This document shows positions 1-64,000 of a stretch of 64,000 bases of DNA, piece after piece (the stretch's first letter is position 1; each line of letters starts with the position of its first letter). The notes beneath the pieces are model-generated. The model ran no database searches. It worked only from the letters and a program-made list of their open reading frames with translations, and had not been told where the DNA came from. Both the position numbers and the translations under genes were made by a program. The stretch comes from Actinomadura syzygii (GTDB lineage Bacteria > Actinomycetota > Actinomycetes > Streptosporangiales > Streptosporangiaceae), in NCBI RefSeq assembly GCF_008085905.1, contig NZ_VSFF01000001.1:372001-436000 (forward strand). The letters are read 5' to 3'.

Positions 1-593
1 TCGGCGATGCGGTTCAGCTGGTTGGGCATGATCGCCGGATCGGTGCCGATGCCCACGTGGCGGCGGATGACCGCCTCGTCGATGATGTAGTGCTGCCGCG
101 GCGGGTTCCGGCGCTCGGCGAGCTCCTTCTGCCGCTGGATACGGAGCCTCACCGCGAGGACCCGGGCCCGCTCGGACGCCCTGCCGGTGGCCAGCACCTC
201 CGCGTATTCGGGTGTCTGCATGAGCCCGGGGACCACCGTGCCGTGGAATTGCCGGATGTAGGCCGCGCCGGCCGAATAGCCCACGTAGTTGAGGAAGCTG
301 GGATTGAGCTCGCCCTTGTACTCGTTCCACCAGGCGGGCTCACGCGCGCCGCGGGCGAGGGCCTGCAGCCGTTCCTGCCGTTCCTCCGAGGTGACGCCGT
401 ACACCCTCAGCAATGCCTGCAGATCGGTGCGGGTGATGGAGTTCTTACCTCCCTCGACCCGAATGAGCTTCGACGGGGACCATTCGAGTTCACCGGCGAC
501 GTACTCCTGCGTCAGGCCCTTCTCTTTCCGCAGTCGGACGAGTTCGGCCCGCAGAAGTGCGCTCTGGACGATCGGCCCCTGGTCACTGGTCAT
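1..593 (-). CDS. XRE-family HTH regulator with DUF5753 domain, clipped by the window edge
   Basis: The reading frame starts at ATG 593-591 and runs off the left edge without a stop, so only about 197 residues are seen. Residues 13-67 form an XRE helix-turn-helix (RLRKEKGLTQEYVAGELEWS, then SPSKLIRVEGG). From about residue 95 the WWNEYKGELNPSFLNYVGYS and VPGLMQTPEYAEVL segments match the DUF5753 ligand or partner domain of actinobacterial Scr1-type regulators. Members of this family usually sit next to a small DUF397 gene, which would lie outside the window. Targets are unknown. Start choice rests on the HTH beginning shortly after this ATG. Confidence 0.85.
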   Translation of the reverse strand, partial: MTSDQGPIVQSALLRAELVRLRKEKGLTQEYVAGELEWSPSKLIRVEGGKNSITRTDLQALLRVYGVTSEERQERLQALARGAREPAWWNEYKGELNPSFLNYVGYSAGAAYIRQFHGTVVPGLMQTPEYAEVLATGRASERARVLAVRLRIQRQKELAERRNPPRQHYIIDEAVIRRHVGIGTDPAIMPNQLNRIA

Positions 594-1394
594 CTCAATC
601 GCTCACTCTATGTAGTCGATGCCACCAGGCCGCGTGCAATCTGGCAGCTCGCTACCTCGCATGGTACGTCACGCCATAAGGCCACCTGACGTCGCCCCCG
701 CGAGCCCCTACTCAAGAAACAGACCCCGTCATATCGCCCATAACTCCGGTCTGAAGCTTCCAGACTGCTGCATGCCCGTAGGCCATGTTGTAATGTGCTA
801 GGTAGCAAACTACCAGACTCCGGTATGACAGCGGGCGCGCTGCTACCAGAGGGCGGGGCGGCTCTCACTCAGGGTGACGCCCGGACGGGGAGGCACGCGA
901 CGCGACAGCGACTTTTCGGCATCACCGGAAACAGAGAATAGAGTCGCCCACCGCCTTCCGACGATCACCGGTCGCGAGCCAGGCCGATCGGAGGGAAAGC
1001 GGAGAGCGACTCCTCGGGACCGCGTAGACCGTGGCGGCGGGCCTTTACCGGCACCCTGTGAAAACGCAGAAGGACCTGGGCTTGACCTGCCAAAACGTTC
1101 TCTGCGGACCTCACCAGTCTAGCCGCGATCACGCGCTTCGGGCTAGTAGGTGAAGGCGACTTCGGCACTCCGGACGATCCCCGGCCGACAATTCGGCCGA
1201 CCGATCCGAGGGCGTGCGAGGCGCAATTCGAAGCATGGGGTTCTCGTTATGTCAGGACAACTGTTTCATCCCCCTATCTTTGGCATCCACCCCACTAGGA
1301 ACATCGGCCCTTCGAGCTCCATCCGCCCTGCGGGCGCCGGCCGCCCCGCGAACCCGGCGTCCGCCCCCCGGCCGGACGCCAGTCGGGTGCGGTG
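594..1394. other. Gene-free spacer between divergent genes
   Basis: About 800 bases with no convincing coding frame on either strand; the short frames present lack family resemblance and ribosome sites. The only structure I see is a small inverted repeat at 801-814 (GGTAG, four bases, CTACC), about 210 bases upstream of the HTH gene, which could be an operator for it. Confidence 0.5.
801..814. promoter_or_regulatory. Inverted repeat upstream of the HTH/DUF5753 gene
   Basis: GGTAG-CAAA-CTACC is a perfect 5-bp inverted repeat in a more A/T-rich patch. On the minus strand CATTAC follows, a possible -10 for the leftward regulator gene. XRE regulators often control themselves from such sites. The arms are short, so this is tentative. 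Confidence 0.25.
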
Positions 1395-3137
1395 ATGGAC
1401 GAGCACACCCGCCATCACGACCCGGACCAGATCGTCCCGTCCGAACTCGACGCCGCCGCCGACCGGCACTCCGTCCGACCGGCGAGCCCCGCCGAGCACC
1501 AGGCGGACGCCACCGACCACCAGACCCCCACCCCAGGCGGCACCCGCACCGGAGCCGCACACCCCCGGACCGCACGTCCGGGCCCTGGCCAGCCGAGCAC
1601 GAGTCATCTCGAAGGAGGGCAGCCCGGCCGGGAGCAGGCGCATGTCTGGCCTGGGACCGGGAGTCAGGTTGTCGCACGCCGGGCCGGGCCGCCGGTTCCG
1701 GCGGGCGGCGCGTCGGCCGTCCGGCCGGGCCTGATGCCTCCGCTCCAGGGTTTCTGGGGCGCTCTGACCGAGACCGAGCAGGACGCGCTGCTCGCCATCG
1801 CCCAAGAGGTCGTCTACCCGGTCGGCACGATCCTGTGGGCGGAGGGCCAGGCCGCCGACCAGGCCGTCGTGATCCAGGCCGGGTCGGTCAGGGTCTCGGT
1901 GAACCGGGACGGCCACGAGCGCATCATCGCGTTCCGCCGTCCGGGCGACATCATCGGCGAGCGCGCCGCGCTGCTGATGCGGCGCCGGTCGGCCACGATC
2001 GTCGCCATGGGGACCGTCCGCGGCCTGCGGATGACGACGCTGCCCTTCGCCGCGTACCTGAGCGACCATCCGCGGGTGGTCGACGTCCTCGAAAGGGAGC
2101 TGTACGACCGGCTGACCGAGCAGTCCGGCCGGAGGCGGACGGCGCCGCCGCCGTACGGGCCCGCCGCCCAGTACGGGTACGGCGGTCCCCAGAACGGGTC
2201 CGGGATGCAGTACGCGCCCGGCACACTGCACGGCTACGAAACGGCGGCCGGATACACCGTCCAACCCGGATACGCGGGACAGAACGGTTACGCAGGCCAG
2301 AACAGCCAAGGAGAACAGAGCAGTTACGCGGCGCAGCCCGAGGCCGAGAACGACGGCCCGCCGAGCCTGTACGGGCAGCAGCATTCCTATGCGACCGTGC
2401 CCATGGCCCTACCCCCAGCGCACCAGAATGGTCAGGGAGCGCACCTCGTCCCGGCTTCGAGCATCCCGTACGAAGACGAGGATGACGACGAGGACAAGGC
2501 GACCCAGCCCATGGTCCTCACCCCGTCCCCCCAAGCCGGACCCTCCTGGACGGGCCGGAACTGCACCATCGCCTACACCGACATCGCGGGCTTCAGCGAG
2601 TCCCACCGCAACGACCGCGACCGTCTCGACATGCGGCGTGCCATGTATACGCTGCTGCGCGAGGCGTTCGAGGAGGCCGGGGTGCCCTGGGGCGTCTGCC
2701 ACCTGGAGGACCGCGGCGACGGCGCGCTGATCGTCGTCCCGCCCGAGGTTCCGACCGCCGCCGTCGTCGACGCCGTGATCGCGTCGCTGGCGCGGCGGCT
2801 GCGCCGGCACAACGAGAAGGCGAGCGCGCCGGTCCGGTTCCAGTTGCGGGTCGCGGTGCACGTCGGGCCCGTCATGCCCGATCCGCCCGGCGTGTCGGGC
2901 TGGGCGCTGATCCGCACCGCCCGGCTGCTCGACGCGCGTCCGCTCAAGGACCGCCTCGCCGCGTCCGGAGCCGACCTCGGCTTCATCGCCTCCACCTTCG
3001 TCTACGAGTCCGTCATCGCCCACGGCCCCGGCTACGTGAACCGCGCCGAGTACGAGCCCATCAGCTGCAGGGTGAAGAAGCTCAAGACCGAAGGGTGGAT
3101 CCATCTGTGCGGAGTGCGCGCGCAGTCCGCCGTGTGA
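1395..3137 (+). CDS. Cyclic-nucleotide-binding protein with C-terminal class III cyclase-like domain
   Basis: About 580 residues. The first 113 are proline- and charge-rich low complexity. Residues 114-235 are a Crp-type cNMP-binding barrel (GDIIGERAALLMRRRSATIV matches the phosphate-binding cassette). Residues 236-385 are a Gly/Tyr/Gln-rich flexible linker. Residues 386-575 resemble a class III nucleotide cyclase: AYTDIAGFS with D396 and RGDGALIVV with D442 sit where the two metal-binding aspartates belong, and RTARLLDA replaces the usual N-AAR segment, so the transition-state Asn is missing. It may bind rather than make a cyclic nucleotide. A GTG lies one codon upstream; the true start could also be ATG 1734, just before the cNMP domain. 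A terminator hairpin follows. Confidence 0.75.
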   Translation: MDEHTRHHDPDQIVPSELDAAADRHSVRPASPAEHQADATDHQTPTPGGTRTGAAHPRTARPGPGQPSTSHLEGGQPGREQAHVWPGTGSQVVARRAGPPVPAGGASAVRPGLMPPLQGFWGALTETEQDALLAIAQEVVYPVGTILWAEGQAADQAVVIQAGSVRVSVNRDGHERIIAFRRPGDIIGERAALLMRRRSATIVAMGTVRGLRMTTLPFAAYLSDHPRVVDVLERELYDRLTEQSGRRRTAPPPYGPAAQYGYGGPQNGSGMQYAPGTLHGYETAAGYTVQPGYAGQNGYAGQNSQGEQSSYAAQPEAENDGPPSLYGQQHSYATVPMALPPAHQNGQGAHLVPASSIPYEDEDDDEDKATQPMVLTPSPQAGPSWTGRNCTIAYTDIAGFSESHRNDRDRLDMRRAMYTLLREAFEEAGVPWGVCHLEDRGDGALIVVPPEVPTAAVVDAVIASLARRLRRHNEKASAPVRFQLRVAVHVGPVMPDPPGVSGWALIRTARLLDARPLKDRLAASGADLGFIASTFVYESVIAHGPGYVNRAEYEPISCRVKKLKTEGWIHLCGVRAQSAV

Positions 3138-3158
3138 ACCCGTCCCCGGCCTGACGTC

Positions 3159-3230
3159 GGCCCGTCCCCCCGCACGGGCCGCCCTCGGCCCCGACCAGAT
3201 GCCCCGCGTGCCCCCGCGACGCGGGGTTTT
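3159..3230 (+). terminator. Terminator hairpins between convergent genes
   Basis: GGCCCGT (3159-3165) pairs with ACGGGCC (3174-3180). A second hairpin, CCCCG-CGACG-CGGGG (3212-3226), is followed directly by TTTT. It serves the rightward cNMP/cyclase gene and separates it from the leftward kinase gene. Confidence 0.65.
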
Positions 3231-3237
3231 CCGCTTC

Positions 3238-4605
3238 TCAAGGGCCCACGGCGCCCGGGCCGTCGTCCTGGCCGCGTGGGATGCGGAGGACGAACCGGGC
3301 GCCCGAGTCGCTGTCCTCGATGGTGAGCGTCCCGCCGTGCATCTTCGCGATCTCGCGGGCGATGGGCAGGCCGAGCCCGGTGCCCGCCGGGTCGCGCTCC
3401 TTGCTGTCCGCGAGCCGCGCGAACCGCTGGAAGACGAGGTCGCGGTTCTTCTCCTGGATGCCCGTCCCGTCGTCGAGGACCTCCAGGACGGCCACCGAGT
3501 CCTCCCGCCACACCGTGATGTCGATCCGGGACTCGGCGTGCCGCTCGGCGTTGTCCAGCAGGTTCGTCAGCAGCCGGACGAGCCGGAGCCGGTCGCCGTG
3601 CACCGTCACGCCGTCCTGCAGGTGCGGGACGATCCGCTTCGTCCGGTCGGACCGTGCCACCTCGATCGTGACGAGCGCGGCGAGGTCGATCGTCTCCGTC
3701 CCGTGCCAGGCGGCGGCGTCGAGGCGGGCGAGCTGCAGCAGGTCCGTCACGATCGCCTGGAGCCGTTCCAGGCTCTGCAGGACGGCCCGCGCCACCGTCG
3801 GCCATTCGACGTCGTCCGGGGCGAGCAGCGCCTCCTCGAGCTGGGCGCGCGCGGCGGCGATCGGGCTGCGCAGGTCGTGGGAGGCGTCCGAGGTGAAGCT
3901 CCGCTGCCGCTCCAGGGCGCTGTCGAGCCGGTCGAGGGTCGCGTTCGCGGCCTCGGCGAGGCGCCTGATCTCGTCCCGGTTCTCCGGCACGGTCACACGG
4001 CGGCCCGACTCGCTCGCGGTGATCTCCGCCAGCTCGCGGCGGATCGCGTCCACCGGGGCCAGGGTCTGGTCGACCGTCCCCCAGGCGCGCAGGCTCACCA
4101 GCAGGACGACCAGCAGCGAGACGCAGATCACGACGAGCAGGAGCGCCCCGCTGACATACCAGGGGGTGTTGGGGATGGCCGCGTAGATGAACCAGTCCCC
4201 GCCCGGCTGGTAGACGCGGTACGCGAACACCCACATGCAGCCCCTCAGCCCGCGCGGCGGGCAGAGGACGCGGGTGCTGTAGATGTTCGCCTCCGCCGGA
4301 CGGAACCCGGCGATGGGCGAGCCGCCCAGATCCCGGCGCGTCCCGGCGATCACCCGGCGGTCGCCGTCGAGGAGCTGCACGATGACCCCGTCCGGCACCT
4401 TGAGCGGCCCCGTCAGCGGCTCGCGCCGCACCTCGTAGGCGATCCGGACCGCCGCGGTGATCGCCTGGTTGCGCCTGTAGTCGCCCGCCCGGCCGTGCAA
4501 CCCGACGATGACCAGGGTGCTGAGGATGGCGCAGATCAGGGCGGCGACCGTCCCGGCCATCACGGTCATCCGCACCCGTATGGACCATATGCGCCGTCCG
4601 TACAC
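3238..4605 (-). CDS. Membrane sensor histidine kinase (orphan)
   Basis: 455 residues. Start is GTG 4605, chosen because GGGAGG lies just upstream; a longer TTG start at 4677 is possible. TM1 is about residues 12-35, an extracytoplasmic sensor of about 115 residues follows with two cysteines (C115, C123), and TM2 is about 152-172. A HAMP linker leads to the HisKA H-box DASHDLRSPIAAAR (phosphoacceptor H243). The HATPase_c domain carries the N-box NLLDNAERHA, the G1 box LDDGTGI and the G2 box GTGLGL. It should autophosphorylate and signal to a response regulator, but none is adjacent; the neighbour is a LysR gene. Two-component kinases usually pair with a regulator, so the partner is probably encoded elsewhere. 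Confidence 0.88.
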   Translation of the reverse strand: MYGRRIWSIRVRMTVMAGTVAALICAILSTLVIVGLHGRAGDYRRNQAITAAVRIAYEVRREPLTGPLKVPDGVIVQLLDGDRRVIAGTRRDLGGSPIAGFRPAEANIYSTRVLCPPRGLRGCMWVFAYRVYQPGGDWFIYAAIPNTPWYVSGALLLVVICVSLLVVLLVSLRAWGTVDQTLAPVDAIRRELAEITASESGRRVTVPENRDEIRRLAEAANATLDRLDSALERQRSFTSDASHDLRSPIAAARAQLEEALLAPDDVEWPTVARAVLQSLERLQAIVTDLLQLARLDAAAWHGTETIDLAALVTIEVARSDRTKRIVPHLQDGVTVHGDRLRLVRLLTNLLDNAERHAESRIDITVWREDSVAVLEVLDDGTGIQEKNRDLVFQRFARLADSKERDPAGTGLGLPIAREIAKMHGGTLTIEDSDSGARFVLRIPRGQDDGPGAVGP

Positions 4606-4761
4606 CCGACCTCCCGCTGGTGAGGTAATCACCGCCCAGATCGAAAACAGTCCTCCGAACAGCAGCGCAGCACCCAAGAAAGATCAAAGAAATGGTGCGC
4701 GGGGTTGCGGCCGTCCCAGAAGCTCCAGCGCTGAACTACACCGCTGTTAGCATTTCTGGTT

Positions 4762-5664
4762 ATGGAGCTGCGCCAGCTTGAGTATTTCGTGGCGGTGACG
4801 GAAGAGGCGGGCTTCACCCGGGCCGCGGCCCGGCTGCACGTCGCACAGCCCGGGGTGAGCGCGCAGATCCGGCAGCTCGAACGGGAGCTCGGGCAGCCGC
4901 TGTTCGACCGGTCGGGACGGACCGTCCGGCTGACCGAGGCCGGGGAGGCCGTCCTCCCGTACGCGCGGGCGGCGCTCGCCGCGGTCGCGGGCGCGCGGCT
5001 GGCGGTGGACGAGCTGACGGGCCTGCTCCGCGGACACGTCACGATCGGCACCATCGACTGGATCAGGTCCCTTGACCTGCCCGGACTCCTCGCCGGCTTC
5101 CACCGCGACCATCCCGGCGTGGAGATCACCGTCGTCCAGGAGCAGGCGGCCGCGCTGACCGCCGGGCTGCGCGACGGCCGGATCGACCTCGCCTTCCTCA
5201 GCCTCGGCGCGACCCCGCCGGACGGCATCGCGATCCGGGCCGTCATCGAGCAGGACCTGTACGCCGCCGTCCGGTCCGATCATCCGCTGGCGCGGCGGTC
5301 CACGGTCGCGTTGCGGACGCTCGCCGAGCACGACCTCATCTGCCTGCCGCAGGGGACGGGGGTGCGGGCCGTCCTGGACGAGGCGTGCGCCGACGCCGGG
5401 CTCCGTCCGCGCGTCGCGTTCGAGGCGGGCGAGCCGCCGGTGCTGGCGCAGCTCGCCGCACACGGGCTCGGCGTCGCCGTGCTGCCCGAGTCCGCCGCCG
5501 TGGGCGGGACGGGCGGGGCGGGCGAGCTGCACGCGCTGCCGATCGTCCGGCCGCGGCTGACCGGGCGGATCGCGCTCGCCTGGCGCGCCGAAGGCCCGCG
5601 CGGACCTGCCGCGCGGGCCCTCCTCGCACGCGCCCGCGACCTGCTCCCCCACCCGGCGCCCTGA
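4762..5664 (+). CDS. LysR-family transcriptional regulator
   Basis: 300 residues, normal length for the family. The N-terminal winged HTH is MELRQLEYFVAVTEEAGFTR followed by AAARLHVAQPGVSAQIRQLE. The remainder is a periplasmic-binding-fold effector domain (HVTIGTIDWI, DLAFLSLGA, DLICLPQGTG, HGLGVAVLPES). It is divergent from the histidine kinase across about 150 bases. LysR proteins often regulate the divergent neighbour, but the kinase would be an unusual target. The effector is not predictable from sequence. Confidence 0.9.
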   Translation: MELRQLEYFVAVTEEAGFTRAAARLHVAQPGVSAQIRQLERELGQPLFDRSGRTVRLTEAGEAVLPYARAALAAVAGARLAVDELTGLLRGHVTIGTIDWIRSLDLPGLLAGFHRDHPGVEITVVQEQAAALTAGLRDGRIDLAFLSLGATPPDGIAIRAVIEQDLYAAVRSDHPLARRSTVALRTLAEHDLICLPQGTGVRAVLDEACADAGLRPRVAFEAGEPPVLAQLAAHGLGVAVLPESAAVGGTGGAGELHALPIVRPRLTGRIALAWRAEGPRGPAARALLARARDLLPHPAP

Positions 5665-5697
5665 CGCCCTGACGCCGGGCTTGGCAGGTCGCGCGGG

Positions 5698-6711
5698 TCA
5701 GGCGGCCTTGCGGGCCGTCTTGCGGGCGGACTCCTGGAGGACGCGGCGGAGCACGTCCGGCTTGTTGGAGATGACGCCGTCGACGCCGAGCCCGATCGCC
5801 TTGCGCATCGCGGCGGGGTCGTCGACGGTCCAGGTCTGGAGGTCCATCTTGGCCGCGTGGACCTTCTTCACGTAGGACGCAGTCAGGTCGCCGTACGGCG
5901 GGTTGATCTGGTCGGCGTAGGCGGCGAGTTTCGGCAGGTCGGCGGTCTTGGGCGTGCCGATCAGCCCGGTCGGGACCTTGGGCAGCTCGGCGTGGAACCG
6001 GCGCACCGACTCCCAGTCGAACGACTGGACGACGAGGCGCCGCTCGGCCGGGTCCGTCCGCAGCCAGGACGGCGCGCCCCGCAGCGACGCGGCGATCCGC
6101 TTCTCGATGCCCGGGTACAGCTCCGGGCTCTTGATCTCCAGCAGCAGGCCGAGGCCGCCGCCGTCCATCTCGCTCAGCACCTGGTCGAGCGTGGGGACGC
6201 GCTCGCCCTTGAACTTCTTCCCGAACCAGGAGCCGGCGTCCAGCTTCCTGATCTCGGCGAGCGTGAACGCCGAGACCTTCCAGGACTTCCGGCCGGGGAA
6301 CACCTGCTCCACGTTGGTCGTCCGGGTCAGGGTCGTGTCGTGCATGATGACGAGCTTGTGGTCTTTGGACTCCTGGACGTCGAACTCGAACACGTCCGCC
6401 TTCTTGTCCTTGGCGAGGCGGAACGCGGCGAGCGTGTTCTCCGGCGCGTAGGCGGACGCACCGCGGTGCGCAACGTCCGTAACACCGGCGGACAGCGCGG
6501 TGAGCGCGGCCACCGTGCGCGGACGCGGTTCCGGCGCGCCGGGCAGGGTCAGTTCGGGAGCGCCGGGCGGGGGCGGCTCAGGCGCCCCCTGGGGCGAGGA
6601 CCGGAGCGGGGCGGAAACGGAGACGGGACCGGCGGTGGCGGGCGTCGCCGGGACGACGACCGCCGCCGAGGCGGTCACGGCGAACAGCGCGAGACGATTC
6701 CGACGGTGCAT
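5698..6711 (-). CDS. Secreted glycerophosphodiester phosphodiesterase
   Basis: 337 residues. ATG 6711 is preceded by GAGAGGTGAAG, a good ribosome site. Residues 1-30 form a signal peptide (MHRRNRLALFAVTASAAVVV). The GDPD TIM barrel shows the HRG loop (VAHRGASAYAPENTLAAFR), the metal-binding EFDVQ, the catalytic MHDTTL and LLLEIKSPELYPG. The family hydrolyses glycerophosphodiesters released by phospholipid or teichoic acid turnover to glycerol-3-phosphate plus an alcohol. The Pro/Glu-rich stretch after the signal peptide is a spacer. It ends convergently with the LysR gene with only about 30 bases between. Confidence 0.9.
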   Translation of the reverse strand: MHRRNRLALFAVTASAAVVVPATPATAGPVSVSAPLRSSPQGAPEPPPPGAPELTLPGAPEPRPRTVAALTALSAGVTDVAHRGASAYAPENTLAAFRLAKDKKADVFEFDVQESKDHKLVIMHDTTLTRTTNVEQVFPGRKSWKVSAFTLAEIRKLDAGSWFGKKFKGERVPTLDQVLSEMDGGGLGLLLEIKSPELYPGIEKRIAASLRGAPSWLRTDPAERRLVVQSFDWESVRRFHAELPKVPTGLIGTPKTADLPKLAAYADQINPPYGDLTASYVKKVHAAKMDLQTWTVDDPAAMRKAIGLGVDGVISNKPDVLRRVLQESARKTARKAA

Positions 6712-6911
6712 CTTCACCTCTCGGGAGCCGGGGCTTGACGCCCCCACCATCCGGGCGTCCAGTGACGCCGGAGTTACGGGCCGGTAGCGGACCGTGTACT
6801 ACCGGCGACGATACGCAACGTGTCCGCGCGACTCCGCCCGGACACGGCGTCTTGGCCGGATCAGGAACCCGCCATGGCCATGTACGGCCCCGCCGCCGTC
6901 CCGGGTTCGCG

Positions 6912-8687
6912 CTACGCCCCGCCGTCGGCGGCGTCGTCCTCGGGACGGCTCTCCTTCGCCGACCTCGCCAGAAGAAGGACTCCGAAGAGCACCTTCCGGC
7001 TTCGCCGCAGCGCCCGCGGCACGCTGACCCGGCGTTCCGCACGTTTCGCCTCGGTAGCCGCGTCGGTAGCCGATTCCGGGGACGAGGCCGGAGCCGGGAC
7101 GGCCCGCCTCGACCGGGACATCCGGCGCGGGCGAGGCGCCCACGACGACCGAGGCGTACCAGCCGACCGAGGCATCCGTGACGACCGGGACATCAGGGGC
7201 GTCCCCAGCCGCGTCGGACGGCTCCGTCCGCGCAAGGTCTCCGACCGGCCGAGCTCCCACCTGCCCGACTCGCAAAGATGCGCCAGCTCCAGGACGGCCG
7301 CCGAGGCCAGCACCCGCGCGTCCTCGCCCTTCGCGAGGTCGCACAGCCGGGCCGCCTCGTTCACCGGGTCGCCGATCACCGTGTACTCGAACCGCTCCTC
7401 CGCGCCGATGTACCCGGCGACGACCGGTCCGGCGGACACGCCGATCCCCGCGTCCAGCGTCGGGACCTCGGCGCGCAGCCGCAGCGCCAGCTCGCGGGCC
7501 GCGCCGAGCGCCGCGCCCGCCGAGTCCTCCAGCCGGGTGGGCGCGCCGAAGATGGCGAGCGCCGCGTCCCCCTCGAACTTGTTGATCCAGCCGCCGTGCC
7601 GCGCGACCACGCTCACCACGACGCCGAAGAACCGGTTGAGCAGGCCGACGACCTCGTTCGGGCTCCGCGTGTCGGCGAGCCGCGTGGACCCGGTCAGGTC
7701 GACGAACAGGACGGCGACCTCGCGGGTCTCGCCGCCGAGCGTGATGTCGCCGTGCTCCAGCGCCAGGTCGGCGACCTCCTCGCCGACGTGGCGTCCGAAC
7801 AGGTCGCGGAGCCGCTCGTGGTCGCGGAGCCCGGCGACCATGTGGTTGAACCCGGCCTGCAACTGCCCGACCTCGCTCGCGTCGTACACGTCGACCTCGG
7901 TGTCGAGGTCGCCCCGCTCGACCCGCGCCATCCCCGTCCGGACGGCCCTGATCGGATCGGCGATCGCCCGCGTCGCCATGTAGGTGACGCAGCCGCCCGC
8001 GGCCAGCGCCGCGCCGCCCACGCCGAGGATCGTGATCGCGAGCTGGGTGACGTTGATGTCCGGCGCGGCGAGCGCGGCGACGGCGACGCAGATCAGCCCG
8101 GACACCGGGATCGCCGTCCCGAGCGTCCAGGCCAGCATCACCCGCGTCGTCACCCCCGGCAGCCGGACCGCCCGCGGCCGCTCCGCGGCGAGCACCAGCG
8201 CCGCCGCCGGACGCAGCAGCCGCTCCGACAGCAGGTAGACGATCGTGCAGGTGGTCGCCGCGCCGAGCAGGCAGGTCAGGCCGGTCTTGATCGCCAGCCG
8301 TCCGGTGAACAGGAGGAGGTCGAGCACCGCCCAGCCGAGGGCGCCGACCGTCCACAGCGCGCCGATGAGCTGGGTCAGCCGCAGCGGCCCCAGCAGGACG
8401 GCGCGCCGCTGCCGCCGGTCGGGCGTCCCGCCGTCCCGGACGAGCCGGACCACCGGCCGCCACAGCCGCAACCCGAGCAACAGCGCCACCGGCACCGCCA
8501 CCACCGGATATCCGAAGAACGCCGCCGCGTTCACGAGATGCGCGTGGTCGCGGTCGTCCAGCGGCGGGTCCGGGACGACGAACGTCGCGAACAGCAGCAC
8601 GACCAGCGACCCGACCGCGTTGGCCACGCCCACGACCACGAGCAGCACCCACCGCACGCGGATCTCGAGCATGCTTCGGCTGGTCAC
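6912..8687 (-). CDS. Membrane adenylate/guanylate cyclase with HAMP domain
   Basis: 591 residues. GTG 8687 has GGAGG six bases upstream and is preferred over longer in-frame starts. Six predicted TM helices (about 11-37, 58-75, 105-127, 133-153, 183-206, 214-236) are followed by a HAMP linker (237-290) and a complete class III cyclase domain (about 323-495): LFVDLTGST with D330, KFEGDAALAIFG with the second metal Asp, and IGDPVNEAARL with the transition-state Asn and Arg. This is the layout of mycobacterial Rv1318c-type adenylyl cyclases. The last 90 residues are Arg/Ser-rich and low complexity. With the cNMP-binding protein at 1.4 kb it could form a local cAMP signalling pair, though that link is speculative. 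Confidence 0.88.
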   Translation of the reverse strand: MTSRSMLEIRVRWVLLVVVGVANAVGSLVVLLFATFVVPDPPLDDRDHAHLVNAAAFFGYPVVAVPVALLLGLRLWRPVVRLVRDGGTPDRRQRRAVLLGPLRLTQLIGALWTVGALGWAVLDLLLFTGRLAIKTGLTCLLGAATTCTIVYLLSERLLRPAAALVLAAERPRAVRLPGVTTRVMLAWTLGTAIPVSGLICVAVAALAAPDINVTQLAITILGVGGAALAAGGCVTYMATRAIADPIRAVRTGMARVERGDLDTEVDVYDASEVGQLQAGFNHMVAGLRDHERLRDLFGRHVGEEVADLALEHGDITLGGETREVAVLFVDLTGSTRLADTRSPNEVVGLLNRFFGVVVSVVARHGGWINKFEGDAALAIFGAPTRLEDSAGAALGAARELALRLRAEVPTLDAGIGVSAGPVVAGYIGAEERFEYTVIGDPVNEAARLCDLAKGEDARVLASAAVLELAHLCESGRWELGRSETLRGRSRPTRLGTPLMSRSSRMPRSAGTPRSSWAPRPRRMSRSRRAVPAPASSPESATDAATEAKRAERRVSVPRALRRSRKVLFGVLLLARSAKESRPEDDAADGGA

Positions 8688-8737
8688 CTGCGCGCCTCCG
8701 GGGGGATGGAACCGCTCAGCACGGATCATCCCACGAC

Positions 8738-8777
8738 GCGAAATGCCCCGGCGGTGATCACCGTCGGGGCATTTCGC
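8738..8777. repeat. Near-perfect 40-bp palindrome between permease and cyclase genes
   Basis: Arms GCGAAATGCCCCG (8738-8750) and CGGGGCATTTCGC (8765-8777) flank a 12-bp perfect palindrome CGGTGATCACCG (8752-8763). The single non-match (8751 against 8764) is a G-T wobble, so the RNA forms a stem of about 18-20 bp with almost no loop. It lies just past the permease stop, so a terminator is likely, but neither side has a T-run. Confidence 0.7.
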
Positions 8778-8784
8778 CACGCGC

Positions 8785-10209
8785 TCAGGCGTGCGAGCCC
8801 TCCTCTGCCACGGCGACCTCGACCTCCGGGGCCGCCTGCGAGGCCCGCCGGACGAACGGCCACGCGGCCAGGATGAGCGCCACCCACGCGGCCATCACGT
8901 ACAGTGCGATCCGCGTGTCGTGCTCCCACGCGATCGTCACGGTGACGAACACGAAGAACGCCAGCACGGCCCAGTTGGTGTACGGCGCCCACGGCATCCG
9001 GTACGGCGCCTTCGGCAGCGCCCCGGACGCCGCCCGCCGCCGGTAGACCATGTGCGCGACCAGGATGACCGTCCACACCGCGATCGCGCCGCCGGTCGAC
9101 ACCGAGGTGATGTACTCGAACGCCTTCTCCGGCACCACCGCGTTGACCACGACGCCGATGCCCATGACCAGCGTCGAGATCACCACCGTCAGCACCGGGA
9201 CGCCCCGCCCGTTCAGGCGTCCGAGCGCCTTCGGACCGTCGCCGTTCACGCCCGCCGTCCGCAGCATCCGGGACGTCGAGTACAGCCCGCCCGCGTTGCA
9301 GGACGACAGCGCCGCCGTCAGCACCACGAAGTTGACGATGTCCCCGCCGCCCGGAATGCCGATCTTGTCGAACGCCAGGACGAACGGGCTCGCGCCGCCC
9401 TTGAACGCCGTCCACGGCACGACGGCCAGGATGACCAGCAGCGACCCGAGGTAGAACAGCGCGAACCGGAGCGGCAGCGCGTTGATCGCCCGCGGGATGT
9501 TCTTCTCCGGGTCCTTCGCCTCGCTCGCCGTCACCCCGACCAGCTCGACACCCAGATAGGCGAACATCACCATCTGCAACGTCATGATCGTCGCGCTGCC
9601 GCCCTCGGGGAACACGCCGCCGTGCGACCACAGGTTGCTCACCGCGGCCGTGTCCCCGGCGTCGCTGAACCCGAAGACCAGCACCCCGAGCCCGACCAGG
9701 ATCATCATCACGATCGCGGCGACCTTGATCATGGCGAACCAGAACTCCAGCTCGCCGAACAGCTTCACCGAGATCAGGTTCACCACGAACAGGACCAGCA
9801 GCGCTACCAGCGCCGTCTGCCACTGCTCGACGCCCGGCCACCACTTCTGGATGTAGGTGCCGGCCGCCGTCAGCTCCGCCATCCCGGTCGTCACCCAGAT
9901 GATCCAGTAAGTCCAGGTCGTGGCATAACCCCAGAACGGACCGAGGAACTCCCGGGCGTAACCCGCGAACCCCCCTTCCGCCCGCCGGTACGTCAGCAAC
10001 TCGCCGAGCGCCCGCATGACGAAGAACAGCGCGAGCCCGGCCACCGCGTACGTCAGGATCAGGCTGGGCCCGGCCTTGGCGATGTTCTCCCCGGCCCCGA
10101 GGAACAACCCGGTCCCGATCGTCCCGCCGATCGCGAGCATCTGGATCTGCCGGGTCCCGAGCCCTCGCTGGTAGCCTTCCGCGCTCTGGTCTGGGAGCTT
10201 TGCGACCAC
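8785..10209 (-). CDS. APC-family amino-acid permease
   Basis: 474 residues with 12 predicted TM segments. GTG 10209 has GGGAGG four bases upstream; longer frames lack this. The family signature GGTIGTGLFLGAG followed by AGPSLILTYAVAG is in TM1, and GELLTYRRAEGGFAGYA and YWIIWVTTGMAELTAAG follow. This is the AAT-type branch (GabP, ProY, LysP, AnsP), proton symporters for amino acids. The exact substrate cannot be read from sequence. The gene stands alone, followed by the long palindrome. Confidence 0.88.
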   Translation of the reverse strand: MVAKLPDQSAEGYQRGLGTRQIQMLAIGGTIGTGLFLGAGENIAKAGPSLILTYAVAGLALFFVMRALGELLTYRRAEGGFAGYAREFLGPFWGYATTWTYWIIWVTTGMAELTAAGTYIQKWWPGVEQWQTALVALLVLFVVNLISVKLFGELEFWFAMIKVAAIVMMILVGLGVLVFGFSDAGDTAAVSNLWSHGGVFPEGGSATIMTLQMVMFAYLGVELVGVTASEAKDPEKNIPRAINALPLRFALFYLGSLLVILAVVPWTAFKGGASPFVLAFDKIGIPGGGDIVNFVVLTAALSSCNAGGLYSTSRMLRTAGVNGDGPKALGRLNGRGVPVLTVVISTLVMGIGVVVNAVVPEKAFEYITSVSTGGAIAVWTVILVAHMVYRRRAASGALPKAPYRMPWAPYTNWAVLAFFVFVTVTIAWEHDTRIALYVMAAWVALILAAWPFVRRASQAAPEVEVAVAEEGSHA

Positions 10210-10379
10210 GCGGCCTCCCTCACATCTCCGGCCGCCCCTCGGGAGCGGCGCAACCCTCCGGTCACGCGCCGCTGCGCGCAACCCGGACAGACTAGGAGTC
10301 CACGCCACAACACGAAACACACCCCGCCAACCGGTATCTGCCCGGTATCTCACCGTTACGCCTCTCCGGCGATAACGAG

Positions 10380-10409
10380 TTGGCGCACCGTTGGGCCATC
10401 GCGTATGCT
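10380..10409 (+). promoter_or_regulatory. Probable promoter of the tRNA-Asp/tRNA-Phe pair
   Basis: TTGGCG (10380-10385) and TATGCT (10404-10409) are spaced by 18 bases, about 50 bases ahead of tRNA-Asp. Position and spacing fit a housekeeping sigma promoter. Confidence 0.45.
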
Positions 10410-10461
10410 CTCGGACGTCGTCAAGACACCCCTTCGAGGCCAGCCAGGCTCGGAAACGCAA

Positions 10462-10539
10462 GGTCCTGTGGAGCAGCTAGGAGTGCTCGCCACCCTGTCA
10501 AGGTGGAGGCCGCGGGTTCAAATCCCGTCAGGACCGCCA
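10462..10539 (+). tRNA. tRNA-Asp (GTC)
   Basis: A full cloverleaf is visible: acceptor GGTCCTG with CAGGACC, D-stem GAGC/GCTC, anticodon stem CCACC/GGTGG around CTGTCAA (anticodon GTC), variable loop AGGCC, T-arm GCGGG-TTCAAAT-CCCGT, discriminator G, and an encoded CCA. It pairs with tRNA-Phe 20 bases downstream; Asp-Phe is a common actinobacterial tandem. Confidence 0.97.
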
Positions 10540-10559
10540 GACGTGCGTTCGCACGTCCT

Positions 10560-10633
10560 GGGCAGGTAGCTCAGTCGGTACGAGCGTCCGCCTGAAAAGC
10601 GGAAGGTCGGCGGTTCGACCCCGCCCCTGCCCA
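10560..10633 (+). tRNA. tRNA-Phe (GAA)
   Basis: Acceptor GGGCAGG pairs with CCTGCCC, D-stem GCTC/GAGC, anticodon stem TCCGC/GCGGA around CTGAAAA (anticodon GAA), T-arm GGCGG-TTCGACC-CCGCC, discriminator A; CCA is not encoded. It is complete. Its 3' part, from the anticodon loop onward, is repeated three more times downstream (11.65, 15.12 and 16.10 kb), which marks it as the integration anchor of the island to 16.5 kb. Confidence 0.97.
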
Positions 10634-10653
10634 CCTCACTGACCACCACAAAG

Positions 10654-10681
10654 ACCCCGGAGCCACACGGTCCGGGGTTTT
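10654..10681 (+). terminator. Terminator of the tRNA pair
   Basis: ACCCCGGA (10654-10661) pairs with TCCGGGGT (10671-10678), followed by a T-run. A closely similar hairpin follows the tRNA-Phe fragments at 15.12 and 16.10 kb, showing that terminator and tRNA end were copied as one unit. Confidence 0.8.
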
Positions 10682-10826
10682 CGTCTTGACGGCAACAGAC
10701 GATGGACCACGGCGGACGGTCGGAAGCTCACAGGATCTAGCTCGCCCTCGACCAGGTCCCCAAGGATTCAAGACTGGACAGACTCAGTTTCAAGACTTAC
10801 CGTCGATGGCATATATCATCAACCAT

Positions 10827-11195
10827 ATGTTCGAGATCGAGATGGAGCCTGAGGTCGCCACGTGGCTGGACACCTTGACGTTCGCTCAGTATCAGCGCGT
10901 CATGCGCAACGTGGACGACTACCTGGTCGACCGAGGTGACATGCTCGATGGAGACCACACCAAAGCACTACGCGACGGCGTCCGCGAACTGCGCTTCCAT
11001 CTGGAGGACACCGCCTGGCGGATCACCTACTGGCTACCGACCGGCCCCGACCGCTTGATCGTGTTACTAACGGTTTTCCAAAAGGTCCGCAACGACGCGC
11101 AACCACGGGACGTGGAGCGAGCGGTGAACGCACGACGGGTCTGCGAGACGTCCCACGCAGGACCGCCAGACCATGTCTATGAGAGGAGCGAGTGA
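10827..11195 (+). CDS. HigB/RelE-like toxin of a toxin-antitoxin pair
   Basis: About 122 residues from ATG 10827 (MFEIEMEPEVATWLDTLTFA); an in-frame ATG at 10806 adds seven residues, and neither has a clear ribosome site. The GVRELRFHLEDTAWRITYWL and LIVLLTVFQKVRNDA segments match the core strands of the HigB/Gp49-like RelE superfamily, which cleave mRNA on ribosomes. The stop overlaps the start of the downstream HTH gene (TGATG), the toxin-first order typical of higBA. It is the first payload after the intact tRNA-Phe. A truncated copy of the pair lies at 16.2 kb. Confidence 0.8.
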   Translation: MFEIEMEPEVATWLDTLTFAQYQRVMRNVDDYLVDRGDMLDGDHTKALRDGVRELRFHLEDTAWRITYWLPTGPDRLIVLLTVFQKVRNDAQPRDVERAVNARRVCETSHAGPPDHVYERSE

Positions 11196-11494
11196 TGGCC
11201 GGGCACAGCAAGTGGAAGCTCGACCGTGAGCGGCGACTGCGCGAAGGAGCACCCATCCACCCCGAGTACGACCTGGCTGGCCTTGACCTCCGGCTCGGCG
11301 ACATGGTCCGCGAGCGCCGCCGGGAACTGGGACTCACCCAAGCAGAGGTAGCCGAACTCGCAGGCATCACACAGCCTGCGTTGTCCCGTATCGAGGGCGG
11401 TGGAGGCGTGCCGACCCTGGCGATGCTGGACCGAATCGCCAAGGCCATGCACACCACATTCACCATCACCGTTGGAGAACACGTAGCAGCCTGA
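11195..11494 (+). CDS. XRE-family HTH antitoxin (HigA-like)
   Basis: 99 residues from ATG 11195, overlapping the toxin stop by one base; GAGAGGAGCG supplies the ribosome site. The HTH is at about residues 38-90 (MVRERRRELGLTQAEVAELA then GITQPALSRIEGGGGVPTLA). In higBA modules this protein binds the toxin and represses the shared promoter. The last residues (TFTITVGEHVAA) are the beta-strand tail usual for the family. Confidence 0.85.
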   Translation: MAGHSKWKLDRERRLREGAPIHPEYDLAGLDLRLGDMVRERRRELGLTQAEVAELAGITQPALSRIEGGGGVPTLAMLDRIAKAMHTTFTITVGEHVAA

Positions 11495-11650
11495 CCCCAA
11501 GAACCTCGGGCGGCTCCGAGTCGACCCGGTGTCGCAGGCCAGGTCAGCTGCCTGCAGCAGCGGGAACCAGCCCGTCATCAGCGCACGTCGCCAACCGTCC
11601 AACCTTGACCAACGCTCCCCCAGCGGGAGCGTTGCCATAGTTGTAGAGCA

Positions 11651-11684
11651 GAAGGTCGGCGGTTTTACCCCCCGCCCACCTCAC
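11651..11684 (+). repeat. Degenerate tRNA-Phe 3'-end copy (copy B)
   Basis: AGAAGGTCGGCGGTTTTACC and then CCCGCCCACCTCACCA correspond to the tRNA-Phe variable loop, T-arm and 3' end with mismatches and a small deletion. It is the most decayed of the copies. It is followed by a terminator-like hairpin and then the STAND NTPase gene. Confidence 0.7.
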
Positions 11685-11693
11685 CAAACAGCA

Positions 11694-11734
11694 GAACGGC
11701 CCCTGACTGGCCTGTTCATGGTCAGAGGCCGTTC
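11694..11734 (+). terminator. Hairpin after tRNA-Phe copy B
   Basis: GAACGGCCCCTGAC pairs with GTCAGAGGCCGTTC (one mismatch), followed by TTGTCT. Its sequence differs from the hairpins after the other tRNA-Phe copies but it holds the same place in the unit. Confidence 0.55.
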
Positions 11735-11980
11735 TTGTCTGTCCCAGGCATGCCCCAGCTGTCGCCAGCGGCCTACGGTCGGCCCCGCGGTTGCCGAAAG
11801 CGAGGCCAAGATTCGGTGACACGTCCGTTCGCCGTTGATGGGGCCGGGCTGGAAGGTTTCCGATTTCATCCCATGCTGGTGGTGAAGCAAGGCAGGCTGA
11901 TGAGTTCGGGCGGAGGCACGAATCAGGCCTTTCCCGACAACTCTGGTCCGGATCACCGCAGATGCAGGAGGTACAGATCC

Positions 11981-14536
11981 GTGGGTGAGCCGCTGGACGC
12001 GACCGACACGTGGGCGCGGGCTTTGCGAGCGCTGTATACGGCAGCGGGCAAACCGACCAGCGCGACAATAGGGCGGCTGGGCGCTGCCCAGGTTCCGCTG
12101 ATTAAGGTGACGTCTTCGTCGTGGAGTGACTGGCTAAACGGCAAGAACGTTCCCTCGGAGGTCAGGACCGCGCGGTGGCTGGTGAGGTTTCTGCGCGACC
12201 GAGCGAACCATGAGACACCGGAGTATGTGACGGAGCCTGATGGTTGGTGGGATATGGCGTGGCGGCGAGCTAGGGCCGAACGGCAGAGGCGAAGGGGTGG
12301 CCGATCGACCGCGGCTCATCCTGCACGGTCGCAGGCGGTCGTGGAGCAAGTCCGGGTCGGAGTTGTTCCGCGACCAGCGGATTGTTATCAGGATCGGCAA
12401 GCGGCCATCCGGCTGAACGCAACGCCGGATGAGAACGGCCCGGTGGCCCTGACACAAGCCGCGACCTACGTGCTGGTGGGGATGGGCGGGGTCGGGAAGA
12501 CTCAGCTGGCTGCTGCCCACGCCCGCAGCGCCTTGCAACGGGGGGTAGAAGTTCTGTTATGGGTAAATGCCGCAACCCGCGACGACGTGATATCTACCTA
12601 TGCGGATGCTGCACTGCGCCTTCGCCTGCCGTTGGCGGACCGCGACGATCCTGAACGGGCGGCGCGGGAGTTCATGACGTGGACGGAGACCACGACACAA
12701 CGATGGCTGGTGGTGCTGGACGATGTGCGCAGCCCAGGTGCCCTGCGGGGCTTGTGGCCAGCGGCCGCCACCTCACTGGCCGTTGGGCAGGTAGTGGTCA
12801 CCACCCGGCTCCGCGACTCCGCTCTTGCGGCCGTTGAGCGGAGCATGGTCGAGATCGGCACCTTTACTGAGAAGGAGGCCTGCTCGTATCTGTCGGCGAA
12901 GCTCGAAGAGCAAGCTATCGACACTGTTCAGGTCAGCGCTCTCGCACGAGATTTGGGCTATCTGCCGCTAGCGTTGGCACAAGCCGCCACGTATATCTGC
13001 AACGCTGACATCGACTTTGCAACATACCGTCGACTGCTAGCGACTCGACTGCTGTCCGGTGCGTTGCCGAGCGAAATGTTCCTGCCTGATGATCACGAGC
13101 GAATCGTTGCGGCCACCTGGGAATTGTCCATTGATCAAGCCAATAGGGCTGAACCAGCCGGGCTGGCCCGGCCAGTTCTCTATCTTCTCAGCGTCCTGGA
13201 TTCTGGCGCCATTCCTCAGTTTGTCTTGGCAAGCCCTCCTGCCCTGGAGTACCTGGCCGACTACATGCCCCACATTCCGCAGACAAATAGCATGAGCGGC
13301 GAATTAGTTGATGAGGCGCTGCGGGTGCTGCACCGCCACTGCCTGATCGATCACGATCGCACATCGACCTATCGCGAGGTCCGCGTTCACCAATTGGTAC
13401 AGCGCGCCACTCGCGACAATATAGCTGCGCAGGTCGGCTTCGGCTCCAAACTATTCGCCAACATAGTCGACGTCGCCGCCTATTCCTTGTTGTCGGTGTG
13501 GCCCTCTGTGGAGCGTGACCAACTTGGCCAGGTCCTGCGCGCAAACACAGCTGCTCTCCATCAGAATACCGACAGCGTTCTCTGGAGTTCCACCATCGGC
13601 GCCTACAACGTACTTGGGTACGCTGCTAGCAGTTTGGGTAAGAGAGGTCAGGTCGCCGCCGCCGTTACCGCTCACACCGACCTCCTCCTTTCTGCTACCC
13701 GGCACCTAGGCGCCAACGACATAGGCACCTTGTCTCTTCGCCACGCGTTGGCATATTGGCAGGGGAAAGCGGGTGATATGGCGAGCGCTACAGTTGCATT
13801 CGAGGAGCTGCTAGTCGATATGCGGCGAGTGTTGGATCCTGACGACCACCATTTCCTGTCCGTTCGCCACAACCTGGCGGATTTGATGGGGAGAAGTGGC
13901 GATGTGGCGAGCGCTGTTGCTGCATTGGAGGAGATACTGGTTGATATGGAGCGCCTGTTAGGTCCCGACCATCGCGACACTCTTACGAGCCGTGGGGTCC
14001 TGGCACAGTGGCGTGGGCTGGCGGGTGATGCGGTGGGTGGGCTAGCTGCTACTGAAGATTTACTGATCGAAATAGACCGGGTGCTGGGCCCCAATGATCC
14101 CAATACCCTGGCGGTCCGCCACAGCATGGCGGTTTTGATCGGCCAGACAGGTGACACGGCGAGGGCCGTTGCCTCATTTAAGGATTTGTTAGCCGATCGA
14201 CTGCGGGTTTTGGGGCCCGACCATCCCGACACCTTTGATACTCGCCACAACCTGGCACATTGGCGGGGAGTGTCACGGGATGCGACCGGAGCTGCCGCCA
14301 CTTTCGCAAGCTTGTTAGCTGACGAGATGCGAGTCCTGGGCCCCGCACATATCAAAACCATAACCACTCGATATTGTCTGGCAGGCTGGCGGGGTGAAGC
14401 AGGAGATGCGATAGGGGCGGCCGCCGCTTTCGAAGAGTTGCTGACCGAGGTGATGAAGCTCCCCGGTCCCAAGCGCGACGTCGCCTCTATTCGCAACGCC
14501 CTTGCATATTGGCAAAAAAAGGCTGAACAAGAGTAG
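11981..14536 (+). CDS. STAND (NB-ARC-type) NTPase with N-terminal HTH-like region and C-terminal TPRs
   Basis: 851 residues from GTG 11981, with AGGAGGT eight bases upstream. Residues 5-70 resemble the HTH-like N-terminus of actinobacterial signal NTPases (WARALRALYTAAGKPTSATI, SSWSDWLNGKNVPS). The NTPase has Walker A GMGGVGKT (167-174), Walker B WLVVLDDV (about 242-249), a sensor TTRLRDS and an ARC2-like RVHQLVQ near 470. The C-terminal third carries seven TPR-like units of about 42 residues with the consensus RVLGPDHPDTL-RHNLA. Such NLR-like proteins are ligand-sensing switches, and several act in phage defence or regulated cell death. No effector domain is evident, so the output is unknown. 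GC content is visibly lower and codon choice looser than in neighbours, which fits transfer. Confidence 0.85.
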   Translation: MGEPLDATDTWARALRALYTAAGKPTSATIGRLGAAQVPLIKVTSSSWSDWLNGKNVPSEVRTARWLVRFLRDRANHETPEYVTEPDGWWDMAWRRARAERQRRRGGRSTAAHPARSQAVVEQVRVGVVPRPADCYQDRQAAIRLNATPDENGPVALTQAATYVLVGMGGVGKTQLAAAHARSALQRGVEVLLWVNAATRDDVISTYADAALRLRLPLADRDDPERAAREFMTWTETTTQRWLVVLDDVRSPGALRGLWPAAATSLAVGQVVVTTRLRDSALAAVERSMVEIGTFTEKEACSYLSAKLEEQAIDTVQVSALARDLGYLPLALAQAATYICNADIDFATYRRLLATRLLSGALPSEMFLPDDHERIVAATWELSIDQANRAEPAGLARPVLYLLSVLDSGAIPQFVLASPPALEYLADYMPHIPQTNSMSGELVDEALRVLHRHCLIDHDRTSTYREVRVHQLVQRATRDNIAAQVGFGSKLFANIVDVAAYSLLSVWPSVERDQLGQVLRANTAALHQNTDSVLWSSTIGAYNVLGYAASSLGKRGQVAAAVTAHTDLLLSATRHLGANDIGTLSLRHALAYWQGKAGDMASATVAFEELLVDMRRVLDPDDHHFLSVRHNLADLMGRSGDVASAVAALEEILVDMERLLGPDHRDTLTSRGVLAQWRGLAGDAVGGLAATEDLLIEIDRVLGPNDPNTLAVRHSMAVLIGQTGDTARAVASFKDLLADRLRVLGPDHPDTFDTRHNLAHWRGVSRDATGAAATFASLLADEMRVLGPAHIKTITTRYCLAGWRGEAGDAIGAAAAFEELLTEVMKLPGPKRDVASIRNALAYWQKKAEQE

Positions 14537-15120
14537 ATCCGTTTGGTAGAAAATTCACCGCGGGACCATGATGCACGAAATAGAAAGTGAATGCGATGCG
14601 GGCGAACTGAAGCGGCATCCGGCCAGCCAGATCTAGCAGTCCTTGGAATCGGGAATCGCAGCATCGCACAGCAGAAGCTGAGCCTGGAGAGTCCAGGGCA
14701 TCAGTTGGTTTGCCTGGCCAAAGAACCGGTCACCGAGTCAGCATCCTCAGATAGCCAAGCGCCTTCGAACCAGGGGGCCACGATCGACGGGAACATCGAG
14801 GCTTGCCTGAGTTGCCAGCCATTGCTAAGGGTCACCTAAGACGCGACCCGGCGAAGAGCTCCGCTCACGAAGACGCCAGGCTCGTAGACAAACGGAGGGC
14901 TAGGACGCGGCACACCCCATCGGCATCTCAGCGGAGACGGCCATAATTCATTTTGGCTCTGCCCTGAGATTCCGCATGTCCAGAGCACCTTTTACCTGGT
15001 AGAGGGTGCTGAGGATGACGGCAACGTTGACGGCAATGCCGGCCATCATCGGCATAACGGGTGCTTGTCAGGCACCGTCCCACCTCGGCGGACGAAACGA
15101 CGGCAGTGTGGTTGTTACTT
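14537..15120. other. Non-coding island spacer
   Basis: No supportable gene. The last roughly 60 bases, before the tRNA-Phe fragment at 15121, resemble the bases before the copy at 16097: both run from CCTCGG through a GTTG-ACTT stretch into CTGAAAA. That looks like the arm of related integrated elements rather than coding sequence. Confidence 0.45.
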
Positions 15121-15163
15121 CTGAAAAGCGGACGGTCGGCGGTTCGACCCCGCCCCTGCCCAC
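15121..15163 (+). repeat. tRNA-Phe 3'-end copy (copy C)
   Basis: Identity with tRNA-Phe starts at the anticodon loop CTGAAAA and continues through variable loop, T-arm and acceptor strand with one mismatch. The 5' half of the tRNA is absent, so it is not a functional tRNA. Tyrosine integrases that use tRNA genes commonly cross over in the anticodon loop, so this looks like an attachment-site duplication. Confidence 0.85.
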
Positions 15164-15183
15164 ACCATCTGACCAGTCGAAAC

Positions 15184-15208
15184 ACCCCGGAGCCACATGG
15201 CCCGGGGC
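15184..15208 (+). terminator. Hairpin after tRNA-Phe copy C
   Basis: CCCCGGAGCCACATGGCCCGGGG folds like the terminator of the real tRNA-Phe and is nearly the same sequence, so it was duplicated with it. The T-run has been lost. Confidence 0.55.
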
Positions 15209-15287
15209 CGTTGTGTTCGACGGCAACATCCATCGTCAAGAAGCGGACAGTCGACCCTCAGTATGAGTTAAAGGTTATATTGATGAG

Positions 15288-15663
15288 GTGTCCTGGGACG
15301 CCGTCCTTCTCGAACCGGTCGAGAGCTGGTTCCTCAACGTTGTGTGAGTCCGAAGTGGACACCGAAGCGTTGATCGAGCAAGCCATCGACAGGCTGGCTG
15401 AGGTTGGGCCGACACTGGGACGGCCGCTCGTCGACACTCTGGGACACAGCGGGCTGCGCAACCTCAAGGAACTGCGCCCTGGCAGCCGAGGGAGATCGGA
15501 GATCCGCATGCTGTTCGTCTTCGATCCGGACCGCGCCGCGATCTTCCTGGTAGCCGGAGACAAGGCTGGGCAGTGGTCCCGCTGGTACGACGACGCGATC
15601 CCGCTGGCCGAAGCCCGTTACACCGAGTACCGGGCAGCGAAGGACAAGGAGGCGGGGCGATGA
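15288..15663 (+). pseudogene. RelE/Gp49-like toxin gene with an apparent frameshift
   Basis: From GTG 15288 the frame reads VSWDAVLLEPVESWFLNV, a typical N-terminus for this toxin family, then hits TGA at 15345. The family body resumes one frame over (CESEVDTEALIEQAIDRLAE, LGRPLVDTLGHSGLRNLKEL, RGRSEIRMLFVFDPDRAAIF) and runs to TGA 15661-15663. One extra base within about 15339-15345 would explain it. Alternatives are a sequencing error, or an intact shorter protein from ATG 15284 with an unrelated N-terminus. The stop overlaps the antitoxin start (ATGA). Confidence 0.6.
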
Positions 15664-15989
15664 GCACCGGACGCCGCTGGCAGGACATCAAGGCCGAAGC
15701 ACACCGTCGCAACCCCGAACTGGCCGCTCCCGAACGTCAGGCCCAGGCACGCGCCGAGCTGGACGCCTACGTCGCAGGCCACCACCTCAAGGAACTCCGC
15801 AAAGCCATCGGCAAGACACAAGCCGAAGTCGCCCAGATTCTCGGCGTCAGCCAATCTCGCGTCTCACAGATCGAGAACGGCAACCTCGAAGCCATGGAGC
15901 TGGAGACTCTTCGCGCCTACGCCACCGCCCTCGGCGGACACGTGGACATCACCATCAGCGTCGGCCCCCACTCCATCAAGGTCGCCTGA
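15660..15989 (+). CDS. XRE-family HTH antitoxin
   Basis: 109 residues from ATG 15660, with AGGAGGCGGGGCG upstream and a 4-base ATGA overlap with the toxin frame. The HTH lies at about residues 43-95 (LKELRKAIGKTQAEVAQILG, VSQSRVSQIENGNLEAMELE). Length and layout match antitoxins paired with Gp49/RelE toxins. The antitoxin frame is intact although the toxin frame appears broken, which is the tolerated order of decay for such pairs. It differs from the 11.2 kb antitoxin and was probably acquired separately. Confidence 0.82.
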   Translation: MSTGRRWQDIKAEAHRRNPELAAPERQAQARAELDAYVAGHHLKELRKAIGKTQAEVAQILGVSQSRVSQIENGNLEAMELETLRAYATALGGHVDITISVGPHSIKVA

Positions 15990-16096
15990 CAGCACCGCCC
16001 GCTGACGGCACCGACACCAACCAAGCAGCACCACGGGCGCACATCGGGCACCGTTTGACCTCGGTTGACGGGGTACCCGCAGGGCGGTTGCCACTT

Positions 16097-16140
16097 CTGA
16101 AAACGAAGGTCGGCGGTTCGACCCCGCCCCTACCCACCTC
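16097..16140 (+). repeat. tRNA-Phe 3'-end copy (copy D)
   Basis: CTGAAAA, then AAGGTCGGCGGTTCGACCCC and GCCCCTACCCACCTC. It matches tRNA-Phe from the anticodon loop on, with a short deletion in the anticodon stem and one substitution in the acceptor. The upstream flank resembles that of copy C. Confidence 0.82.
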
Positions 16141-16151
16141 CTGAACAGCGC

Positions 16152-16182
16152 AAAAGCCCCGGAGCCATGTGGCCCGGGGCTT
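16152..16182 (+). terminator. Hairpin after tRNA-Phe copy D
   Basis: AAGCCCCGG and CCGGGGCTT arms with a short loop, followed by TTCATCTT. It closely matches the terminator after the intact tRNA-Phe. Confidence 0.65.
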
Positions 16183-16189
16183 TCATCTT

Positions 16190-16460
16190 GACTGCGACGG
16201 ACGTTGGACCGCAGCGGACGCTCGGGAGCCCACCGAAGCTGGCTCGCCCCCGACCAGGGCCCCATGCTCGATGAAGATCACACCAAAGCATTGCGCGACG
16301 GCATCCGCTCGGCGACATGGTCTGCGGGCGCCGCCGGGAACCACCCATGCAGAGGTGGTCGAGCTCGCAGGCATCACACAGGCTGCGTTGTCCGGCATCG
16401 GGGACGGTGGAGGCGTGCTGACCCTCACACGCTTTATCGGCGATATTCAGGCTGGGCATT
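16190..16460 (+). pseudogene. Relic of the 10.8-11.5 kb HigBA-like pair
   Basis: Three blocks match the first toxin-antitoxin locus in order. The leader (GGACGTTGGACCGCAGCGGA) matches about 10700-10760. ATGCTCGATGAAGATCACAC onward (16264) matches toxin interior 10942-10983. CGGCGACATGGTCTGCGGGC through GGTGGAGGCGTGCTGACCCT matches the antitoxin HTH at 11292-11425. The toxin N-terminus, and the toxin C-terminus with the antitoxin N-terminus, are deleted, and no frame spans the remainder. It is a dead copy in the last unit of the array. Confidence 0.75.
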
Positions 16461-17038
16461 CCTTGACAAGGTCGCATTAGTGGATGCCGAGGATGGAATG
16501 CTGCCGAGGCATGCACCTTTTGCATGAGGCTGATCTAGCTCATGAGATTCATGGCCGAGAGCGGGTCGCGGTGTCCAGCCAATCTAATTTGGGGCGGTTT
16601 GATGTAAAGGTGTAGGGGTCTGACGCCGCCGTTGAGGGGCGGTCATCAATCTCCTGGCTCGCGGCCGATCCCATATGCCGACACGATTACTAGGGCCCGG
16701 GACGGTCGCCGTACGTGGTTGGGCGGGCGAAAGCGGTGCGATCGCTACCGCGGGGCTTCCGGTGCTCTGACCTTGGACGGGCCTGTGCTCCGGGTTTCTT
16801 GCCCTGACTTCCTGCAGCCAGCTCGCGGGTTGGGTGTCTGGGTGGGCCGAGGTGGTTGTTCCGCCTCATGAGGTTGGGTGTCCGGGCCCGGGTGTGCCGA
16901 TCGGTCCGAACGTAAAGCGGCCGTTGTTGTTGGTCAGGGTTTCGTCGCGTGGGGTGGCAGGCGGGTTCGCCGAACATGGCCGGGGTAATGATCGCCGCGG
17001 TCCGTCCAGACCGGCTGATCGATTCAGTGGAGATCTGA
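16461..17038. other. Gene-free segment at the right end of the island
   Basis: No supportable gene or recognisable insertion sequence. Several G/T-rich stretches are present, but the frames lack family resemblance. Base composition returns toward the surrounding chromosome across this stretch, so it may hold the island's outer boundary. Confidence 0.4.
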
Positions 17039-18118
17039 ATGCGAAAAACCATAGGTATTCTCATGGCCGCTCTTGCCCTGCTGGCAGGAATGGCCCCGAC
17101 CGGTCCCGCGTCCGCCGGGACCCCGGACCGCGCCGACGGATCGGGCTGGCGCACCCGGTTCACACAGACCGATCTGGTCTCCGACATTCCGGGGCGGGCG
17201 CGTCTTCAGGATCCCAAGCTCGTCAACCCGTGGGGTCTGGCGCTTAGCCCGACCGGGCCGTTGTGGGCCGCCAACAACGGCACCGGTGTCGCCACCGTGT
17301 ACGCCGGCGGCGCGGGTGGCGTGACGAAGCAGGCGCTGGAGGTCACCGTCGAGGGCGGCGCGCCCACCGGAGAGGTCTTCAACGACACCGCCGACTTCGC
17401 GGTGAACGGCGCGCCGGCCATCTTCATCTTCAGCAGTGAGAGCGGCGCGATCACCGCATGGAACCGCAACACGGGGACCACCGCGGTCCGCGTGGCGGGG
17501 GCGCCCGGCGCCATCTACAAGGGACTGGCGCTGCTGCGCACCCGCCATGGAGCGTTCCTGCTGGCGACCGACTTCCACAACAGACGTATCGATGTCTTCG
17601 ACGGTAAGTTCCGGCGCCTCAGGCTGCCCAGTGGGAGCTTCGACGACCCGTCGATCCCACGGGGCTTCGCACCGTTCAACGTCGCCGTCCTCGGCGACTC
17701 CGTGTTCGTCACCTACGCCAAGCAGGACGCGGACGCCGAGGACGACGTCCCCGGCCCCGGGCTCGGCTTCGTCGTGAAGTACCGGCAGTTCGGCCGCTCC
17801 CATCACCGCTTCGCCTCGCGCGGTCCGCTGAACGCGCCGTGGGGGCTGGTGATCGCGCCCCGATCGTTCGGGGACTTCGCCGGGGAAGTCCTCGTCGGCA
17901 ACTTCGGTGACGGCCGGATCAACGCCTTCACCCCGCATGGCCGTTGGCGGGGCGCGCTGCGCGGGCCGAGCGGCCGCCCGATCGAGATCGACGGCCTGTG
18001 GGCGCTTCTGCGCGGGACGCAGACGACCGGTGGCACCGACGCCGTCTGGTTCTCGTCCGGCCCGAACGACGAGACGCACGGCCTCGTCGGCCTGCTGCGC
18101 AAGGCCCGCCTGCACTGA
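17039..18118 (+). CDS. Secreted TIGR03118-family protein
   Basis: 359 residues. A signal peptide occupies residues 1-26 (MRKTIGILMAALALLAGMAP, cleavage near ASA). The body has the repeated strands and motifs of the TIGR03118 family (KLVNPWGLALSPTGPLWAAN, PAIFIFSSESGAITAWN, LNAPWGLVIAP, GEVLVGNFGDGRINAF), probably a secreted beta-propeller of unknown function. GGAG lies upstream of ATG 17039. A strong 10-bp terminator hairpin follows at once. Confidence 0.82.
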   Translation: MRKTIGILMAALALLAGMAPTGPASAGTPDRADGSGWRTRFTQTDLVSDIPGRARLQDPKLVNPWGLALSPTGPLWAANNGTGVATVYAGGAGGVTKQALEVTVEGGAPTGEVFNDTADFAVNGAPAIFIFSSESGAITAWNRNTGTTAVRVAGAPGAIYKGLALLRTRHGAFLLATDFHNRRIDVFDGKFRRLRLPSGSFDDPSIPRGFAPFNVAVLGDSVFVTYAKQDADAEDDVPGPGLGFVVKYRQFGRSHHRFASRGPLNAPWGLVIAPRSFGDFAGEVLVGNFGDGRINAFTPHGRWRGALRGPSGRPIEIDGLWALLRGTQTTGGTDAVWFSSGPNDETHGLVGLLRKARLH

Positions 18119-18130
18119 ACACGGGCGCGA

Positions 18131-18153
18131 CCAGCGGCCGAACCGGCCGCTGG
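18131..18153. terminator. Bidirectional terminator hairpin
   Basis: CCAGCGGCCG and CGGCCGCTGG form a perfect 10-bp stem with a 3-base loop, 12 bases after the TIGR03118 stop and facing the convergent MarR gene. Confidence 0.65.
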
Positions 18154-18320
18154 TCCGTCCCCACTTTCGAGCGGCCCGTCCAGCGGTCCGAAGGTCGGGA
18201 CGACGGGGGGATCAGTGACGGCGACGTCGGTCTCCAACGGCACTGGTCTCTCAAGCTGTCATCGGGTGGCCGGTCCGCGGCATGGGAATGCGCGGTGTGC
18301 GACCGCGTGGGGTGTTGTCT

Positions 18321-18794
18321 TCAGTTGGCCGGTAGGGACTTGAGTAGGCGTTCGACCAGGGTGTTGAGGGTCTGGAGTTCGGTGTCGGTCAGGGTGGAGA
18401 ACCAGTCGGCGACCGCGTTGTGGTCTGCGGCGTCGCGGCCGCGCCAGTACTGGTCGTTGGTCTCGGTGGCGATGAGGCGACGGCGGCGGCGGTCGGACGG
18501 GTCGGGTTCGACGCGCAGGAACTCTTTGCGGGTCAGGGCCGCTACCAGTTGGGCGGCGTTCTGGTGGGTGGTGCCCATGGCGTCGGCGGCCTCGCTGAGA
18601 GACGGTTGCCCGAGCGCGGTCACCACGGTGAGCAGCGCGGCCTGCTGAGTGGTGAGCCCGTCGGCGCGTAGCCGCTGGTCCATCAGACGGTGCAGCCGCT
18701 GTCCCGCCAGCAGCAGTATCCGGAAGGCGCGCACCGACGGCTCAAGGTCCGAGTCGGGCCCGATGTCGAACACGGACTTCCCTGGCACGTCCAT
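18321..18794 (-). CDS. MarR-family transcriptional regulator
   Basis: 157 residues from ATG 18794; ATG 18821 would add nine residues but puts the start between the arms of the operator. The winged HTH is seen in LTTQQAALLTVVTALGQPSL, SEAADAMGTTHQNAAQLVAA and the wing VEPDPSDRRRRRL. MarR proteins are dimeric repressors released by small ligands. It diverges from a glycosyltransferase gene, and a 10-bp inverted repeat lies between them, so it probably represses both. Neither start has a ribosome site, so the mRNA may be leaderless. Confidence 0.82.
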   Translation of the reverse strand: MDVPGKSVFDIGPDSDLEPSVRAFRILLLAGQRLHRLMDQRLRADGLTTQQAALLTVVTALGQPSLSEAADAMGTTHQNAAQLVAALTRKEFLRVEPDPSDRRRRRLIATETNDQYWRGRDAADHNAVADWFSTLTDTELQTLNTLVERLLKSLPAN

Positions 18795-18796
18795 GT

Positions 18797-18833
18797 GCAA
18801 TATATTACCTGATTGCGTCATCCAATATATTGC
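18797..18833. promoter_or_regulatory. MarR-type operator in the divergent promoter
   Basis: GCAATATATT (18797-18806) and AATATATTGC (18824-18833) are perfect 10-bp inverted arms 17 bases apart, in an A/T-rich island inside GC-rich DNA. Their centre lies between the two divergent starts, so one bound regulator could silence both genes. Confidence 0.6.
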
Positions 18834-18848
18834 GGAGGTCGGAGAGCC

Positions 18849-20129
18849 GTGATCTGTCTGCTTCCCAACTGCGCGTACCTGTCAGAGACCACGCGGATGC
18901 TGGAGATCCACCGGGCGCTGCGCGAGCGCGGTGCGGCGGTCCGGATCGCCACGCACGGCGGCGTGCACGAGAGCGCGCTGCGGGCGGCGGGCGTCGAGTA
19001 CGACTTGGTCGGGCAGCCGATGAACGCCGAGCGCAGCGCCGCGTTCGTCCGTTCCGCCGTAGGGCTCGGACCCGTCGACCAGAGCATGTACACCGACGAT
19101 GAGCTGCGGTCTTACGTGCTCGCCGAGGCGGACTACTTCAGCGCTAACCGCGTCACCGTAGCGGTGACCGGCTTCACGTTGACCGCGTTGCTTTCAACGC
19201 GGCTGGCCGGCATACCGCTCGTCACCGAGCACGCGGGCAGTTTCGTGCCCCCGGTATTCGAGCGCGGCCTGGTGCCCGCCCCGGGTAGTTTGCCGCGGCT
19301 GCTCGGTGGGACGCTGCCACGCTGGGCCATTAACTGCGCGATCCCGCGACTGCGGTACCACTGCGCGGGCTTCAACCGGATCGCCGCCGAGTTGGGCGTC
19401 GAGGGTGTGCCCAGCCTGCTCGCGCTGTTGTTGGGTGACCTGACGCTGGTTCCGGAGATCCCGCAAGTCGTGGGGATTTCCGCGCCGGATATGGCGGCCT
19501 GGCGCCCGCGCGGCAGGTCCCGTTATCGGCAAGGCACCACGCTGCGCTACACCGGCCCGCTGTACGCCCATCTTGATATCCCGGTACCAGAGCGGGTCGC
19601 CTCGTCCCTCCACCTGCCCGGTCCGGTCATCTACGTCGCGCTCACTTCGACCGGACCTGAGCTGATCCGCGATGTCATCGGTGCTCTGGCCGGGGTGGAC
19701 GCGCGCATCCTGGTCGCGGCGACCGTCCACGACCTGGCAGACCTCGCCTCCGACCGGGTGATGGTCGAGTCCGTCCTGCCCAGCCACCTGGTCATGCCCC
19801 ATGTGGACCTCGCGGTCGTGACCGGCGGGCAGGGCAGCATGCAGACCGCGATGGCCTCCGGGACGCCTGCCCTGGGCATCCCACTCCATTCCGAGCAGGA
19901 CCTCAACGTCGCATTGTTGGAACGCCACGGCGCCGCCCACCGGATCCCGCCACGTCACGCCGGAACCGCCAAGCTGGCCACACTGGCACGGCTGATGCTC
20001 GCCGACGACCGCTACCGGCAAGCGGCGCAGCGAATCCAGCGGCTCTACGATGACGTCGACGGCCCCGCACGCGCCGCCGAAGCCATTTTGCAACTCGCCA
20101 CGGCACCCTCCCCGATTCAGGGACGGTGA
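18849..20129 (+). CDS. GT-B fold glycosyltransferase (UGT/MGT type)
   Basis: 426 residues. GTG 18849 follows GGAGGT by nine bases. The N-terminus (ICLLPNCAYLSETTRMLEIH) is the acceptor-side Rossmann fold. The C-terminal donor-side half contains VTGGQGSMQTAMASGTPALG and PLHSEQDLNVALLERHGAAH, the glycine-rich segment and E-Q pair of GT1-type enzymes such as macrolide glycosyltransferases. It probably moves a nucleotide-activated sugar onto a small hydrophobic acceptor. With MarR control and a methyltransferase downstream, a detoxification or natural-product-tailoring role is a reasonable guess. Confidence 0.8.
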   Translation: MICLLPNCAYLSETTRMLEIHRALRERGAAVRIATHGGVHESALRAAGVEYDLVGQPMNAERSAAFVRSAVGLGPVDQSMYTDDELRSYVLAEADYFSANRVTVAVTGFTLTALLSTRLAGIPLVTEHAGSFVPPVFERGLVPAPGSLPRLLGGTLPRWAINCAIPRLRYHCAGFNRIAAELGVEGVPSLLALLLGDLTLVPEIPQVVGISAPDMAAWRPRGRSRYRQGTTLRYTGPLYAHLDIPVPERVASSLHLPGPVIYVALTSTGPELIRDVIGALAGVDARILVAATVHDLADLASDRVMVESVLPSHLVMPHVDLAVVTGGQGSMQTAMASGTPALGIPLHSEQDLNVALLERHGAAHRIPPRHAGTAKLATLARLMLADDRYRQAAQRIQRLYDDVDGPARAAEAILQLATAPSPIQGR

Positions 20130-20133
20130 CCGC

Positions 20134-20673
20134 ATGCGCACACCGTCCGCAACGCTGGGCAGCGCCCTGTTCTTCGCCGCCGCCCCGGGTGTCGTGGCCG
20201 GCCTGACGCCCTTGTGGCTGACCGGCTGGCGACCGCGACACCATCTCCTGTGGCCGGTGCCGCTGGGCATCATCGGGATCGTCCTGGTCACGGCGGGCAG
20301 TCTCGTACTCGTCCACGCCTTCGTCCGGTTCGTGACCGAAGGACTCGGCACGCCCGCCCCTATCGCCCCGACCCGACATTTGGTCGTCGGCGGGCTCTAT
20401 CGGCATGTACGCAACCCCATGTACCTGGCGGTCATCACCACGATCGCCGGACAGACGCTCATCCTCCAGCGCGGCATACTCCTGTGGTATCTCGCCACCG
20501 CGACCGCCGTCATGGTCGCCTTCGTGCATTTGTACGAGCAGCGCGCGCTCCGGGCCCGTTTTGGCACCCAATACGAGCAGTACGCCCAAGCCGTACCAGG
20601 CTGGCTGCCCAGGCTCCGCCCATTCCACCCGGACGATCACCCCGGCCACCCCGGTCACCCTGCCGCAGACTGA
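20134..20673 (+). CDS. Isoprenylcysteine carboxylmethyltransferase-family membrane methyltransferase
   Basis: 179 residues from ATG 20134, four bases after the glycosyltransferase stop, so co-transcribed. Four or five TM helices. The conserved C-terminal SAM-binding segment is present: GLYRHVRNPMYLAV and later EQRALRARFGTQYEQYAQAV, the RNPxY and E...FG..Y..Y signatures of the ICMT/PEMT family. Bacterial members methylate lipids or small molecules and the substrate is unknown. The hairpin at 20719-20749 ends the operon. Confidence 0.82.
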   Translation: MRTPSATLGSALFFAAAPGVVAGLTPLWLTGWRPRHHLLWPVPLGIIGIVLVTAGSLVLVHAFVRFVTEGLGTPAPIAPTRHLVVGGLYRHVRNPMYLAVITTIAGQTLILQRGILLWYLATATAVMVAFVHLYEQRALRARFGTQYEQYAQAVPGWLPRLRPFHPDDHPGHPGHPAAD

Positions 20674-20718
20674 AATCACCCACGATGTGCACCTGTTCTC
20701 GGACGGGTTCGTTCGGTA

Positions 20719-20749
20719 CGGCCGACGGCAGTCGGTCTGCCGTCGGCCG
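20719..20749. terminator. Bidirectional terminator hairpin
   Basis: CGGCCGACGGCAG and CTGCCGTCGGCCG form a perfect 13-bp stem around a 5-base loop, between the convergent methyltransferase and esterase genes. Confidence 0.7.
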
Positions 20750-20786
20750 CGGGGTGAAGCATCGACCGTTTACGCCGCTCCCCTGG

Positions 20787-22451
20787 TCAAAGGGCCTTCC
20801 AGAAGGCGTACTTGTGCTCTTTTGCGAAATCGATTCGCTGGATGCCTCCCTTGCCGGGCGCGAGGACCTGGGTGATGTTTCCCTCCTGCCAGGTTGGCGC
20901 GCCCTTGCCGTTGGGGTCGCCTGTGCGGGCGAACCTCGTCCAGTAATCCGTCATCTGGGCGGCCAGGCGCCGCTGGGCGGGGCTCAGTTGGCCTTCGTTG
21001 AAATAGTCGGTGTCGAACTGGTATTGCAGTTCGGCGGCGTGGAAGGCGCCGGTTGGGAAGCCGGGGGTTCCCACGTCCGTGACCCACGGTGCCTTGCTGT
21101 CGGCGAATTCGTAGGCGTATGCGGGCACGCGCCTTGCGATGGATTGGCCGAGGTCCGTCACCGAGCGGGCGAACGTGGCGTCCGTGACGAGAGCGGACCA
21201 TGCCTCGCTCGGCGAACCGTAGTTCCGGAGCGGATACTGGGCCAGCACCTTCGGTGCTTTCTCCGCGCCGACGTAGGCGCGTACGCGGGCGGCGTAATCC
21301 GCCTGGTCCGCCAGCGGGGGGACGCCCATTAGCTGCTGCGCGGCCTCGAACGTCCGGTATTCATCGCGCGTCATGCCGTACATGACCGGGACCTTCGCGA
21401 AATTCCCTTCGCGCAGCGCTTCCTTCGGCGAGTACGGGAGCACGCCTCCGCCGCCGTACACCGGCGCGAAGCCGTACTCCGACTCTTTCAGCAGTTTCGA
21501 CGTCGGTAGCGCGCGTAGGCATGCGGCGGCCGTGGCGGGAGTGGGGCAGCCGAGTCTGGCGGCCACCGTCTGGCCCTGGCGCTCGGCCTTGCTCCGCGCA
21601 CGCGGCAGCCAAGCGCCGGACGGTTCGAGCGTCCCGTCCCAGTCGGGCCAGTTCTCGACCGTGCACGGGCCGCTCTGGACGATCGCCCGCTGGAAGAGGC
21701 CCGCAGCACCCGGGGCTGTGAGCTGCGAACACGTGCTCACCCCGCCCGCCGACTCGCCGAACACAGTGACGTTGCGGGCGTCGCCTCCGAACGCCGCCGC
21801 GTTGTCGCGCACCCAACGGAGGGCGGCCTGCTGGTCCTCCAGGCCGAAGTTCCCAGAACGGTTCCTGGCCGGGCCGCCGTCCAGCGACGGGTGGTCGAGG
21901 AAGCCGAAGATCCCGAGCCTGTAGTTCACGGTCACGACGATTACGTCGCCGCGCACGGCCATTTCCTTGGGGCGGTACAGGGCGCCGGAACCATTCCGGA
22001 ATCCGCTGCCGTGGATCCATACCATTACCGGCAGCCGCTTGCCGTTGGCAGCGGGTCGGCGTGGCGTGGTCACGTTCAGGTAGAGGCAGTCCTCGCTGTC
22101 GCTCGCCTTCTCGCCGAAAAACCCCTCGTTCTGGGCGCACGCGTTGCCGGGCTTCGTCGCGTCCCGCGGTGATTTCCAGGGCTTCGCCGGACGCGGCGAG
22201 CCCCACCGGACGGGCGGTGCCGCGTACGGGACGCCGAGGAATTCCCGGTGGTCCGCGCTGACGTTGCCCCGCACCGGGCCTTTGTCGGTGACCACCAGCG
22301 AACCGTCACCACCGGGCACCGGACTGGCCGCCAGCGCGATCCCGCCGAGCCCGGTCTCGCCGGGGCCTGCCACCCCGAGCCCTATCAGGGCGAGACCGCC
22401 AATAACGGCCAGCGACCTTTTCCGCGTGTGCCGCTTCCGATCTGTGTCCAT
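20787..22451 (-). CDS. Secreted type-B carboxylesterase
   Basis: 554 residues from ATG 22451, with GGGAG six bases upstream; the open frame extends much further but is shadow there. A basic N-region (RKRHTRKR) and hydrophobic core make a signal peptide to about residue 42. It has the type-B signature FGESAGGVST with nucleophile S234, the oxyanion WIHGSGF, EDCLYLNVTTP with the conserved Cys, the acidic TRDEYRTF and the catalytic His in FHAAELQYQF. It should hydrolyse esters outside the cell, like para-nitrobenzyl esterases. It appears monocistronic. Confidence 0.9.
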   Translation of the reverse strand: MDTDRKRHTRKRSLAVIGGLALIGLGVAGPGETGLGGIALAASPVPGGDGSLVVTDKGPVRGNVSADHREFLGVPYAAPPVRWGSPRPAKPWKSPRDATKPGNACAQNEGFFGEKASDSEDCLYLNVTTPRRPAANGKRLPVMVWIHGSGFRNGSGALYRPKEMAVRGDVIVVTVNYRLGIFGFLDHPSLDGGPARNRSGNFGLEDQQAALRWVRDNAAAFGGDARNVTVFGESAGGVSTCSQLTAPGAAGLFQRAIVQSGPCTVENWPDWDGTLEPSGAWLPRARSKAERQGQTVAARLGCPTPATAAACLRALPTSKLLKESEYGFAPVYGGGGVLPYSPKEALREGNFAKVPVMYGMTRDEYRTFEAAQQLMGVPPLADQADYAARVRAYVGAEKAPKVLAQYPLRNYGSPSEAWSALVTDATFARSVTDLGQSIARRVPAYAYEFADSKAPWVTDVGTPGFPTGAFHAAELQYQFDTDYFNEGQLSPAQRRLAAQMTDYWTRFARTGDPNGKGAPTWQEGNITQVLAPGKGGIQRIDFAKEHKYAFWKAL

Positions 22452-22659
22452 GACGGCTCCCGTCTCGTTGAATCGACTGCCTCTACAGTCGCCGGGACCG
22501 GCACACGGGCACAGGAGCCTTTCCTCTAGATCTCCGGTAGACCTAGCTCTACCTTTCCTGCCCGACCTGCGGTGAAGTCGCATTGGGAAACGCAGAGTGC
22601 GGGACGGCGCACTGACGCCAATGACGGCTTCCGGCCCTCGCGGGGCGGGCGGGTAGTCG

Positions 22660-24702
22660 TTACCGAGGGTGGACGGCGTTGAAGAGTCTTTTGAGTTCTT
22701 CGGCGGTGACGCCCTCTCGGAGTTCGGACGGGGCGTCCACGACATGTTCCAGGTGGGCGCGGGCCGCCTCCGGGTCGCCGCGTCGTGCGGCGATCCGCGC
22801 GGCGACGCGGTGCGCGACGCGGTGTTTGGGATGCTGCTGGAGGAGGGCGTCCGCCAGAGCGGTCGCCTCGTCGTCGAGTTCCAGGTCGCAGAGAAGTTCG
22901 GCCAGGTCCGAGCGCGGGTCGAACAGCGAAGTCGCCATGAAACCGCTGTAGCCCCTCCGCACCGACGGATGCACCTCGACCGCCGTGCGCAGCCAGTCGG
23001 AGGCTTCGTCCAACCGTTCCTGGCCGCGCAGAGACAGGCCCAACCAGTACGCCGCCTCGTGTAGCGGCTCCTGCTCCTCGCGGCCGTCCCACGCGATCCG
23101 CAGCAGCGGCTCGGCTTCGGCGTACGCCCCGCGCCGGACCATGCTTCGCCCGGCGAGCCAGCCGCACCAGGCGACACCTCCCTGGGCCGCGAGCGCCCAC
23201 ATGCGCTCGGCCTCCTGCCGGTCGCCGTACTCGTCCGAACGCGACCCGGCCCACCAGGCGGCCTTGCCGTGACCGAGCCGGGCGGCGCGCCGCAGCCACT
23301 TCTCGGCCTTGAACTGATCCGCGGCGTCCAGGTAGAACCGTCCGACCTGTTCGATCAGGTCCACATCCGCGGGATCGGCTACCGGAGCGGCACCAGCACG
23401 TTCATGGGCAACCTCGGCGGCGGGCAGGAACCACTCGATCACTTGCTCCGCGTCGGCGCCGCAGACGTCGTACAGGAGCTCGCCCAGTTCCAGCTTCGTC
23501 TGCGGGTCGAGGTCCTCGGCCGCCACGCGGAACCATTTCACGGCCTCTGGCAGCGCCCGCTTGTGCCGGAGCAGCCGGGCCAGTTCGGCGGCCGCCGAGA
23601 GGTCGCCGGTCTCCGCGGCGGTGCGCAGGTCCGGAAGCCGCGCCTCGTCCGCCTCGTCGAGCAGGTTGTCGGGCTGGCGGCGATACTCCTCGACGCGCTC
23701 CAGCCCGGCCTCGTAGTCCTTGTCGTTCTCATCGTCCGCTCGTTCGCCGTAGGCCGTGTACCAGCGCTCTGCCTCGTCGAGTCGCCGCTGATTCAGGCAG
23801 AGGACGGCCAGGTTCCACATCGCCTCGGGCTGGCCGAGATCCACCGCGCGCCGCAGCCAGTTCTCGGCCTTGTCCAGGTCACCGTGCTCACGCTGCATGA
23901 GTCCGTGGACGTACGGCGCGAAGCCCGACTCCGGGAAACGCTCCGCCGCCTTCTCCAGAGCGCTCTGTGCATCGTTCCAACGGTCGAGCTTGACCAACAG
24001 CAGCGCCTTCCAGACCAGAGGAGCGTCGTCCTGCGCCACTTCGGCGGCCTTGTCGTACACCGACAGCGCGTCATCGAGGTACCAGGGATACCTCCTGAAG
24101 TCCTTGGCCCGGTCACGCAGATCGCGAACAGAGTCCAACGCCCAGTCCAGATCGTCCTCGTCCTGTTCGGCTTGGTCGAGGAGGTCGTCGCACTCCTGGA
24201 TGTCGGCGAAGAGGCCGTGCATCTGGCTCAGCGCGTCCCCGGCGACGTGATCGCCCTTCCGCTCCGCCTCCTCCAGCCGTGCCACGGCTTCGTCCTTCCG
24301 GTGCTGACCAGCCAGCAGGACCGCGCCGTTGGTCTCGCACTCCAGGCTGCCCAGGGCGGCGCCCCGGTCGTACCACTCGGCCGCTCCGGCAAGATCTCCG
24401 GATTTTTCCAGCAAGGTCGCCAGGCCGAACGCGCAGCCGCCGTCATGGTCTGCGGCGGCGCGATACCAGCGCTCCGCCCGTTCGTACTCGCCCCTGTCGC
24501 GCATCATGATGGCGAGAGTTCGGGCGGCGAACGCGTCGCCCGCGAGTGCGGCGGGCTCCAGCCACGGCATGGCCCCGTCCACGTCCTTGGCCGGACCGGC
24601 CATCAGGAACCTGGCGTATTCCACACCGGCCTGCGGGTCTCCCGTCTCAGCGGCGGCGCGGAGCTCGGATTCGGTGGGCCCTTGCGGGGCATTCGCGGAC
24701 AT
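22660..24702 (-). CDS. Sel1/TPR-repeat protein
   Basis: 680 residues, acidic, without signal peptide or membrane segment. Repeated 34-36-residue helical pairs run throughout, for example YERAERWYRAAADHDGGCAF, LDKAENWLRRAVDLGQPEAM and FKAEKWLRRAARLGHGKAAW. These match Sel1-like and TPR solenoids that scaffold protein complexes. No catalytic domain is visible. The start lacks a good ribosome site. Actinobacteria encode many such proteins of unknown partner. Confidence 0.8.
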   Translation of the reverse strand: MSANAPQGPTESELRAAAETGDPQAGVEYARFLMAGPAKDVDGAMPWLEPAALAGDAFAARTLAIMMRDRGEYERAERWYRAAADHDGGCAFGLATLLEKSGDLAGAAEWYDRGAALGSLECETNGAVLLAGQHRKDEAVARLEEAERKGDHVAGDALSQMHGLFADIQECDDLLDQAEQDEDDLDWALDSVRDLRDRAKDFRRYPWYLDDALSVYDKAAEVAQDDAPLVWKALLLVKLDRWNDAQSALEKAAERFPESGFAPYVHGLMQREHGDLDKAENWLRRAVDLGQPEAMWNLAVLCLNQRRLDEAERWYTAYGERADDENDKDYEAGLERVEEYRRQPDNLLDEADEARLPDLRTAAETGDLSAAAELARLLRHKRALPEAVKWFRVAAEDLDPQTKLELGELLYDVCGADAEQVIEWFLPAAEVAHERAGAAPVADPADVDLIEQVGRFYLDAADQFKAEKWLRRAARLGHGKAAWWAGSRSDEYGDRQEAERMWALAAQGGVAWCGWLAGRSMVRRGAYAEAEPLLRIAWDGREEQEPLHEAAYWLGLSLRGQERLDEASDWLRTAVEVHPSVRRGYSGFMATSLFDPRSDLAELLCDLELDDEATALADALLQQHPKHRVAHRVAARIAARRGDPEAARAHLEHVVDAPSELREGVTAEELKRLFNAVHPR

Positions 24703-24801
24703 CCGCCCAGTCGTACCAGAGATCGTTTGGATGGGTGCGCCGCCATGCCCCGGGGGCGCGGCAGGGGTTCATCCGTCGGTGTCTGCGCCACGCAGGTTCG
24801 C

Positions 24802-24849
24802 CCTAACTGACTAAGTGTGGTTGACAAGTTAGGTCTCTGCTGGCATAAC
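24802..24849 (+). promoter_or_regulatory. Strong promoter with overlapping inverted repeat
   Basis: TTGACA (24821-24826) and CATAAC (24844-24849) are 17 bases apart. CCTAACT (24802-24808) and AGTTAGG (24827-24833) are inverted arms around the -35. Further GTTAG-like words follow to 24880. It looks like a repressible promoter driving the remnant gene and then the hydrolase at 25042. Confidence 0.55.
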
Positions 24850-24891
24850 TCTAACCGTTGTAAGTCGTTTGATCAGTTAGAAGGATCCCTG

Positions 24892-25041
24892 ATGAAGCGG
24901 AGACGGGCTGTCGGGGTGGCGGTCGGGGTGCAGGTGGTGTCGTTCGGGCTCAACTTCTCGGCCGGGATCTTCCTCGCTCCCGTTCCGCCTCCCTGATCGC
25001 CGCCGCGGTCATCTTCGGAACCATCGAAAGGAACACGCACG
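24892..25041 (+). pseudogene. Scar of a membrane-protein gene with internal deletion
   Basis: From ATG 24892 a short frame begins MKRRRAVGVAVGVQVVSFGL then NFSAGIFLAPV and stops at 24996. In another frame, from about 24985, SLIAAAVIFGTIERN reads like a final TM helix and tail. The simplest reading is a transporter gene, perhaps MFS type, that lost its middle and shifted frame, leaving its promoter attached to the next gene. An original 34-residue peptide cannot be excluded. Confidence 0.4.
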
Positions 25042-25905
25042 ATGAACGTCCGTCACCACACCGTCCAGATCCAGGGGCTCGACGTCTTCTACCGGGAGGC
25101 GGGCGATCCGGCCAAGCCGACCCTGGTTCTGTTGCACGGCTTCCCCACCAGTTCGGCCATGTTCCGGGAGCTGCTGCGCGATCTGTCCGACGACTACCAC
25201 CTCATCGCCCCTGACCACATCGGCTTCGGCCAGTCGGCGATGCCCGCCGTCGACGAGTTCGACTACAGCTTCGAGAAACTTACGGAGATCACGCTCGCCC
25301 TGCTCGACACGCTGGGGCTGGACCGGTTCGCGCTCTACATCCAGGACTACGGCGCACCGATCGGGTTGCGCATCGCCAGCCGCGCCCCCGATCGGGTCAC
25401 CGCCATCATCAGCCAGAGCGGCAACGCCTACATGGAGGGCTTCACGCCCTTCTGGGACGTGCTGTTCGCCCATGCGAAGGACCGGCAGGCGAACGAGGCC
25501 GACGTCCGCAAGCTGCTGGAGCCCGAGGCCACGAAATGGCAGTACACCCACGGTGTGCCCATCGACCGCCTGGAGCTGGTGTCACCTGACACCTGGACGC
25601 TCGACCAGGCATACCTCGACCGGCCCGGCAACAAGGAGATCCAGCTTCAGTTGTTCTGGGACTACCAGTTCAACCTCGACGGCTATCCGGCCTTCCAGGA
25701 ATACTTCCGCACCCACCGGCCGCCCACCCTGATCGCCTGGGGGCGCAACGACGAGATCTTCGGACCCGAGGGCGCCAAGGCGTACGCCCGTGACCTGCCC
25801 GACGCTGAGATCCACCTCCTGGACGCCGGTCACTTCGCCCTGGACACCCACGGACGCGAGATCGCCGACCTCATCCGCGATTTCCTCCCACGCGCGCTCG
25901 CCTGA
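25042..25905 (+). CDS. Alpha/beta hydrolase of epoxide hydrolase/haloalkane dehalogenase type
   Basis: 287 residues. GAAAGGAACACGCACG precedes ATG 25042. The oxyanion motif HGFP is at 32-35. The nucleophile elbow is IQDYGAPIG with Asp102, not Ser, which points to the epoxide hydrolase/dehalogenase branch. The acid sits near WGRNDEIFGPEGA and the catalytic His in LLDAGHFALDT. The lid region (about 130-215) is full length. The substrate is unknown. It may be transcribed from the promoter at 24.82 kb through the remnant gene. Confidence 0.85.
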   Translation: MNVRHHTVQIQGLDVFYREAGDPAKPTLVLLHGFPTSSAMFRELLRDLSDDYHLIAPDHIGFGQSAMPAVDEFDYSFEKLTEITLALLDTLGLDRFALYIQDYGAPIGLRIASRAPDRVTAIISQSGNAYMEGFTPFWDVLFAHAKDRQANEADVRKLLEPEATKWQYTHGVPIDRLELVSPDTWTLDQAYLDRPGNKEIQLQLFWDYQFNLDGYPAFQEYFRTHRPPTLIAWGRNDEIFGPEGAKAYARDLPDAEIHLLDAGHFALDTHGREIADLIRDFLPRALA

Positions 25906-25945
25906 CGACCCGGACAACGAACCACTGACCTGATCCGAACCGACA

Positions 25946-25980
25946 CCGCAAGGGGCCACCCCAAAGGCGGCCCCTTGCGG
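25946..25980. terminator. Bidirectional terminator hairpin
   Basis: CCGCAAGGGGCC and GGCCCCTTGCGG form a perfect 12-bp stem around an 11-base loop, between the convergent hydrolase and TetR genes. Confidence 0.7.
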
Positions 25981-25997
25981 GTGCTCGGGGCGAGCGA

Positions 25998-26591
25998 TCA
26001 AGGGGGTGGGAGGAGGCGGGTCAGGAATTCGGTCAGGGCGGACTCGGCGGTCTTGGTGGTGGCCGGACGGTCGGTGGAGCGGGCTACGGTCAGGGCGGTT
26101 TCGTTCAAGGCCGCCAGGAGCATGTGGGCGAACGGGTCCACCAGGTCAGCGGGCAGGGCGCCCTGGTCGGCCACCGCGCGGAGTGCCGTCTTGACCATGC
26201 CGAAGCCGTAGCGCTCCTCGATCTCGCGCCAGCGTTGCCAGCCCAGGACGGACGGGGCGTCGATCAGGACGATCCGCCGCACCACCGGGTCTCCGGCCAG
26301 CCGTACCCAGGCCAGGCAGCCGGCGTGCAGAGCGGCCCGAGGGTCGGGGGCACCAGCCGCCGCGCGGGCCAGTTTGCGGGAGATGTCGGCCTCCACCGAC
26401 TCCAGGACGGCGGCGAACAGCGCGTCCTTGCCGTCGAAGTGGTGGTAGAGCGCGCCCTTGCTCATGCCGGACTCGTCCAGGACGGCCCCGATCGAGGCGC
26501 CCTCGTAGCCGCGCTCGGCGAACAGGCGGGTGGCGATCGCGATGAGCTGGTCGCGGGTCGCCCGTCCGCGCGGGGACTGGTGTCCGTCCAT
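25998..26591 (-). CDS. TetR-family repressor
   Basis: 197 residues from ATG 26591, preceded by GGGAGG. The HTH is ATRLFAERGYEGASIGAVLD followed by ESGMSKGALYHHFDGKDALF, with an all-helical ligand and dimer domain after it. Two palindromes that look like its operators lie between its start and the divergent hydrolase-GNAT gene, so it should repress itself and that gene. The ligand is unknown. Confidence 0.92.
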   Translation of the reverse strand: MDGHQSPRGRATRDQLIAIATRLFAERGYEGASIGAVLDESGMSKGALYHHFDGKDALFAAVLESVEADISRKLARAAAGAPDPRAALHAGCLAWVRLAGDPVVRRIVLIDAPSVLGWQRWREIEERYGFGMVKTALRAVADQGALPADLVDPFAHMLLAALNETALTVARSTDRPATTKTAESALTEFLTRLLPPP

Positions 26592-26612
26592 CGTCAGCCT
26601 CCCGGATTGCCG

Positions 26613-26661
26613 AACCGACCGTCGGTCGGTTAGTGTATCGAAACCGACCATCGGTCGGTTT
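26613..26661. promoter_or_regulatory. Twin TetR operators
   Basis: AACCGACCGTCGGTCGGTT (26613-26631) is a near-perfect palindrome. AAACCGACC-ATC-GGTCGGTTT (26641-26661) is a second one, extended by flanking CG pairs. Their centres are 29 bases apart, close to three helical turns, so two dimers could bind the same face. Confidence 0.7.
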
Positions 26662-26686
26662 CGCGTACGAAGGCCAGGAGGCGTCC

Positions 26687-28036
26687 GTGACCGAGCACCA
26701 GACCGTCACCACCCCTTCCGGGACGATCGCCTACACCGACACCGGGTCCGGGCCGGTGGCCCTGTTCGTGCATGGAGTCGGCACCAACAGCCATCTGTGG
26801 CGCAAGGTCGTTCCGCAGGTTGCTGATCTGCGGCGGTGTGTTGCGTTGGATCTCCCGTTGCATGGGGGCAGCCCAGCGCGTCCCGGGCAGGACTTCTCGC
26901 TCGGCGCGCTGGCCCAAGTTGTCGAGGACTTCTGCGAAGCGCTCGGGCTGGACGCGGTCGACCTCGTCGCCAACGACACCGGCGGCGCCGTCGCGCAGAT
27001 CTTCGCGGCCCGCAACCCCGAGCAGGTCAGGACGCTGACGCTCACCAATTGCGACGTCCACGACAACGTCCCGCCCGAGGCGTTCAAGCCGACCGTGGAG
27101 CTGGCCGCGTCCGGCGCGCTGTCGCGGTCGGCGGCGGCCGTGCTCGCCGATCCCGCGCTGTTGCGCGGGGCGCTCGGCACCGGGTTCGAGCGGCCCGAGG
27201 ACGTCGCCGAGGCCGATTTCCGCGCCTACCTCGAACCCGTCCTCGGCACCCCGGAGAACGCCCGCGAGTTCGAGCGGTTCCTCCTCGCCCTGACGCCGGA
27301 CGACCTGCTCGCCGCCGAACCGGCACTGCGGTCCCTCCAGGCGCCCACGCTCGTCGTCTGGGGGACGGGCGACCCGTTCTTCGACGTCCGCTGGGCCCAC
27401 TGGCTCAAGGACGCGATCCCCGGCGCGACCGGCGTCGTCGAGGTTCCGGGCGCGCAGCTGTTCTTCCCGGACGAGCGTCCGGACGACCTCGTCCCCCACC
27501 TCCGCCGCCACTGGCTCGCCCACGCACCCGGCTGGCGCACGCACGCCGAGGGGCCGGACGACGTCGCCGCGATCCGGGACATCAACCTCGCCGCGTTCCC
27601 CACCGCCGAGGAGGCCGACCTGGTCGAGGCGCTGCGCGCCGACCCGGACGCCTGGATCGACGGCCTCTCGCTGATCACCGAGAAGGCCGACGACGGCACG
27701 CCCGCGGGCTACGCCCTGCTGACCCGCTGCCGGGTCGGGGACGCCCCGGCGCTCGCCCTCGGGCCCTGCGCGGTCACCCCGTCCCACCAGCGGACGGGCG
27801 CCGGGTCGGCGGCGATCCGCGCCGCGCTGGAGGCCGCCCGCCGGATGGGCGAGAACCTGGTAGTCGTGCTCGGCCACGCCGAGTACTACCCGAGGTTCGG
27901 CTTCCGCCGCGCCTCGGAGTTCGGCATCCGCACGTCCTTCGAGGTGCCGGACGAGAACCTGATGGCCCTCGTCCTGGACGCCTCCGAGCCCGTCCCGTCC
28001 GGCACCATCCGCTACCCGGCCGCCTTCGGCGTCTGA
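26687..28036 (+). CDS. Fusion of alpha/beta hydrolase and GNAT N-acetyltransferase
   Basis: 449 residues from GTG 26687, with AGGAGG five bases upstream. Residues 1-285 are an alpha/beta hydrolase: LFVHGVG oxyanion region, VANDTGGAVAQ with Asp97 at the nucleophile elbow, and WGTGDPFFDVRW. Where the catalytic His is expected the sequence is EVPGAQLFFPDERP, with no His, so hydrolysis may be lost or need another residue. Residues 286-449 are a YhbS-like GNAT domain: AAIRDINLAAF, QRTGAGSAAI as the acetyl-CoA P-loop, and GHAEYYPRFGF. The two halves are usually separate proteins. Expression should be controlled by the divergent TetR. Confidence 0.82.
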   Translation: MTEHQTVTTPSGTIAYTDTGSGPVALFVHGVGTNSHLWRKVVPQVADLRRCVALDLPLHGGSPARPGQDFSLGALAQVVEDFCEALGLDAVDLVANDTGGAVAQIFAARNPEQVRTLTLTNCDVHDNVPPEAFKPTVELAASGALSRSAAAVLADPALLRGALGTGFERPEDVAEADFRAYLEPVLGTPENAREFERFLLALTPDDLLAAEPALRSLQAPTLVVWGTGDPFFDVRWAHWLKDAIPGATGVVEVPGAQLFFPDERPDDLVPHLRRHWLAHAPGWRTHAEGPDDVAAIRDINLAAFPTAEEADLVEALRADPDAWIDGLSLITEKADDGTPAGYALLTRCRVGDAPALALGPCAVTPSHQRTGAGSAAIRAALEAARRMGENLVVVLGHAEYYPRFGFRRASEFGIRTSFEVPDENLMALVLDASEPVPSGTIRYPAAFGV

Positions 28037-28075
28037 CCCGTCCGCCCCAGCTAACCCGTCCGACCCGTCCCCCGA

Positions 28076-28852
28076 TCAGAGCTGGCGGAGAGCGCCTCCG
28101 TCGATCGCCCACTCGGCGCCCGTCACCTGGACGGCCAGCGGCGACAGCAGGTAGGCGATGACCCGGGCGACGTCGTCGGCCGTGCCGAGGCGGCCGGTCG
28201 GCAGGTCTCGCACGGTGCCGATGAAATGCTCGATGGCCTGCTCCACCGGTTTGCCGTACCGCTCGGCCAACTGGTCGGCGAACCCGCCCGGCTCGTCCCA
28301 GAGCCGCGTGCGGGTCGGGCCGGGCGTGACGATCATGGAGCGAATGCCGCGCCCGCCGTACTCCCCCGCGAGGGACTTGGAGATCGAGAGCAACGCCGTC
28401 TTGGCCGCCGCGTAGTCGACGAGCGAGGCGTCCGGGAAGCGGGCCGCCTCGCTGGCGACGTGCACCAACGCGCCGCCGTGCGCGAGCAGCTCGGGGATCG
28501 CGGCGCGGCTCAACCGGACGGCGGAGAACAGGTTGAGGTCGAACGTGTCGCGCCAGTCATCGTCGGAGACGTCCAGGAAACTCGACCGCGTCGTCACGCC
28601 TCCGGCGTTGTTGACCAGCCCGTCGAGCCGTCCGTAGCGCTCGACCGCGGTACGGACGATCGTCCGCGCGGCCTCCGGGTCGGTGACGTCGGCGGCGAGG
28701 CCGGAGACGCGGTCGCCCCACTCCTCCGGCGGTTTGCGCGCGACGCCGAGCACGCTCGCGCCCTCCTCGGCCAGCACGCGCACGGTGGCCTCGCCGATCC
28801 CCGCCGAGGCGCCGGTGACGATGAAGACCTTTCCCGACAGCAGCAGATCCAT
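28076..28852 (-). CDS. Short-chain dehydrogenase/reductase
   Basis: 258 residues, classical SDR length. TGASAGIG is the cofactor glycine motif, NNAGG the stabilising strand, and SEA with VDYAAAK the Ser-Tyr-Lys catalytic set. Arg at the end of the second strand (GVARK) suggests NADP(H). The C-terminus VTGAEWAIDGG is typical. Its start is six bases after the HTH gene stop, so the two form an operon. The substrate is unknown. Confidence 0.92.
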   Translation of the reverse strand: MDLLLSGKVFIVTGASAGIGEATVRVLAEEGASVLGVARKPPEEWGDRVSGLAADVTDPEAARTIVRTAVERYGRLDGLVNNAGGVTTRSSFLDVSDDDWRDTFDLNLFSAVRLSRAAIPELLAHGGALVHVASEAARFPDASLVDYAAAKTALLSISKSLAGEYGGRGIRSMIVTPGPTRTRLWDEPGGFADQLAERYGKPVEQAIEHFIGTVRDLPTGRLGTADDVARVIAYLLSPLAVQVTGAEWAIDGGALRQL

Positions 28853-28858
28853 CTCGTC

Positions 28859-29743
28859 TCACCTGGTCCGGACGGGCACGGAGGTCTCGGTGACCTTCGC
28901 GCGGAGGAGGTGGAGGGCGGCCTCGGACGGTGAGCCGGGCGCGGCACTGTACATGAGGATCCGGTGGCCCGAGTCGTCCGGCAGGTGCAGCGCCTCGAAC
29001 TGGAGCGCCAGCTCGCCGACCTCGGGATGGCGGAAGTACTTGGTGCCCGACGCGCAGGTCGCGACCGGGTGCTTCGACCACAGCGACGCGAACTCCGGGC
29101 TGCGCATCGACAGCTCCCCGATCAGCTCGGCGAGGTCGCGGTCGTCCTGGAAGCGTCCGGCCACCACCCGCAGGGACGCGACCGCGCGCGTGGCCTCCTC
29201 CTGCCAGCGGGTGTAGAGGTCGCGGTGGTGGGCGTCCAGGAACAGCATCCGGGTGAGGTTCGGACGGTCGGCCGGACGGTCCGGCGCGTCGGCGGCGCAG
29301 TGCCCGGCCAGGAGCAGGTGCCCGAGATCGTTCCAGGCGAGCACCTCGGTGCGGCGGCCGAGGACGACCGCCGGGACGTCGCCGCCCATGGCGTCGATGA
29401 GCTGCCGCGCCCCCGGCCGGGCCGTCGCGGGACGGGACGGCCGCCGCCGCTTCCCCGGCGTGGGCCTGGCCAGCTCGTGCAGGTGCGCCCGCTCGTCGGC
29501 GTCCAGGTTCAGCGCCCGGGCGAGGGCGTCGATCACCGCCGGCGAGGCGTTGACGCTGTGCCCCTGCTCCAGCCGCGTGTAGTAGGTGGCGCTGACGCCC
29601 GCGAGCTGGGCGAGCTCCTCCCGGCGCAGGCCCGGGACCCGGCGGGCCCCGTACGAGACGACGCCCGCGTCGTCCGGTTTCAGGGCTGCCCTGCGGCTGC
29701 GCAGGAACTCGCCCAGCGGGGTCTGCTTTTCACTCTCGGCCAT
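28859..29743 (-). CDS. XRE-family regulator with MmyB-like ligand-binding domain
   Basis: 294 residues. The HTH is at about 10-75 (LGEFLRSRRAALKPDDAGVV, RRVPGLRREELAQLAGVSAT, YYTRLEQG). The C-terminal domain matches MmyB_LBD (EVLAWNDLGHLLL, RMLFLDAHHRDLYTRWQEEA, VGELALQFEALHLPDDSGHR). Family members frequently sit next to SDR genes and respond to small hydrophobic ligands, possibly fatty acids. It is upstream of and co-directional with the SDR, and divergent from the MFS exporter, so it probably controls both. Confidence 0.88.
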   Translation of the reverse strand: MAESEKQTPLGEFLRSRRAALKPDDAGVVSYGARRVPGLRREELAQLAGVSATYYTRLEQGHSVNASPAVIDALARALNLDADERAHLHELARPTPGKRRRPSRPATARPGARQLIDAMGGDVPAVVLGRRTEVLAWNDLGHLLLAGHCAADAPDRPADRPNLTRMLFLDAHHRDLYTRWQEEATRAVASLRVVAGRFQDDRDLAELIGELSMRSPEFASLWSKHPVATCASGTKYFRHPEVGELALQFEALHLPDDSGHRILMYSAAPGSPSEAALHLLRAKVTETSVPVRTR

Positions 29744-29875
29744 GCGCCCAGCCTATGCACGGGCGCGGCGGCCCTACCTATCCCTGTCAGTGCCAGGAAG
29801 TCCAGTTTCTGGTTGGCGCCCGCGATCATGCCTAGCGTGCTCCGGGAAACGCTCCTGGACTGAAGGAAAGGGCGC

Positions 29876-31345
29876 ATGACCAGCATCGATCAACGGACGG
29901 GCACCGAGCGGGAGGCCGCCGGGATGAGCCGCGCGCAGCGGATCGTCCTGCTCGTCCTACTCAGCGCGAGCTTCACGCTCGCCGTGGACTTCTCCATCCT
30001 CAACGTCGCCCTTCCCGACATCGGCGCGGGCGTCGGTCTCGGCCTCGCGAACCTGCAATGGGTCGCGACCGTGTTCGCCCTGTGCGCCGCCGGATTCACC
30101 CTCCTCTTCGGCCGGATCGGCGACCTGTTCGGCCGCCGCCGCGTCTTCATGGCGGGGATGGCGCTCCTCGGCGTCGCCTCGCTGGTGGGCGGGCTCGCCG
30201 AATCCCCGGAATGGCTGCTGCCCGCGCGGGCGGCGCAGGGCCTCGCCACCGCCGCCGTGACGCCGACCGCCATCTCGCTGCTGACGACGTCGTTCCCGTC
30301 CGGTCCGCTGCGGGACCGCGCGCTCGGGCTGAACGGCGCGCTGATGGCGGCCGGGTTCACGACGGGCGCGATCCTCGGCGGCGTGCTGACCGACCAGCTG
30401 AGCTGGCGCTGGGCGTTCTTCATCAACGTGCCGGTCGCCGTCGCGGTGCTCGTCGTGACGCCGCTGGTGCTGGCGGAGAGCAGGCCGTCCCGGCGGCCGC
30501 GGCTGGACGTCCTCGGCGCGCTCACCGTCACGCTCGCGCTGCTCGCCATCGTGTACGGGCTGACCAGGGCGAGCGAGGAGTCGTGGGGCGACTCGCTGGT
30601 GCTCGCCGCGCTGCTTGGCGGGGTCGTGCTGCTGGCGGCGTTCTGGCTGGTCGAGACCCGCGTCGCCGCCCCGCTCGTGCCGATGCCGCTGCTGCGGCGG
30701 CGCGGCATCGCCTGGGGCAACGTCGCCGGACTGCTCGCCTTCGCGACCGAGACCTCGCTCGTCTTCCTGCTGACCCTCTACACGCAGAAGGTGCTCGGGT
30801 TCTCGCCGCTGTCGGCCGGGCTGTCGTTCGCGCTCCTCGGCCTCGGGACGGTCCTCGGCGGCATGCTCGCGCCGAAGGTCATCGGACGGGTCGGCACGAA
30901 GCGGACCCTCATGCTCGGCTTCGCTGTGCAGACGGCCGCGACCCTGCCGCTGGCGCTGCTCGGCCCCGACACCAAGTGGATGGCGCTGCTGCTGGTCGCG
31001 ACGTTCGCGGGCGGCGTCGCGAACCTGGTGGCGATCGTCGGCTTCATGGTCACCGCGACGTCCGGCCTGCCGGACGAGGAGCAGGGCCTCGCGGGCGGCC
31101 TCGCGACGATGAGCCAGCAGATCGGCATCACGATGGGCATCCCCGTCATGAGCACGATCGTCGCGGCCCGCGTCCACGCCCTCGGCGGCGTCGAGACGGC
31201 GGACACCGTCCTGAGCGGCGTCCGCCTGGCGATCCTCGTCAACGCCCTGGCCTGCCTCGCCGCCGCCGCCCTCGTCGCCGCCTTCCTGCGGCGGACGAAC
31301 GCGGAACCGGCAGCCGAGCCCGCGACCGACCCCGCCTCGGCATGA
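29876..31345 (+). CDS. MFS drug exporter, DHA2 (EmrB/QacA) type
   Basis: 489 residues with about 14 TM segments. The loop 2-3 motif GRIGDLFGRRRVF and the motif C-like GAILGGVLTDQLSWRWAFFI segment are both present. DHA2 carriers expel drugs or metabolites with proton exchange. GAAGGAAAGGG lies just upstream of ATG 29876. It diverges from the MmyB-type regulator across 132 bases, a common repressor-exporter layout. Confidence 0.9.
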   Translation: MTSIDQRTGTEREAAGMSRAQRIVLLVLLSASFTLAVDFSILNVALPDIGAGVGLGLANLQWVATVFALCAAGFTLLFGRIGDLFGRRRVFMAGMALLGVASLVGGLAESPEWLLPARAAQGLATAAVTPTAISLLTTSFPSGPLRDRALGLNGALMAAGFTTGAILGGVLTDQLSWRWAFFINVPVAVAVLVVTPLVLAESRPSRRPRLDVLGALTVTLALLAIVYGLTRASEESWGDSLVLAALLGGVVLLAAFWLVETRVAAPLVPMPLLRRRGIAWGNVAGLLAFATETSLVFLLTLYTQKVLGFSPLSAGLSFALLGLGTVLGGMLAPKVIGRVGTKRTLMLGFAVQTAATLPLALLGPDTKWMALLLVATFAGGVANLVAIVGFMVTATSGLPDEEQGLAGGLATMSQQIGITMGIPVMSTIVAARVHALGGVETADTVLSGVRLAILVNALACLAAAALVAAFLRRTNAEPAAEPATDPASA

Positions 31346-31537
31346 GCACGCGGTCCCCGTCCGGGTCTACCGGCCGGGGACCGACGGCGCGGGTCCCGCC
31401 GGTCACCCGGCGCAGCAGGGCGAGGGGATCGGACGCGCGGAGGCTTCGCGGCGGTGTCCGCGCAAAGGTTTCGGCGCGGGTGGGCAAGCGTTCGGTGACC
31501 ACCGGTCCGGGGGACGCCGCGCGGGCACCGTTCGGTG

Positions 31538-32863
31538 ATGAGCGAGCGGCGTCCGGACGGCGGGATCGTGATCCGCGACGTGCGGATCTTCGACGGCGTG
31601 CGCGACCGCGTCGGCCCCGGGCACGTGGTCGTCGAGGGCGCCAAGATCAAGCACGTGGGCGACCGGCCGCCGACGGAGGTCCCGGCCGGGGCGACGGTCA
31701 TCGAGGGAGGCGGGCGGACGCTCGTCCCCGGGCTCAGCGACGCGCACGCGCACGTCCTGCTGGCCGGTGCGACGCGGAGCGAGCTGATGCTCGGCGGCGC
31801 GGGCGTCGGGTACCTGAAGGGCGCCGCCGAGGCCGAGGCGATGCTGATGCGCGGGTTCACCACCGTCCGGGACATGGCGGGCGACACCGGGGACCTCAAG
31901 CGGATGATCGACGCGGGCCTCCTGCCGGGGCCGCGGATCTATTCCAGCCAGGCGGGGCTGTCGCAGACCGGCGGGCACGGCGACTTCGGCATGGTCTACG
32001 ACGTCCCGACCGTCCTCGGCGGGACTCCGGCGCGGGCGGAGCAGCTCGGGCTGATGCGGATCGCGGACGGGACGGCGCAGGTGCTGGCGGGCGTGCGCGA
32101 GCAGCTCAGGAAGGGCGCCTCGCAGGTCAAGATGATGGCGGGCGGCGGGGTCGCGTCCGCCTACGACCACCTGGACGTCCTCCAGTACACCCCGGACGAG
32201 TTGCGCGCCGGGGTGCGGGCCGCGTCCGACTGGGGCACCTACGTCGCGGTCCACGTCTACACCGGCGCCGGGATCCGGCGGGCGGTCGACGCGGGCGTCC
32301 GGGTGATCGAGCACGGCCATCTCGCCGAGGAGGACGACCTCAGGTTCATGGCCGACCACGGCGTCTGGCTGTGCACCCAGCCGTTCGCCGAGAGCGACCA
32401 CCACTACGCCGACCCGGCCTCGGCGGCGAAGAACCGGCGGGTGTGCCAGGGCGTGGAGCGCGTCTTCGGATGGGCGCTGCGGCACGGCGTGCGGCTCGCC
32501 TTCGGCACCGACCTGATGCTGGACCCGGCCAAGAGCACCGCGCAGAGCGAGATGGTCGCGCGGCTGGCCGGGCTTGCGGGCGGTCCGGTGGCGGGGCTGA
32601 GGATGGCGACGTCCGGGAACGCCGAGCTGTTCCGCGAGTCCGGCGCCCGGGACCCGTATCAGGTCCCGACCGCCGCCGACGTCGCCGCGTACGGGGACAC
32701 GCCGCACCTGGCCCGGCTGGGCGTCGTCGCGGAGGGCGCCTGGGCCGACCTCCTCCTGGTCGACGGCGATCCCACCAAGGACTTGAACGTCCTGGCCGAT
32801 CCCGCCGCCAACCTGAAGGTCATCGTCAAGGACGGCCGGATCTACAAGAACACCCTGCCATGA
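31538..32863 (+). CDS. Metal-dependent amidohydrolase
   Basis: 441 residues; ATG 31538 directly follows an in-frame GTG at 31535. The amidohydrolase ligands are visible: DAHAH in LVPGLSDAHAHVLL, the bridging Lys in SQVKMMAGGG, His in YVAVHVY, EHGH, and Asp in FGTDLMLD. The beta-sandwich ends are GGGRTLVPG and GAWADLLLVDGDP. It resembles Sgx9260-type prolidases and imidazolonepropionase-like hydrolases; the substrate is open. No signal peptide, so it is cytoplasmic. Confidence 0.88.
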   Translation: MSERRPDGGIVIRDVRIFDGVRDRVGPGHVVVEGAKIKHVGDRPPTEVPAGATVIEGGGRTLVPGLSDAHAHVLLAGATRSELMLGGAGVGYLKGAAEAEAMLMRGFTTVRDMAGDTGDLKRMIDAGLLPGPRIYSSQAGLSQTGGHGDFGMVYDVPTVLGGTPARAEQLGLMRIADGTAQVLAGVREQLRKGASQVKMMAGGGVASAYDHLDVLQYTPDELRAGVRAASDWGTYVAVHVYTGAGIRRAVDAGVRVIEHGHLAEEDDLRFMADHGVWLCTQPFAESDHHYADPASAAKNRRVCQGVERVFGWALRHGVRLAFGTDLMLDPAKSTAQSEMVARLAGLAGGPVAGLRMATSGNAELFRESGARDPYQVPTAADVAAYGDTPHLARLGVVAEGAWADLLLVDGDPTKDLNVLADPAANLKVIVKDGRIYKNTLP

Positions 32864-32880
32864 CGCGGTTCCGGGGTCGG

Positions 32881-34593
32881 TCAGGTGTTGTAGGAGGACG
32901 GGCGGCGGGCGCGGCGAGGGTTGCGCTTGGGCGCGTCGTGCGCGTTCTGCGGACGACCGCCCTGCACGGCGGCCGAACGCCGCTTCCGCGGACGTCCGCT
33001 GTCGCGCCCGGTGCCGCCCTGCCCGGCGTCGCGCCCGGCATCCGGAGCGGCCTTGCGACCGGCGTTCGGAGCAGTTTTACGCCCAGCGTCCGAAGCGGCG
33101 TTCCGCCTGGCGTCCGAGGCGGGCTTGCGTCCGGCGTCCGAAGCGGCCTTGCGCCCAGTGCCCGGAGCGGCCCTACGCCCGGCGTCCGAAGCGGCGTTGC
33201 GCTTGGTGCCCGGAGCGGCCTTGCGACCGGCGTCCGAGGCGGGCTTGCGGGTGGTCTCCCGGGCGGCGGGGGCGGGGCGGGACGGCTCGCGGGCGCCGGT
33301 GATGCGGGACAGCTCCGGGGCGCCCGGGTGGACGTCCGTCGAGCTCGGCCGGATCCCGGCCTGCGCCATCAGGTCGTTCACGTCGCGCCGCTGGTCGGGG
33401 AGGACGAGCGTGACCACGGTTCCCGTCCGGCCCGCGCGGGCGGTGCGGCCGCCGCGGTGGAGGTAGTCCTTGTGGTCGTCCGGCGGGTCGATGTTGACGA
33501 CGAGGTCGAGGTCGTCGATGTGGATGCCGCGGGCGGCGACGTTGGTGGCGACCAGCACGGTGACGTCCCCGGCGTGGAAGCCGTCCAGCGCGCGGTTGCG
33601 CTGCGACTGGGTCTTGCCGCCGTGCAGCGCCGCGGCGCGGACGCCGCGGGTCGTGAGCTTGCGGACGAGCCGGTCCGCCGCGTACTTCTTGCCGACGAAC
33701 ATGATCACGCGCTCGTCGCGGGCGGCGATGTGCACGGTGGTCTCGTGCTTGTCGGCGTCCGTGACGTGCAGCAGGTGGTGCTCCATCGTGCCGACGGCCC
33801 CGGCGGGCGGGTCGACCGAGTGGGTGACCGGGTCGCTGAGGAACCGGCGGACGAGCTGGTCGACGTTCTTGTCCAGCGTCGCGGAGAACAGCATCCGCTG
33901 CCCGCCGCCGGGCGTCTGCTCGAGAAGCCGGGTGACCTGCGGCAGGAAGCCCATGTCGGTCATCTGGTCGGCCTCGTCCAGGACGGTCGTCCGGACCCGG
34001 TCGAGGCGGCAGTCGCCGCGCTCGATGAGGTCGGCGAGGCGTCCGGGAGTGGCGATCAGGACGTCCGCGCCGCGCGCGAGGGCGTTCGCCTGCCGGACGA
34101 GCGACATGCCGCCGACGACCGTCGCGACCCGCAGGCCGACGGCGTCGGCGTACGGCTCCAGCGCGCCCGCGACCTGCTGCGCGAGTTCACGGGTGGGGAC
34201 GAGGACGAGCGCGAGCGGCGCGCGGGACTCGGCGCGGTGCCCGGCGGTGCGGGCGAGCAGGGCGAGGCCGAAGGCGAGGGTCTTGCCGGAGCCGGTGCGG
34301 CCGCGGCCGAGGACGTCCCGTCCGGCGAGCGCGTTCGGCAGCGCCGCCGCCTGGATCGGGAACGGGGACGTCACGCCCTGCCTGGCCAGCTCGGTGTGGA
34401 GCGGCGCGGGCATCCGCAGGTCGGCGAACGACTCGACGGGCGGCAGCGAGGCGACGGACGGGGCGGGACGGGCCGCCTCGGCACGTGGGCGGGCGGCGGC
34501 GTCGGCGCGGGGACGCGCCGCGCGGCGGCGTCCGGGACGCTGGCGCGGCGCGGACGAACGTTTTCGCGGAGTCTGCCGGGAGTCGTCAGGCAT
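32881..34593 (-). CDS. DEAD-box RNA helicase
   Basis: 570 residues from ATG 34593. The first 50 residues are Arg/Ala-rich. The core has the Q motif (FADLRMPAPL, SPFPIQAAALP), motif I RTGSGKT (K104), PTRELAQQ, TPGRL, motif II DEAD, SAT as FSATL, and motif VI HRGGRTARAG. The last 130 residues are a basic tail of about nine SDAGRKAA-like octads encoded by a 24-base repeat, probably RNA binding. Its neighbour is a cold-shock gene; both act on RNA structure, and RhlE/CsdA-type helicases are often cold induced. Confidence 0.93.
   Translation of the reverse strand: MPDDSRQTPRKRSSAPRQRPGRRRAARPRADAAARPRAEAARPAPSVASLPPVESFADLRMPAPLHTELARQGVTSPFPIQAAALPNALAGRDVLGRGRTGSGKTLAFGLALLARTAGHRAESRAPLALVLVPTRELAQQVAGALEPYADAVGLRVATVVGGMSLVRQANALARGADVLIATPGRLADLIERGDCRLDRVRTTVLDEADQMTDMGFLPQVTRLLEQTPGGGQRMLFSATLDKNVDQLVRRFLSDPVTHSVDPPAGAVGTMEHHLLHVTDADKHETTVHIAARDERVIMFVGKKYAADRLVRKLTTRGVRAAALHGGKTQSQRNRALDGFHAGDVTVLVATNVAARGIHIDDLDLVVNIDPPDDHKDYLHRGGRTARAGRTGTVVTLVLPDQRRDVNDLMAQAGIRPSSTDVHPGAPELSRITGAREPSRPAPAARETTRKPASDAGRKAAPGTKRNAASDAGRRAAPGTGRKAASDAGRKPASDARRNAASDAGRKTAPNAGRKAAPDAGRDAGQGGTGRDSGRPRKRRSAAVQGGRPQNAHDAPKRNPRRARRPSSYNT
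33020..33252. repeat. 24-base tandem repeat encoding the helicase tail
   Basis: About nine imperfect 24-base units (core GGCGTCCGAAGCGGCCTTGC) lie in frame with the leftward helicase gene. Units differ mainly at positions that keep the Ser-Asp-Ala-Gly-Arg-Lys pattern. Copy number is likely to vary by slippage. Confidence 0.75.
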
Positions 34594-34787
34594 GGTGGTC
34601 GAGCCTTCCTCGAAGCGGCGCGTGTCGAGGAAGTGCTCCGCTGCGCCACACGGGGCGCGGAGGGTTCTCAAGAACGAACCGGATGCCGGCCGGGCGGAAT
34701 GCGAGCCGCGGGCCGTGCGGCGAATCTGGACGGACGGCACGCGCGGCGGACGGCCCCGAGGAGCCGGCCGCCGCGCGGCCTACACGA

Positions 34788-34991
34788 TCAAGACGGGACG
34801 ATGTTCTCCGCCTGCGGGCCCTTCTGGCCCTGGGTGATGTCGAACGTCACCTTCTGGCCCTCCTGCAGCTCGCGGAAGCCCTGCGTCGCGATGTTCGAGT
34901 AGTGAGCGAAGACGTCGGCGCCGCCGCCGTCCTGCTCGATGAAGCCGAAGCCCTTTTCGGAATTGAACCACTTGACCGTACCGGTGGCCAT
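34788..34991 (-). CDS. Cold-shock protein (CspA family)
   Basis: 67 residues, the standard size. RNP1 KGFGFIEQ and RNP2-like VFAHYS are intact, after [15 protein letters not shown]. It is a single-stranded nucleic-acid chaperone. AGAAGGAG lies five bases before ATG 34991. The leader carries a terminator-like hairpin about 90 bases upstream (35081-35111), so read-through control is possible. Confidence 0.96.
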
Positions 34992-35069
34992 GTCGTCTCC
35001 TTCTGGTCGGTCTCGCCCGCACACCGTGCGCGGGCGAAAACGCCGCGATGGCCCATCCGGAAGATCCAG

Positions 35070-35111
35070 AACAACAAAAAATGCGCCTGAGGTCAGATCC
35101 GACAGGCGCAT
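35070..35111 (-). terminator. Terminator-like hairpin in the cold-shock leader
   Basis: Read leftward, ATGCGCCTG and CAGGCGCAT form a perfect 9-bp stem with a 13-base loop followed by TTTTTTGTTGTT. No leftward gene lies upstream to need ending, because the gene on the right points away. So it sits in the cold-shock gene's own leader and could be an attenuator. Confidence 0.6.
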
Positions 35112-35256
35112 GAACATGTCTATGGGAACCGCAACTCCCGCACGGTACCACAGGCAGGGGGATCTGGACGGCGGCCGGGTCGCGACGCGGGATCGATTCG
35201 GCGTCAACTGCCGGGGTGACCCTACGCGGCTCCCGTCCACAGCGCATACTGCGGTT

Positions 35257-35484
35257 ATGAACTCCTCCCGTCCCACCCGGCGGCGGCACCTGCCGACCAG
35301 CCCTTTCCCGCCTCCGTCAGCCGCTCCGCCGGTCCAGCAGTTCGAGCCGAGCGACCAGGTCACCCACGACAAGTACGGCCTCGGACGCGTCGTCGAGGTC
35401 GAGGCCGGCGGCGCCGTCGTCGTCGATTTCGGCTCCAGCAAGGTCCGGATTCCGGCCCCGTACGCGAAGCTCTTCAAGCTCTGA
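35257..35484 (+). CDS. Small Tudor-like protein resembling the UvrD/PcrA C-terminus
   Basis: 75 residues from ATG 35257. A Pro/Arg-rich N-terminus leads to [20 protein letters not shown] and [18 protein letters not shown], which resembles the Tudor-like C-terminal domain of PcrA/UvrD helicases (V-H-xx-GxGxVxxVxG...FG-xxK) that binds RNA polymerase. Free-standing versions are common in actinobacteria and uncharacterised. A -10-like CATACT lies just upstream, so the message may be leaderless. Confidence 0.7.
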
Positions 35485-35684
35485 GTCGATGCCCGGCACG
35501 CGCGGAACGTCCGGGAAACTCCGGGACCGGCGTCCGTCCCGGAGAAATGGCCTGATGTTTCCCAACCGGCCGGGCACTGTTCACCGACCGAGGGTCTCGT
35601 AACCGCCGGTTCACCGGCGGCCGACTCGACGGCCGTCACTTCAACGGCCGACAGCTCCTGGAATGTCGTTCCGCAGCCGTGACA

Positions 35685-36338
35685 TCACCCGCCGTGATCC
35701 CCGCCCGGCGGCGTCACGTTCGCGTGGACGGTGGCGGGCGGCGGGACGATCCCCGTCTGCGCGGGCTCGTCCGGCCGAGCGGCCGCCCGCCTGTCCTCCG
35801 CGAGCTGGACGAGACGGGCCGCGGTGTCGGCGAACAGCAGCAGATGGCGCGCGGCGGCCGGGCTGAACGGCCCCGCGCCGGGCCGGCCGAGGACGGCGAG
35901 CACCCCGCGCGTCGCCTCCCCGGTGTCCAGCGGCAGGATCAGGATCGGTCCAGGCGGGAGCTCGGTGAGCGTCTGGTCGGCGGCGATCCGCGCGGACAGC
36001 GCCCGGCGGGAGCTGAACGCCCGGCCGAGCATCGACCGGCCGCGCCGCACCGTCAGCCCGCGGAGCCGGCCCGCGCCCTCGCCGACCGCGACGGCGATCC
36101 GCAGGGTGTTGGCGTCCTCGGCGGGCAGCGCGACGAACGCCAGCGGGACGTCGGCCATGGCGCGGGCGCGCTCGGCCACGAGGGTCAGCAGGCCGGTCAG
36201 CGAGGTCCCGTCCAGGACGGCCCTCATCAGGTCGAACGACGCGGCGAGCCGCCGCCCGTCGGCGGCGCTCCCGGTCGTGTTCGGCGGACCCCACAGGGTC
36301 ACCGCAAGATCGTCGCCGGTCATGTCGTCATCCCGCAT
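35685..36338 (-). CDS. GAF-domain protein
   Basis: 217 residues from ATG 36338 (an ATG at 36323 is also possible). Residues 35-175 form one GAF domain: LTLVAERARAMADVPLAFVA, then LRIAVAVGEGAGRLRGLTV, GRAFSSRRALS and PLDTGEATRGVLAVLGRPG. The tail is disordered and Pro-rich. Stand-alone GAF proteins sense small ligands or partner proteins. The neighbouring PAS-GAF-phosphatase and HATPase-like genes suggest a shared partner-switching pathway. Confidence 0.75.
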   Translation of the reverse strand: MRDDDMTGDDLAVTLWGPPNTTGSAADGRRLAASFDLMRAVLDGTSLTGLLTLVAERARAMADVPLAFVALPAEDANTLRIAVAVGEGAGRLRGLTVRRGRSMLGRAFSSRRALSARIAADQTLTELPPGPILILPLDTGEATRGVLAVLGRPGAGPFSPAAARHLLLFADTAARLVQLAEDRRAAARPDEPAQTGIVPPPATVHANVTPPGGDHGG

Positions 36339-36749
36339 TCCCCCTCGTGACCTCAGCACCCGGGACGGGACGGCGTGACGGCGACGGGGCGCCGGACCCG
36401 ACCGGCCCGAGGAGGACCGAGCGTCGAGAAACCAGGGGACGCGTGCTTGGCCGCCCGCATCGAGAAACCCTCGTCGGCCCCGAGTGTACGCCCGGAACCC
36501 CCGGGGGGAGGGTCGCGCCGCGTCCGGTGACGTACACTCGCGATGCCGAGGCCGTTCCCCGCGCGGGCCGCTCTGCCGGCCGTCCCCGGCGACATCGGAA
36601 CCGGTCCGCGACGACCGGGAACGGGCCTCGCATGCCCCGGCGCGCAGTGGGAACCAACGCGGCAGCAACGGCAGAACCGCGCCTGGTCCCGTGAGATCGG
36701 CAGTGTGGCCCTTCCCCGGTCCAGGACTGTTTCTTGATCGGAGAGCCCA

Positions 36750-37199
36750 GTGAGCGCGTCCGCACAGCTTGCCGCCGAAGACGACCCGGGGCCGGTGCTG
36801 CGCATCGGCCGATGGCAGTTGCCGGCCGGGCGGGACGCGACCGCGCAGGCCCGCCGGACGGTCCACGGCGCCCTGCGCAGGTGGGGCCTCGGACCGGCGG
36901 CGGGCGACCTCACCGACCACATGACGGCGGTCGTCCAGGAGTTCCTGGCCCGCACCGCCACCCGCGCCCGCGAGCCGATCCACCTGAGACTGGAGCTGCG
37001 GGCGTCGGCGCGGCTGCTGCTCGGTGAGATCTACAACGCGTTCCCCACCCCGCTGGAGTCGGCGCACCGCGCGCTGGACCGGGGGCCGGGCCGCGGCATC
37101 GTCGCCCTCACCTACGGCCGGCGTCCCGCCCGCGACGGCCGCTGGTACATCCACTCCTTCACCTGGTGGCAACCGGAGGCGGCCCCCGCCGACCAGTAG
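36750..37199 (+). CDS. Small HATPase-like protein
   Basis: 149 residues from GTG 36750. The layout (GRDATAQARRTVHGALRRWG, LTDHMTAVVQEFLARTATRA, IHLRLELRASARLLLGEIYN) recalls the RsbW-like anti-sigma kinase family, but the N-box and G-boxes are degenerate, so ATP binding is doubtful. It lies immediately upstream of a SpoIIE-type phosphatase gene, the usual partner of such proteins. Function is inferred from context only. Confidence 0.5.
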   Translation: MSASAQLAAEDDPGPVLRIGRWQLPAGRDATAQARRTVHGALRRWGLGPAAGDLTDHMTAVVQEFLARTATRAREPIHLRLELRASARLLLGEIYNAFPTPLESAHRALDRGPGRGIVALTYGRRPARDGRWYIHSFTWWQPEAAPADQ

Positions 37200-37279
37200 C
37201 CGCCGCCCCGCCCCTGACCTGGAGTGTCCCGGGTGAAACGGCGGGAATGGGCCTGGTGTCCGCTCCAGAGGGGGTGAGG

Positions 37280-39013
37280 ATGACCGGGCAGGTGGACGAT
37301 CGGTCGGGCACGGCGCCGGATTCGCCGTCGGGCACGGCGTCGGGCATGTCCCACGACCGTCTCGTGGAGGCGATGAACTCCGGCGTCCTCGCGACGGACG
37401 AGGCGGGCCGCGTCACGGCGTGGAACCCGCGGGCGCAGCAGCTCCTCGGCTACCCGCGCGAGGAGGTGCTCGGCCAGGGCATGCACCGGTTCCTCCACCG
37501 CGACGCCGAGGGGCGCGTCCCGCCGGAGCGGCAGTGCCGCCTGCTGCGGGTGCTCGACACGGGCGTCCCCGACCACGGGGACGGCCAGCGGTTCGCCCAC
37601 CGGGACGGGCGCCTGATCACGTGCTCCTGGTCGTCCGCGCCGATCTACGGCTCCCCCGCGGAGGACGGCGGGACGGTCGCCGGGCTGGTGATCGTCTTCC
37701 AGGACGCCGCCGAGCGCGACGCCGTGGAGCGGGAGCGGCGCGACCGGCTCGTCCGGGAGCGGCGGGCGAACGCGCGGCTGCGGCTCGTCGCGGAGATCAC
37801 GACGGTGCTGTCGTCCACGCTGAACGAGGAGGAGCTGCTGCGCAGGCTCGTCCGGCTGGTGGTGCCCGCGCTCGGCGACTGGGCGGAGGTCGACCTCCTC
37901 GTCCCGGACGGCCGGGTCGAGCGGGTCGCCGCGACGCACCGCGAGCTGTCCGCCGCCGACATCGCCGCGCTGGAGGGGCCGCTGCCGCCGCTGCCCCGGG
38001 CGCCGCGCGGGCCGCTCGCGCAGGTCCTGCGGGGCGGGACGGCGGTGGTGGTCGGCGGCGGCGCCGACGTGCGCTCCGACGAGCCCCTCGGCGCCGCGCA
38101 GTACGAGCTGTTCCAGGTCATGGACGCGCAGAGCGCGATCATCGCTCCGCTCGCCGCGCGCGGGGAGACCTACGGCGCGCTGACGCTCGGCTACTCCCGT
38201 CCCGGCCAGGGGTACGGGCCGGACGACAGGCTCGTCGTGGAGGACGTCGCGCGCCGCACCGGGCTCGTCCTCGCGAACGCCCGGCTGTACGCGGAGCAGC
38301 GCAACACGTCCGAGGCGATGCAGCGCAACCTGCTCGCGCCCCTGACGCAGCCGGGCGACCTGCGGCTTGAGGCCCGGTACGTGCCCGCGACGCAGGTGAG
38401 CTGGGTGGGCGGCGACTGGTACGACGCCTTCGCCCTCCCGGACGGCGCCACCGGTCTCGTCATCGGCGACATCGTCGGCCACGACCTCCCCGCGGCGGCC
38501 CACATGGCCCAGGTCCGCAACATGCTGCGGGCGCTCGCCTGGGACATGGCCCAGCCGCCGAGCGCCGTCCTCGCCCGGCTGGACGGCGTGATGGCCGCCG
38601 TCAGCGACGCCGACCTCGCCACCGCCGTGTTCGGCCGGGTCGAGCGGCGTCCCGGCGGGCCGTGGCGGCTGCGCTGGTGCAACGCCGGGCACCCGCCGCC
38701 GCTGCTGATCACGAGTGACGGCGGCACCCATTTCCTGGACGAGCACGGCCTGCTCCTCGGCGAGCCCGACCTCAGCGGGCCCCGGCCGGACGGCGAGCGG
38801 GACCTCCCGCCGCTGTCCACGCTGCTGCTCTACACCGACGGCCTGATCGAGCGGCGCGGCACCGACCTCACCGACCGGCTCACCAGCCTGCGCAGGCACG
38901 CCTCGCACCTGGCGCAGCTCCCGCTGCCCGACCTGTGCGACAAGCTCCTGGAGCGCGTCGAGCCGAGCGGCGAGGACGACGTCGCCGTCCTCGCCCTCCG
39001 CCTCCCCGCCTGA
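37280..39013 (+). CDS. PAS-GAF-SpoIIE serine phosphatase
   Basis: 577 residues; GAGGGGG lies five bases before ATG 37280. PAS at about 25-135 (LVEAMNSGVLATDEAGRVTA), GAF at about 165-320, and PP2C/SpoIIE at about 345-577 with metal-binding VGGDWYDAF, IGDIVGHD, CNAGHPPPLL, YTDGLIERRG and GEDDVAVLAL. Such proteins dephosphorylate anti-anti-sigma factors in response to signals sensed by PAS and GAF. With the HATPase-like gene upstream and the GAF gene divergent, this looks like a stress-sigma switch module without its STAS partner in view. Confidence 0.92.
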   Translation: MTGQVDDRSGTAPDSPSGTASGMSHDRLVEAMNSGVLATDEAGRVTAWNPRAQQLLGYPREEVLGQGMHRFLHRDAEGRVPPERQCRLLRVLDTGVPDHGDGQRFAHRDGRLITCSWSSAPIYGSPAEDGGTVAGLVIVFQDAAERDAVERERRDRLVRERRANARLRLVAEITTVLSSTLNEEELLRRLVRLVVPALGDWAEVDLLVPDGRVERVAATHRELSAADIAALEGPLPPLPRAPRGPLAQVLRGGTAVVVGGGADVRSDEPLGAAQYELFQVMDAQSAIIAPLAARGETYGALTLGYSRPGQGYGPDDRLVVEDVARRTGLVLANARLYAEQRNTSEAMQRNLLAPLTQPGDLRLEARYVPATQVSWVGGDWYDAFALPDGATGLVIGDIVGHDLPAAAHMAQVRNMLRALAWDMAQPPSAVLARLDGVMAAVSDADLATAVFGRVERRPGGPWRLRWCNAGHPPPLLITSDGGTHFLDEHGLLLGEPDLSGPRPDGERDLPPLSTLLLYTDGLIERRGTDLTDRLTSLRRHASHLAQLPLPDLCDKLLERVEPSGEDDVAVLALRLPA

Positions 39014-39021
39014 CCCGCGCG

Positions 39022-40359
39022 TCAGGCGGGGCCTCCGGCGGGAGCCGGGACGGGCTCGGCGGGCGCGGGCGCGTCGGCGGGGACGCGCCCGGCGAGGACC
39101 TCGCGGGCGCGGTCACGGTCGAAGACGCCCTCCCAGGTGCTGACGACGATGCTGGCGAGCATCTGCCCGCACAGGCTCACGATTCCGCGCATCATGGACA
39201 GGAACCGGTCGACGCCGAAGATCAGCATGATTCCGGCGACCGGGACGACGCCCGTCGTGGACAGGCTCGCGGCCAGCAGGACGAACCCCGCCCCCGCGAT
39301 CCCCGCGCCGCCCTTGGACGTGATGAGGAAGACGGCGAGCAACCCGAGCTGCTGCCACAGCGACATCTGGATGTCGAACGCCTGCGCGATGTAGAGGCCC
39401 GCGAACCCCATGTAGAGGCAGACGCCGTCGGAGTTGAACGCGTACCCGGACGGGACGACGAGCCCCACGATCGGACGCGGGCAGCCGAGCCGCTCCAGCT
39501 TCTCGATGAGCTGCGGCATGACGGCCTCGTAGTTGGCGGTGCCGAGGGTGATGAGCAGTTCGTCCTTGAAGTAGCGGTACAGCGGGACGACGCGGATCCC
39601 GCACAGCCGCGCGACCACGCCGAGCACGACCAGGCAGAAGACGATGCCGGTGGCCCAGAACAGGCCGACGAACGCGCCGAGGCTGGTCAGCGTCTTGGGC
39701 CCGAACTTGCCGGTGGTGTAGGCCATCGCGCCGAACGCGCCGACCGGCGCCAGGTACATGACCAGCCGGACGATCCCGAAGACCGCCTCGCCCACCCGCT
39801 CGATGCCGCGCGCGATGGGGGCGGCCCGCTCGCCCATCATCTTCAGCGCGATGGCGAACAGCACCGACACGAGCAGGATCTGCAGGACGTTCCCGTCCAC
39901 GAAGGCGCTGACCACGCTCTCCGGGATGATGTTGACGAGGAAGTCGTACCAGTGCTGGTGCTCTCCCGCGGCGGCGTACTCGGACGCCTTGCCGGTGAGC
40001 TTGATCGCGGCCGGGTCGGCGTGGACGCCGTCGCCGGGGCGCAGGACGTCCATCACCACCAGGCCCATGATCAGCGCGATCGTGGTGATGGCCTCGAAGT
40101 AGACGAGGGCCTTGACGCCGACGCGGCCCATGCCCGCGAGCGCCCCGGCGGAGACGATCCCGGTCACGATCGTGCAGAAGATCACCGGGCCGACGAGCAT
40201 CCGGATGAGGGAAATGAAGCCGTCCCCGAGGGGCTGCATGGCGGCGCCCGCGTCCGGCGCGAGGAGGCCGAGCAGGGCGCCGAGCGCCAGGGCGACGAGG
40301 ACCGTCAGCCAGAGCTTCGTGGTGAAGGCGGTCCGCAGGACGGACGTGGCACCGGACAT
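39022..40359 (-). CDS. Dicarboxylate/amino acid:cation symporter (DctA-like)
   Basis: 445 residues with the DAACS fold. LIRMLVGPVIFCTIVTGIVS is the TM2 signature. The HP2/TM7 region reads PSGYAFNSDGVCLYMGFAGL and ITSKGGAGIAGAGFVLLA, where DctA usually has GYSFNLDGT. The altered residues lie in the ion and substrate site, so specificity may differ from C4-dicarboxylates. Its stop is eight bases from the convergent phosphatase stop. The adjacent IclR-type regulator faces the same way and may control it. Confidence 0.86.
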   Translation of the reverse strand: MSGATSVLRTAFTTKLWLTVLVALALGALLGLLAPDAGAAMQPLGDGFISLIRMLVGPVIFCTIVTGIVSAGALAGMGRVGVKALVYFEAITTIALIMGLVVMDVLRPGDGVHADPAAIKLTGKASEYAAAGEHQHWYDFLVNIIPESVVSAFVDGNVLQILLVSVLFAIALKMMGERAAPIARGIERVGEAVFGIVRLVMYLAPVGAFGAMAYTTGKFGPKTLTSLGAFVGLFWATGIVFCLVVLGVVARLCGIRVVPLYRYFKDELLITLGTANYEAVMPQLIEKLERLGCPRPIVGLVVPSGYAFNSDGVCLYMGFAGLYIAQAFDIQMSLWQQLGLLAVFLITSKGGAGIAGAGFVLLAASLSTTGVVPVAGIMLIFGVDRFLSMMRGIVSLCGQMLASIVVSTWEGVFDRDRAREVLAGRVPADAPAPAEPVPAPAGGPA

Positions 40360-40510
40360 CGCTCACCTCTGTTCGTCGGACGCACAGTTGTACGCCGGTT
40401 AGAGAGCGAGTGTGACCGACGTACCGACGCGGGTCAAGAGTCCGGCACGCCACGCTTGCGGCCCTCGGGGCCGGAACGGGACCTGGGCGGAGGGGCCTAG
40501 ACGGAGCGGC

Positions 40511-41287
40511 CTAGGCGGAAGGGACGAAGTCGATGTCGCGGGAGATGGCGTCGGCCGCCTGCACGACCAGCGGGACGAACCGCTCGTGCAGTTCGGCGAC
40601 CGAGACGCGTCCCGCGTTGGCCGACACGTTGATGGCCGCGATCACGGCCCCCGACCGGTCGCGCACCGGCGCGGCCGCCGACCGGACGCCCTCCTCGCGC
40701 TCGCCGTCCACGACCGCGTAGCCCTGGTCGCGGACACGTCCGAGCTCGGCCGCCAGCGCGTCCGGGTCGGTGATGGTGTTCGGGGTGAGCCGGTCGAGCC
40801 GCATCGCGCCGAGCCTCTCGCGGAGGCCGTCCGGCGGCAGGGCGGCCAGCAGGACCCGTCCCATGGACGTCGGGTGGGCGGGCAGCCGCGAGCCCACGTT
40901 CAGCACGATCGACATGCTGCGCTTGGCGGGGACGCGGGCGACGTAGACGATCTCCTCGCCGTCCAGCGTGGCCGCCGAGCACGACTCGCGCACCTCCTCG
41001 GCCAGCCGCCGCATGTGCGGCTGGGCGCGCTCCCAGATCGGCAGCGAGGCGAGGTATCCGTAGCCGAGCCGCAGGACGCGCGGCAGGAGCCGGAACCGGC
41101 GGTCGTCGACCTCCGCGAACCCGAGCCGGACGCAGGTCAGCAGGATGCGCCGGGCGGTCGCCCGGGACAGGCCGGTGAGCTCGGCGGCCTCGCTCACGGT
41201 CAGCGTCGGGTGGTCCGCCGAGAACGCCTCCAGCACGCGGAACGCCTTCTCGACGGAGTCGATCACATCCGGGTCCTGCCTTGACAT
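40511..41287 (-). CDS. IclR-family regulator (PcaR/PobR type)
   Basis: 258 residues from ATG 41287. The winged HTH is LTVSEAAELTGLSRATARRI, and the effector domain includes SCSAATLDGEEIVYVARVPA, SRLPAHPTSMGRVLLAALPP and YAVVDGEREEGVRSAAAPVR. PcaR-like IclR proteins regulate aromatic catabolism. It diverges from an EthD-like gene and a carboxymuconolactone decarboxylase-like gene, which fits that theme. Confidence 0.92.
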   Translation of the reverse strand: MSRQDPDVIDSVEKAFRVLEAFSADHPTLTVSEAAELTGLSRATARRILLTCVRLGFAEVDDRRFRLLPRVLRLGYGYLASLPIWERAQPHMRRLAEEVRESCSAATLDGEEIVYVARVPAKRSMSIVLNVGSRLPAHPTSMGRVLLAALPPDGLRERLGAMRLDRLTPNTITDPDALAAELGRVRDQGYAVVDGEREEGVRSAAAPVRDRSGAVIAAINVSANAGRVSVAELHERFVPLVVQAADAISRDIDFVPSA

Positions 41288-41329
41288 TCCTTGACTCCCG
41301 ACTCCAAAGTAAACTACCGACGCACGGAC

Positions 41330-41348
41330 GTTCGTCAGTAGAACGAAC
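41330..41348. promoter_or_regulatory. Candidate IclR operator
   Basis: GTTCGT (41330-41335) and ACGAAC (41343-41348) are perfect inverted arms separated by seven bases, midway between the divergent IclR and EthD-like genes. Confidence 0.45.
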
Positions 41349-41391
41349 TCCGCGGACAGCTCCCAGTCTGCGGCATGACGGAAGGGCCATC

Positions 41392-42105
41392 GTGACGGAA
41401 GGTCTGCTCTACGTCCTGTCGCAACCGCGCGACGGCGACGAGGACGGGTTCCACGACTGGTACGACACCGAGCACGGCCCCGCGCGGCTCGCGCTGCCGG
41501 GCGTCCGCCAGGGCCACCGGTACCGGGCCGCCGACGGCGCGGCGCCGTCCTGGCTCGCATGGTACGACCTTGACCTGCGCGTCCTCCAGACTTCGGAGTA
41601 CCGCGCGCTGCGCGACCGGCGCAGCGCGCGGGAGAGCGCCGTCATGTCGGCCCTGGCGTCCCTCGACCGCCGCGTCTACGAGCTGCTGGAGGACCACCTG
41701 CCGGACGACCACCTGCCGGACGACCACCTGCCGGACGACCACCTGCCGGACGACCACGGCGCGCCCGCCGCCGCGGCCCCGCCGATCCTCCTCGCCCGCG
41801 CGATCACCGTCCCGCCTCGCCACGAGCCCGCGTTCCACTCCTGGTACGCCGAGGAGCACGTCCCCGCCCTGCACGCGCTGCCCGGCTGGCGCCGGACCCG
41901 CCGCTACGTCCTCCGGGACGGCGACGCGCCCCGCTTCCTCGCCCTCCACGAGATCGACGATCCCGCCGTCTTCGCCACCGACGCCTACCGCGCCGCGACG
42001 GACACGCCGTGGCGCGCCGAGGTCATGCGCACCGTCACCGCCGAAGAGCGCCGCATCTTCGCCTACCACAACAGCTTCCAGACCAGCGGCGCGCCCGCAC
42101 GCTGA
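41392..42105 (+). CDS. Tandem EthD-like (dimeric alpha/beta barrel) protein
   Basis: 237 residues from GTG 41392, with GGAAGGG upstream. Two homologous halves: FHDWYDTEHGPARLALPGVR with its following strands, and FHSWYAEEHVPALHALPGWR with its own. Both have the WY-xEH pattern of EthD/DUF4286-type ferredoxin-like domains. The halves are joined by four HLPDD pentapeptides encoded by a perfect 15-base repeat. Such domains often assist polyketide or aromatic degradation. Next downstream is a CMD-family gene, likely in the same operon. Confidence 0.75.
   Translation: MTEGLLYVLSQPRDGDEDGFHDWYDTEHGPARLALPGVRQGHRYRAADGAAPSWLAWYDLDLRVLQTSEYRALRDRRSARESAVMSALASLDRRVYELLEDHLPDDHLPDDHLPDDHLPDDHGAPAAAAPPILLARAITVPPRHEPAFHSWYAEEHVPALHALPGWRRTRRYVLRDGDAPRFLALHEIDDPAVFATDAYRAATDTPWRAEVMRTVTAEERRIFAYHNSFQTSGAPAR
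41692..41757 (+). repeat. 15-base tandem repeat in the EthD-like linker
   Basis: GACCACCTGCCGGAC occurs four times without a mismatch, then six bases of a fifth. It is in frame and encodes the inter-domain linker. Perfect identity points to recent expansion. Confidence 0.9.
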
Positions 42106-42131
42106 CCCAACGCATCTCTCCGGGGGATTCC

Positions 42132-42695
42132 ATGCCTGCTCGCGTCGACGCGTTCCGGCCCGCCGACCTGACCGCCGAGCAGCGGGAGCTCTACGACCGC
42201 CTGCTCGCCAGCGCCCGCGCCACCGGCAGCCGCCCGTTCCCGCTCGCCGACGAGGAGGGACGCCTGCGCGGCCCGTTCAACGGCATGCTGCTCAGCCCGG
42301 GACTCGGCGACGCGCTGCAGGAGCTCGGCACCGCCGTCCGCTACGGGACGGGGTTCACCGCGCGCCAGAAGGAGCTGGCGATCCTGGCGGTCGCGGCGCA
42401 CGAGCGGTCGGAGTACGAGTGGGCCGTCCACGGCCACGCCGCGCTCCAGGCCGGTTTCACCGAGGACGAGCTGGCCGCCGTCCACGCCGGCGCGGCCTGC
42501 CCCCTCGACGACCCGGCGGAGGCGGCCGTCCTCGCCGCCGCCCGCGAACTGGCCGCCACCGGCGACCTCACCGACGACGCCTTCACCTCGGCGACCGACG
42601 CCCTCGGCCTGACCTGCCTGTACGAACTCGTCACACTCGTCGGCTATTACCGCCTGGTCGCCACCCAGCTCCGCGTCCTCCGGGTGACCGACTGA
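42132..42695 (+). CDS. Carboxymuconolactone decarboxylase-family protein
   Basis: 187 residues from ATG 42132. The CMD/AhpD-like helical core includes FTARQKELAILAVAAHERSE and YEWAVHGHAALQAGF (the E-xx-W-xx-H pattern) and LYELVTLVGYYRLVATQL. There is no CxxC pair, so it is closer to carboxymuconolactone decarboxylases than to AhpD peroxidases. It is 26 bases after the EthD-like gene and probably under IclR control; a ring-cleavage product is the likely substrate class. Confidence 0.85.
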   Translation: MPARVDAFRPADLTAEQRELYDRLLASARATGSRPFPLADEEGRLRGPFNGMLLSPGLGDALQELGTAVRYGTGFTARQKELAILAVAAHERSEYEWAVHGHAALQAGFTEDELAAVHAGAACPLDDPAEAAVLAAARELAATGDLTDDAFTSATDALGLTCLYELVTLVGYYRLVATQLRVLRVTD

Positions 42696-42696
42696 A

Positions 42697-42728
42697 AATG
42701 GCGGCCGGGCTTTCGCCCGACCGCCATT
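42697..42728. terminator. Bidirectional terminator hairpin
   Basis: AATGGCGGCCGGGC and GCCCGACCGCCATT pair over 14 positions with one C-A mismatch and a TTTC loop, between the convergent CMD and LPMO genes. Confidence 0.65.
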
Positions 42729-42741
42729 CCCCTACCGCGTA

Positions 42742-43245
42742 TTACTGCACCTGCAAGTCAATGCAGGCGTAGAAGGCGTTCGCGGTGTCGGCGATGTTCC
42801 AGACCGCCAGGACCTTCTGCCGTCCGGTCACTCCGCCGAGGTTGACGGTGTGGGACGAGCTTTGCCCGTTGAACGACGCGAGGCGCCGTCCGTTGAGGAA
42901 GTACTCGTAGCTCTTTGTGCTGTGCTTGGCGGTGAACGTCCAGCTGAACGTCACGGAATTGCCGACCGTGGTGGGCTTCCATGCCTTGCTGTCATCGTCG
43001 AGATCGGCGAACCGCGAGTTTCCGCCGCTGCAGCTCTGCAGGCCCTTCGGCCCTTCGACGCTCTGCGGCTCCCACTGGATCTCTCCGCACTGGACGACGT
43101 GCTGCGCGCACTGGGCCTGCCGGCTCGACGGCGCGGACACGTACCCGTGCGCGAGGGCCGCCGTGGCGGGCAGGACGACGGTGACCAGCGGTGCGATCCC
43201 CACACCCGCCGCGACTGCGGCGAGCTTACGCCTGGATGACTTCAT
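42742..43245 (-). CDS. Secreted AA10 lytic polysaccharide monooxygenase
   Basis: 167 residues from ATG 43245. A signal peptide of 32 residues ends in ALA before HGYVSAPSSR, so mature His1 (H33) forms the copper brace with H108 (WTFTAKHSTK). NAFYACIDLQV supplies the axial Phe and the final strand. It is a single-domain LPMO without a carbohydrate-binding module, and should oxidatively cleave crystalline chitin or cellulose outside the cell. It is very similar to the LPMO at 58.9 kb and shares its upstream palindrome. Confidence 0.93.
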   Translation of the reverse strand: MKSSRRKLAAVAAGVGIAPLVTVVLPATAALAHGYVSAPSSRQAQCAQHVVQCGEIQWEPQSVEGPKGLQSCSGGNSRFADLDDDSKAWKPTTVGNSVTFSWTFTAKHSTKSYEYFLNGRRLASFNGQSSSHTVNLGGVTGRQKVLAVWNIADTANAFYACIDLQVQ

Positions 43246-43435
43246 GCGGGACTTCCCTGTTTTCGGGGGTGGGCAGGGGGCTTTCGTCGGGCTTTCGTCA
43301 TGGCCACCGCCGCCGCGCATGGACGGACGCCATTCGCGGCATGGGAGCCGGGCGCTCGAAAGGGGCCCGTGCGGCTTGATCGGCGCGTCCTTGCGCTGGG
43401 ACGGTGGCGGGGTGGCGGGACATGAGCGCTCAAGC

Positions 43436-43472
43436 GATAGGAATTCTCCTATCAGGTAGTTGAACGTTAACC
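43436..43472 (-). promoter_or_regulatory. LPMO-1 operator and promoter block
   Basis: GATAGGA-ATTC-TCCTATC (43436-43453) is a perfect 7-bp inverted repeat, followed by AGGTAGTTGAACGTTAACC. The same arrangement occurs at 59649-59688 ahead of the second LPMO. It lies about 190 bases upstream of the start. The cognate repressor is not in the window or not identifiable. Confidence 0.65.
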
Positions 43473-43616
43473 CTGTGTCCCCTCCCCGGCAAGACCGCTC
43501 CACGCCGTCCGCTCAACCCCCAATATGTCCCCCCAGGTAAAAGACCGGACCGCCGCCCGGAACCCGAATATTCGTCACAACTTCCAGCCAAAGCACCGCC
43601 CACTCGGCGAACTTTG

Positions 43617-44708
43617 TCAAACACGCCCGCCCAGGATTTGCAGCATTTGGGCGGTGGGGGTGGTCCAGGGGTAGTGCTCGGCGTGGGTTCGGGCGGTGGT
43701 GCGGCGGGTTTCCCGTGGGAGGGACAAGAGGTGTTCGGCGGCGGTCGCGAAGTGGGCCGGGGTCGGCGGGGCGGCGATTCCGGCGTGGGGAGTCAGGAGT
43801 TCCTGGGCTGCGCCCCGGTCGGCCGTGACCACCGGCACGCCGCATGCCAGGGCCTCCAGGACCGCCAGGCCGAACGATTCGACGGGGCAGGTCGAGAGGG
43901 CGACGTCGGCGGCCGCCAGAAGGCGGACCACGTCGGCGCGGCGGTGGACGTGGCCGTGGAAGCGAACCGGGAGCGACTCGCGGGCGGCGTAGGAGCGGAG
44001 CGGGGCTTGGAGCGGGCCGCTGCCGATGACGTCCAGGTGGGCGGGGACGCCCCGGCGGCGGAGTTCCCGGAGCGTCTTCAAGGCCAGGTCGGGGCGCTTT
44101 TCGCGGGAGAGGCGTCCCAGGTGGACCAGGCGGAACGCTCCAGAGGCGGGCGCGTGCTCGGACGGGCGGAAGGTGGTCAGGTCCACGCCGAGCGGGACGC
44201 GGTGCAGCCGCGGCGTCCCGACGCGGGCGAACTCGGCGGCGGCGAACGCCGAGGTCGCCACGACCGCGTCGAACATCGTCGCGAGGCGCCGGTTCCAGCG
44301 GTCGGTGAGCGGGGCGACGGACAGGCCGCCGGGCATGCGCGGCGCGAGGATCGCGTCCAGCCGCTCGTGGGAGAACAGCACGGCGCGCACGCCGTGGCGG
44401 CGGGCCCAGCGCGCCGCCACGGTGAGGCTGGCCTTGTCGGAGACCTCGACCACGTCCGGTTCCAGGCGGGCGAGGACGCGCAGCACCGGACGCGGGTCCA
44501 GGACGAGCCGGTATCCGGGCGCGACCGACGCGCCGGGAACCGTGATGAGCAGCCCTTTCTCGCTTTCCGTCCGGGTGTGGGAGCGGCCGGGGACGACCAG
44601 GGCTCGCTGGTGCCCGGCGGCGGCGTAGCCCGCGCCGAGCATGTCCACGGCCGTGCGCAGCCCGCCGGACACCGGGCTGTACAGGTTCGCGAGCTGGACG
44701 ATCCTCAT
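43617..44708 (-). CDS. GT4 glycosyltransferase
   Basis: 363 residues. The N-terminal MRIVQLANLYSPVSGGLRTA is the GT-B start. The C-terminal half has HLGRLSREKRPDLALKTLRE and ESFGLAVLEALACGVPVVTA, the E-x7-E donor site of retaining GT4 enzymes. Its start overlaps the stop of the DUF2334 gene by four bases (ATGA), and it is the last gene of a three-gene operon with an MgtA-like enzyme. A role in mannolipid or other glycolipid assembly is likely. Confidence 0.88.
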   Translation of the reverse strand: MRIVQLANLYSPVSGGLRTAVDMLGAGYAAAGHQRALVVPGRSHTRTESEKGLLITVPGASVAPGYRLVLDPRPVLRVLARLEPDVVEVSDKASLTVAARWARRHGVRAVLFSHERLDAILAPRMPGGLSVAPLTDRWNRRLATMFDAVVATSAFAAAEFARVGTPRLHRVPLGVDLTTFRPSEHAPASGAFRLVHLGRLSREKRPDLALKTLRELRRRGVPAHLDVIGSGPLQAPLRSYAARESLPVRFHGHVHRRADVVRLLAAADVALSTCPVESFGLAVLEALACGVPVVTADRGAAQELLTPHAGIAAPPTPAHFATAAEHLLSLPRETRRTTARTHAEHYPWTTPTAQMLQILGGRV

Positions 44709-45439
44709 GCCTCGACCAGCGCCTGGTAGGTGGTCGGACGGCCGCCCGCGGCGACGGTCAGGTCGATGGCGGAGAGTGCCGCGCGGCGCAGGCCGGGACG
44801 GGTCAGGTCGGCGGGGTGCAGCGCGATGCGGAACGGCATGCGCAGCCGGGCGAACGTGCGGGCCGCGTCGACCATCAGGCGGGCCCCGGCCCGCTCCCCC
44901 GTCCCGCCCGGCCGGTGCGACAGCGCGGGCATCCGGCGGATCGGCCCGCCGGGCAGGCGGTGGACGGCGAGGTGGCTCGTCCAGTAGGCGAAGCCGAGCG
45001 CGGCCAGCGCGCGCCGGGTGCCGGGGGACGCGAGCCAGCCCGGCGGCGTGAACCCGACGACGTCGATGCCCGCGTCCGCGAGCGCCTCCAAGCCCGCGCG
45101 CAGCCGCTGCCCGGCCTGCTCCTCGGTCAGCGTCCAGAACTCCCCTGCGCCTCTGACCAGCACGCGGTTGACGCCGCGCCGCCAGGGCGGGCCGCCGGGG
45201 ACGCCCTCGTGCCGGTATCCGTGCAGGGCGAGCTCGTGCCCGCGTCCGGCCGCCGCGTGCAGGTACTCGACGAGGTCGGCGTCGTCGGGCAGCGCCGGGC
45301 CGTCGCCGAAGGGGCCGGGAATGAGAAGGAGCGTGGCGGGCACCCGGCGCTCGTCGAGGTCGGTGAGCCAGCGCCGGGCGGCGGACGCGGTGTCCGGCGC
45401 GACGTCGTGCACGGACACGACGAACGGGAACCCGCTCAT
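44705..45439 (-). CDS. DUF2334-family polysaccharide deacetylase-like protein
   Basis: 244 residues from ATG 45439, overlapping both neighbours by four bases. VSVHDVAPDTASAARRWLTD, HELALHGYRHEG and FTPPGWLASPGTRRALAALG are the metal-site and active-site segments of DUF2334, a branch of the NodB/polysaccharide deacetylase fold. It probably deacetylates a glycan or glycolipid intermediate made by the flanking glycosyltransferases. No signal peptide. Confidence 0.85.
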   Translation of the reverse strand: MSGFPFVVSVHDVAPDTASAARRWLTDLDERRVPATLLLIPGPFGDGPALPDDADLVEYLHAAAGRGHELALHGYRHEGVPGGPPWRRGVNRVLVRGAGEFWTLTEEQAGQRLRAGLEALADAGIDVVGFTPPGWLASPGTRRALAALGFAYWTSHLAVHRLPGGPIRRMPALSHRPGGTGERAGARLMVDAARTFARLRMPFRIALHPADLTRPGLRRAALSAIDLTVAAGGRPTTYQALVEA

Positions 45440-46578
45440 GCCGCGTCGTCCGCGCGCTGGACGGCCGCCTCCCGCGCGCACTCGCCGCCCGCCGCCTGGA
45501 GGTAGTGGTCGATGAGCTGCTCGCACACGACGTCCCAGCCGCGTCCCTCGACGGAGGCGAGGGACCCGGCGCCGAGCCGCCGCCGCAGGTCGGGGTCGGC
45601 GGCCAGCGCCGCGACGGCCGCGCGGAGCCCGTCGCCGTCGTCGGGCGCGTACAGCAGGCCGTTCACGCCGGGCCGGACGAGGTCGAGCGGCCCGCCCGCG
45701 GCGGCCGCCACGACCGGCACCCCGCAGGCGAGCGCCTCCTGGACCGCCTGGCAGAACGTCTCGTCCGCGCCGGTGTGGACGAACACGTCCAGGGACGCCA
45801 TGAGCCGCGACAACTCGGTCCCCGTCTGGAACCCGGTGAAGACGGCGTCCGGCATGAGGCGGCGCAGGCGGCGTTCCTCGGGACCGTCGCCGACGATCAC
45901 GAGCCGCGTGCCGGGCAGATCGGCGAGCGTCGCGAGCATCTTCGGGCGCTTCTCGGCGGCGAGGCGTCCGACGTAGCCGACCAGGACCTCGCCGTCAGGC
46001 GCGAGCGCGGCCCGTGTCTCGGGAGACCGGTGCGCGGGGTTGAACCGGCGGCGGTCCACGCCGCGTCCCCACAGCGACAGGCGCGGAACGCCGCGCCGGT
46101 CGAGCTCCGCGAGCACGGGGGTGGACGGCGCCAGCGTCCGGTCGGCGCGCCCGTGCACGCGGCGCAGCCACCACCACACGGTCGGGTCGGTGCCGCGCAG
46201 GCCGTAGCGGCGGGCGAACCCGGCGATGTCGGTCTGGAAGACGGCCACGGCCGGGACGTCCAGCCGCTCGGCCGCCGCCAGCCCGGACACGCCGAGCATC
46301 ATCGGCGCGGCGAGATGGACGACGTCGGGCGCGAAGTCCCGCAGCACCGAGGTGACGCGCCTCGTCGGCAACCCGACGACGACCGAGGAGTAGAACGGCA
46401 GCCGGACGCCGGGGACGAGCTCCACCCGCGCCCCCGCGTACGACTCCGGGCCGGGACGGGGCGCGACGACCAGCGCCTGGTGCCCGCGCGCGGCGAGCTG
46501 TTCGAGGACGCGGCAGACGGAGCCGGTGACACCGTTGACCTGCGGGAGGAACGACTCGGTCACAATGGCGACTTTCAC
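45436..46578 (-). CDS. mgtA: MgtA-like GT4 mannosyltransferase
   Basis: 380 residues from GTG 46578. KVAIVTESFLPQVNGVTGSV is the hallmark N-terminus of the MgtA/PimB-type GDP-mannose-dependent mannosyltransferases. GYVGRLAAEKRPKMLATLAD and ETFCQAVQEALACGVPVVAA form the donor site with the E-x7-E pair. Characterised MgtA enzymes mannosylate glucuronyl-diacylglycerol. It is the first gene of the operon, so the cluster probably makes a membrane glycolipid. The gene symbol is by homology only. Confidence 0.85.
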   Translation of the reverse strand: MKVAIVTESFLPQVNGVTGSVCRVLEQLAARGHQALVVAPRPGPESYAGARVELVPGVRLPFYSSVVVGLPTRRVTSVLRDFAPDVVHLAAPMMLGVSGLAAAERLDVPAVAVFQTDIAGFARRYGLRGTDPTVWWWLRRVHGRADRTLAPSTPVLAELDRRGVPRLSLWGRGVDRRRFNPAHRSPETRAALAPDGEVLVGYVGRLAAEKRPKMLATLADLPGTRLVIVGDGPEERRLRRLMPDAVFTGFQTGTELSRLMASLDVFVHTGADETFCQAVQEALACGVPVVAAAAGGPLDLVRPGVNGLLYAPDDGDGLRAAVAALAADPDLRRRLGAGSLASVEGRGWDVVCEQLIDHYLQAAGGECAREAAVQRADDAA

Positions 46579-46818
46579 GGCACACAGGGTGACCGTCCCG
46601 TACGACCTTCTAACCGCACATATCGTCCGAGAAGACGAACAACGCGAAAACCTTGGATCCGTCTCCGCCGGGCGAGCCATACCGCGCGAGCGGCGATGGC
46701 GCTTAGGGGGCTCGCTCGCGCGGGACGGGGCCAGACGGTCCGCCCGGCCGGGCGCGGCGCCGGTGGGGCGTGGCGCCGGCCGGCAGGGCGTCTGTGGGGC
46801 GTGGTCCGCGCCGCCCGC

Positions 46819-46909
46819 CGCGCCCTCCCCGGGGAGGGCGCGTCCTGGGAAGGCGGCGCGGGAGCCGGGGGTGACCGGGCCGCGTCCTTCCCAGGGAGGT
46901 CGCGGCCCG
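46819..46909 (-). terminator. GC-rich palindromes downstream of the DUF4360 genes
   Basis: Bases 46819-46842 form a perfect 24-base palindrome centred on CCCCGGGG. A second hairpin pairs CCGGGCCGCG (46874-46883) with CGCGGCCCGG (46900-46909), with further pairing in its loop. They lie 11-100 bases past the leftward DUF4360 stop and most likely end its transcript. The surrounding 46579-46920 has no gene. Confidence 0.55.
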
Positions 46910-46920
46910 GCCTGTTCGGA

Positions 46921-47571
46921 TCAGTGTCGTGCCGGGCACTTCTTCCAAGCGAAGTGGTAGATCGTCTTGACGCCGCCGTCGGCGGAGTCGAACGAGAGGA
47001 AGCTGGTCTCGTCGGGGTCGGAGGTTCCCTTGTCGACGCGCAGCTCAGTGTTGATGTTGAAGTTGCGGTCCTCGCCACAGGGCTTCCACACGAGGGCGCC
47101 CACCGGTGTGCTGTCGGTGAACTGCCAGTTGTCCTCGTACTTGCCCTTGATGGTGTGGCTGACGGCGGCGGTCTGGGACTGGCCCTGGTGGTAGTAGCTA
47201 GCGCGCTCCAGACCGGAGGCGCCGTCGGCCAGGTTCGCGTAGCCGCGGTAGTCGGCGCTGGCGATCGCGTAGGTGAAGCCCTGCGGGATGTGCACGCCGA
47301 GGCTGAGCTGGCAGTTCTTCCGCATGTCGGTCGGCTTGGACTTGCCGCCGGCCTGAGCCAGGTAGTCACTGTAGGTGACGGTGAAGGCCGTGTTGTCGGC
47401 CGCCGGCGCCACCGCGGCCGTCCCGGCGCGGCAGCCCGAGCCGTTGACCGTGAGGACTTCGAGCGTGATCTTGCCGGGGGGCGGCGGGTCGTTCACGGCG
47501 GCCTGGGCCATGCCCGTGGTCAGCGCGAGAGCCGAAAGGCATGCCGCCGACGCGGTCACTGCTTTGCGCAT
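46921..47571 (-). CDS. Secreted DUF4360 protein (second copy)
   Basis: 216 residues; GAAGGAG precedes ATG 47571. The signal peptide ends near AQA (residues 1-24). The mature DUF4360 domain has VNGSGCRAGTAAVAP, FTVTYSDYLAQAGG, MRKNCQLSLGVHIPQGFTYA and a C-terminal HFAWKKC, with four conserved cysteines likely forming two disulfides. Function of the family is unknown; it is secreted and common in actinobacteria and fungi. It is a tandem paralogue of the next gene. Confidence 0.88.
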   Translation of the reverse strand: MRKAVTASAACLSALALTTGMAQAAVNDPPPPGKITLEVLTVNGSGCRAGTAAVAPAADNTAFTVTYSDYLAQAGGKSKPTDMRKNCQLSLGVHIPQGFTYAIASADYRGYANLADGASGLERASYYHQGQSQTAAVSHTIKGKYEDNWQFTDSTPVGALVWKPCGEDRNFNINTELRVDKGTSDPDETSFLSFDSADGGVKTIYHFAWKKCPARH

Positions 47572-47608
47572 TGGTCGTTTCTCCTTCAGGGTGGGGGTTG
47601 CGGGGCTA

Positions 47609-48259
47609 CTAGCACTTCTTCCAGGCGAAGTGGTAGGTCGTCTTGATGCTGCCGTCGGTGGAGTCCATGGCCATGAAGCTGACCTTCGACCCGTCCGAGG
47701 TGCCCTTGTCGAGGCGCAGTTCGGTGTTGATGTTGAAGTTGCGCTCTTCGCCGCACGTCCGCCAGACGAGCTGGGACACCGGCACCTTGTCGGTGAACTG
47801 GAAGTTGTTGTCGTAGGTGCCGGTCAGGTTGTGCGTGAGGTATTCGGTCTGCGTGTTGCCCTGGAAGTAATAGGTGACCCGCTGAATGCCCTTGACGCCT
47901 TGGTTCAGGAAGGCGTAGCCGCGGTAGTCCGTCTGGGCGATGGCGTAGGTAAAGCCCTGCGGGACGTGCACCTTCATCGCGATCTGGCAGTTCTTGCGGG
48001 CGTCGGTCGGCTTGGTCGAGCCGCCGATCTGCGCCATGTAGTCGCTGTAGGTGACCGTGAAGGCTTCCTTGTCGTCCGAGATGGCGACCGCCGCGGTCCC
48101 GATCGGACAGCCGGAGCCGTTGACGGTCGCGATCTCGATCGTTACCCCGTCGGGGCCGCGGACGAGGCGCGGCATGGCCGCGGCGGCCGGCGCGACGGAC
48201 GCCGCGGTCAACGCGAGCGCCGAGGCGCCTGCGGCGATAAGTGCGATCCCTTTACGCAT
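47609..48259 (-). CDS. Secreted DUF4360 protein (first copy)
   Basis: 216 residues from ATG 48259, with AGAGGAA upstream. Signal peptide to about residue 28. The mature part aligns along its whole length with the 46.9 kb protein (VNGSGCPIGTAAVAI, ARKNCQIAMKVHVPQGFTYA, HFAWKKC) and keeps the same cysteines. It is first in a two-gene unit transcribed from the promoter at 48.4 kb; the 37-base gap to the second copy carries only its ribosome site. Confidence 0.88.
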   Translation of the reverse strand: MRKGIALIAAGASALALTAASVAPAAAAMPRLVRGPDGVTIEIATVNGSGCPIGTAAVAISDDKEAFTVTYSDYMAQIGGSTKPTDARKNCQIAMKVHVPQGFTYAIAQTDYRGYAFLNQGVKGIQRVTYYFQGNTQTEYLTHNLTGTYDNNFQFTDKVPVSQLVWRTCGEERNFNINTELRLDKGTSDGSKVSFMAMDSTDGSIKTTYHFAWKKC

Positions 48260-48294
48260 GCGATTCCTCTTCGCTGGGACTGGAACTATTTTTT

Positions 48295-48311
48295 TCTTCG
48301 AATATCGAAGA
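48295..48311 (-). promoter_or_regulatory. Leader palindrome of the DUF4360 unit
   Basis: TCTTCGA-ATA-TCGAAGA is a perfect 7-bp inverted repeat in the 5' untranslated leader, 36 bases before the start codon. It could be a leader hairpin or an operator. Confidence 0.4.
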
Positions 48312-48378
48312 GGCGGGCGCCGGAAATCCGGATTTAAACAGGCGCCCGTCAATGGACGTAGATCCAGGATCTCAACGG

Positions 48379-48407
48379 AGAGTAACTTTGCCCCCAAGTG
48401 TTGTCAA
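48379..48407 (-). promoter_or_regulatory. Promoter of the DUF4360 tandem
   Basis: Read leftward, TTGACA (48407-48402), a 17-base spacer and TACTCT (48384-48379). It lies in an A/T-rich island and implies a leader of about 110 bases. Confidence 0.6.
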
Positions 48408-49068
48408 TCAGCAGCTTTTAACTTTCCCCGGCCGCCACCGATCGACGAAAGGGGGCGGGCTGTTCGACATGATCATCGATTATCGAACGTCAATGCTGGC
48501 GTTTTTGACAAGGACCGTTCCATCACATGCCGGGGCATTCTGAAACGACCCGGCGGGCCGTCCGTAAATGGTGTTGTGTGCAGCCGGAAAGGGCCTCGAC
48601 GAGGCATGTGCACGGGGGCGTCGAACGTGTCCCGTTCCGGCCTAAAGATCAGTTGACGCGATGTGTGCGAGCAGCACCTCGGCGAGGACGGCCAGGCCAC
48701 GGGCATGGGCCCGGCGCGCGGCGACCTCCCGCCAGACGCCGCCGATCGCGGCGAGCCGCCGCCCCTCGCCGCGTCGGGGCCCCCGGCCGGGCGGGCGGCA
48801 GGTCACCGGCCCGGCGAATCGGGCCGGGTCACGGCACCGGCCGAACCATTCGGCGCCGGGAAGGGGACGGCGACGAAAACGCCGCCGTCTTTCTTCGGCC
48901 CGGCCGCGGGCGTGGCCGGGATTGGCGGCGATAATTCGCCGCCATATCGCGCCGGGTAATTCCGCGGCACGCGGTCGCCATACGCGGGCGGCGCTTCATC
49001 GTGTGTGTAGGGAGCAGATATTGAAAACCGAATCGCCCGCGCGGCGGGGGCGGTCGGAATCGGAGTCG
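48408..49068. other. Gene-free spacer
   Basis: No supportable gene. The left half is A/T-rich for this genome. The right half has long frames that are only GC-skew shadows, partly overlapping the opposite-strand membrane-protein gene. Confidence 0.45.
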
Positions 49069-49749
49069 CTAGGGGCGGCGGCGGGCCCGCAGGGCGTAGC
49101 CGAGAAGGAGGGTCCCGGTCAGCAGGGCGCCGGCGGCCGCCGGGACCAGGAAGCCGAAGCGCAGCCCGATCGAGGCGGTGACGTCCACGCCGGGACGGCC
49201 GTCCAGCCTCATGACCACCACGGACCAGGCGCCGCCGGTCTTGTCCCAGGTCAGGGTGCGCGTCCCGGCGCCCTGGGCGGTGGCGACCCACAGCCGCCGC
49301 CCCGCCGGGGCCGGGGCCCGCGCGGCGCCCGGCACGCGCGCGAACGTCGCGCGGAACGGTTTCAGGTCGGCCGATCTGAAGTCGTCGTAGGCCGTCCCGC
49401 GCAGGTACGCCTCGACCCGCGCCTTCGGCCCGATCCCCACGAACACCGGCACGGACGGGTCGGACGGCCGGACGACGATCCGCACGCGCGCCGCCTCGCC
49501 GATGTCGGGGTTCGGGTCCGCCGCGTGCGCCCGGTCCGTTCCCACGTCGATCTCGTCGGACTTGAGCGCCGCCGTCGGCGTCCCGAACCGGTGCGGCGAG
49601 GTCGAGAAGTAGCCGCCCTCGGACGCCTGCAGCGCCCCGGCCGCGCCGAGTCCCGCGCCCGCGAGCAGCAGGACGGACGAGGCGGCGGCCGCGGCGAGCG
49701 GCCGCCGCCAGGCCGGAGTCCGGGTCTCGTGTCGTCGTCGCGCCGTCAT
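49069..49749 (-). CDS. Predicted membrane protein of unknown function
   Basis: 226 residues; AGGGGG precedes ATG 49749. One TM near residues 18-42 and one near 196-218, with an extracytoplasmic domain of about 150 residues between (ARVRIVVRPSDPSVPVFVGI, RRLWVATAQGAGTRTLTWDK). I do not recognise the family, although similar two-TM proteins occur beside TetR genes in actinobacteria. The divergent TetR gene and the shared operator suggest it is the regulator's target. Confidence 0.65.
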   Translation of the reverse strand: MTARRRHETRTPAWRRPLAAAAASSVLLLAGAGLGAAGALQASEGGYFSTSPHRFGTPTAALKSDEIDVGTDRAHAADPNPDIGEAARVRIVVRPSDPSVPVFVGIGPKARVEAYLRGTAYDDFRSADLKPFRATFARVPGAARAPAPAGRRLWVATAQGAGTRTLTWDKTGGAWSVVVMRLDGRPGVDVTASIGLRFGFLVPAAAGALLTGTLLLGYALRARRRP

Positions 49750-49764
49750 GGTCGCCCCCTTTTT

Positions 49765-49811
49765 AGTACACCTGTGTTATCACGCCGATGGTAACACGAG
49801 TGTGCTATAAA
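49765..49811. promoter_or_regulatory. TetR operator and divergent promoter
   Basis: AGTACACCTGTGTTA (49765-49779) and TAACACGAGTGTGCT (49792-49806) are inverted arms with three mismatches. TATAAA (49806-49811) lies seven bases before the TetR ATG, pointing to a leaderless message. TACTAA serves the opposite side. Confidence 0.6.
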
Positions 49812-49817
49812 AAGTCC

Positions 49818-50384
49818 ATGCCCAAAGTCGTGGACCCGGTGGAGCGCCGGTTGGAGGTGGCGGCGGCCGTCTGGCGGGTCGTCCGGCGGGACGGCCTGGA
49901 GCGGGCGTCGGTCCGCAACGTCGCCCGGGAGGCCGGGCTGTCGGCCGGGTCGCTCCGGCACTACTTCGCCACCCAGTCCGAGCTGTTCGTCTTCACGCTA
50001 CGGATGATCATGGAGCGGATCGAGCGGCGGATCGCGGCGCTGCCCGCCGAGCCCGACCCGCGGCGGCGGGCCGAGCTGGTCCTCGCCGAACTGCTGCCGA
50101 TGGACGCCGAGCGCGCCGCCGAGAACGAGGTGTGGCTCGCGTTCACGTCCAGGTCGATGGTCGATCCCGAGCTGCGCGCGCTGCGGAACGAGGGCTACGA
50201 CGTCCTGCGGGCGGGCTGCCGCGGGCTCGTCGAAGCGCTCGGCGCCCGGAACGCGGAGTCCGAGACCGATCGGCTGCACGCCCTGGTCGACGGGCTCGCC
50301 GTGCACGCGGCGACGCGTCCGGACGTCGCCACGCCCGCCGCCATGCGCGCCGCCGTCGCCGCCCACCTCGACTCGCTCGCCTAG
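49818..50384 (+). CDS. TetR-family repressor
   Basis: 188 residues from ATG 49818 (an in-frame upstream start lies inside the operator). The HTH is VWRVVRRDGLERASVRNVAR followed by EAGLSAGSLRHYFATQSELF. The C-terminal domain is the BetI-like TetR_C_6 type (ENEVWLAFTSRSMVDPELRA). It probably represses itself and the divergent membrane-protein gene. Confidence 0.9.
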   Translation: MPKVVDPVERRLEVAAAVWRVVRRDGLERASVRNVAREAGLSAGSLRHYFATQSELFVFTLRMIMERIERRIAALPAEPDPRRRAELVLAELLPMDAERAAENEVWLAFTSRSMVDPELRALRNEGYDVLRAGCRGLVEALGARNAESETDRLHALVDGLAVHAATRPDVATPAAMRAAVAAHLDSLA

Positions 50385-50411
50385 GGCGGCGGGTCGGGCG
50401 GACTGGGCTGG

Positions 50412-51383
50412 TCAGGCGGTGAGGCGGGTGAAGACCATCGCGTGGTCGGACGCCGGGTCGTCGCGGCGGGCCGCCGGATTCTCGGTCACCGACGGGAGGC
50501 CGCCGTCCTGCGCCCGCAGGGTGTGGACGTCGAGCGTGCGTCCGAGCAGCGCGTGCGACACCAGCAGGTGGTCGATCAGCTCGTGCCGCTGGTGGAACAC
50601 GCGGGAGAACCGCTCGCCCTCGGGGATGCGCGGCGCGAGGTTCCAGAGCCGGCTCCCGTCGCCCTTGTCGGGACGGTCCGCCCCCGGCGTGCCGAGCTCG
50701 GAGCCGGGCGGGCCGAGCAGGATCTGCGTCGTCGCCGACTCCGGCTCGTCGTTGAGGTCGCCCATCACGATCACCTGCCGGGCCCGGCCCTCGCCCGCGA
50801 GCAACTCGTCGGCGAGGGCCCGCGCGGTGACGGCCTCGGCCGCCCGCCGGTAGAGGGCGTAGGCGGCGACGCGGGCGCGCTCGCCCTCGTCGCGCGGCTG
50901 GAAGCGGGAGTGCCCGCCCGGTCCCGGCGGGAACGACAGCAGCTTGCTCTTCAGGTGGACGGCGACGAGGACGAGCTCCCGGCCGTCGGCTTCGGTGACG
51001 CGGACGGCGAGCGCGCCGCGTCCCATCCGGTCGGCCGTCCCGCCGTCGTCGCCCGCCTGGATCGGGGCCAGCGGACGGGCGAACGCGGCCCGGTCCGCGA
51101 TCACCTCCAACGGGAGCCGGGACAGGAACCCGACGCGGATCGGATGCTTCTCGTCGAAGATCGCGGACGTGGTGTGCGACCACTCCCCGTCGAGGCGGCC
51201 CGCCAGCTCGGCGAGCGCGTCCGGGTCCCCGACCTCCTCGACGGCGAGGACGTCCGCCCCGGACGTGCGGATCGTCGCGGCGAGGCCCGCGAGCTTGGCG
51301 TCGTAGGCGGCCTGGTCCTTCGGTCCGAACTCGCCGCCCGGCTTGAACAGGTTCTCCACGTTCCACGTGCCGACCACGGTCAT
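50412..51383 (-). CDS. Endonuclease/exonuclease/phosphatase-family protein
   Basis: 323 residues from ATG 51383. All EEP motifs are present: GTWNVENLF, AVEEVGD, VAVHLKSKL, MGDLNDEP, and DHAMV at the C-terminus. No signal peptide, so it should be cytoplasmic; the family hydrolyses phosphodiesters in DNA or acts as a phosphatase on small molecules. It faces leftward and is convergent with the TetR gene. Confidence 0.88.
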   Translation of the reverse strand: MTVVGTWNVENLFKPGGEFGPKDQAAYDAKLAGLAATIRTSGADVLAVEEVGDPDALAELAGRLDGEWSHTTSAIFDEKHPIRVGFLSRLPLEVIADRAAFARPLAPIQAGDDGGTADRMGRGALAVRVTEADGRELVLVAVHLKSKLLSFPPGPGGHSRFQPRDEGERARVAAYALYRRAAEAVTARALADELLAGEGRARQVIVMGDLNDEPESATTQILLGPPGSELGTPGADRPDKGDGSRLWNLAPRIPEGERFSRVFHQRHELIDHLLVSHALLGRTLDVHTLRAQDGGLPSVTENPAARRDDPASDHAMVFTRLTA

Positions 51384-51684
51384 GATCGCCCCCAGCTGCC
51401 AGTGGTCCATCCACCCTGATACCCGTCATATCCCCAGGAACCCGAATGACCACGACATTTGGCCGAGTCAGGACGCCCCGCCTGTGACACGTTCGCGGGC
51501 GGCGGCGCTGAGGTAGATACCGGCGGTGACTTCCCCAGCCGTCGCCGAGGGGTCACCCCGCGCCTTGGGAGCGGTGCCGCGGGTGACCGGCCCCGCCCGC
51601 CCGCGCGGACCGTCCCCAGGCGAGAGGGCGGGGCCGCCCGGGGGGCCGGGGCCCCGCGGGACGGGCTTTCCCGAAAAGACGAAA

Positions 51685-51716
51685 GTCCAGGCCGACCCTC
51701 GCGGATCGGCCTGGAC
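51685..51716 (-). terminator. katG terminator
   Basis: GTCCAGGCCGA and TCGGCCTGGAC form an 11-bp stem. Read leftward it is followed by TTTCGTCTTTTC. It lies 30 bases past the katG stop. Confidence 0.75.
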
Positions 51717-51746
51717 GTTCACGTCGTCCCGGGCGGGACGCCAGGA

Positions 51747-54456
<2,710 letters not shown>

Positions 54457-54478
54457 TTTCTTGAATCAGTCAAGATTT
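54457..54478 (-). promoter_or_regulatory. FurA box
   Basis: Read leftward, ATCTTGACTGATTCAAGAAA contains the inverted repeat CTTGA-CTGAT-TCAAG. It closely matches the mycobacterial furA operator and overlaps the likely transcription start. Confidence 0.8.
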
Positions 54479-54517
54479 GGCGCGGACCTCTCGCGGATCG
54501 CCGGGTACCGTGCAGGC

Positions 54518-55183
54518 ATGCTTGCCGAACCGGCGCCGGCCCTCACCGATCTCGCGCTCGGCCTGGTCACCGTCGCGCTGGCGGCGCGGCTCGGGCGCAC
54601 CGGCGCGCACCGGCACTGGCGCACGTCGTTCTGGTGGGCGGGGGCGGCGGCGCTCGCCGGGTTCGTCCACCACGGGTTCGTGAAGCACTCGGCCGCGCTG
54701 GACGGGCCGAGCTGGGCCGTGATCAGCGCGATGGTCGTCGTCGCGGTGTCCTACCTGCTGGCCGGGACGGTCGCCGAGGTGCTCGGCCCCCGGCACGGCC
54801 GGACGTTCTGGCTGCTGCGCTCGATCGGGATCGGCGCCTACGCCGTCCTCGCGGTCACCGGGCACGCGGGCGTCACCGCGCTGCTGGCCTGCGAGAGCCT
54901 GACGATGGTCTGCATCCTCGCGCTGTGGGGGCGGGCCGCCGTCCGGCGCCATCCGATGGCCGGTCCGATGATCGCCGCGCTGGCCGCGAGCGGCGCCGCG
55001 GCGGCGGCGAAGGCGATCGACCCGGGCGTCACCGGCCGCGTCGGCCTGGACCCGACGTCGGCCTACCACCTCGCCCAGATCGCCGGGATCCTGCTGCTCC
55101 ATCTCGCGGTCAGCGCGCCGCGCACGCAGGAGCGCGAGGCACGTCCGGTGCCCGGCCTGCCGGACGCGCCGTCCGCCCGCTGA
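54518..55183 (+). CDS. Seven-TM protein of unknown function (DUF6962-like)
   Basis: 221 residues from ATG 54518. Seven hydrophobic helices with His residues in TM regions (WAGAAALAGFVHHGFVKHSA, AYHLAQIAGILLLHLAVSA), giving a haemolysin III/alkaline ceramidase-like look that I cannot confirm. No ribosome site, so possibly leaderless. It diverges from furA across 61 bases that include the FurA box, so the two promoters may interfere. Confidence 0.6.
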   Translation: MLAEPAPALTDLALGLVTVALAARLGRTGAHRHWRTSFWWAGAAALAGFVHHGFVKHSAALDGPSWAVISAMVVVAVSYLLAGTVAEVLGPRHGRTFWLLRSIGIGAYAVLAVTGHAGVTALLACESLTMVCILALWGRAAVRRHPMAGPMIAALAASGAAAAAKAIDPGVTGRVGLDPTSAYHLAQIAGILLLHLAVSAPRTQEREARPVPGLPDAPSAR

Positions 55184-55251
55184 CGCCCGGCCCGACCGGC
55201 GTTCCGGGACGTGACCCTTCTGAACTGGGTCGATAATGATTTTGTCGTAAT

Positions 55252-55280
55252 TTGCCTTCTTTTGGGGCTTTGCGTTAGCT
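55252..55280 (+). promoter_or_regulatory. Promoter of the riboswitch leader
   Basis: TTGCCT (55252-55257) and TTAGCT (55275-55280) are 17 bases apart in an A/T-rich island. The transcript would start near 55287, giving a leader of about 320 bases. Confidence 0.5.
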
Positions 55281-55448
55281 TGTCGCTCTCAAGGCGCCCC
55301 CCAGGCGCTCTTGTCCCTCGTGTCCCACCGGACACGCGGGCCCCATCCGGCACGGCCCCGAGGCGGGCCGGTCGCATCGGGCCACAACTCAAACGCCGCT
55401 CTTTCGCACGCGGGACACCGGGTCCCGCGTAGGGGCCCCATCGCGCCC

Positions 55449-55592
55449 CGGTGGATCGCAGCGGCTTCGCCGAGTCCGCCTTCGCGCGGAGCCGGGGACC
55501 CACATCCTCGCACTGGGGTGAGTCGGCCTGTCCGCAGGCCGTAGGGCGACTTCCAAGCCCGAACCCGTCAGCTAACCCGGCAGGCGAATTGG
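55449..55592 (+). ncRNA. ydaO-yuaA (cyclic di-AMP) riboswitch
   Basis: The conserved blocks of the ydaO RNA occur in order: GCCGAGTCCGCC, GAGCCGGGGACCCACA, CACTGGGGTGAGTCGGC, GTAGGGCGACTTCC, and CCCGTCAGCTAACCCGGCAGG just before the ribosome site. In actinobacteria this RNA precedes cell-wall hydrolase genes such as rpfA and NlpC/P60 genes and switches them off when cyclic di-AMP is high. It sits in the expected place here. Exact ends are approximate. Confidence 0.9.
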
Positions 55593-55606
55593 AAGAAGGA
55601 GCCCCC

Positions 55607-56350
55607 TTGAACGGCAAGCACGGCAAGTACCGTAACCCCCTGCACAAAGTCCGTGACACTCTGAACACGACGCCCCGCGTCGTGGGCGCGGTGGCCGGTC
55701 TCGCCGCCTTCGGCGTGATCGCGGGAACCGCCCAGGCGGGGGTCTTCGACTCCGAGTCCGCGCAGTCGGCCGCCGCGGTGGCGACCGTCCCCGGCAAGGC
55801 GAACGGCGGCGACGGCGACGAGCCGGGCCGCACGTCCTCCCACAGCGGGAAGGCGGACCGGAAGAAGTCCGACTCCAAGACGTCCGAGAGCAGGGCGTCC
55901 GAGAGCAGGACGTCCGAAACCCGGGCCACCGACTCCAAGTCCAAGCGGGACAGGGTCATCGAGCTGGCGAAGACGTGGCGCCCCGGCACCGATGAGCGCG
56001 TCCGCTACAGCCAGACCAACAGCTACCAGGGCTACCGCACCGACTGCTCGGGATTCGTCGCCATGACGCTCGGGCTCGCGAAGCCCGGCCCGAACACCGT
56101 CGGCCTGACGTCGTCGCGCTACACCGAGCGCATCACGATGTCCGAGCTGAAGAAGGGCGACCTCGTGATGGACGCCCAGGGCACCAACACCACCCGGCAC
56201 GTCGTCATCTTCGAGAAGTGGGCGGACGGCGACCACACGTCCTACTGGGCGTACGAGCAGCGCGGCCGGTACGGCACCGACTACCGGACGCGCGACTACG
56301 GCCTGAACGCGGGCAGCGAGTACAAGGCGTACCGTCCGAAGAACCTCTGA
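55607..56350 (+). CDS. Secreted or anchored NlpC/P60-type cell-wall hydrolase
   Basis: 247 residues from TTG 55607, with GAAGAAGGAG five bases upstream; upstream in-frame starts lie inside the riboswitch. A hydrophobic segment at about 25-45 (VVGAVAGLAAFGVIAGTAQA) is a signal peptide. A charged Ser/Arg/Lys linker with SE-x-R repeats follows. The catalytic domain at about 115-247 has Cys in YRTDCSGFVAMTLGL and His in TRHVVIFEKW. It should cut peptidoglycan stem peptides. Control by the c-di-AMP riboswitch links it to osmotic and cell-wall homeostasis. Confidence 0.87.
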   Translation: MNGKHGKYRNPLHKVRDTLNTTPRVVGAVAGLAAFGVIAGTAQAGVFDSESAQSAAAVATVPGKANGGDGDEPGRTSSHSGKADRKKSDSKTSESRASESRTSETRATDSKSKRDRVIELAKTWRPGTDERVRYSQTNSYQGYRTDCSGFVAMTLGLAKPGPNTVGLTSSRYTERITMSELKKGDLVMDAQGTNTTRHVVIFEKWADGDHTSYWAYEQRGRYGTDYRTRDYGLNAGSEYKAYRPKNL

Positions 56351-56371
56351 CGCGACAGCGCCCCCATGACG

Positions 56372-56408
56372 AGGGCCCGGCCCGGGAGGATCCCCGGCCG
56401 GGCCCTTT
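56372..56408 (+). terminator. Terminator of the NlpC/P60 gene
   Basis: A G/C-rich stem of about 13 bp (AGGGCCCGG against CCGGGCCCT) ending in TTTCC, 20 bases past the stop. Confidence 0.7.
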
Positions 56409-56511
56409 CCATGCCCCGCCCACCCCGAGTCGGCCAAGGGACGGGCAAGTTCCCGCCCGGGTGCCAGCGGTCGCCTCGCGCCCCGGCACGGCCCTCCTAA
56501 AGTCCGCTGAC

Positions 56512-57918
56512 ATGGGGAGATGCTGGAAGATCACCGCCGTGGTCGCGGGCACGGCAGCCGTGGCGGCCGTCGCCGCCTGGCCCGCGGCGGCCACCGGGAC
56601 CGCCACCGGGACGGCGCCGTCCGGGCCCGCCCGGAACGGCTGGAGGCTGGTCGATGAGGAGGGCTTCGACCGTCCGCCGCGCGTCGACGGGGCGCCGTGG
56701 CGCCTCGACCCGCAGGGGCCGCGCAGCCCGTGGAACGTGGACGCGTTCGACGACGACGGCGAAGCCTGGAAGAAGATCAGCGGGCCGCTGTTCGCGCGGC
56801 GGCTCGCGACGCTGAACGTGTTCCGCAAGCGCGTCGCGTTCGGCCGGAACGGGTGGCTGACCGCCGAGGTCGCCGCCGTCGACAAGGACCGCGACGGCCG
56901 TCCCGACTCGCGTCCCGGGCTGTCGGCCAAGACCCTGCCGGACGGACGCAAGGTCGGGCGGATCTCGGAGCCGAGCTGGGACGCGGGCGTCCTCATCCGC
57001 CCCACCCGCCCGCTCCCCCGCCATTACCGCGTGGAGATGACGCTGCGCGGCATCGACTTCGGCGGGAAACGGAACGGCACGTTCGACTACAAAGGCCGCC
57101 ACAACGGCTACACGAAGGAGCCGTGCAAGACCCGCTATCCCTGGACGTTCCAGGGCGCGCTGCCCGGCAGGAAGCGCTGCGACTACCCGGACGTGACGCG
57201 CGAGAACGGCTTCTACTACATGACGATCCTCGACTACGCGACCCCCGCGCCGCACGGCAACCCGGGCATCCACTTCCGCCGCAAGGTGATCATGGACGGC
57301 TACTACAGCGACGACGCGCGCTGGAAGAACGCGGGCACCTGCGACCCGAGGACCGGCCGGATCTACCGCACCTTCGACGGGACGTTCAACGGCGTGAACG
57401 CGCTGTTCCCGCGCGGCGACCTGTTCCGCGAGACGGCGAACAACAACATCAGCAACGAGTACTACATCAAGACCAGGTGCGGAAACGTCTCGATGGACAA
57501 GCCGTACGGGCCGGGCAACCGGTTCGAGGGACACCTCACCAGCGCCGAGATCCGGCCGGAACTGCTGCCGGAGGCCGCCTACCGGTTCGCCGTGGAACGC
57601 GACCGCACCGGGTACACGCTCGAAATGAGCGGTCCGTTCCGGAACATCGGGCAGGCGACGCTGCGCGTCCACCACGACTTCATCGAGAACGGGCGTCCGA
57701 TCTGGCATTACAACCAGACGCCGGAGGAGTACGACGGGCGGTTCGACCGGCGGCTCGTCCACAAGGGTCCTGCCGGGACGTACACCACCGAGCACGCATG
57801 GCCGAAGGGCTCGGCCTATCCGGACTCGTTCATCATCGGCGACCCTCATCTCAACTACTACGAGGGCGAGGCTTACGTCGACGACATCCGCCTCTACGTC
57901 CCCGCAGACGGCGGCTGA
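56512..57918 (+). CDS. Large secreted protein of unknown function
   Basis: 468 residues from ATG 56512. Signal peptide of about 27 residues (VVAGTAAVAAVAAWPAAATG). The mature protein is rich in Tyr, Trp, Asn and Gly, with segments such as GFDRPPRVDGAPWRLDPQGP, DAGVLIRPTRPLPRHYRVEM, GFYYMTILDYATPAPHGNPG and YEGEAYVDDIRLYVP. Strand spacing and the closing VDDIRLYVP recall jelly-roll/concanavalin-like carbohydrate-active proteins, but I cannot assign a family. It lies between a cell-wall hydrolase and a chitinase operon, which suggests an extracellular glycan. Confidence 0.65.
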   Translation: MGRCWKITAVVAGTAAVAAVAAWPAAATGTATGTAPSGPARNGWRLVDEEGFDRPPRVDGAPWRLDPQGPRSPWNVDAFDDDGEAWKKISGPLFARRLATLNVFRKRVAFGRNGWLTAEVAAVDKDRDGRPDSRPGLSAKTLPDGRKVGRISEPSWDAGVLIRPTRPLPRHYRVEMTLRGIDFGGKRNGTFDYKGRHNGYTKEPCKTRYPWTFQGALPGRKRCDYPDVTRENGFYYMTILDYATPAPHGNPGIHFRRKVIMDGYYSDDARWKNAGTCDPRTGRIYRTFDGTFNGVNALFPRGDLFRETANNNISNEYYIKTRCGNVSMDKPYGPGNRFEGHLTSAEIRPELLPEAAYRFAVERDRTGYTLEMSGPFRNIGQATLRVHHDFIENGRPIWHYNQTPEEYDGRFDRRLVHKGPAGTYTTEHAWPKGSAYPDSFIIGDPHLNYYEGEAYVDDIRLYVPADGG

Positions 57919-57937
57919 ATCGCCGCGAAAAGCGAAA

Positions 57938-57969
57938 GACCCGCGCACGGCGGTGGCCGTGCGCGGGTC
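57938..57969. terminator. Bidirectional terminator hairpin
   Basis: GACCCGCGCACGGC and GCCGTGCGCGGGTC form a perfect 14-bp stem with a 4-base loop, followed by CTTTT, between convergent genes. Confidence 0.8.
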
Positions 57970-58011
57970 CTTTTCGGCGATGCGTCCGGATGGCGCGTCC
58001 GCGACGTCCGG

Positions 58012-58923
58012 TCAGCAGGTCAGGTTGCCGCCAGGTTGGACGCCGAGAAGTTCCGTGAACCTCTTGTAGGCGTTCACCCTGCTCTGCACCTGGGACGGGT
58101 TTCCGCCGTTGCATTCCAGGCTGCCGTTGATGCTGCGGATCGTCTCACCGAAACCGCGCTGGTTGACCATCGCGTTGTGCGGGGTCATGGTGCCGGGCCC
58201 GTTCTGGGTCATCCAGTACCACAGCGCGGTCTTCCACGACACGGCCGCGTCCCGTTCGACCAGCCACGGGTTGTGCAGCAGGTCGATTCCGAGCGCGTCG
58301 CCCGCGGCCTTGTAGTTGAAGTTCCAGCTGAGCTGGATGGGCCCGCGGCCGTAGTAGGCCGCCTGCCCGGCGGGGCAGCCGTAGGGCTGGCTCGCGTCGC
58401 AGTAATGCGGGTAGTTGCCCGTGTTCTGCTCCACGATGTAGACCAGCCCGCCGGTCTCGTGGTTCACGTTCGCCAGGAAAGCGGCCGCCTCCTGTTTCTT
58501 GACGGTGTCGCTTCCGGTGTTGGCGAACGCGGGGTACGCGGCCATCGCCGCGGTGAGCCCCTGGTAGGTGTAGAACGAATTCCGGCTCGGGAACATCTGG
58601 TTGAACTGGGCTTCGCTCACCACGAAATCCGCGGAGTTGCCGGGGTCACCGGGATCTCCGGGGTCGTCGGGGGGATCGACGGGGCCGCAGGTTCCCTGGT
58701 CGGCCCAGACGATCGTGCCACTTCCCGGCTTCTCGTTCAGCGTCCACCATTTCGCCGACCAGTTGTGCCCGCCATAGGACACCTTGGCGCCGCCGTTATA
58801 GACGCTGGACGCGTTCCATGCGGCGGAGCAGTCCGCGGCGGAGGCGGACGTCATCGGCAGGACGGCGGACGCGGTGCCCGCCGTGAGCAGCACGGCCCCG
58901 ATCAGGGGCAGGAATCGGCGCAT
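58012..58923 (-). CDS. Secreted GH19 chitinase with CBM5/12 module
   Basis: 303 residues from ATG 58923, overlapping the LPMO stop by one base (TAATG). Signal peptide to about residue 30. A CBM5/12-like chitin-binding module (about 32-80: AWNASSVYNGGAKVSYGG, WTLNEKPGSGTIVW) is followed by a Pro/Asp/Gly linker and a GH19 catalytic domain (about 100-303) with the acid Glu in NHETGG, a second Glu in YIVEQNTG, and AYYGRGPIQLSWNFNY. It hydrolyses chitin by the inverting GH19 mechanism. Co-expression with an LPMO suits attack on crystalline chitin. Confidence 0.94.
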   Translation of the reverse strand: MRRFLPLIGAVLLTAGTASAVLPMTSASAADCSAAWNASSVYNGGAKVSYGGHNWSAKWWTLNEKPGSGTIVWADQGTCGPVDPPDDPGDPGDPGNSADFVVSEAQFNQMFPSRNSFYTYQGLTAAMAAYPAFANTGSDTVKKQEAAAFLANVNHETGGLVYIVEQNTGNYPHYCDASQPYGCPAGQAAYYGRGPIQLSWNFNYKAAGDALGIDLLHNPWLVERDAAVSWKTALWYWMTQNGPGTMTPHNAMVNQRGFGETIRSINGSLECNGGNPSQVQSRVNAYKRFTELLGVQPGGNLTC

Positions 58924-59441
58924 TACTGGATGTTGACGTCGACGCAGGCGTAGAAGGCGTTCCCGGTGTCCGCGATGTTCCAGACCGCCAGGATCTTCTG
59001 CCGACCGCTGAAGCTGCCGAGGTTGACCGAGTGGGTCACGGTGGACGGGGGCTGGGTGTTCCCGCCGTCGACGGTGGCGACCTTCTGGCCGCCGACGAAG
59101 TACTCGTAGTTGGTGGTGCGGTGCCGGGCGGTGAACGTCCAGGTGAAGCTGACGGACCGGCCGACGGTGGTGACCTTCCACGGCTTGCTGTCGTCGTTCA
59201 GCTCGGTGAACCGGCTGCCGCCGCTGCACGTCCGCTGGCCCTTCGGGCCCTCGACGCTCTGCGGCTCGTACTGGATCGCTCCGCACTGGACGATCTTCTG
59301 CGCGCACTGCGCCTGGCGGCTCAGCGGCGCCGAGACGTAGCCGTGCGCGAGGGCCGCCGTGGCGGGGAGGACGACGGCGACCAGCGGTGCGATTCCGACG
59401 CCGGCCGTGACGGCGGCGAGTTTGCGCGTTGATTTCTTCAT
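58923..59441 (-). CDS. Secreted AA10 lytic polysaccharide monooxygenase
   Basis: 172 residues from ATG 59441. Signal peptide residues 1-32, mature N-terminal His (H33) in ALAHGYVSAPLSR, second copper ligand H107 (WTFTARHRTT), and NAFYACVDVNIQ at the C-terminus. It is a close paralogue of the 42.7 kb LPMO but has a longer loop (GGNTQPPSTV). First gene of an operon with a GH19 chitinase, so chitin is the likely substrate. Confidence 0.94.
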   Translation of the reverse strand: MKKSTRKLAAVTAGVGIAPLVAVVLPATAALAHGYVSAPLSRQAQCAQKIVQCGAIQYEPQSVEGPKGQRTCSGGSRFTELNDDSKPWKVTTVGRSVSFTWTFTARHRTTNYEYFVGGQKVATVDGGNTQPPSTVTHSVNLGSFSGRQKILAVWNIADTGNAFYACVDVNIQ

Positions 59442-59648
59442 GCGGGGGGTCCTTGCGTTCTGGGGTGGTCGATTTCCTCGCGTTCTCGCGGTGCTCGGCC
59501 GTGCGTGGGCGGTCGGGGTGGTTCGGGCCGGTCGGCCCGCGGCGGGTACGGCCCGGCTGCTGCCGGGGCCGGGGAGCGCCGCGGCTCCAGGGGACGGCAC
59601 GGCCGTGGCACGGGCGATGGAGGGGAGCGGGGCATGCGTACTCCATCT

Positions 59649-59688
59649 GATAGGAAACTTTCCTATCTGGTAGTCGAACGTTAACCCT
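59649..59688 (-). promoter_or_regulatory. LPMO-2/chitinase operator and promoter block
   Basis: GATAGGAAACTTTCCTATC (59649-59667) is a perfect 9-bp inverted repeat around one base, followed by TGGTAGTCGAACGTTAACCC. It matches the block before the first LPMO in spacing and sequence and is the better-preserved palindrome. It lies about 210 bases from the start. The rest of 59442-59918 holds no gene. Confidence 0.7.
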
Positions 59689-59918
59689 TAGTCCGCGGCG
59701 CGGGCAAGGCTTGCGCGCCGTTCCACCTCCGAATGGCGGCCGCCATGGCATATGACCACCGCAGGCCGGAAGCCGAACCGGTCCAAAACGTCCAAGGAAA
59801 TCGTCAACATCTTCTGGAGAATGGCGGAACGGTGGGCAACATCTGTTCACCCGAAACCCGTTGACACGTTAGGAAGCGCTGGTCGGAACGGTCGGACGAC
59901 CGTCACCCCGGGGCCGGA

Positions 59919-60422
59919 TCAGTGCAGCCCGCCGCCGCCCGCCGCCTCGTCGAAGATGAGCCAGGTGCGCGTCGAGCGGACGCCCTCCACCGCGTGGATC
60001 CGCGCGAGGACGACGTCCCGCAGCGTGCCGTTGTCGGGCGTACGGACCAGTACGATCACATCGACGTCGCCCCCGACGAACGCCAGATGCTGGATGTAGG
60101 GGACCTTGCGCAGCCGCTCGGTCACCTCGCGCCAGGAGTGCTGCTCGATGCTGATCAGGACGTACGCGGACGTGCCGAGCCCGGCCCGGACGGGGTCGAC
60201 GCGGGCGGTGAACCCGGTGATCACGCCGTCCGCGACCATCCGCTCCACCCGCGCGTAGACGCTGGAGCGGGAGACGCTGACCCGCTCGGCGAGGCCCCGC
60301 ATGGAGAGCCGCCCGTCTGCCTCCAGCTCCCGCAGGATCGCGCGGTCGACGTCGTCCAGCGGCGCGGCCGAACGTCCGACCGGAGCGAGGCCGGACGGCG
60401 GCTCGAACGACAGTTGGTCCAT
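59919..60422 (-). CDS. Lrp/AsnC-family regulator
   Basis: 167 residues. The HTH is DDVDRAILRELEADGRLSMR followed by GLAERVSVSRSSVYARVERM, and the RAM effector domain is VLISIEQHSWREVTERLRKV, LAFVGGDVDVIVLVRTPDNG. It diverges from the branched-chain 2-oxoacid dehydrogenase operon, the classic bkdR layout, where such a regulator senses branched-chain amino acids and activates or represses the operon. Confidence 0.92.
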   Translation of the reverse strand: MDQLSFEPPSGLAPVGRSAAPLDDVDRAILRELEADGRLSMRGLAERVSVSRSSVYARVERMVADGVITGFTARVDPVRAGLGTSAYVLISIEQHSWREVTERLRKVPYIQHLAFVGGDVDVIVLVRTPDNGTLRDVVLARIHAVEGVRSTRTWLIFDEAAGGGGLH

Positions 60423-60547
60423 CCTGACCCCTTGTTTCGACCAGATGTCCGCAAATCAGTGTAGCTATTGAGACTTATGGCAATCCTGATTCATATTCCT
60501 ACCACCGTCTGGTTGAGGAGGGCAGGGCTGATGAGGGAGGTACGGCG

Positions 60548-61675
60548 ATGACGGACGTCCGGCTCGACGGCAGGGCGTCCGATGGCGGTCCCGGGGCGCT
60601 GCTCCCGTCGGCGCGGCCCGTCCGGTTCCTCACCGACGCGGGGGCGGCGGCCCGGCCGCGGCCCCGCTACCCGGCGCCCGGCCCCGACCTGCTGCGCCGC
60701 GCCTACCGCGCGATGGTCGTCGGACGCCGGTTCGACGCGCAGGCCACGGCGCTGACCAAGCAGGGCAGGCTCGCGGTGTACCCGTCCAGCCACGGGCAGG
60801 AGGCGTGCCAGGTCGGCGCGGTGCTCGCCCTCGACGACGGCGACTGGCTGTTCCCCACCTACCGCGAGTCGGTGGCGCTGGTGACGCGCGGCATCGACCC
60901 GGCCGAGGCCCTGTCCCTGCTGCGCGGGGACGCCCACTGCGGCTACGACCCGCACCGCTACCGGGTGGCGCCGCAGTGCACGCCGCTCGCGACGCAGACC
61001 GTCCACGCCGCCGGGCTCGCCTACGCCGAGCAGCGCAAGGGGACGGGGCGCGTCGCCCTCGCCTGCGTCGGCGACGGCGGGACGAGCGAGGGCGACTTCC
61101 ACGAGGCCCTGAATTTCGCGGCGGTGTTCAAGGCTCCCGCCGTCTTCTTCGTGCAGAACAACGAGTACGCCATTTCCGTCCCGCTGGAGCGGCAGACCGC
61201 GGCCCCTTCGCTGGCGTACAAAGGCGTCGGGTACGGAATCCGTTCCGAAAGGGTGGACGGGAACGACCCGGTCGCCGTTCTCGCGGTGCTGGCCGCCGCC
61301 GTCGAGCACGCGCGCTCCGGCAATGGGCCGTTCCTCGTCGAGGCGCACACGTACCGGCTCGAATCGCACACGAACGCCGACGACGCGACCCGGTACCGCG
61401 CCGATTCCGAGCCGGAGGAATGGCGGCGCCGCGACCCGATCGCCCGGCTGGAGGCGTACCTGCGGCGGCGCGGCCACCTCACGGACGAGGACGTCGCGGC
61501 GGCCGCCGCCGAGGCCGAGGACCTCGCCGCCCGCACGCGCGCGGCGCTGAACGCCGACCCCCACCCCGCGCCGCTGGACCTGTTCGAGCACGTCTACGGC
61601 ACGCCGACCCCGCAGTTGGACGAGCAGCGCGCCTTCCTGCGGGACGAACTCGAAGCCGAGGAGGTCCAGTCATGA
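60548..61675 (+). CDS. 2-oxoacid dehydrogenase E1 component, alpha subunit
   Basis: 375 residues; GAGGGAGGTACGGCG precedes ATG 60548. The ThDP motif begins GDGGTSEGDFHEALNFA and ends at QNNEYAIS. The branched-chain-type phosphorylation-loop region is RLESHTNADDATRYRA. PAPGPDLLRRAYRAMVVGRR is the usual N-terminal helix. It decarboxylates 2-oxoacids (probably branched-chain, by operon context and the Lrp neighbour) with the beta subunit. The stop overlaps the next start (ATGA). Confidence 0.93.
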   Translation: MTDVRLDGRASDGGPGALLPSARPVRFLTDAGAAARPRPRYPAPGPDLLRRAYRAMVVGRRFDAQATALTKQGRLAVYPSSHGQEACQVGAVLALDDGDWLFPTYRESVALVTRGIDPAEALSLLRGDAHCGYDPHRYRVAPQCTPLATQTVHAAGLAYAEQRKGTGRVALACVGDGGTSEGDFHEALNFAAVFKAPAVFFVQNNEYAISVPLERQTAAPSLAYKGVGYGIRSERVDGNDPVAVLAVLAAAVEHARSGNGPFLVEAHTYRLESHTNADDATRYRADSEPEEWRRRDPIARLEAYLRRRGHLTDEDVAAAAAEAEDLAARTRAALNADPHPAPLDLFEHVYGTPTPQLDEQRAFLRDELEAEEVQS

Positions 61676-62703
61676 CGGGACCCGAGCCTGTGTCGGTCAC
61701 CATGGCGCAGGCGATCAACGCGGCGCTCGGGGACGCGATCTCGGCGGACGAGCGCGTCCTCGTCTTCGGGGAGGACGTCGGCGCGCTCGGCGGCGTGTTC
61801 CGGGTGACCGACGGGCTCGCCGCGAAGTTCGGCGACGACCGGTGCTTCGACACCCCGCTCGCCGAGGCGGGCATCACCGGGTTCGCGGTCGGAATGGCGA
61901 TGGGCGGGTTCCGTCCCGTCATCGAGATGCAGTTCGACGCCTTCGCCTATCCGGCGTTCGAGCAGATCGCGTCGCACGTCGCGAAGATGCGCAACCGGAC
62001 GCGCGGACGGGTCGAACTGCCGATCGTCATCCGCATCCCCTACGGCGGCGGAATCGGCAGCGTCGAGCACCACTGCGACTCCAGCGAGGGCTACTACGCG
62101 CACACCCCGGGTCTGAAGGTCGTCACGCCCGCCACCGTCGACGACGCCTATTCCCTTCTGCGGGAGGCGATCGACGACCCCGACCCCGTCATCTTCATGG
62201 AGCCGAAGAAGCTGTACTGGTCGAAGAAGGACGTCGCGCTCCCCGCGCGGACGGCGCCGTTCGGGCGCTCGGAGGTGCGGCGTCCCGGCGCGGACGCGAC
62301 GCTCGTCGCCTACGGCCCGTCCGTGCCGGTCGCGCTGGAGGCGGCGGAGGCCGCGGCCGCCGAGGGCTGGGACCTGGAGGTCGTCGACCTGCGGACGGTC
62401 GTCCCGTTCGACGACGGCGGCGTCGCGGCGTCCGTCCGGAAGACCGGGCGGTGCGTCGTGATCAGCGAGGCGGCCGGGTTCGCGGGCGTCGGCGCGGAGG
62501 TCGCGGCGCGCGTCCAGGAGCGCTGCTTCCACAGCCTGGCCGCGCCCGTGCTGCGCGTGACCGGCTTCGACATCCCCTATCCCCCGCCGATGCTGGAGCG
62601 CCACCACCTGCCCGGCGTCGACCGGATCCTGGACGCGCTCGACCGGCTCCAGCGCGACGACGAGCCCGACACCCGCTACCTCGACCTGGACGGTGCCGCG
62701 TGA
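61672..62703 (+). CDS. 2-oxoacid dehydrogenase E1 component, beta subunit
   Basis: 343 residues from ATG 61672. VLVFGEDVGALGGVFRVTDG and FDTPLAEAGITGFAVGMAMG are the ThDP-contacting segments, and IPYGGGIGSVEHHCDSSEGY and the C-terminal RHHLPGVDRIL are conserved. It completes the E1 heterotetramer. Overlaps of four bases with both neighbours show a translationally coupled E1a-E1b-E2 operon. Confidence 0.94.
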   Translation: MTGPEPVSVTMAQAINAALGDAISADERVLVFGEDVGALGGVFRVTDGLAAKFGDDRCFDTPLAEAGITGFAVGMAMGGFRPVIEMQFDAFAYPAFEQIASHVAKMRNRTRGRVELPIVIRIPYGGGIGSVEHHCDSSEGYYAHTPGLKVVTPATVDDAYSLLREAIDDPDPVIFMEPKKLYWSKKDVALPARTAPFGRSEVRRPGADATLVAYGPSVPVALEAAEAAAAEGWDLEVVDLRTVVPFDDGGVAASVRKTGRCVVISEAAGFAGVGAEVAARVQERCFHSLAAPVLRVTGFDIPYPPPMLERHHLPGVDRILDALDRLQRDDEPDTRYLDLDGAA

Positions 62704-64000
62704 CCGCGACCCTGGCGGAGCGGGTCTTCCGGCTGCCCGACCTCGGCGAGGGCCTGACGGAGGCCGAGGTCGTCGAGTGGAAGGTCGCGGTCGGCGACGT
62801 CGTCACCGTCGACCAGGCGGTGGTCGAGGTGGAGACCGCGAAGGCCGCCGTCGAGGTGCCCGTCCCGATCGCGGGGACGGTCACCCGCCTGTACGGCGAG
62901 GCCGGGACGGTCGTCACCGTCGGCGAACCGCTCATCGCGGTCGCCGTCGAGGGTTCCGAGGACGCGGGCTCCGACGAGGGCGGCTCGGGGAACGTGCTGG
63001 TCGGCTACGGGACGGGCCCGTCCCGCCCGGCCGGACGCCGCCGCCGCGCCGCCGCCCGCCGGAACGACTCCCGCCGGAACGAGGCCCACCGAACCGACGT
63101 CCGGCCGTCCGCGGGGACCCCCGTACCGCGCGGGCGGCCGGACGCCCCCCGGGTCATCTCGCCGATGGTCCGCCGCCTGGCACGCGAACACGGCGTCGAG
63201 ATCGCCGCGGTGCCGCCGTCCGGACCGGGCGGCGTCGTGCTCCGCCGCGACGTCGAAGCCGCCATCACCGCCGCCCAGCCGTCCACACCGCCTGCCGCGC
63301 CGCCACCCGTGCCGCAGGACGGCGCGGTGCGCGTCCCGCTCAAGGGGCCGCTGCGCGCGGCGGCGGAGAAGCTGTCCCGCAGCCGCCGCGAGATCCCCGA
63401 CGCGAGCACCTGGGTGGACGCCGACGCCACTCGGCTGGTCGAGCTCAAGGAGTCCATCAACGAGGCGGACCCGGACGCGCGGGTCGGCCTGCTCGCCCTC
63501 CTCGCCCGGATCTGCGTCGCCGGGCTGCGCCGGTTCCCCGAGCTCAACTCCTACGTGGACGTCGAACGAGAGGAGATCGTCCGGCTTCCGCACGTGCACC
63601 TCGGGTTCGCAGCGCAGACCGAGCGCGGGCTCGTCGTGCCGGTCGTCCGGGACGCGGACCGCCTCACCCTCGCCGAACTCTCCGGGAAGCTGCGCGAGCG
63701 GACGGACGCGGCCCGCGACGGCCGCCTCACCCCCGCCGACCTCACCGGCGGGACGTTCACCCTCAACAACTACGGCGTCTTCGGCGTGGACGGCGCCGAC
63801 CCGATCATCAACCATCCCGAGGCCGGGATGCTCGGCGTCGGCCGGATCGTCGAGCGGCCGTGGGCGTTCGAGGGCGAGGTCCGGCTCCGCCGGGTCGTGC
63901 AGCTCACCTGCGCGTTCGACCACCGCGTGTGCGACGGGGCGGTCGCGGGCGGCTTCCTGCGCTTCGTCGCCGACTGCGTCGAGCGCCCGGAGATCCTCGT
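62700..64000 (+). CDS. Dihydrolipoamide acyltransferase E2, clipped by the right edge
   Basis: About 433 residues visible from GTG 62700 (GTGA overlap with the E1 beta stop). Lipoyl domain 8-80 with the lipoyl Lys48 in VETAKAAV, an Arg/Pro-rich linker, a peripheral subunit-binding domain at about 155-190 (SPMVRRLAREHGVEIAAVPP), and the acyltransferase domain from about 215, including the catalytic FDHRVCDG. Only a few C-terminal residues should be missing. It transfers the acyl group to CoA. No E3 gene is in view. Confidence 0.92.
   Translation, partial: MTATLAERVFRLPDLGEGLTEAEVVEWKVAVGDVVTVDQAVVEVETAKAAVEVPVPIAGTVTRLYGEAGTVVTVGEPLIAVAVEGSEDAGSDEGGSGNVLVGYGTGPSRPAGRRRRAAARRNDSRRNEAHRTDVRPSAGTPVPRGRPDAPRVISPMVRRLAREHGVEIAAVPPSGPGGVVLRRDVEAAITAAQPSTPPAAPPPVPQDGAVRVPLKGPLRAAAEKLSRSRREIPDASTWVDADATRLVELKESINEADPDARVGLLALLARICVAGLRRFPELNSYVDVEREEIVRLPHVHLGFAAQTERGLVVPVVRDADRLTLAELSGKLRERTDAARDGRLTPADLTGGTFTLNNYGVFGVDGADPIINHPEAGMLGVGRIVERPWAFEGEVRLRRVVQLTCAFDHRVCDGAVAGGFLRFVADCVERPEIL

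Follow-up and report, generated by a model that had tools for sequence, protein, structure and literature searches.

An array of four units stands behind the tRNA-Phe gene of Actinomadura syzygii, and it probably grew as remains of conjugative elements and very small, CIME-like toxin–antitoxin (TA) cassettes accreted site-specifically, one after another. The DNA analysed (the window) is a 64,000-nt stretch of assembly GCF_008085905.1, contig NZ_VSFF01000001.1, positions 372,001–436,000 of the forward strand. Two-gene TA packets of about 1 kb, each delimited by a copy of the tRNA gene end, recur in different orders among the relatives, suggesting a small gene-cassette system that may borrow the recombinase of larger elements.

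Anatomy of the tRNA-Phe array

The tRNA-Phe at 10560 is the sole full tRNA-Phe match in its own genome. Fragments of its core, which runs from the anticodon loop through to the 3′ end, are located there only behind this gene, and not as the scattered repeats elsewhere that an earlier sequence-only reading had named as contrary evidence. That reading had described an intact tRNA-Phe followed by three copies of its own 3′ end, and we find all three (98%, 91% and about 70–75% identity). The copies at 15121 and 16097 do start exactly at the anticodon-loop motif CTGAAAA, while the copy placed at 11651 is a degenerate core starting at about 11641. When up to 3 mismatches were allowed, a 32-nt stretch of the core had three matches in the window against 0 expected (100 shuffles); the weak copy near 11641 is absent from these.

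Table 1 Features of the array (window coordinates).
Feature	Position	Strand	Evidence
Intact tRNA-Phe	10560..10635	+	ARAGORN
tRNA-Phe core/att segment, anticodon loop to 3′ end	10592-10634	+	fragment starts
Unit 1 left end: hairpin and TGACGGCAACA motif, the latter also at int1-type element ends	10639..10762	+
Unit 1 (TA1) toxin, Gp49/HigB-like, PF05973	10806..11195	+	E 7.6e-10
Unit 1 (TA1) antitoxin, HTH_3	11195..11494	+	E 5.4e-14
Right arm, class B (int1 type), before degenerate core	11551..11640	+	z 7.5
Degenerate tRNA-Phe core copy	11641..11683	+	~70-75% identity, own-genome E 9e-5
Unit 2 left end, hairpin unlike others; intD-type resemblance by eye	11684..11760	+
Unit 2 NB-ARC + TPR (STAND-type) NTPase	11981..14536	+	PF00931 E 4.1e-11, PF13424 E 2.5e-18
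Right arm, class A (int1 type)	15031..15120	+	z 10.7
tRNA-Phe core copy, start CTGAAAA	15121..15163	+	98% over 43 nt
Unit 3 (TA3) toxin gene, Gp49-like, frameshift near start	15283..15663	+	downstream piece only searched, E 5.3e-18
Unit 3 (TA3) antitoxin, HTH_3	15660..15989	+	profile match
Right arm, class A, before last core copy	16007..16096	+	z 22
tRNA-Phe core copy, small deletion, start CTGAAAA	16097..16138	+	91%
Unit 4: left end, hairpin, decayed TA1 pieces	16141..16425	+
Unit 4 decayed TA1 toxin piece	16251-16308	+
Unit 4 decayed TA1 antitoxin piece	16307-16425	+

A hairpin follows each of the four cores, and CCCCGGAGCCA...CCGGGG is common to three, as had been noted. They are only candidate terminators, because a simple terminator scan of the region made 5 finds, no more than chance would give (3.7 expected). 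Among the array hairpins, it flagged only the unlike one near 11718. The arms preceding 15121 and 16097 are alike, in agreement with the resemblance seen earlier, and that preceding 11641 is related.

The payloads that had been read from the letters were recovered: profile searches matched a Gp49/HTH_3 pair, an NB-ARC+TPR protein and a second Gp49/HTH_3 pair, and the last payload is a relic resembling unit 1. The frameshift near the start of the toxin gene in the second pair had been missed. Both pairs have a Gp49/HigB-family toxin beside an HTH antitoxin, as in HigBA-like type II TA systems; NCBIfam antitoxin models matched only below their cut-offs, and no PADLOC family matched the NTPase. 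We take the TA pairs to be HigBA and the NTPase to be STAND; the labels HicBA, PemK/MazF and, for a small gene, csp are likewise our assumptions. The gene at 17039–18118, presumably TIGR03118, had no match in a Pfam search.

The supposition that the four units are of one kind was not supported. Because its left end is intD-like and its right arm is of the int1 type, unit 2 is read as a chimeric relic, apparently of two elements; the same two ends rule it out as a cassette.

The noted absence of an integrase was upheld, since the int1 and int2 queries had no match in the window at 7001–27000. The best int1 relative anywhere in the own genome shows 38% identity, and there is no close int1. AICEs carry their own integrase within att sites; the window array does not, and the integrases are found within the larger units of relatives. 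They are not of the integron type, scoring 20.9 (int1) and 28.1 (int2) against the integrase_gron cut-off of 265.

Unit sets vary among relatives

Of the 86 fragments mapped in the fetched Actinomadura regions, 69 begin in the anticodon loop, at tRNA position 32 or 33. Unit sets and packet orders differ between relatives, even between close species. This supports the earlier view of several insertions stacked at one attachment site, and it is not the fixed array in all relatives that had been named as a point against that view. An empty site had also been predicted, and none was proved among the 65 fetched tRNA-Phe stretches; nor was an excised circle seen. In 28 of these stretches no fragment accompanies the tRNA, but 19 of the 28 still have an integrase match; among the remaining nine, four are too short to tell and G070 begins with a gene that also occurs within int1 elements. 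G011, G023, G040 and G048 are possible empty sites.

The smallest units are mainly TA pairs, which agrees with the suggestion of small TA cassettes as units. Counted by hand, 23 of 27 units of up to 1212 bp are of TA type (17 TA3, 2 TA1, 4 TAX), or 20 of 23 without the four units from regions fetched via a TA match; units share descent, so the counts are not independent. The 17 TA3-type cassettes measure 958–990 bp with a near-constant layout, and the 16 that were aligned match from end to end.

The TA3 antitoxin has 28 matches in the genus, its own included, and 23 reach at least 90% identity. Within the fetched 1.5 kb, no core accompanies four of the five TA3 relatives below 90% identity (one of these four, in G057, is placed roughly 1.2 kb behind tRNA-Phe), all seven TA1 relatives below 90%, or 13 of the 17 TAX matches. 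In G045, TA1 is flanked by a core and by int1, and no core copy separates it from int1; therefore, TA1 can also occur as plain cargo. A remote cassette in G078, about 50 kb from rpoB, was rejected as proof of transposition: tRNA-Phe to rpoB distances vary widely between genomes, so that an array split by rearrangement is as likely.

Beyond the genus, Actinoallomurus carries the same TA between tRNA-Thr 3′ ends, adjoining an int1 relic and a double int1 arm motif. The same TA lies in a tRNA-Gly fragment array of another genus. Plasmids and phages yielded no close relative of the TA3 antitoxin (all below 60% identity).

Classifiable small units carry int1-type arms

Among the 25 units longer than 7 kb, 19 have an integrase from one of three tyrosine-integrase lineages, and every lineage comes with a distinct att arm; the integrase search had no match in the other six. 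Lineage and right arm agree in all 23 classified units (int1 with A/B, 13; int2 with C, 6; intD with D, 4; 3 of 26 unclassified), the arm classes and integrase thresholds having been set on the same data that they classify. Among the 41 integrase-less units shorter than 5 kb, we counted 22 A, 13 B, no C, no D and 6 unclassified arms, so every classifiable unit (35 of 41) has an int1-type arm. The 23 TA-type cassettes show the same picture, with 20 A/B arms and three unclassified (G006, G050, G073). The left-end motif ACGGCAAC occurs in 16 of these 23 cassettes and 7 of 15 int1 units, and in none of the 7 int2 or 4 intD units.

Cassette boundaries and inheritance of TA3

The tRNA core marks the limit of most homology between species. 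In five of seven profiled cassette pairs, homology ends at the distal core; one pair continues into a common int1 relic, and one (G045) is without a distal core; in three pairs with unlike upstream DNA, homology starts at the core. For G014/G043, the cassette body is 97.0% identical versus 91.4% for the permease, with 79.5% in the 300 nt before the core and 43.8% in the 300 nt after. The sister species G002/G047 share 97.7% upstream and 84.0% in the cassette. Conservation of distal cores is 0.917 against 0.59–0.67 just before them (7 of 16 exact), a value inflated because resemblance to the tRNA served to locate the distal cores. The TA genes are under purifying selection, with dN/dS of 0.08 and 0.06.

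Identity in TA3 is correlated with that in gyrB (r 0.53, 119 pairs), and therefore much of the TA3 history is vertical. We discarded the idea that TA3 identity is independent of species identity, since the r near 0 behind it came from mixed markers, with one pair lacking shared columns. The gyrB correlation used 17 of 27 TA3 antitoxin matches. Those left out were G001, G044 and G061_L164 (a block in the toxin region), G003, G012, G023, G061_L161 and G080 (no clear cores on both sides), G055 (cut by a contig end) and the diverged second G062 copy; gyrB pairs with at most 1500 shared columns were dropped, and G047 is without a full gyrB.

Discussion

We propose that elements integrated successively at tRNA-Phe, with a crossover within the 43-nt core and presumably a circular intermediate. 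Each incoming element would rebuild the tRNA 3′ end, supply its own hairpin and displace older units outward. The recombinase acting on units 1, 3 and 4 was probably an int1-type tyrosine integrase from larger elements, working in trans or by accretion only; these larger elements appear AICE-like in size, integrase and tRNA target. pMEA100 and pMEA300 use tRNA-Phe. Units 1 and 3 are read as integrase-less cassettes of about 1 kb, very small CIME-like elements in which a core is followed by a hairpin with an arm motif, the toxin and antitoxin genes, a right arm and the next core. Unit 4 would be an older TA1 cassette in decay. The toxin is presumably toxic, and the TA pair probably holds a landed cassette in place through addiction. 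A TA pair reportedly maintains the integrated island SGI1; there, the pair is one of the gene sets in a large island, unlike the TA cassettes of about 1 kb here.

Could the array simply be ancestral, passed on vertically and reshuffled only by RecA homologous recombination between repeated cores or hairpins, with no site-specific cassette mobilisation? The gyrB correlation fits such a history. So do the agreement of TA3 with the species tree in G006/G073 and in G007b/G020/G062, and the window relic, whose closest match is unit 1 of the window, as local duplication would give. We nevertheless regard it as clearly unlikely. G007 has two TA3 copies that do not group as sisters (AU p 8e-6), and TA3 of G043 groups with G014 instead of with G056, its sister (AU p 3e-4; G043/G056 were picked with the distances already known). 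The same core adjoins three separate integrase lineages with matching arms, and in other genera the same TA occurs at tRNA-Thr and within an array of tRNA-Gly fragments.

It is also somewhat unlikely that the small units are independent deletion remnants of larger elements, which retained only an addictive TA and never moved by themselves. The constant size and ends of the TA3 cassettes argue against this, because independent deletions would scatter the ends, and so does the cassette-bounded likeness of G014/G043. Cassettes and int1 elements do have ends in common, although without an intermediate deletion series; in G045, TA1 is part of an int1 element, relics of decayed integrases are frequent, and CIMEs are defined as such remnants (PMC5704250, PMC7563491). 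That the fragments persist for a role of their own, as tRNA-derived RNA or terminator modules, seems highly improbable: distal cores are better conserved than their flanks, as this would predict, but integrase genes with lineage-specific arms stand beside the cores, and the arrays vary between close species.

A build-up of this kind is not new, contrary to the sequence-only reading; tandem accretion and CIMEs (PMC5704250, PMC7563491, PMC3146451) and tandem AICEs at tRNA genes (PMC3218068) have been described. In Streptococcus, CIMEs are att-bounded, lack integrase and transfer genes and stack in tandem at the 3′ end of one gene, with classical forms of 1.2–13 kb and gene-free microCIMEs of 130–220 bp (PMC5704250, PMC7563491). 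The Actinomadura units are alike in these bounds, losses and stacking: cores flank them on both sides, most cassettes have int1-type arms, and the cassette ORF lists hold no recombination or transfer genes. They differ from those CIMEs in being about 1 kb long, carrying one TA pair and recurring across many species, and at different tRNAs in other genera. The ssrA islands of Dehalococcoides, also tandem and bounded by RNA gene 3′-end copies (15 without an integration module), are larger, use a serine recombinase and carry dehalogenase cargo (PMC3146451). The AICEs of Frankia and Streptomyces are tyrosine-integrase elements in tRNA 3′ ends, also in tandem, with tRNA remnants usable as sites, but they are whole elements and not TA cassettes (PMC3218068). 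CALIN arrays and MITEs, treated as hitchers in PMC11389934, are non-autonomous and rely on the recombinase of another element; here, in contrast, the core is a tRNA 3′ end instead of attC or terminal repeats, the integrase is of phage type and the cargo is two genes. Accretion and CIMEs are thus already described, whereas our search of open-licence papers found no description of TA-only cassettes of about 1 kb across species and tRNA targets.

Tentatively, we suggest that these cassettes could be two-gene hitchhikers: recombinase-less TA units of about 1 kb that int1-type integrases might move singly in trans, that would switch tRNA target with their helper (tRNA-Phe in Actinomadura, tRNA-Thr in Actinoallomurus) and that would hold on by addiction. 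If so, they would form a counterpart, based on site-specific recombination, to MITEs and integron cassettes, bounded by the tRNA 3′ end, and would represent a very small integrative element with an addiction module as its sole cargo. Since each landing would replace the 3′ end of the only full tRNA-Phe, the arrays would record the order of insertion. Dependence on a named integrase lineage would make the exchange between helper and hitchhiker testable in laboratory Streptomyces, and such hitchhiking would explain why TA pairs accumulate beside tRNA genes.

The tRNA-Phe array of the window

The window lies on contig C11 of a 9.7-Mb genome (G000) and contains only two tRNA genes, tRNA-Asp and an intact tRNA-Phe followed by copies of its own 3′ end (cores). 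Searching with a 32-nt core piece, we found three matches at ≤3 mismatches in the window, where none is expected. In the rest of this genome, the search gave only a 75% match on contig C8, the level seen when unlike tRNA genes are compared, plus 30 matching bases that correspond to the stretch preceding tRNA-Phe. The sequence-only reading had assigned a HigBA-like pair, a STAND-TPR NTPase, a second toxin-antitoxin (TA) pair and a relic to units 1-4 between the cores, and domain matches bear out this list. The second pair (TA3) is indeed present, but its toxin gene is frameshifted near the start, which that reading had missed. The left end of the unit 4 relic and its pieces of toxin and antitoxin are like those of unit 1, and the relic is closer to the window's unit 1 than to other species' copies of the Gp49/HTH_3 pair found there (TA1).

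Features of the tRNA-Phe arrays in the window and in relatives
Feature	Location	Coordinates or size	Remarks
tRNA-Asp	window	10462-10539	tRNA gene
tRNA-Phe, intact	window	10560-10635	tRNA gene
tRNA-Phe 3′-end copy, weak	window	core start near 11641	
tRNA-Phe 3′-end copy	window	15121-15163	98% of 43 nt
tRNA-Phe 3′-end copy	window	16097-16138	91%
TA3-kind cassettes	17 units	958-990 bp	
TA1-kind cassettes	2 units		
TAX cassettes	4 units		DUF6247-like protein and small protein without family
int1		464 aa	minus strand; ~120 bp past left core in whole elements
int2		340 aa	plus strand; immediately after core
intD			~30% like int1; match starts 1.3-2.2 kb from core
DndB-like protein	L055 (G010)	2026-3321	unit cargo
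Second NB-ARC/TPR protein	L129 (G054)	3807-6545	unit cargo
DUF4365 protein	L144 (G069)	5665-6801	unit cargo

tRNA-Phe fragments across Actinomadura

Database records matching at ≥90% are all from Actinomadura, which places the window in that genus. We located tRNA-Phe in 65/65 congeneric genomes searched; 49/65 gave two or more matches at E ≤1e-7, a few matches being other tRNA genes. The mapped sample comprised the regions fetched around tRNA-Phe, its fragments and TA matches. Of the 86 fragments in it, 69 begin in the anticodon loop, at tRNA position 32 or 33. The comparison across relatives that had been proposed shows unit sets differing even among close species. This is the pattern that an element would leave if it carries a tRNA 3′ end and crosses over there. 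Actinomycete integrative conjugative elements (AICEs) reside in tRNA 3′ ends, as described in PMC3218068.

Most small units carry TA-type pairs

By hand count, 23/27 units of ≤1212 bp between consecutive cores carry a TA-type pair; leaving aside four units from regions fetched for a TA match, the figure is 20/23. The remaining four of the 27 hold an unclear ORF (G071, G063, G055) or an int2 relic (G064). The DUF6247 match of TAX, a third kind of pair in relatives, is just below cut-off, and its gene layout suggests a toxin-antitoxin kind. TA3-type units stand immediately after the intact tRNA in 9/17 cases and deeper in the array in 8/17.

Core presence beside TA matches was judged in fetched 1.5-kb flanks. 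Genus-wide, 28 TA3 antitoxin matches (own included) have cores on both sides (17), one side (6) or neither (5). At least one core accompanies 22/23 antitoxins of ≥90% identity (one core weak, L081) and 1/5 of those below 90%; another of these five, G057, lies ~1.2 kb behind tRNA-Phe, beyond the fetched flank. TA1 matches have at least one core in 5/6 cases at ≥90% identity and in 0/7 others, and TAX matches in 4/17. Thus, these TA families also occur outside cassettes. Among 120 pairs from 16 aligned cassettes, dN/dS was 0.08 for the antitoxin and 0.06 for the downstream 100 codons of the toxin, demonstrating that selection maintains the two genes. Despite these low values, the toxin reading frame is broken in four genomes, those of the window, G047, G062 and G069.

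Other cargo was also seen. A ~2.5-kb block, which encodes a DEAD-box RNA helicase and, by eye, a small ORF of cold-shock type, stands behind a tRNA-Phe core in six genomes (L037, G001; L119, G044; L164, G061; L064, G018; L171, G056; L139, G064), 90-93% identical between species and in several cases directly preceding a TA3 without its toxin start. At 1902-2678 and 6455-8573 of locus L185, ORFs that are HicB-like by eye terminate at tRNA-Phe cores, and one HicA-like start reads directly into a core copy as if severed by insertion; another Gp49-like/HTH pair, again by eye, lies in unit 480-1902. A small ORF (DEAEASGR...RRVTAEQDRDALARLIEYDADPFEVELYEL) recurs shortly before distal cores (the core copies closing a unit) at the right ends of L053, L054, L129, L172 and L185, and may be the final gene in a family of elements.

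Cassette ends resemble those of one integrase lineage

The larger units hold three tyrosine-recombinase lineages (int1, int2 and intD), all with a PF00589 match. By thresholds set in this analysis, 19/25 units >7 kb (7.9-30.5 kb) carry one of the three (int1 11, int2 4, intD 4). Sorting the 80 bases preceding each distal core into arm classes A, B (A-related), C and D, we find that lineage and arm class agree in 23/23 classified units (int1 with A/B, 13; int2 with C, 6; intD with D, 4); 3/26 were unclassified. Integrase-less units <5 kb have arms A (22), B (13) or unclassified (6), never C or D, and TA-type cassettes have A/B arms in 20/23 cases, with 3/23 unclassified. At the left end, past the hairpin, ACGGCAAC occurs in 16/23 TA-type cassettes and 7/15 int1 units, others having near variants by eye; it was found in 0/7 int2 and 0/4 intD units checked. 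Together, the A/B right arms and ACGGCAAC left ends indicate, at the sequence level, that most cassettes are int1-type at both ends.

Unit 2 of the window combines an intD-like left end with a class A right arm, and is therefore the joined remains of two elements. The best int1 relative in the window's genome is just 38% identical, none being close, so the window's cassettes are probably stuck at present.

Possible movement and residence of the cassettes

In favour of cassette movement, homology ends at the distal core in 5/7 cassette pairs profiled; in G078/G047 the likeness continues past it into what is left of a common int1, and the G045 copy lacks a distal core. Where the DNA upstream is unlike, as in three pairs, the likeness sets in at the core. 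Between G014 and G043, identity is 97.0% in the cassette body, 91.4% in the permease and 79.5% in the 300 nt preceding the core, with no recognisable likeness downstream of the core. The sister species G002 and G047 share 97.7% ahead of the core and 84.0% inside the cassette. TA3 of G043 clusters with G014, apart from its sister G056 (AU p 3e-4). A sister relation was rejected for the two TA3 copies of G007 (AU p 8e-6) and more weakly for those of G002 and G047 (p 0.026). Distal cores, which were found by tRNA likeness, have a mean identity of 0.917 versus 0.59-0.67 immediately upstream, and are useless as tRNA. Other results are neutral or point away from movement. Identities of gyrB and TA3 correlate at 0.53 (119 pairs) and some TA3 groups track the species tree, so residence is often long. 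A clade made up of the window group (G000/G069/G052) is compatible with the tree test (AU p 0.06).

One TA3 cassette flanked by two cores (G078, C1:533874-534937, L157) lies ~1.9 Mb from tRNA-Phe, if the chromosome is circular, and only 50 kb from rpoB; it may reflect an array split by chromosome rearrangement. Long rpoB genes number two per genome in G005, G043 and G044, and the second of G007 is shorter. In G045 (L120, oriented 2560-4605), TA1 stands between the tRNA-Phe core and an int1 gene with no core copy between, as cargo of an int1 element; this may represent a cassette origin or a capture.

The same TA at other tRNA genes

Among 18 non-Actinomadura loci scanned, three have the TA beside tRNA fragments. 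At L194 of Actinoallomurus spadix, tRNA-Thr and a copy of its 3′ end enclose the same TA (antitoxin 85%); next come a double int1 left-end motif, the relic of an int1 gene (72% over 43 aa) and a third tRNA-Thr copy. Acrocarpospora catenulata (L190) has four tRNA-Gly 3′ copies, two of which enclose the TA; the arm there is a different one, and a neighbouring 1.4-kb unit has a PemK/MazF-like ORF (by eye). In Planobispora takensis (L198), the TA stands between tRNA-Val and a tRNA-Val fragment. No tRNA fragment adjoining the TA was seen in the other 15/18, although a complete tRNA gene stands within ~4 kb at L192, L203 and L207.

Relation to described elements

Accretion at a gene's 3′ end is already described in PMC5704250 and PMC7563491, as are cis-mobilisable elements (CIMEs), att-bounded remnants without integrase that can be as small as 1.2 kb, and microCIMEs, which have no genes; PMC3146451 describes tandem ssrA islands and PMC3218068 tandem AICEs. 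In the open-licence literature searched, we found no report of a conserved TA-only ~1-kb cassette that is common to many species, whose ends link it to a single integrase lineage, and that also occurs at different tRNA genes in further genera.
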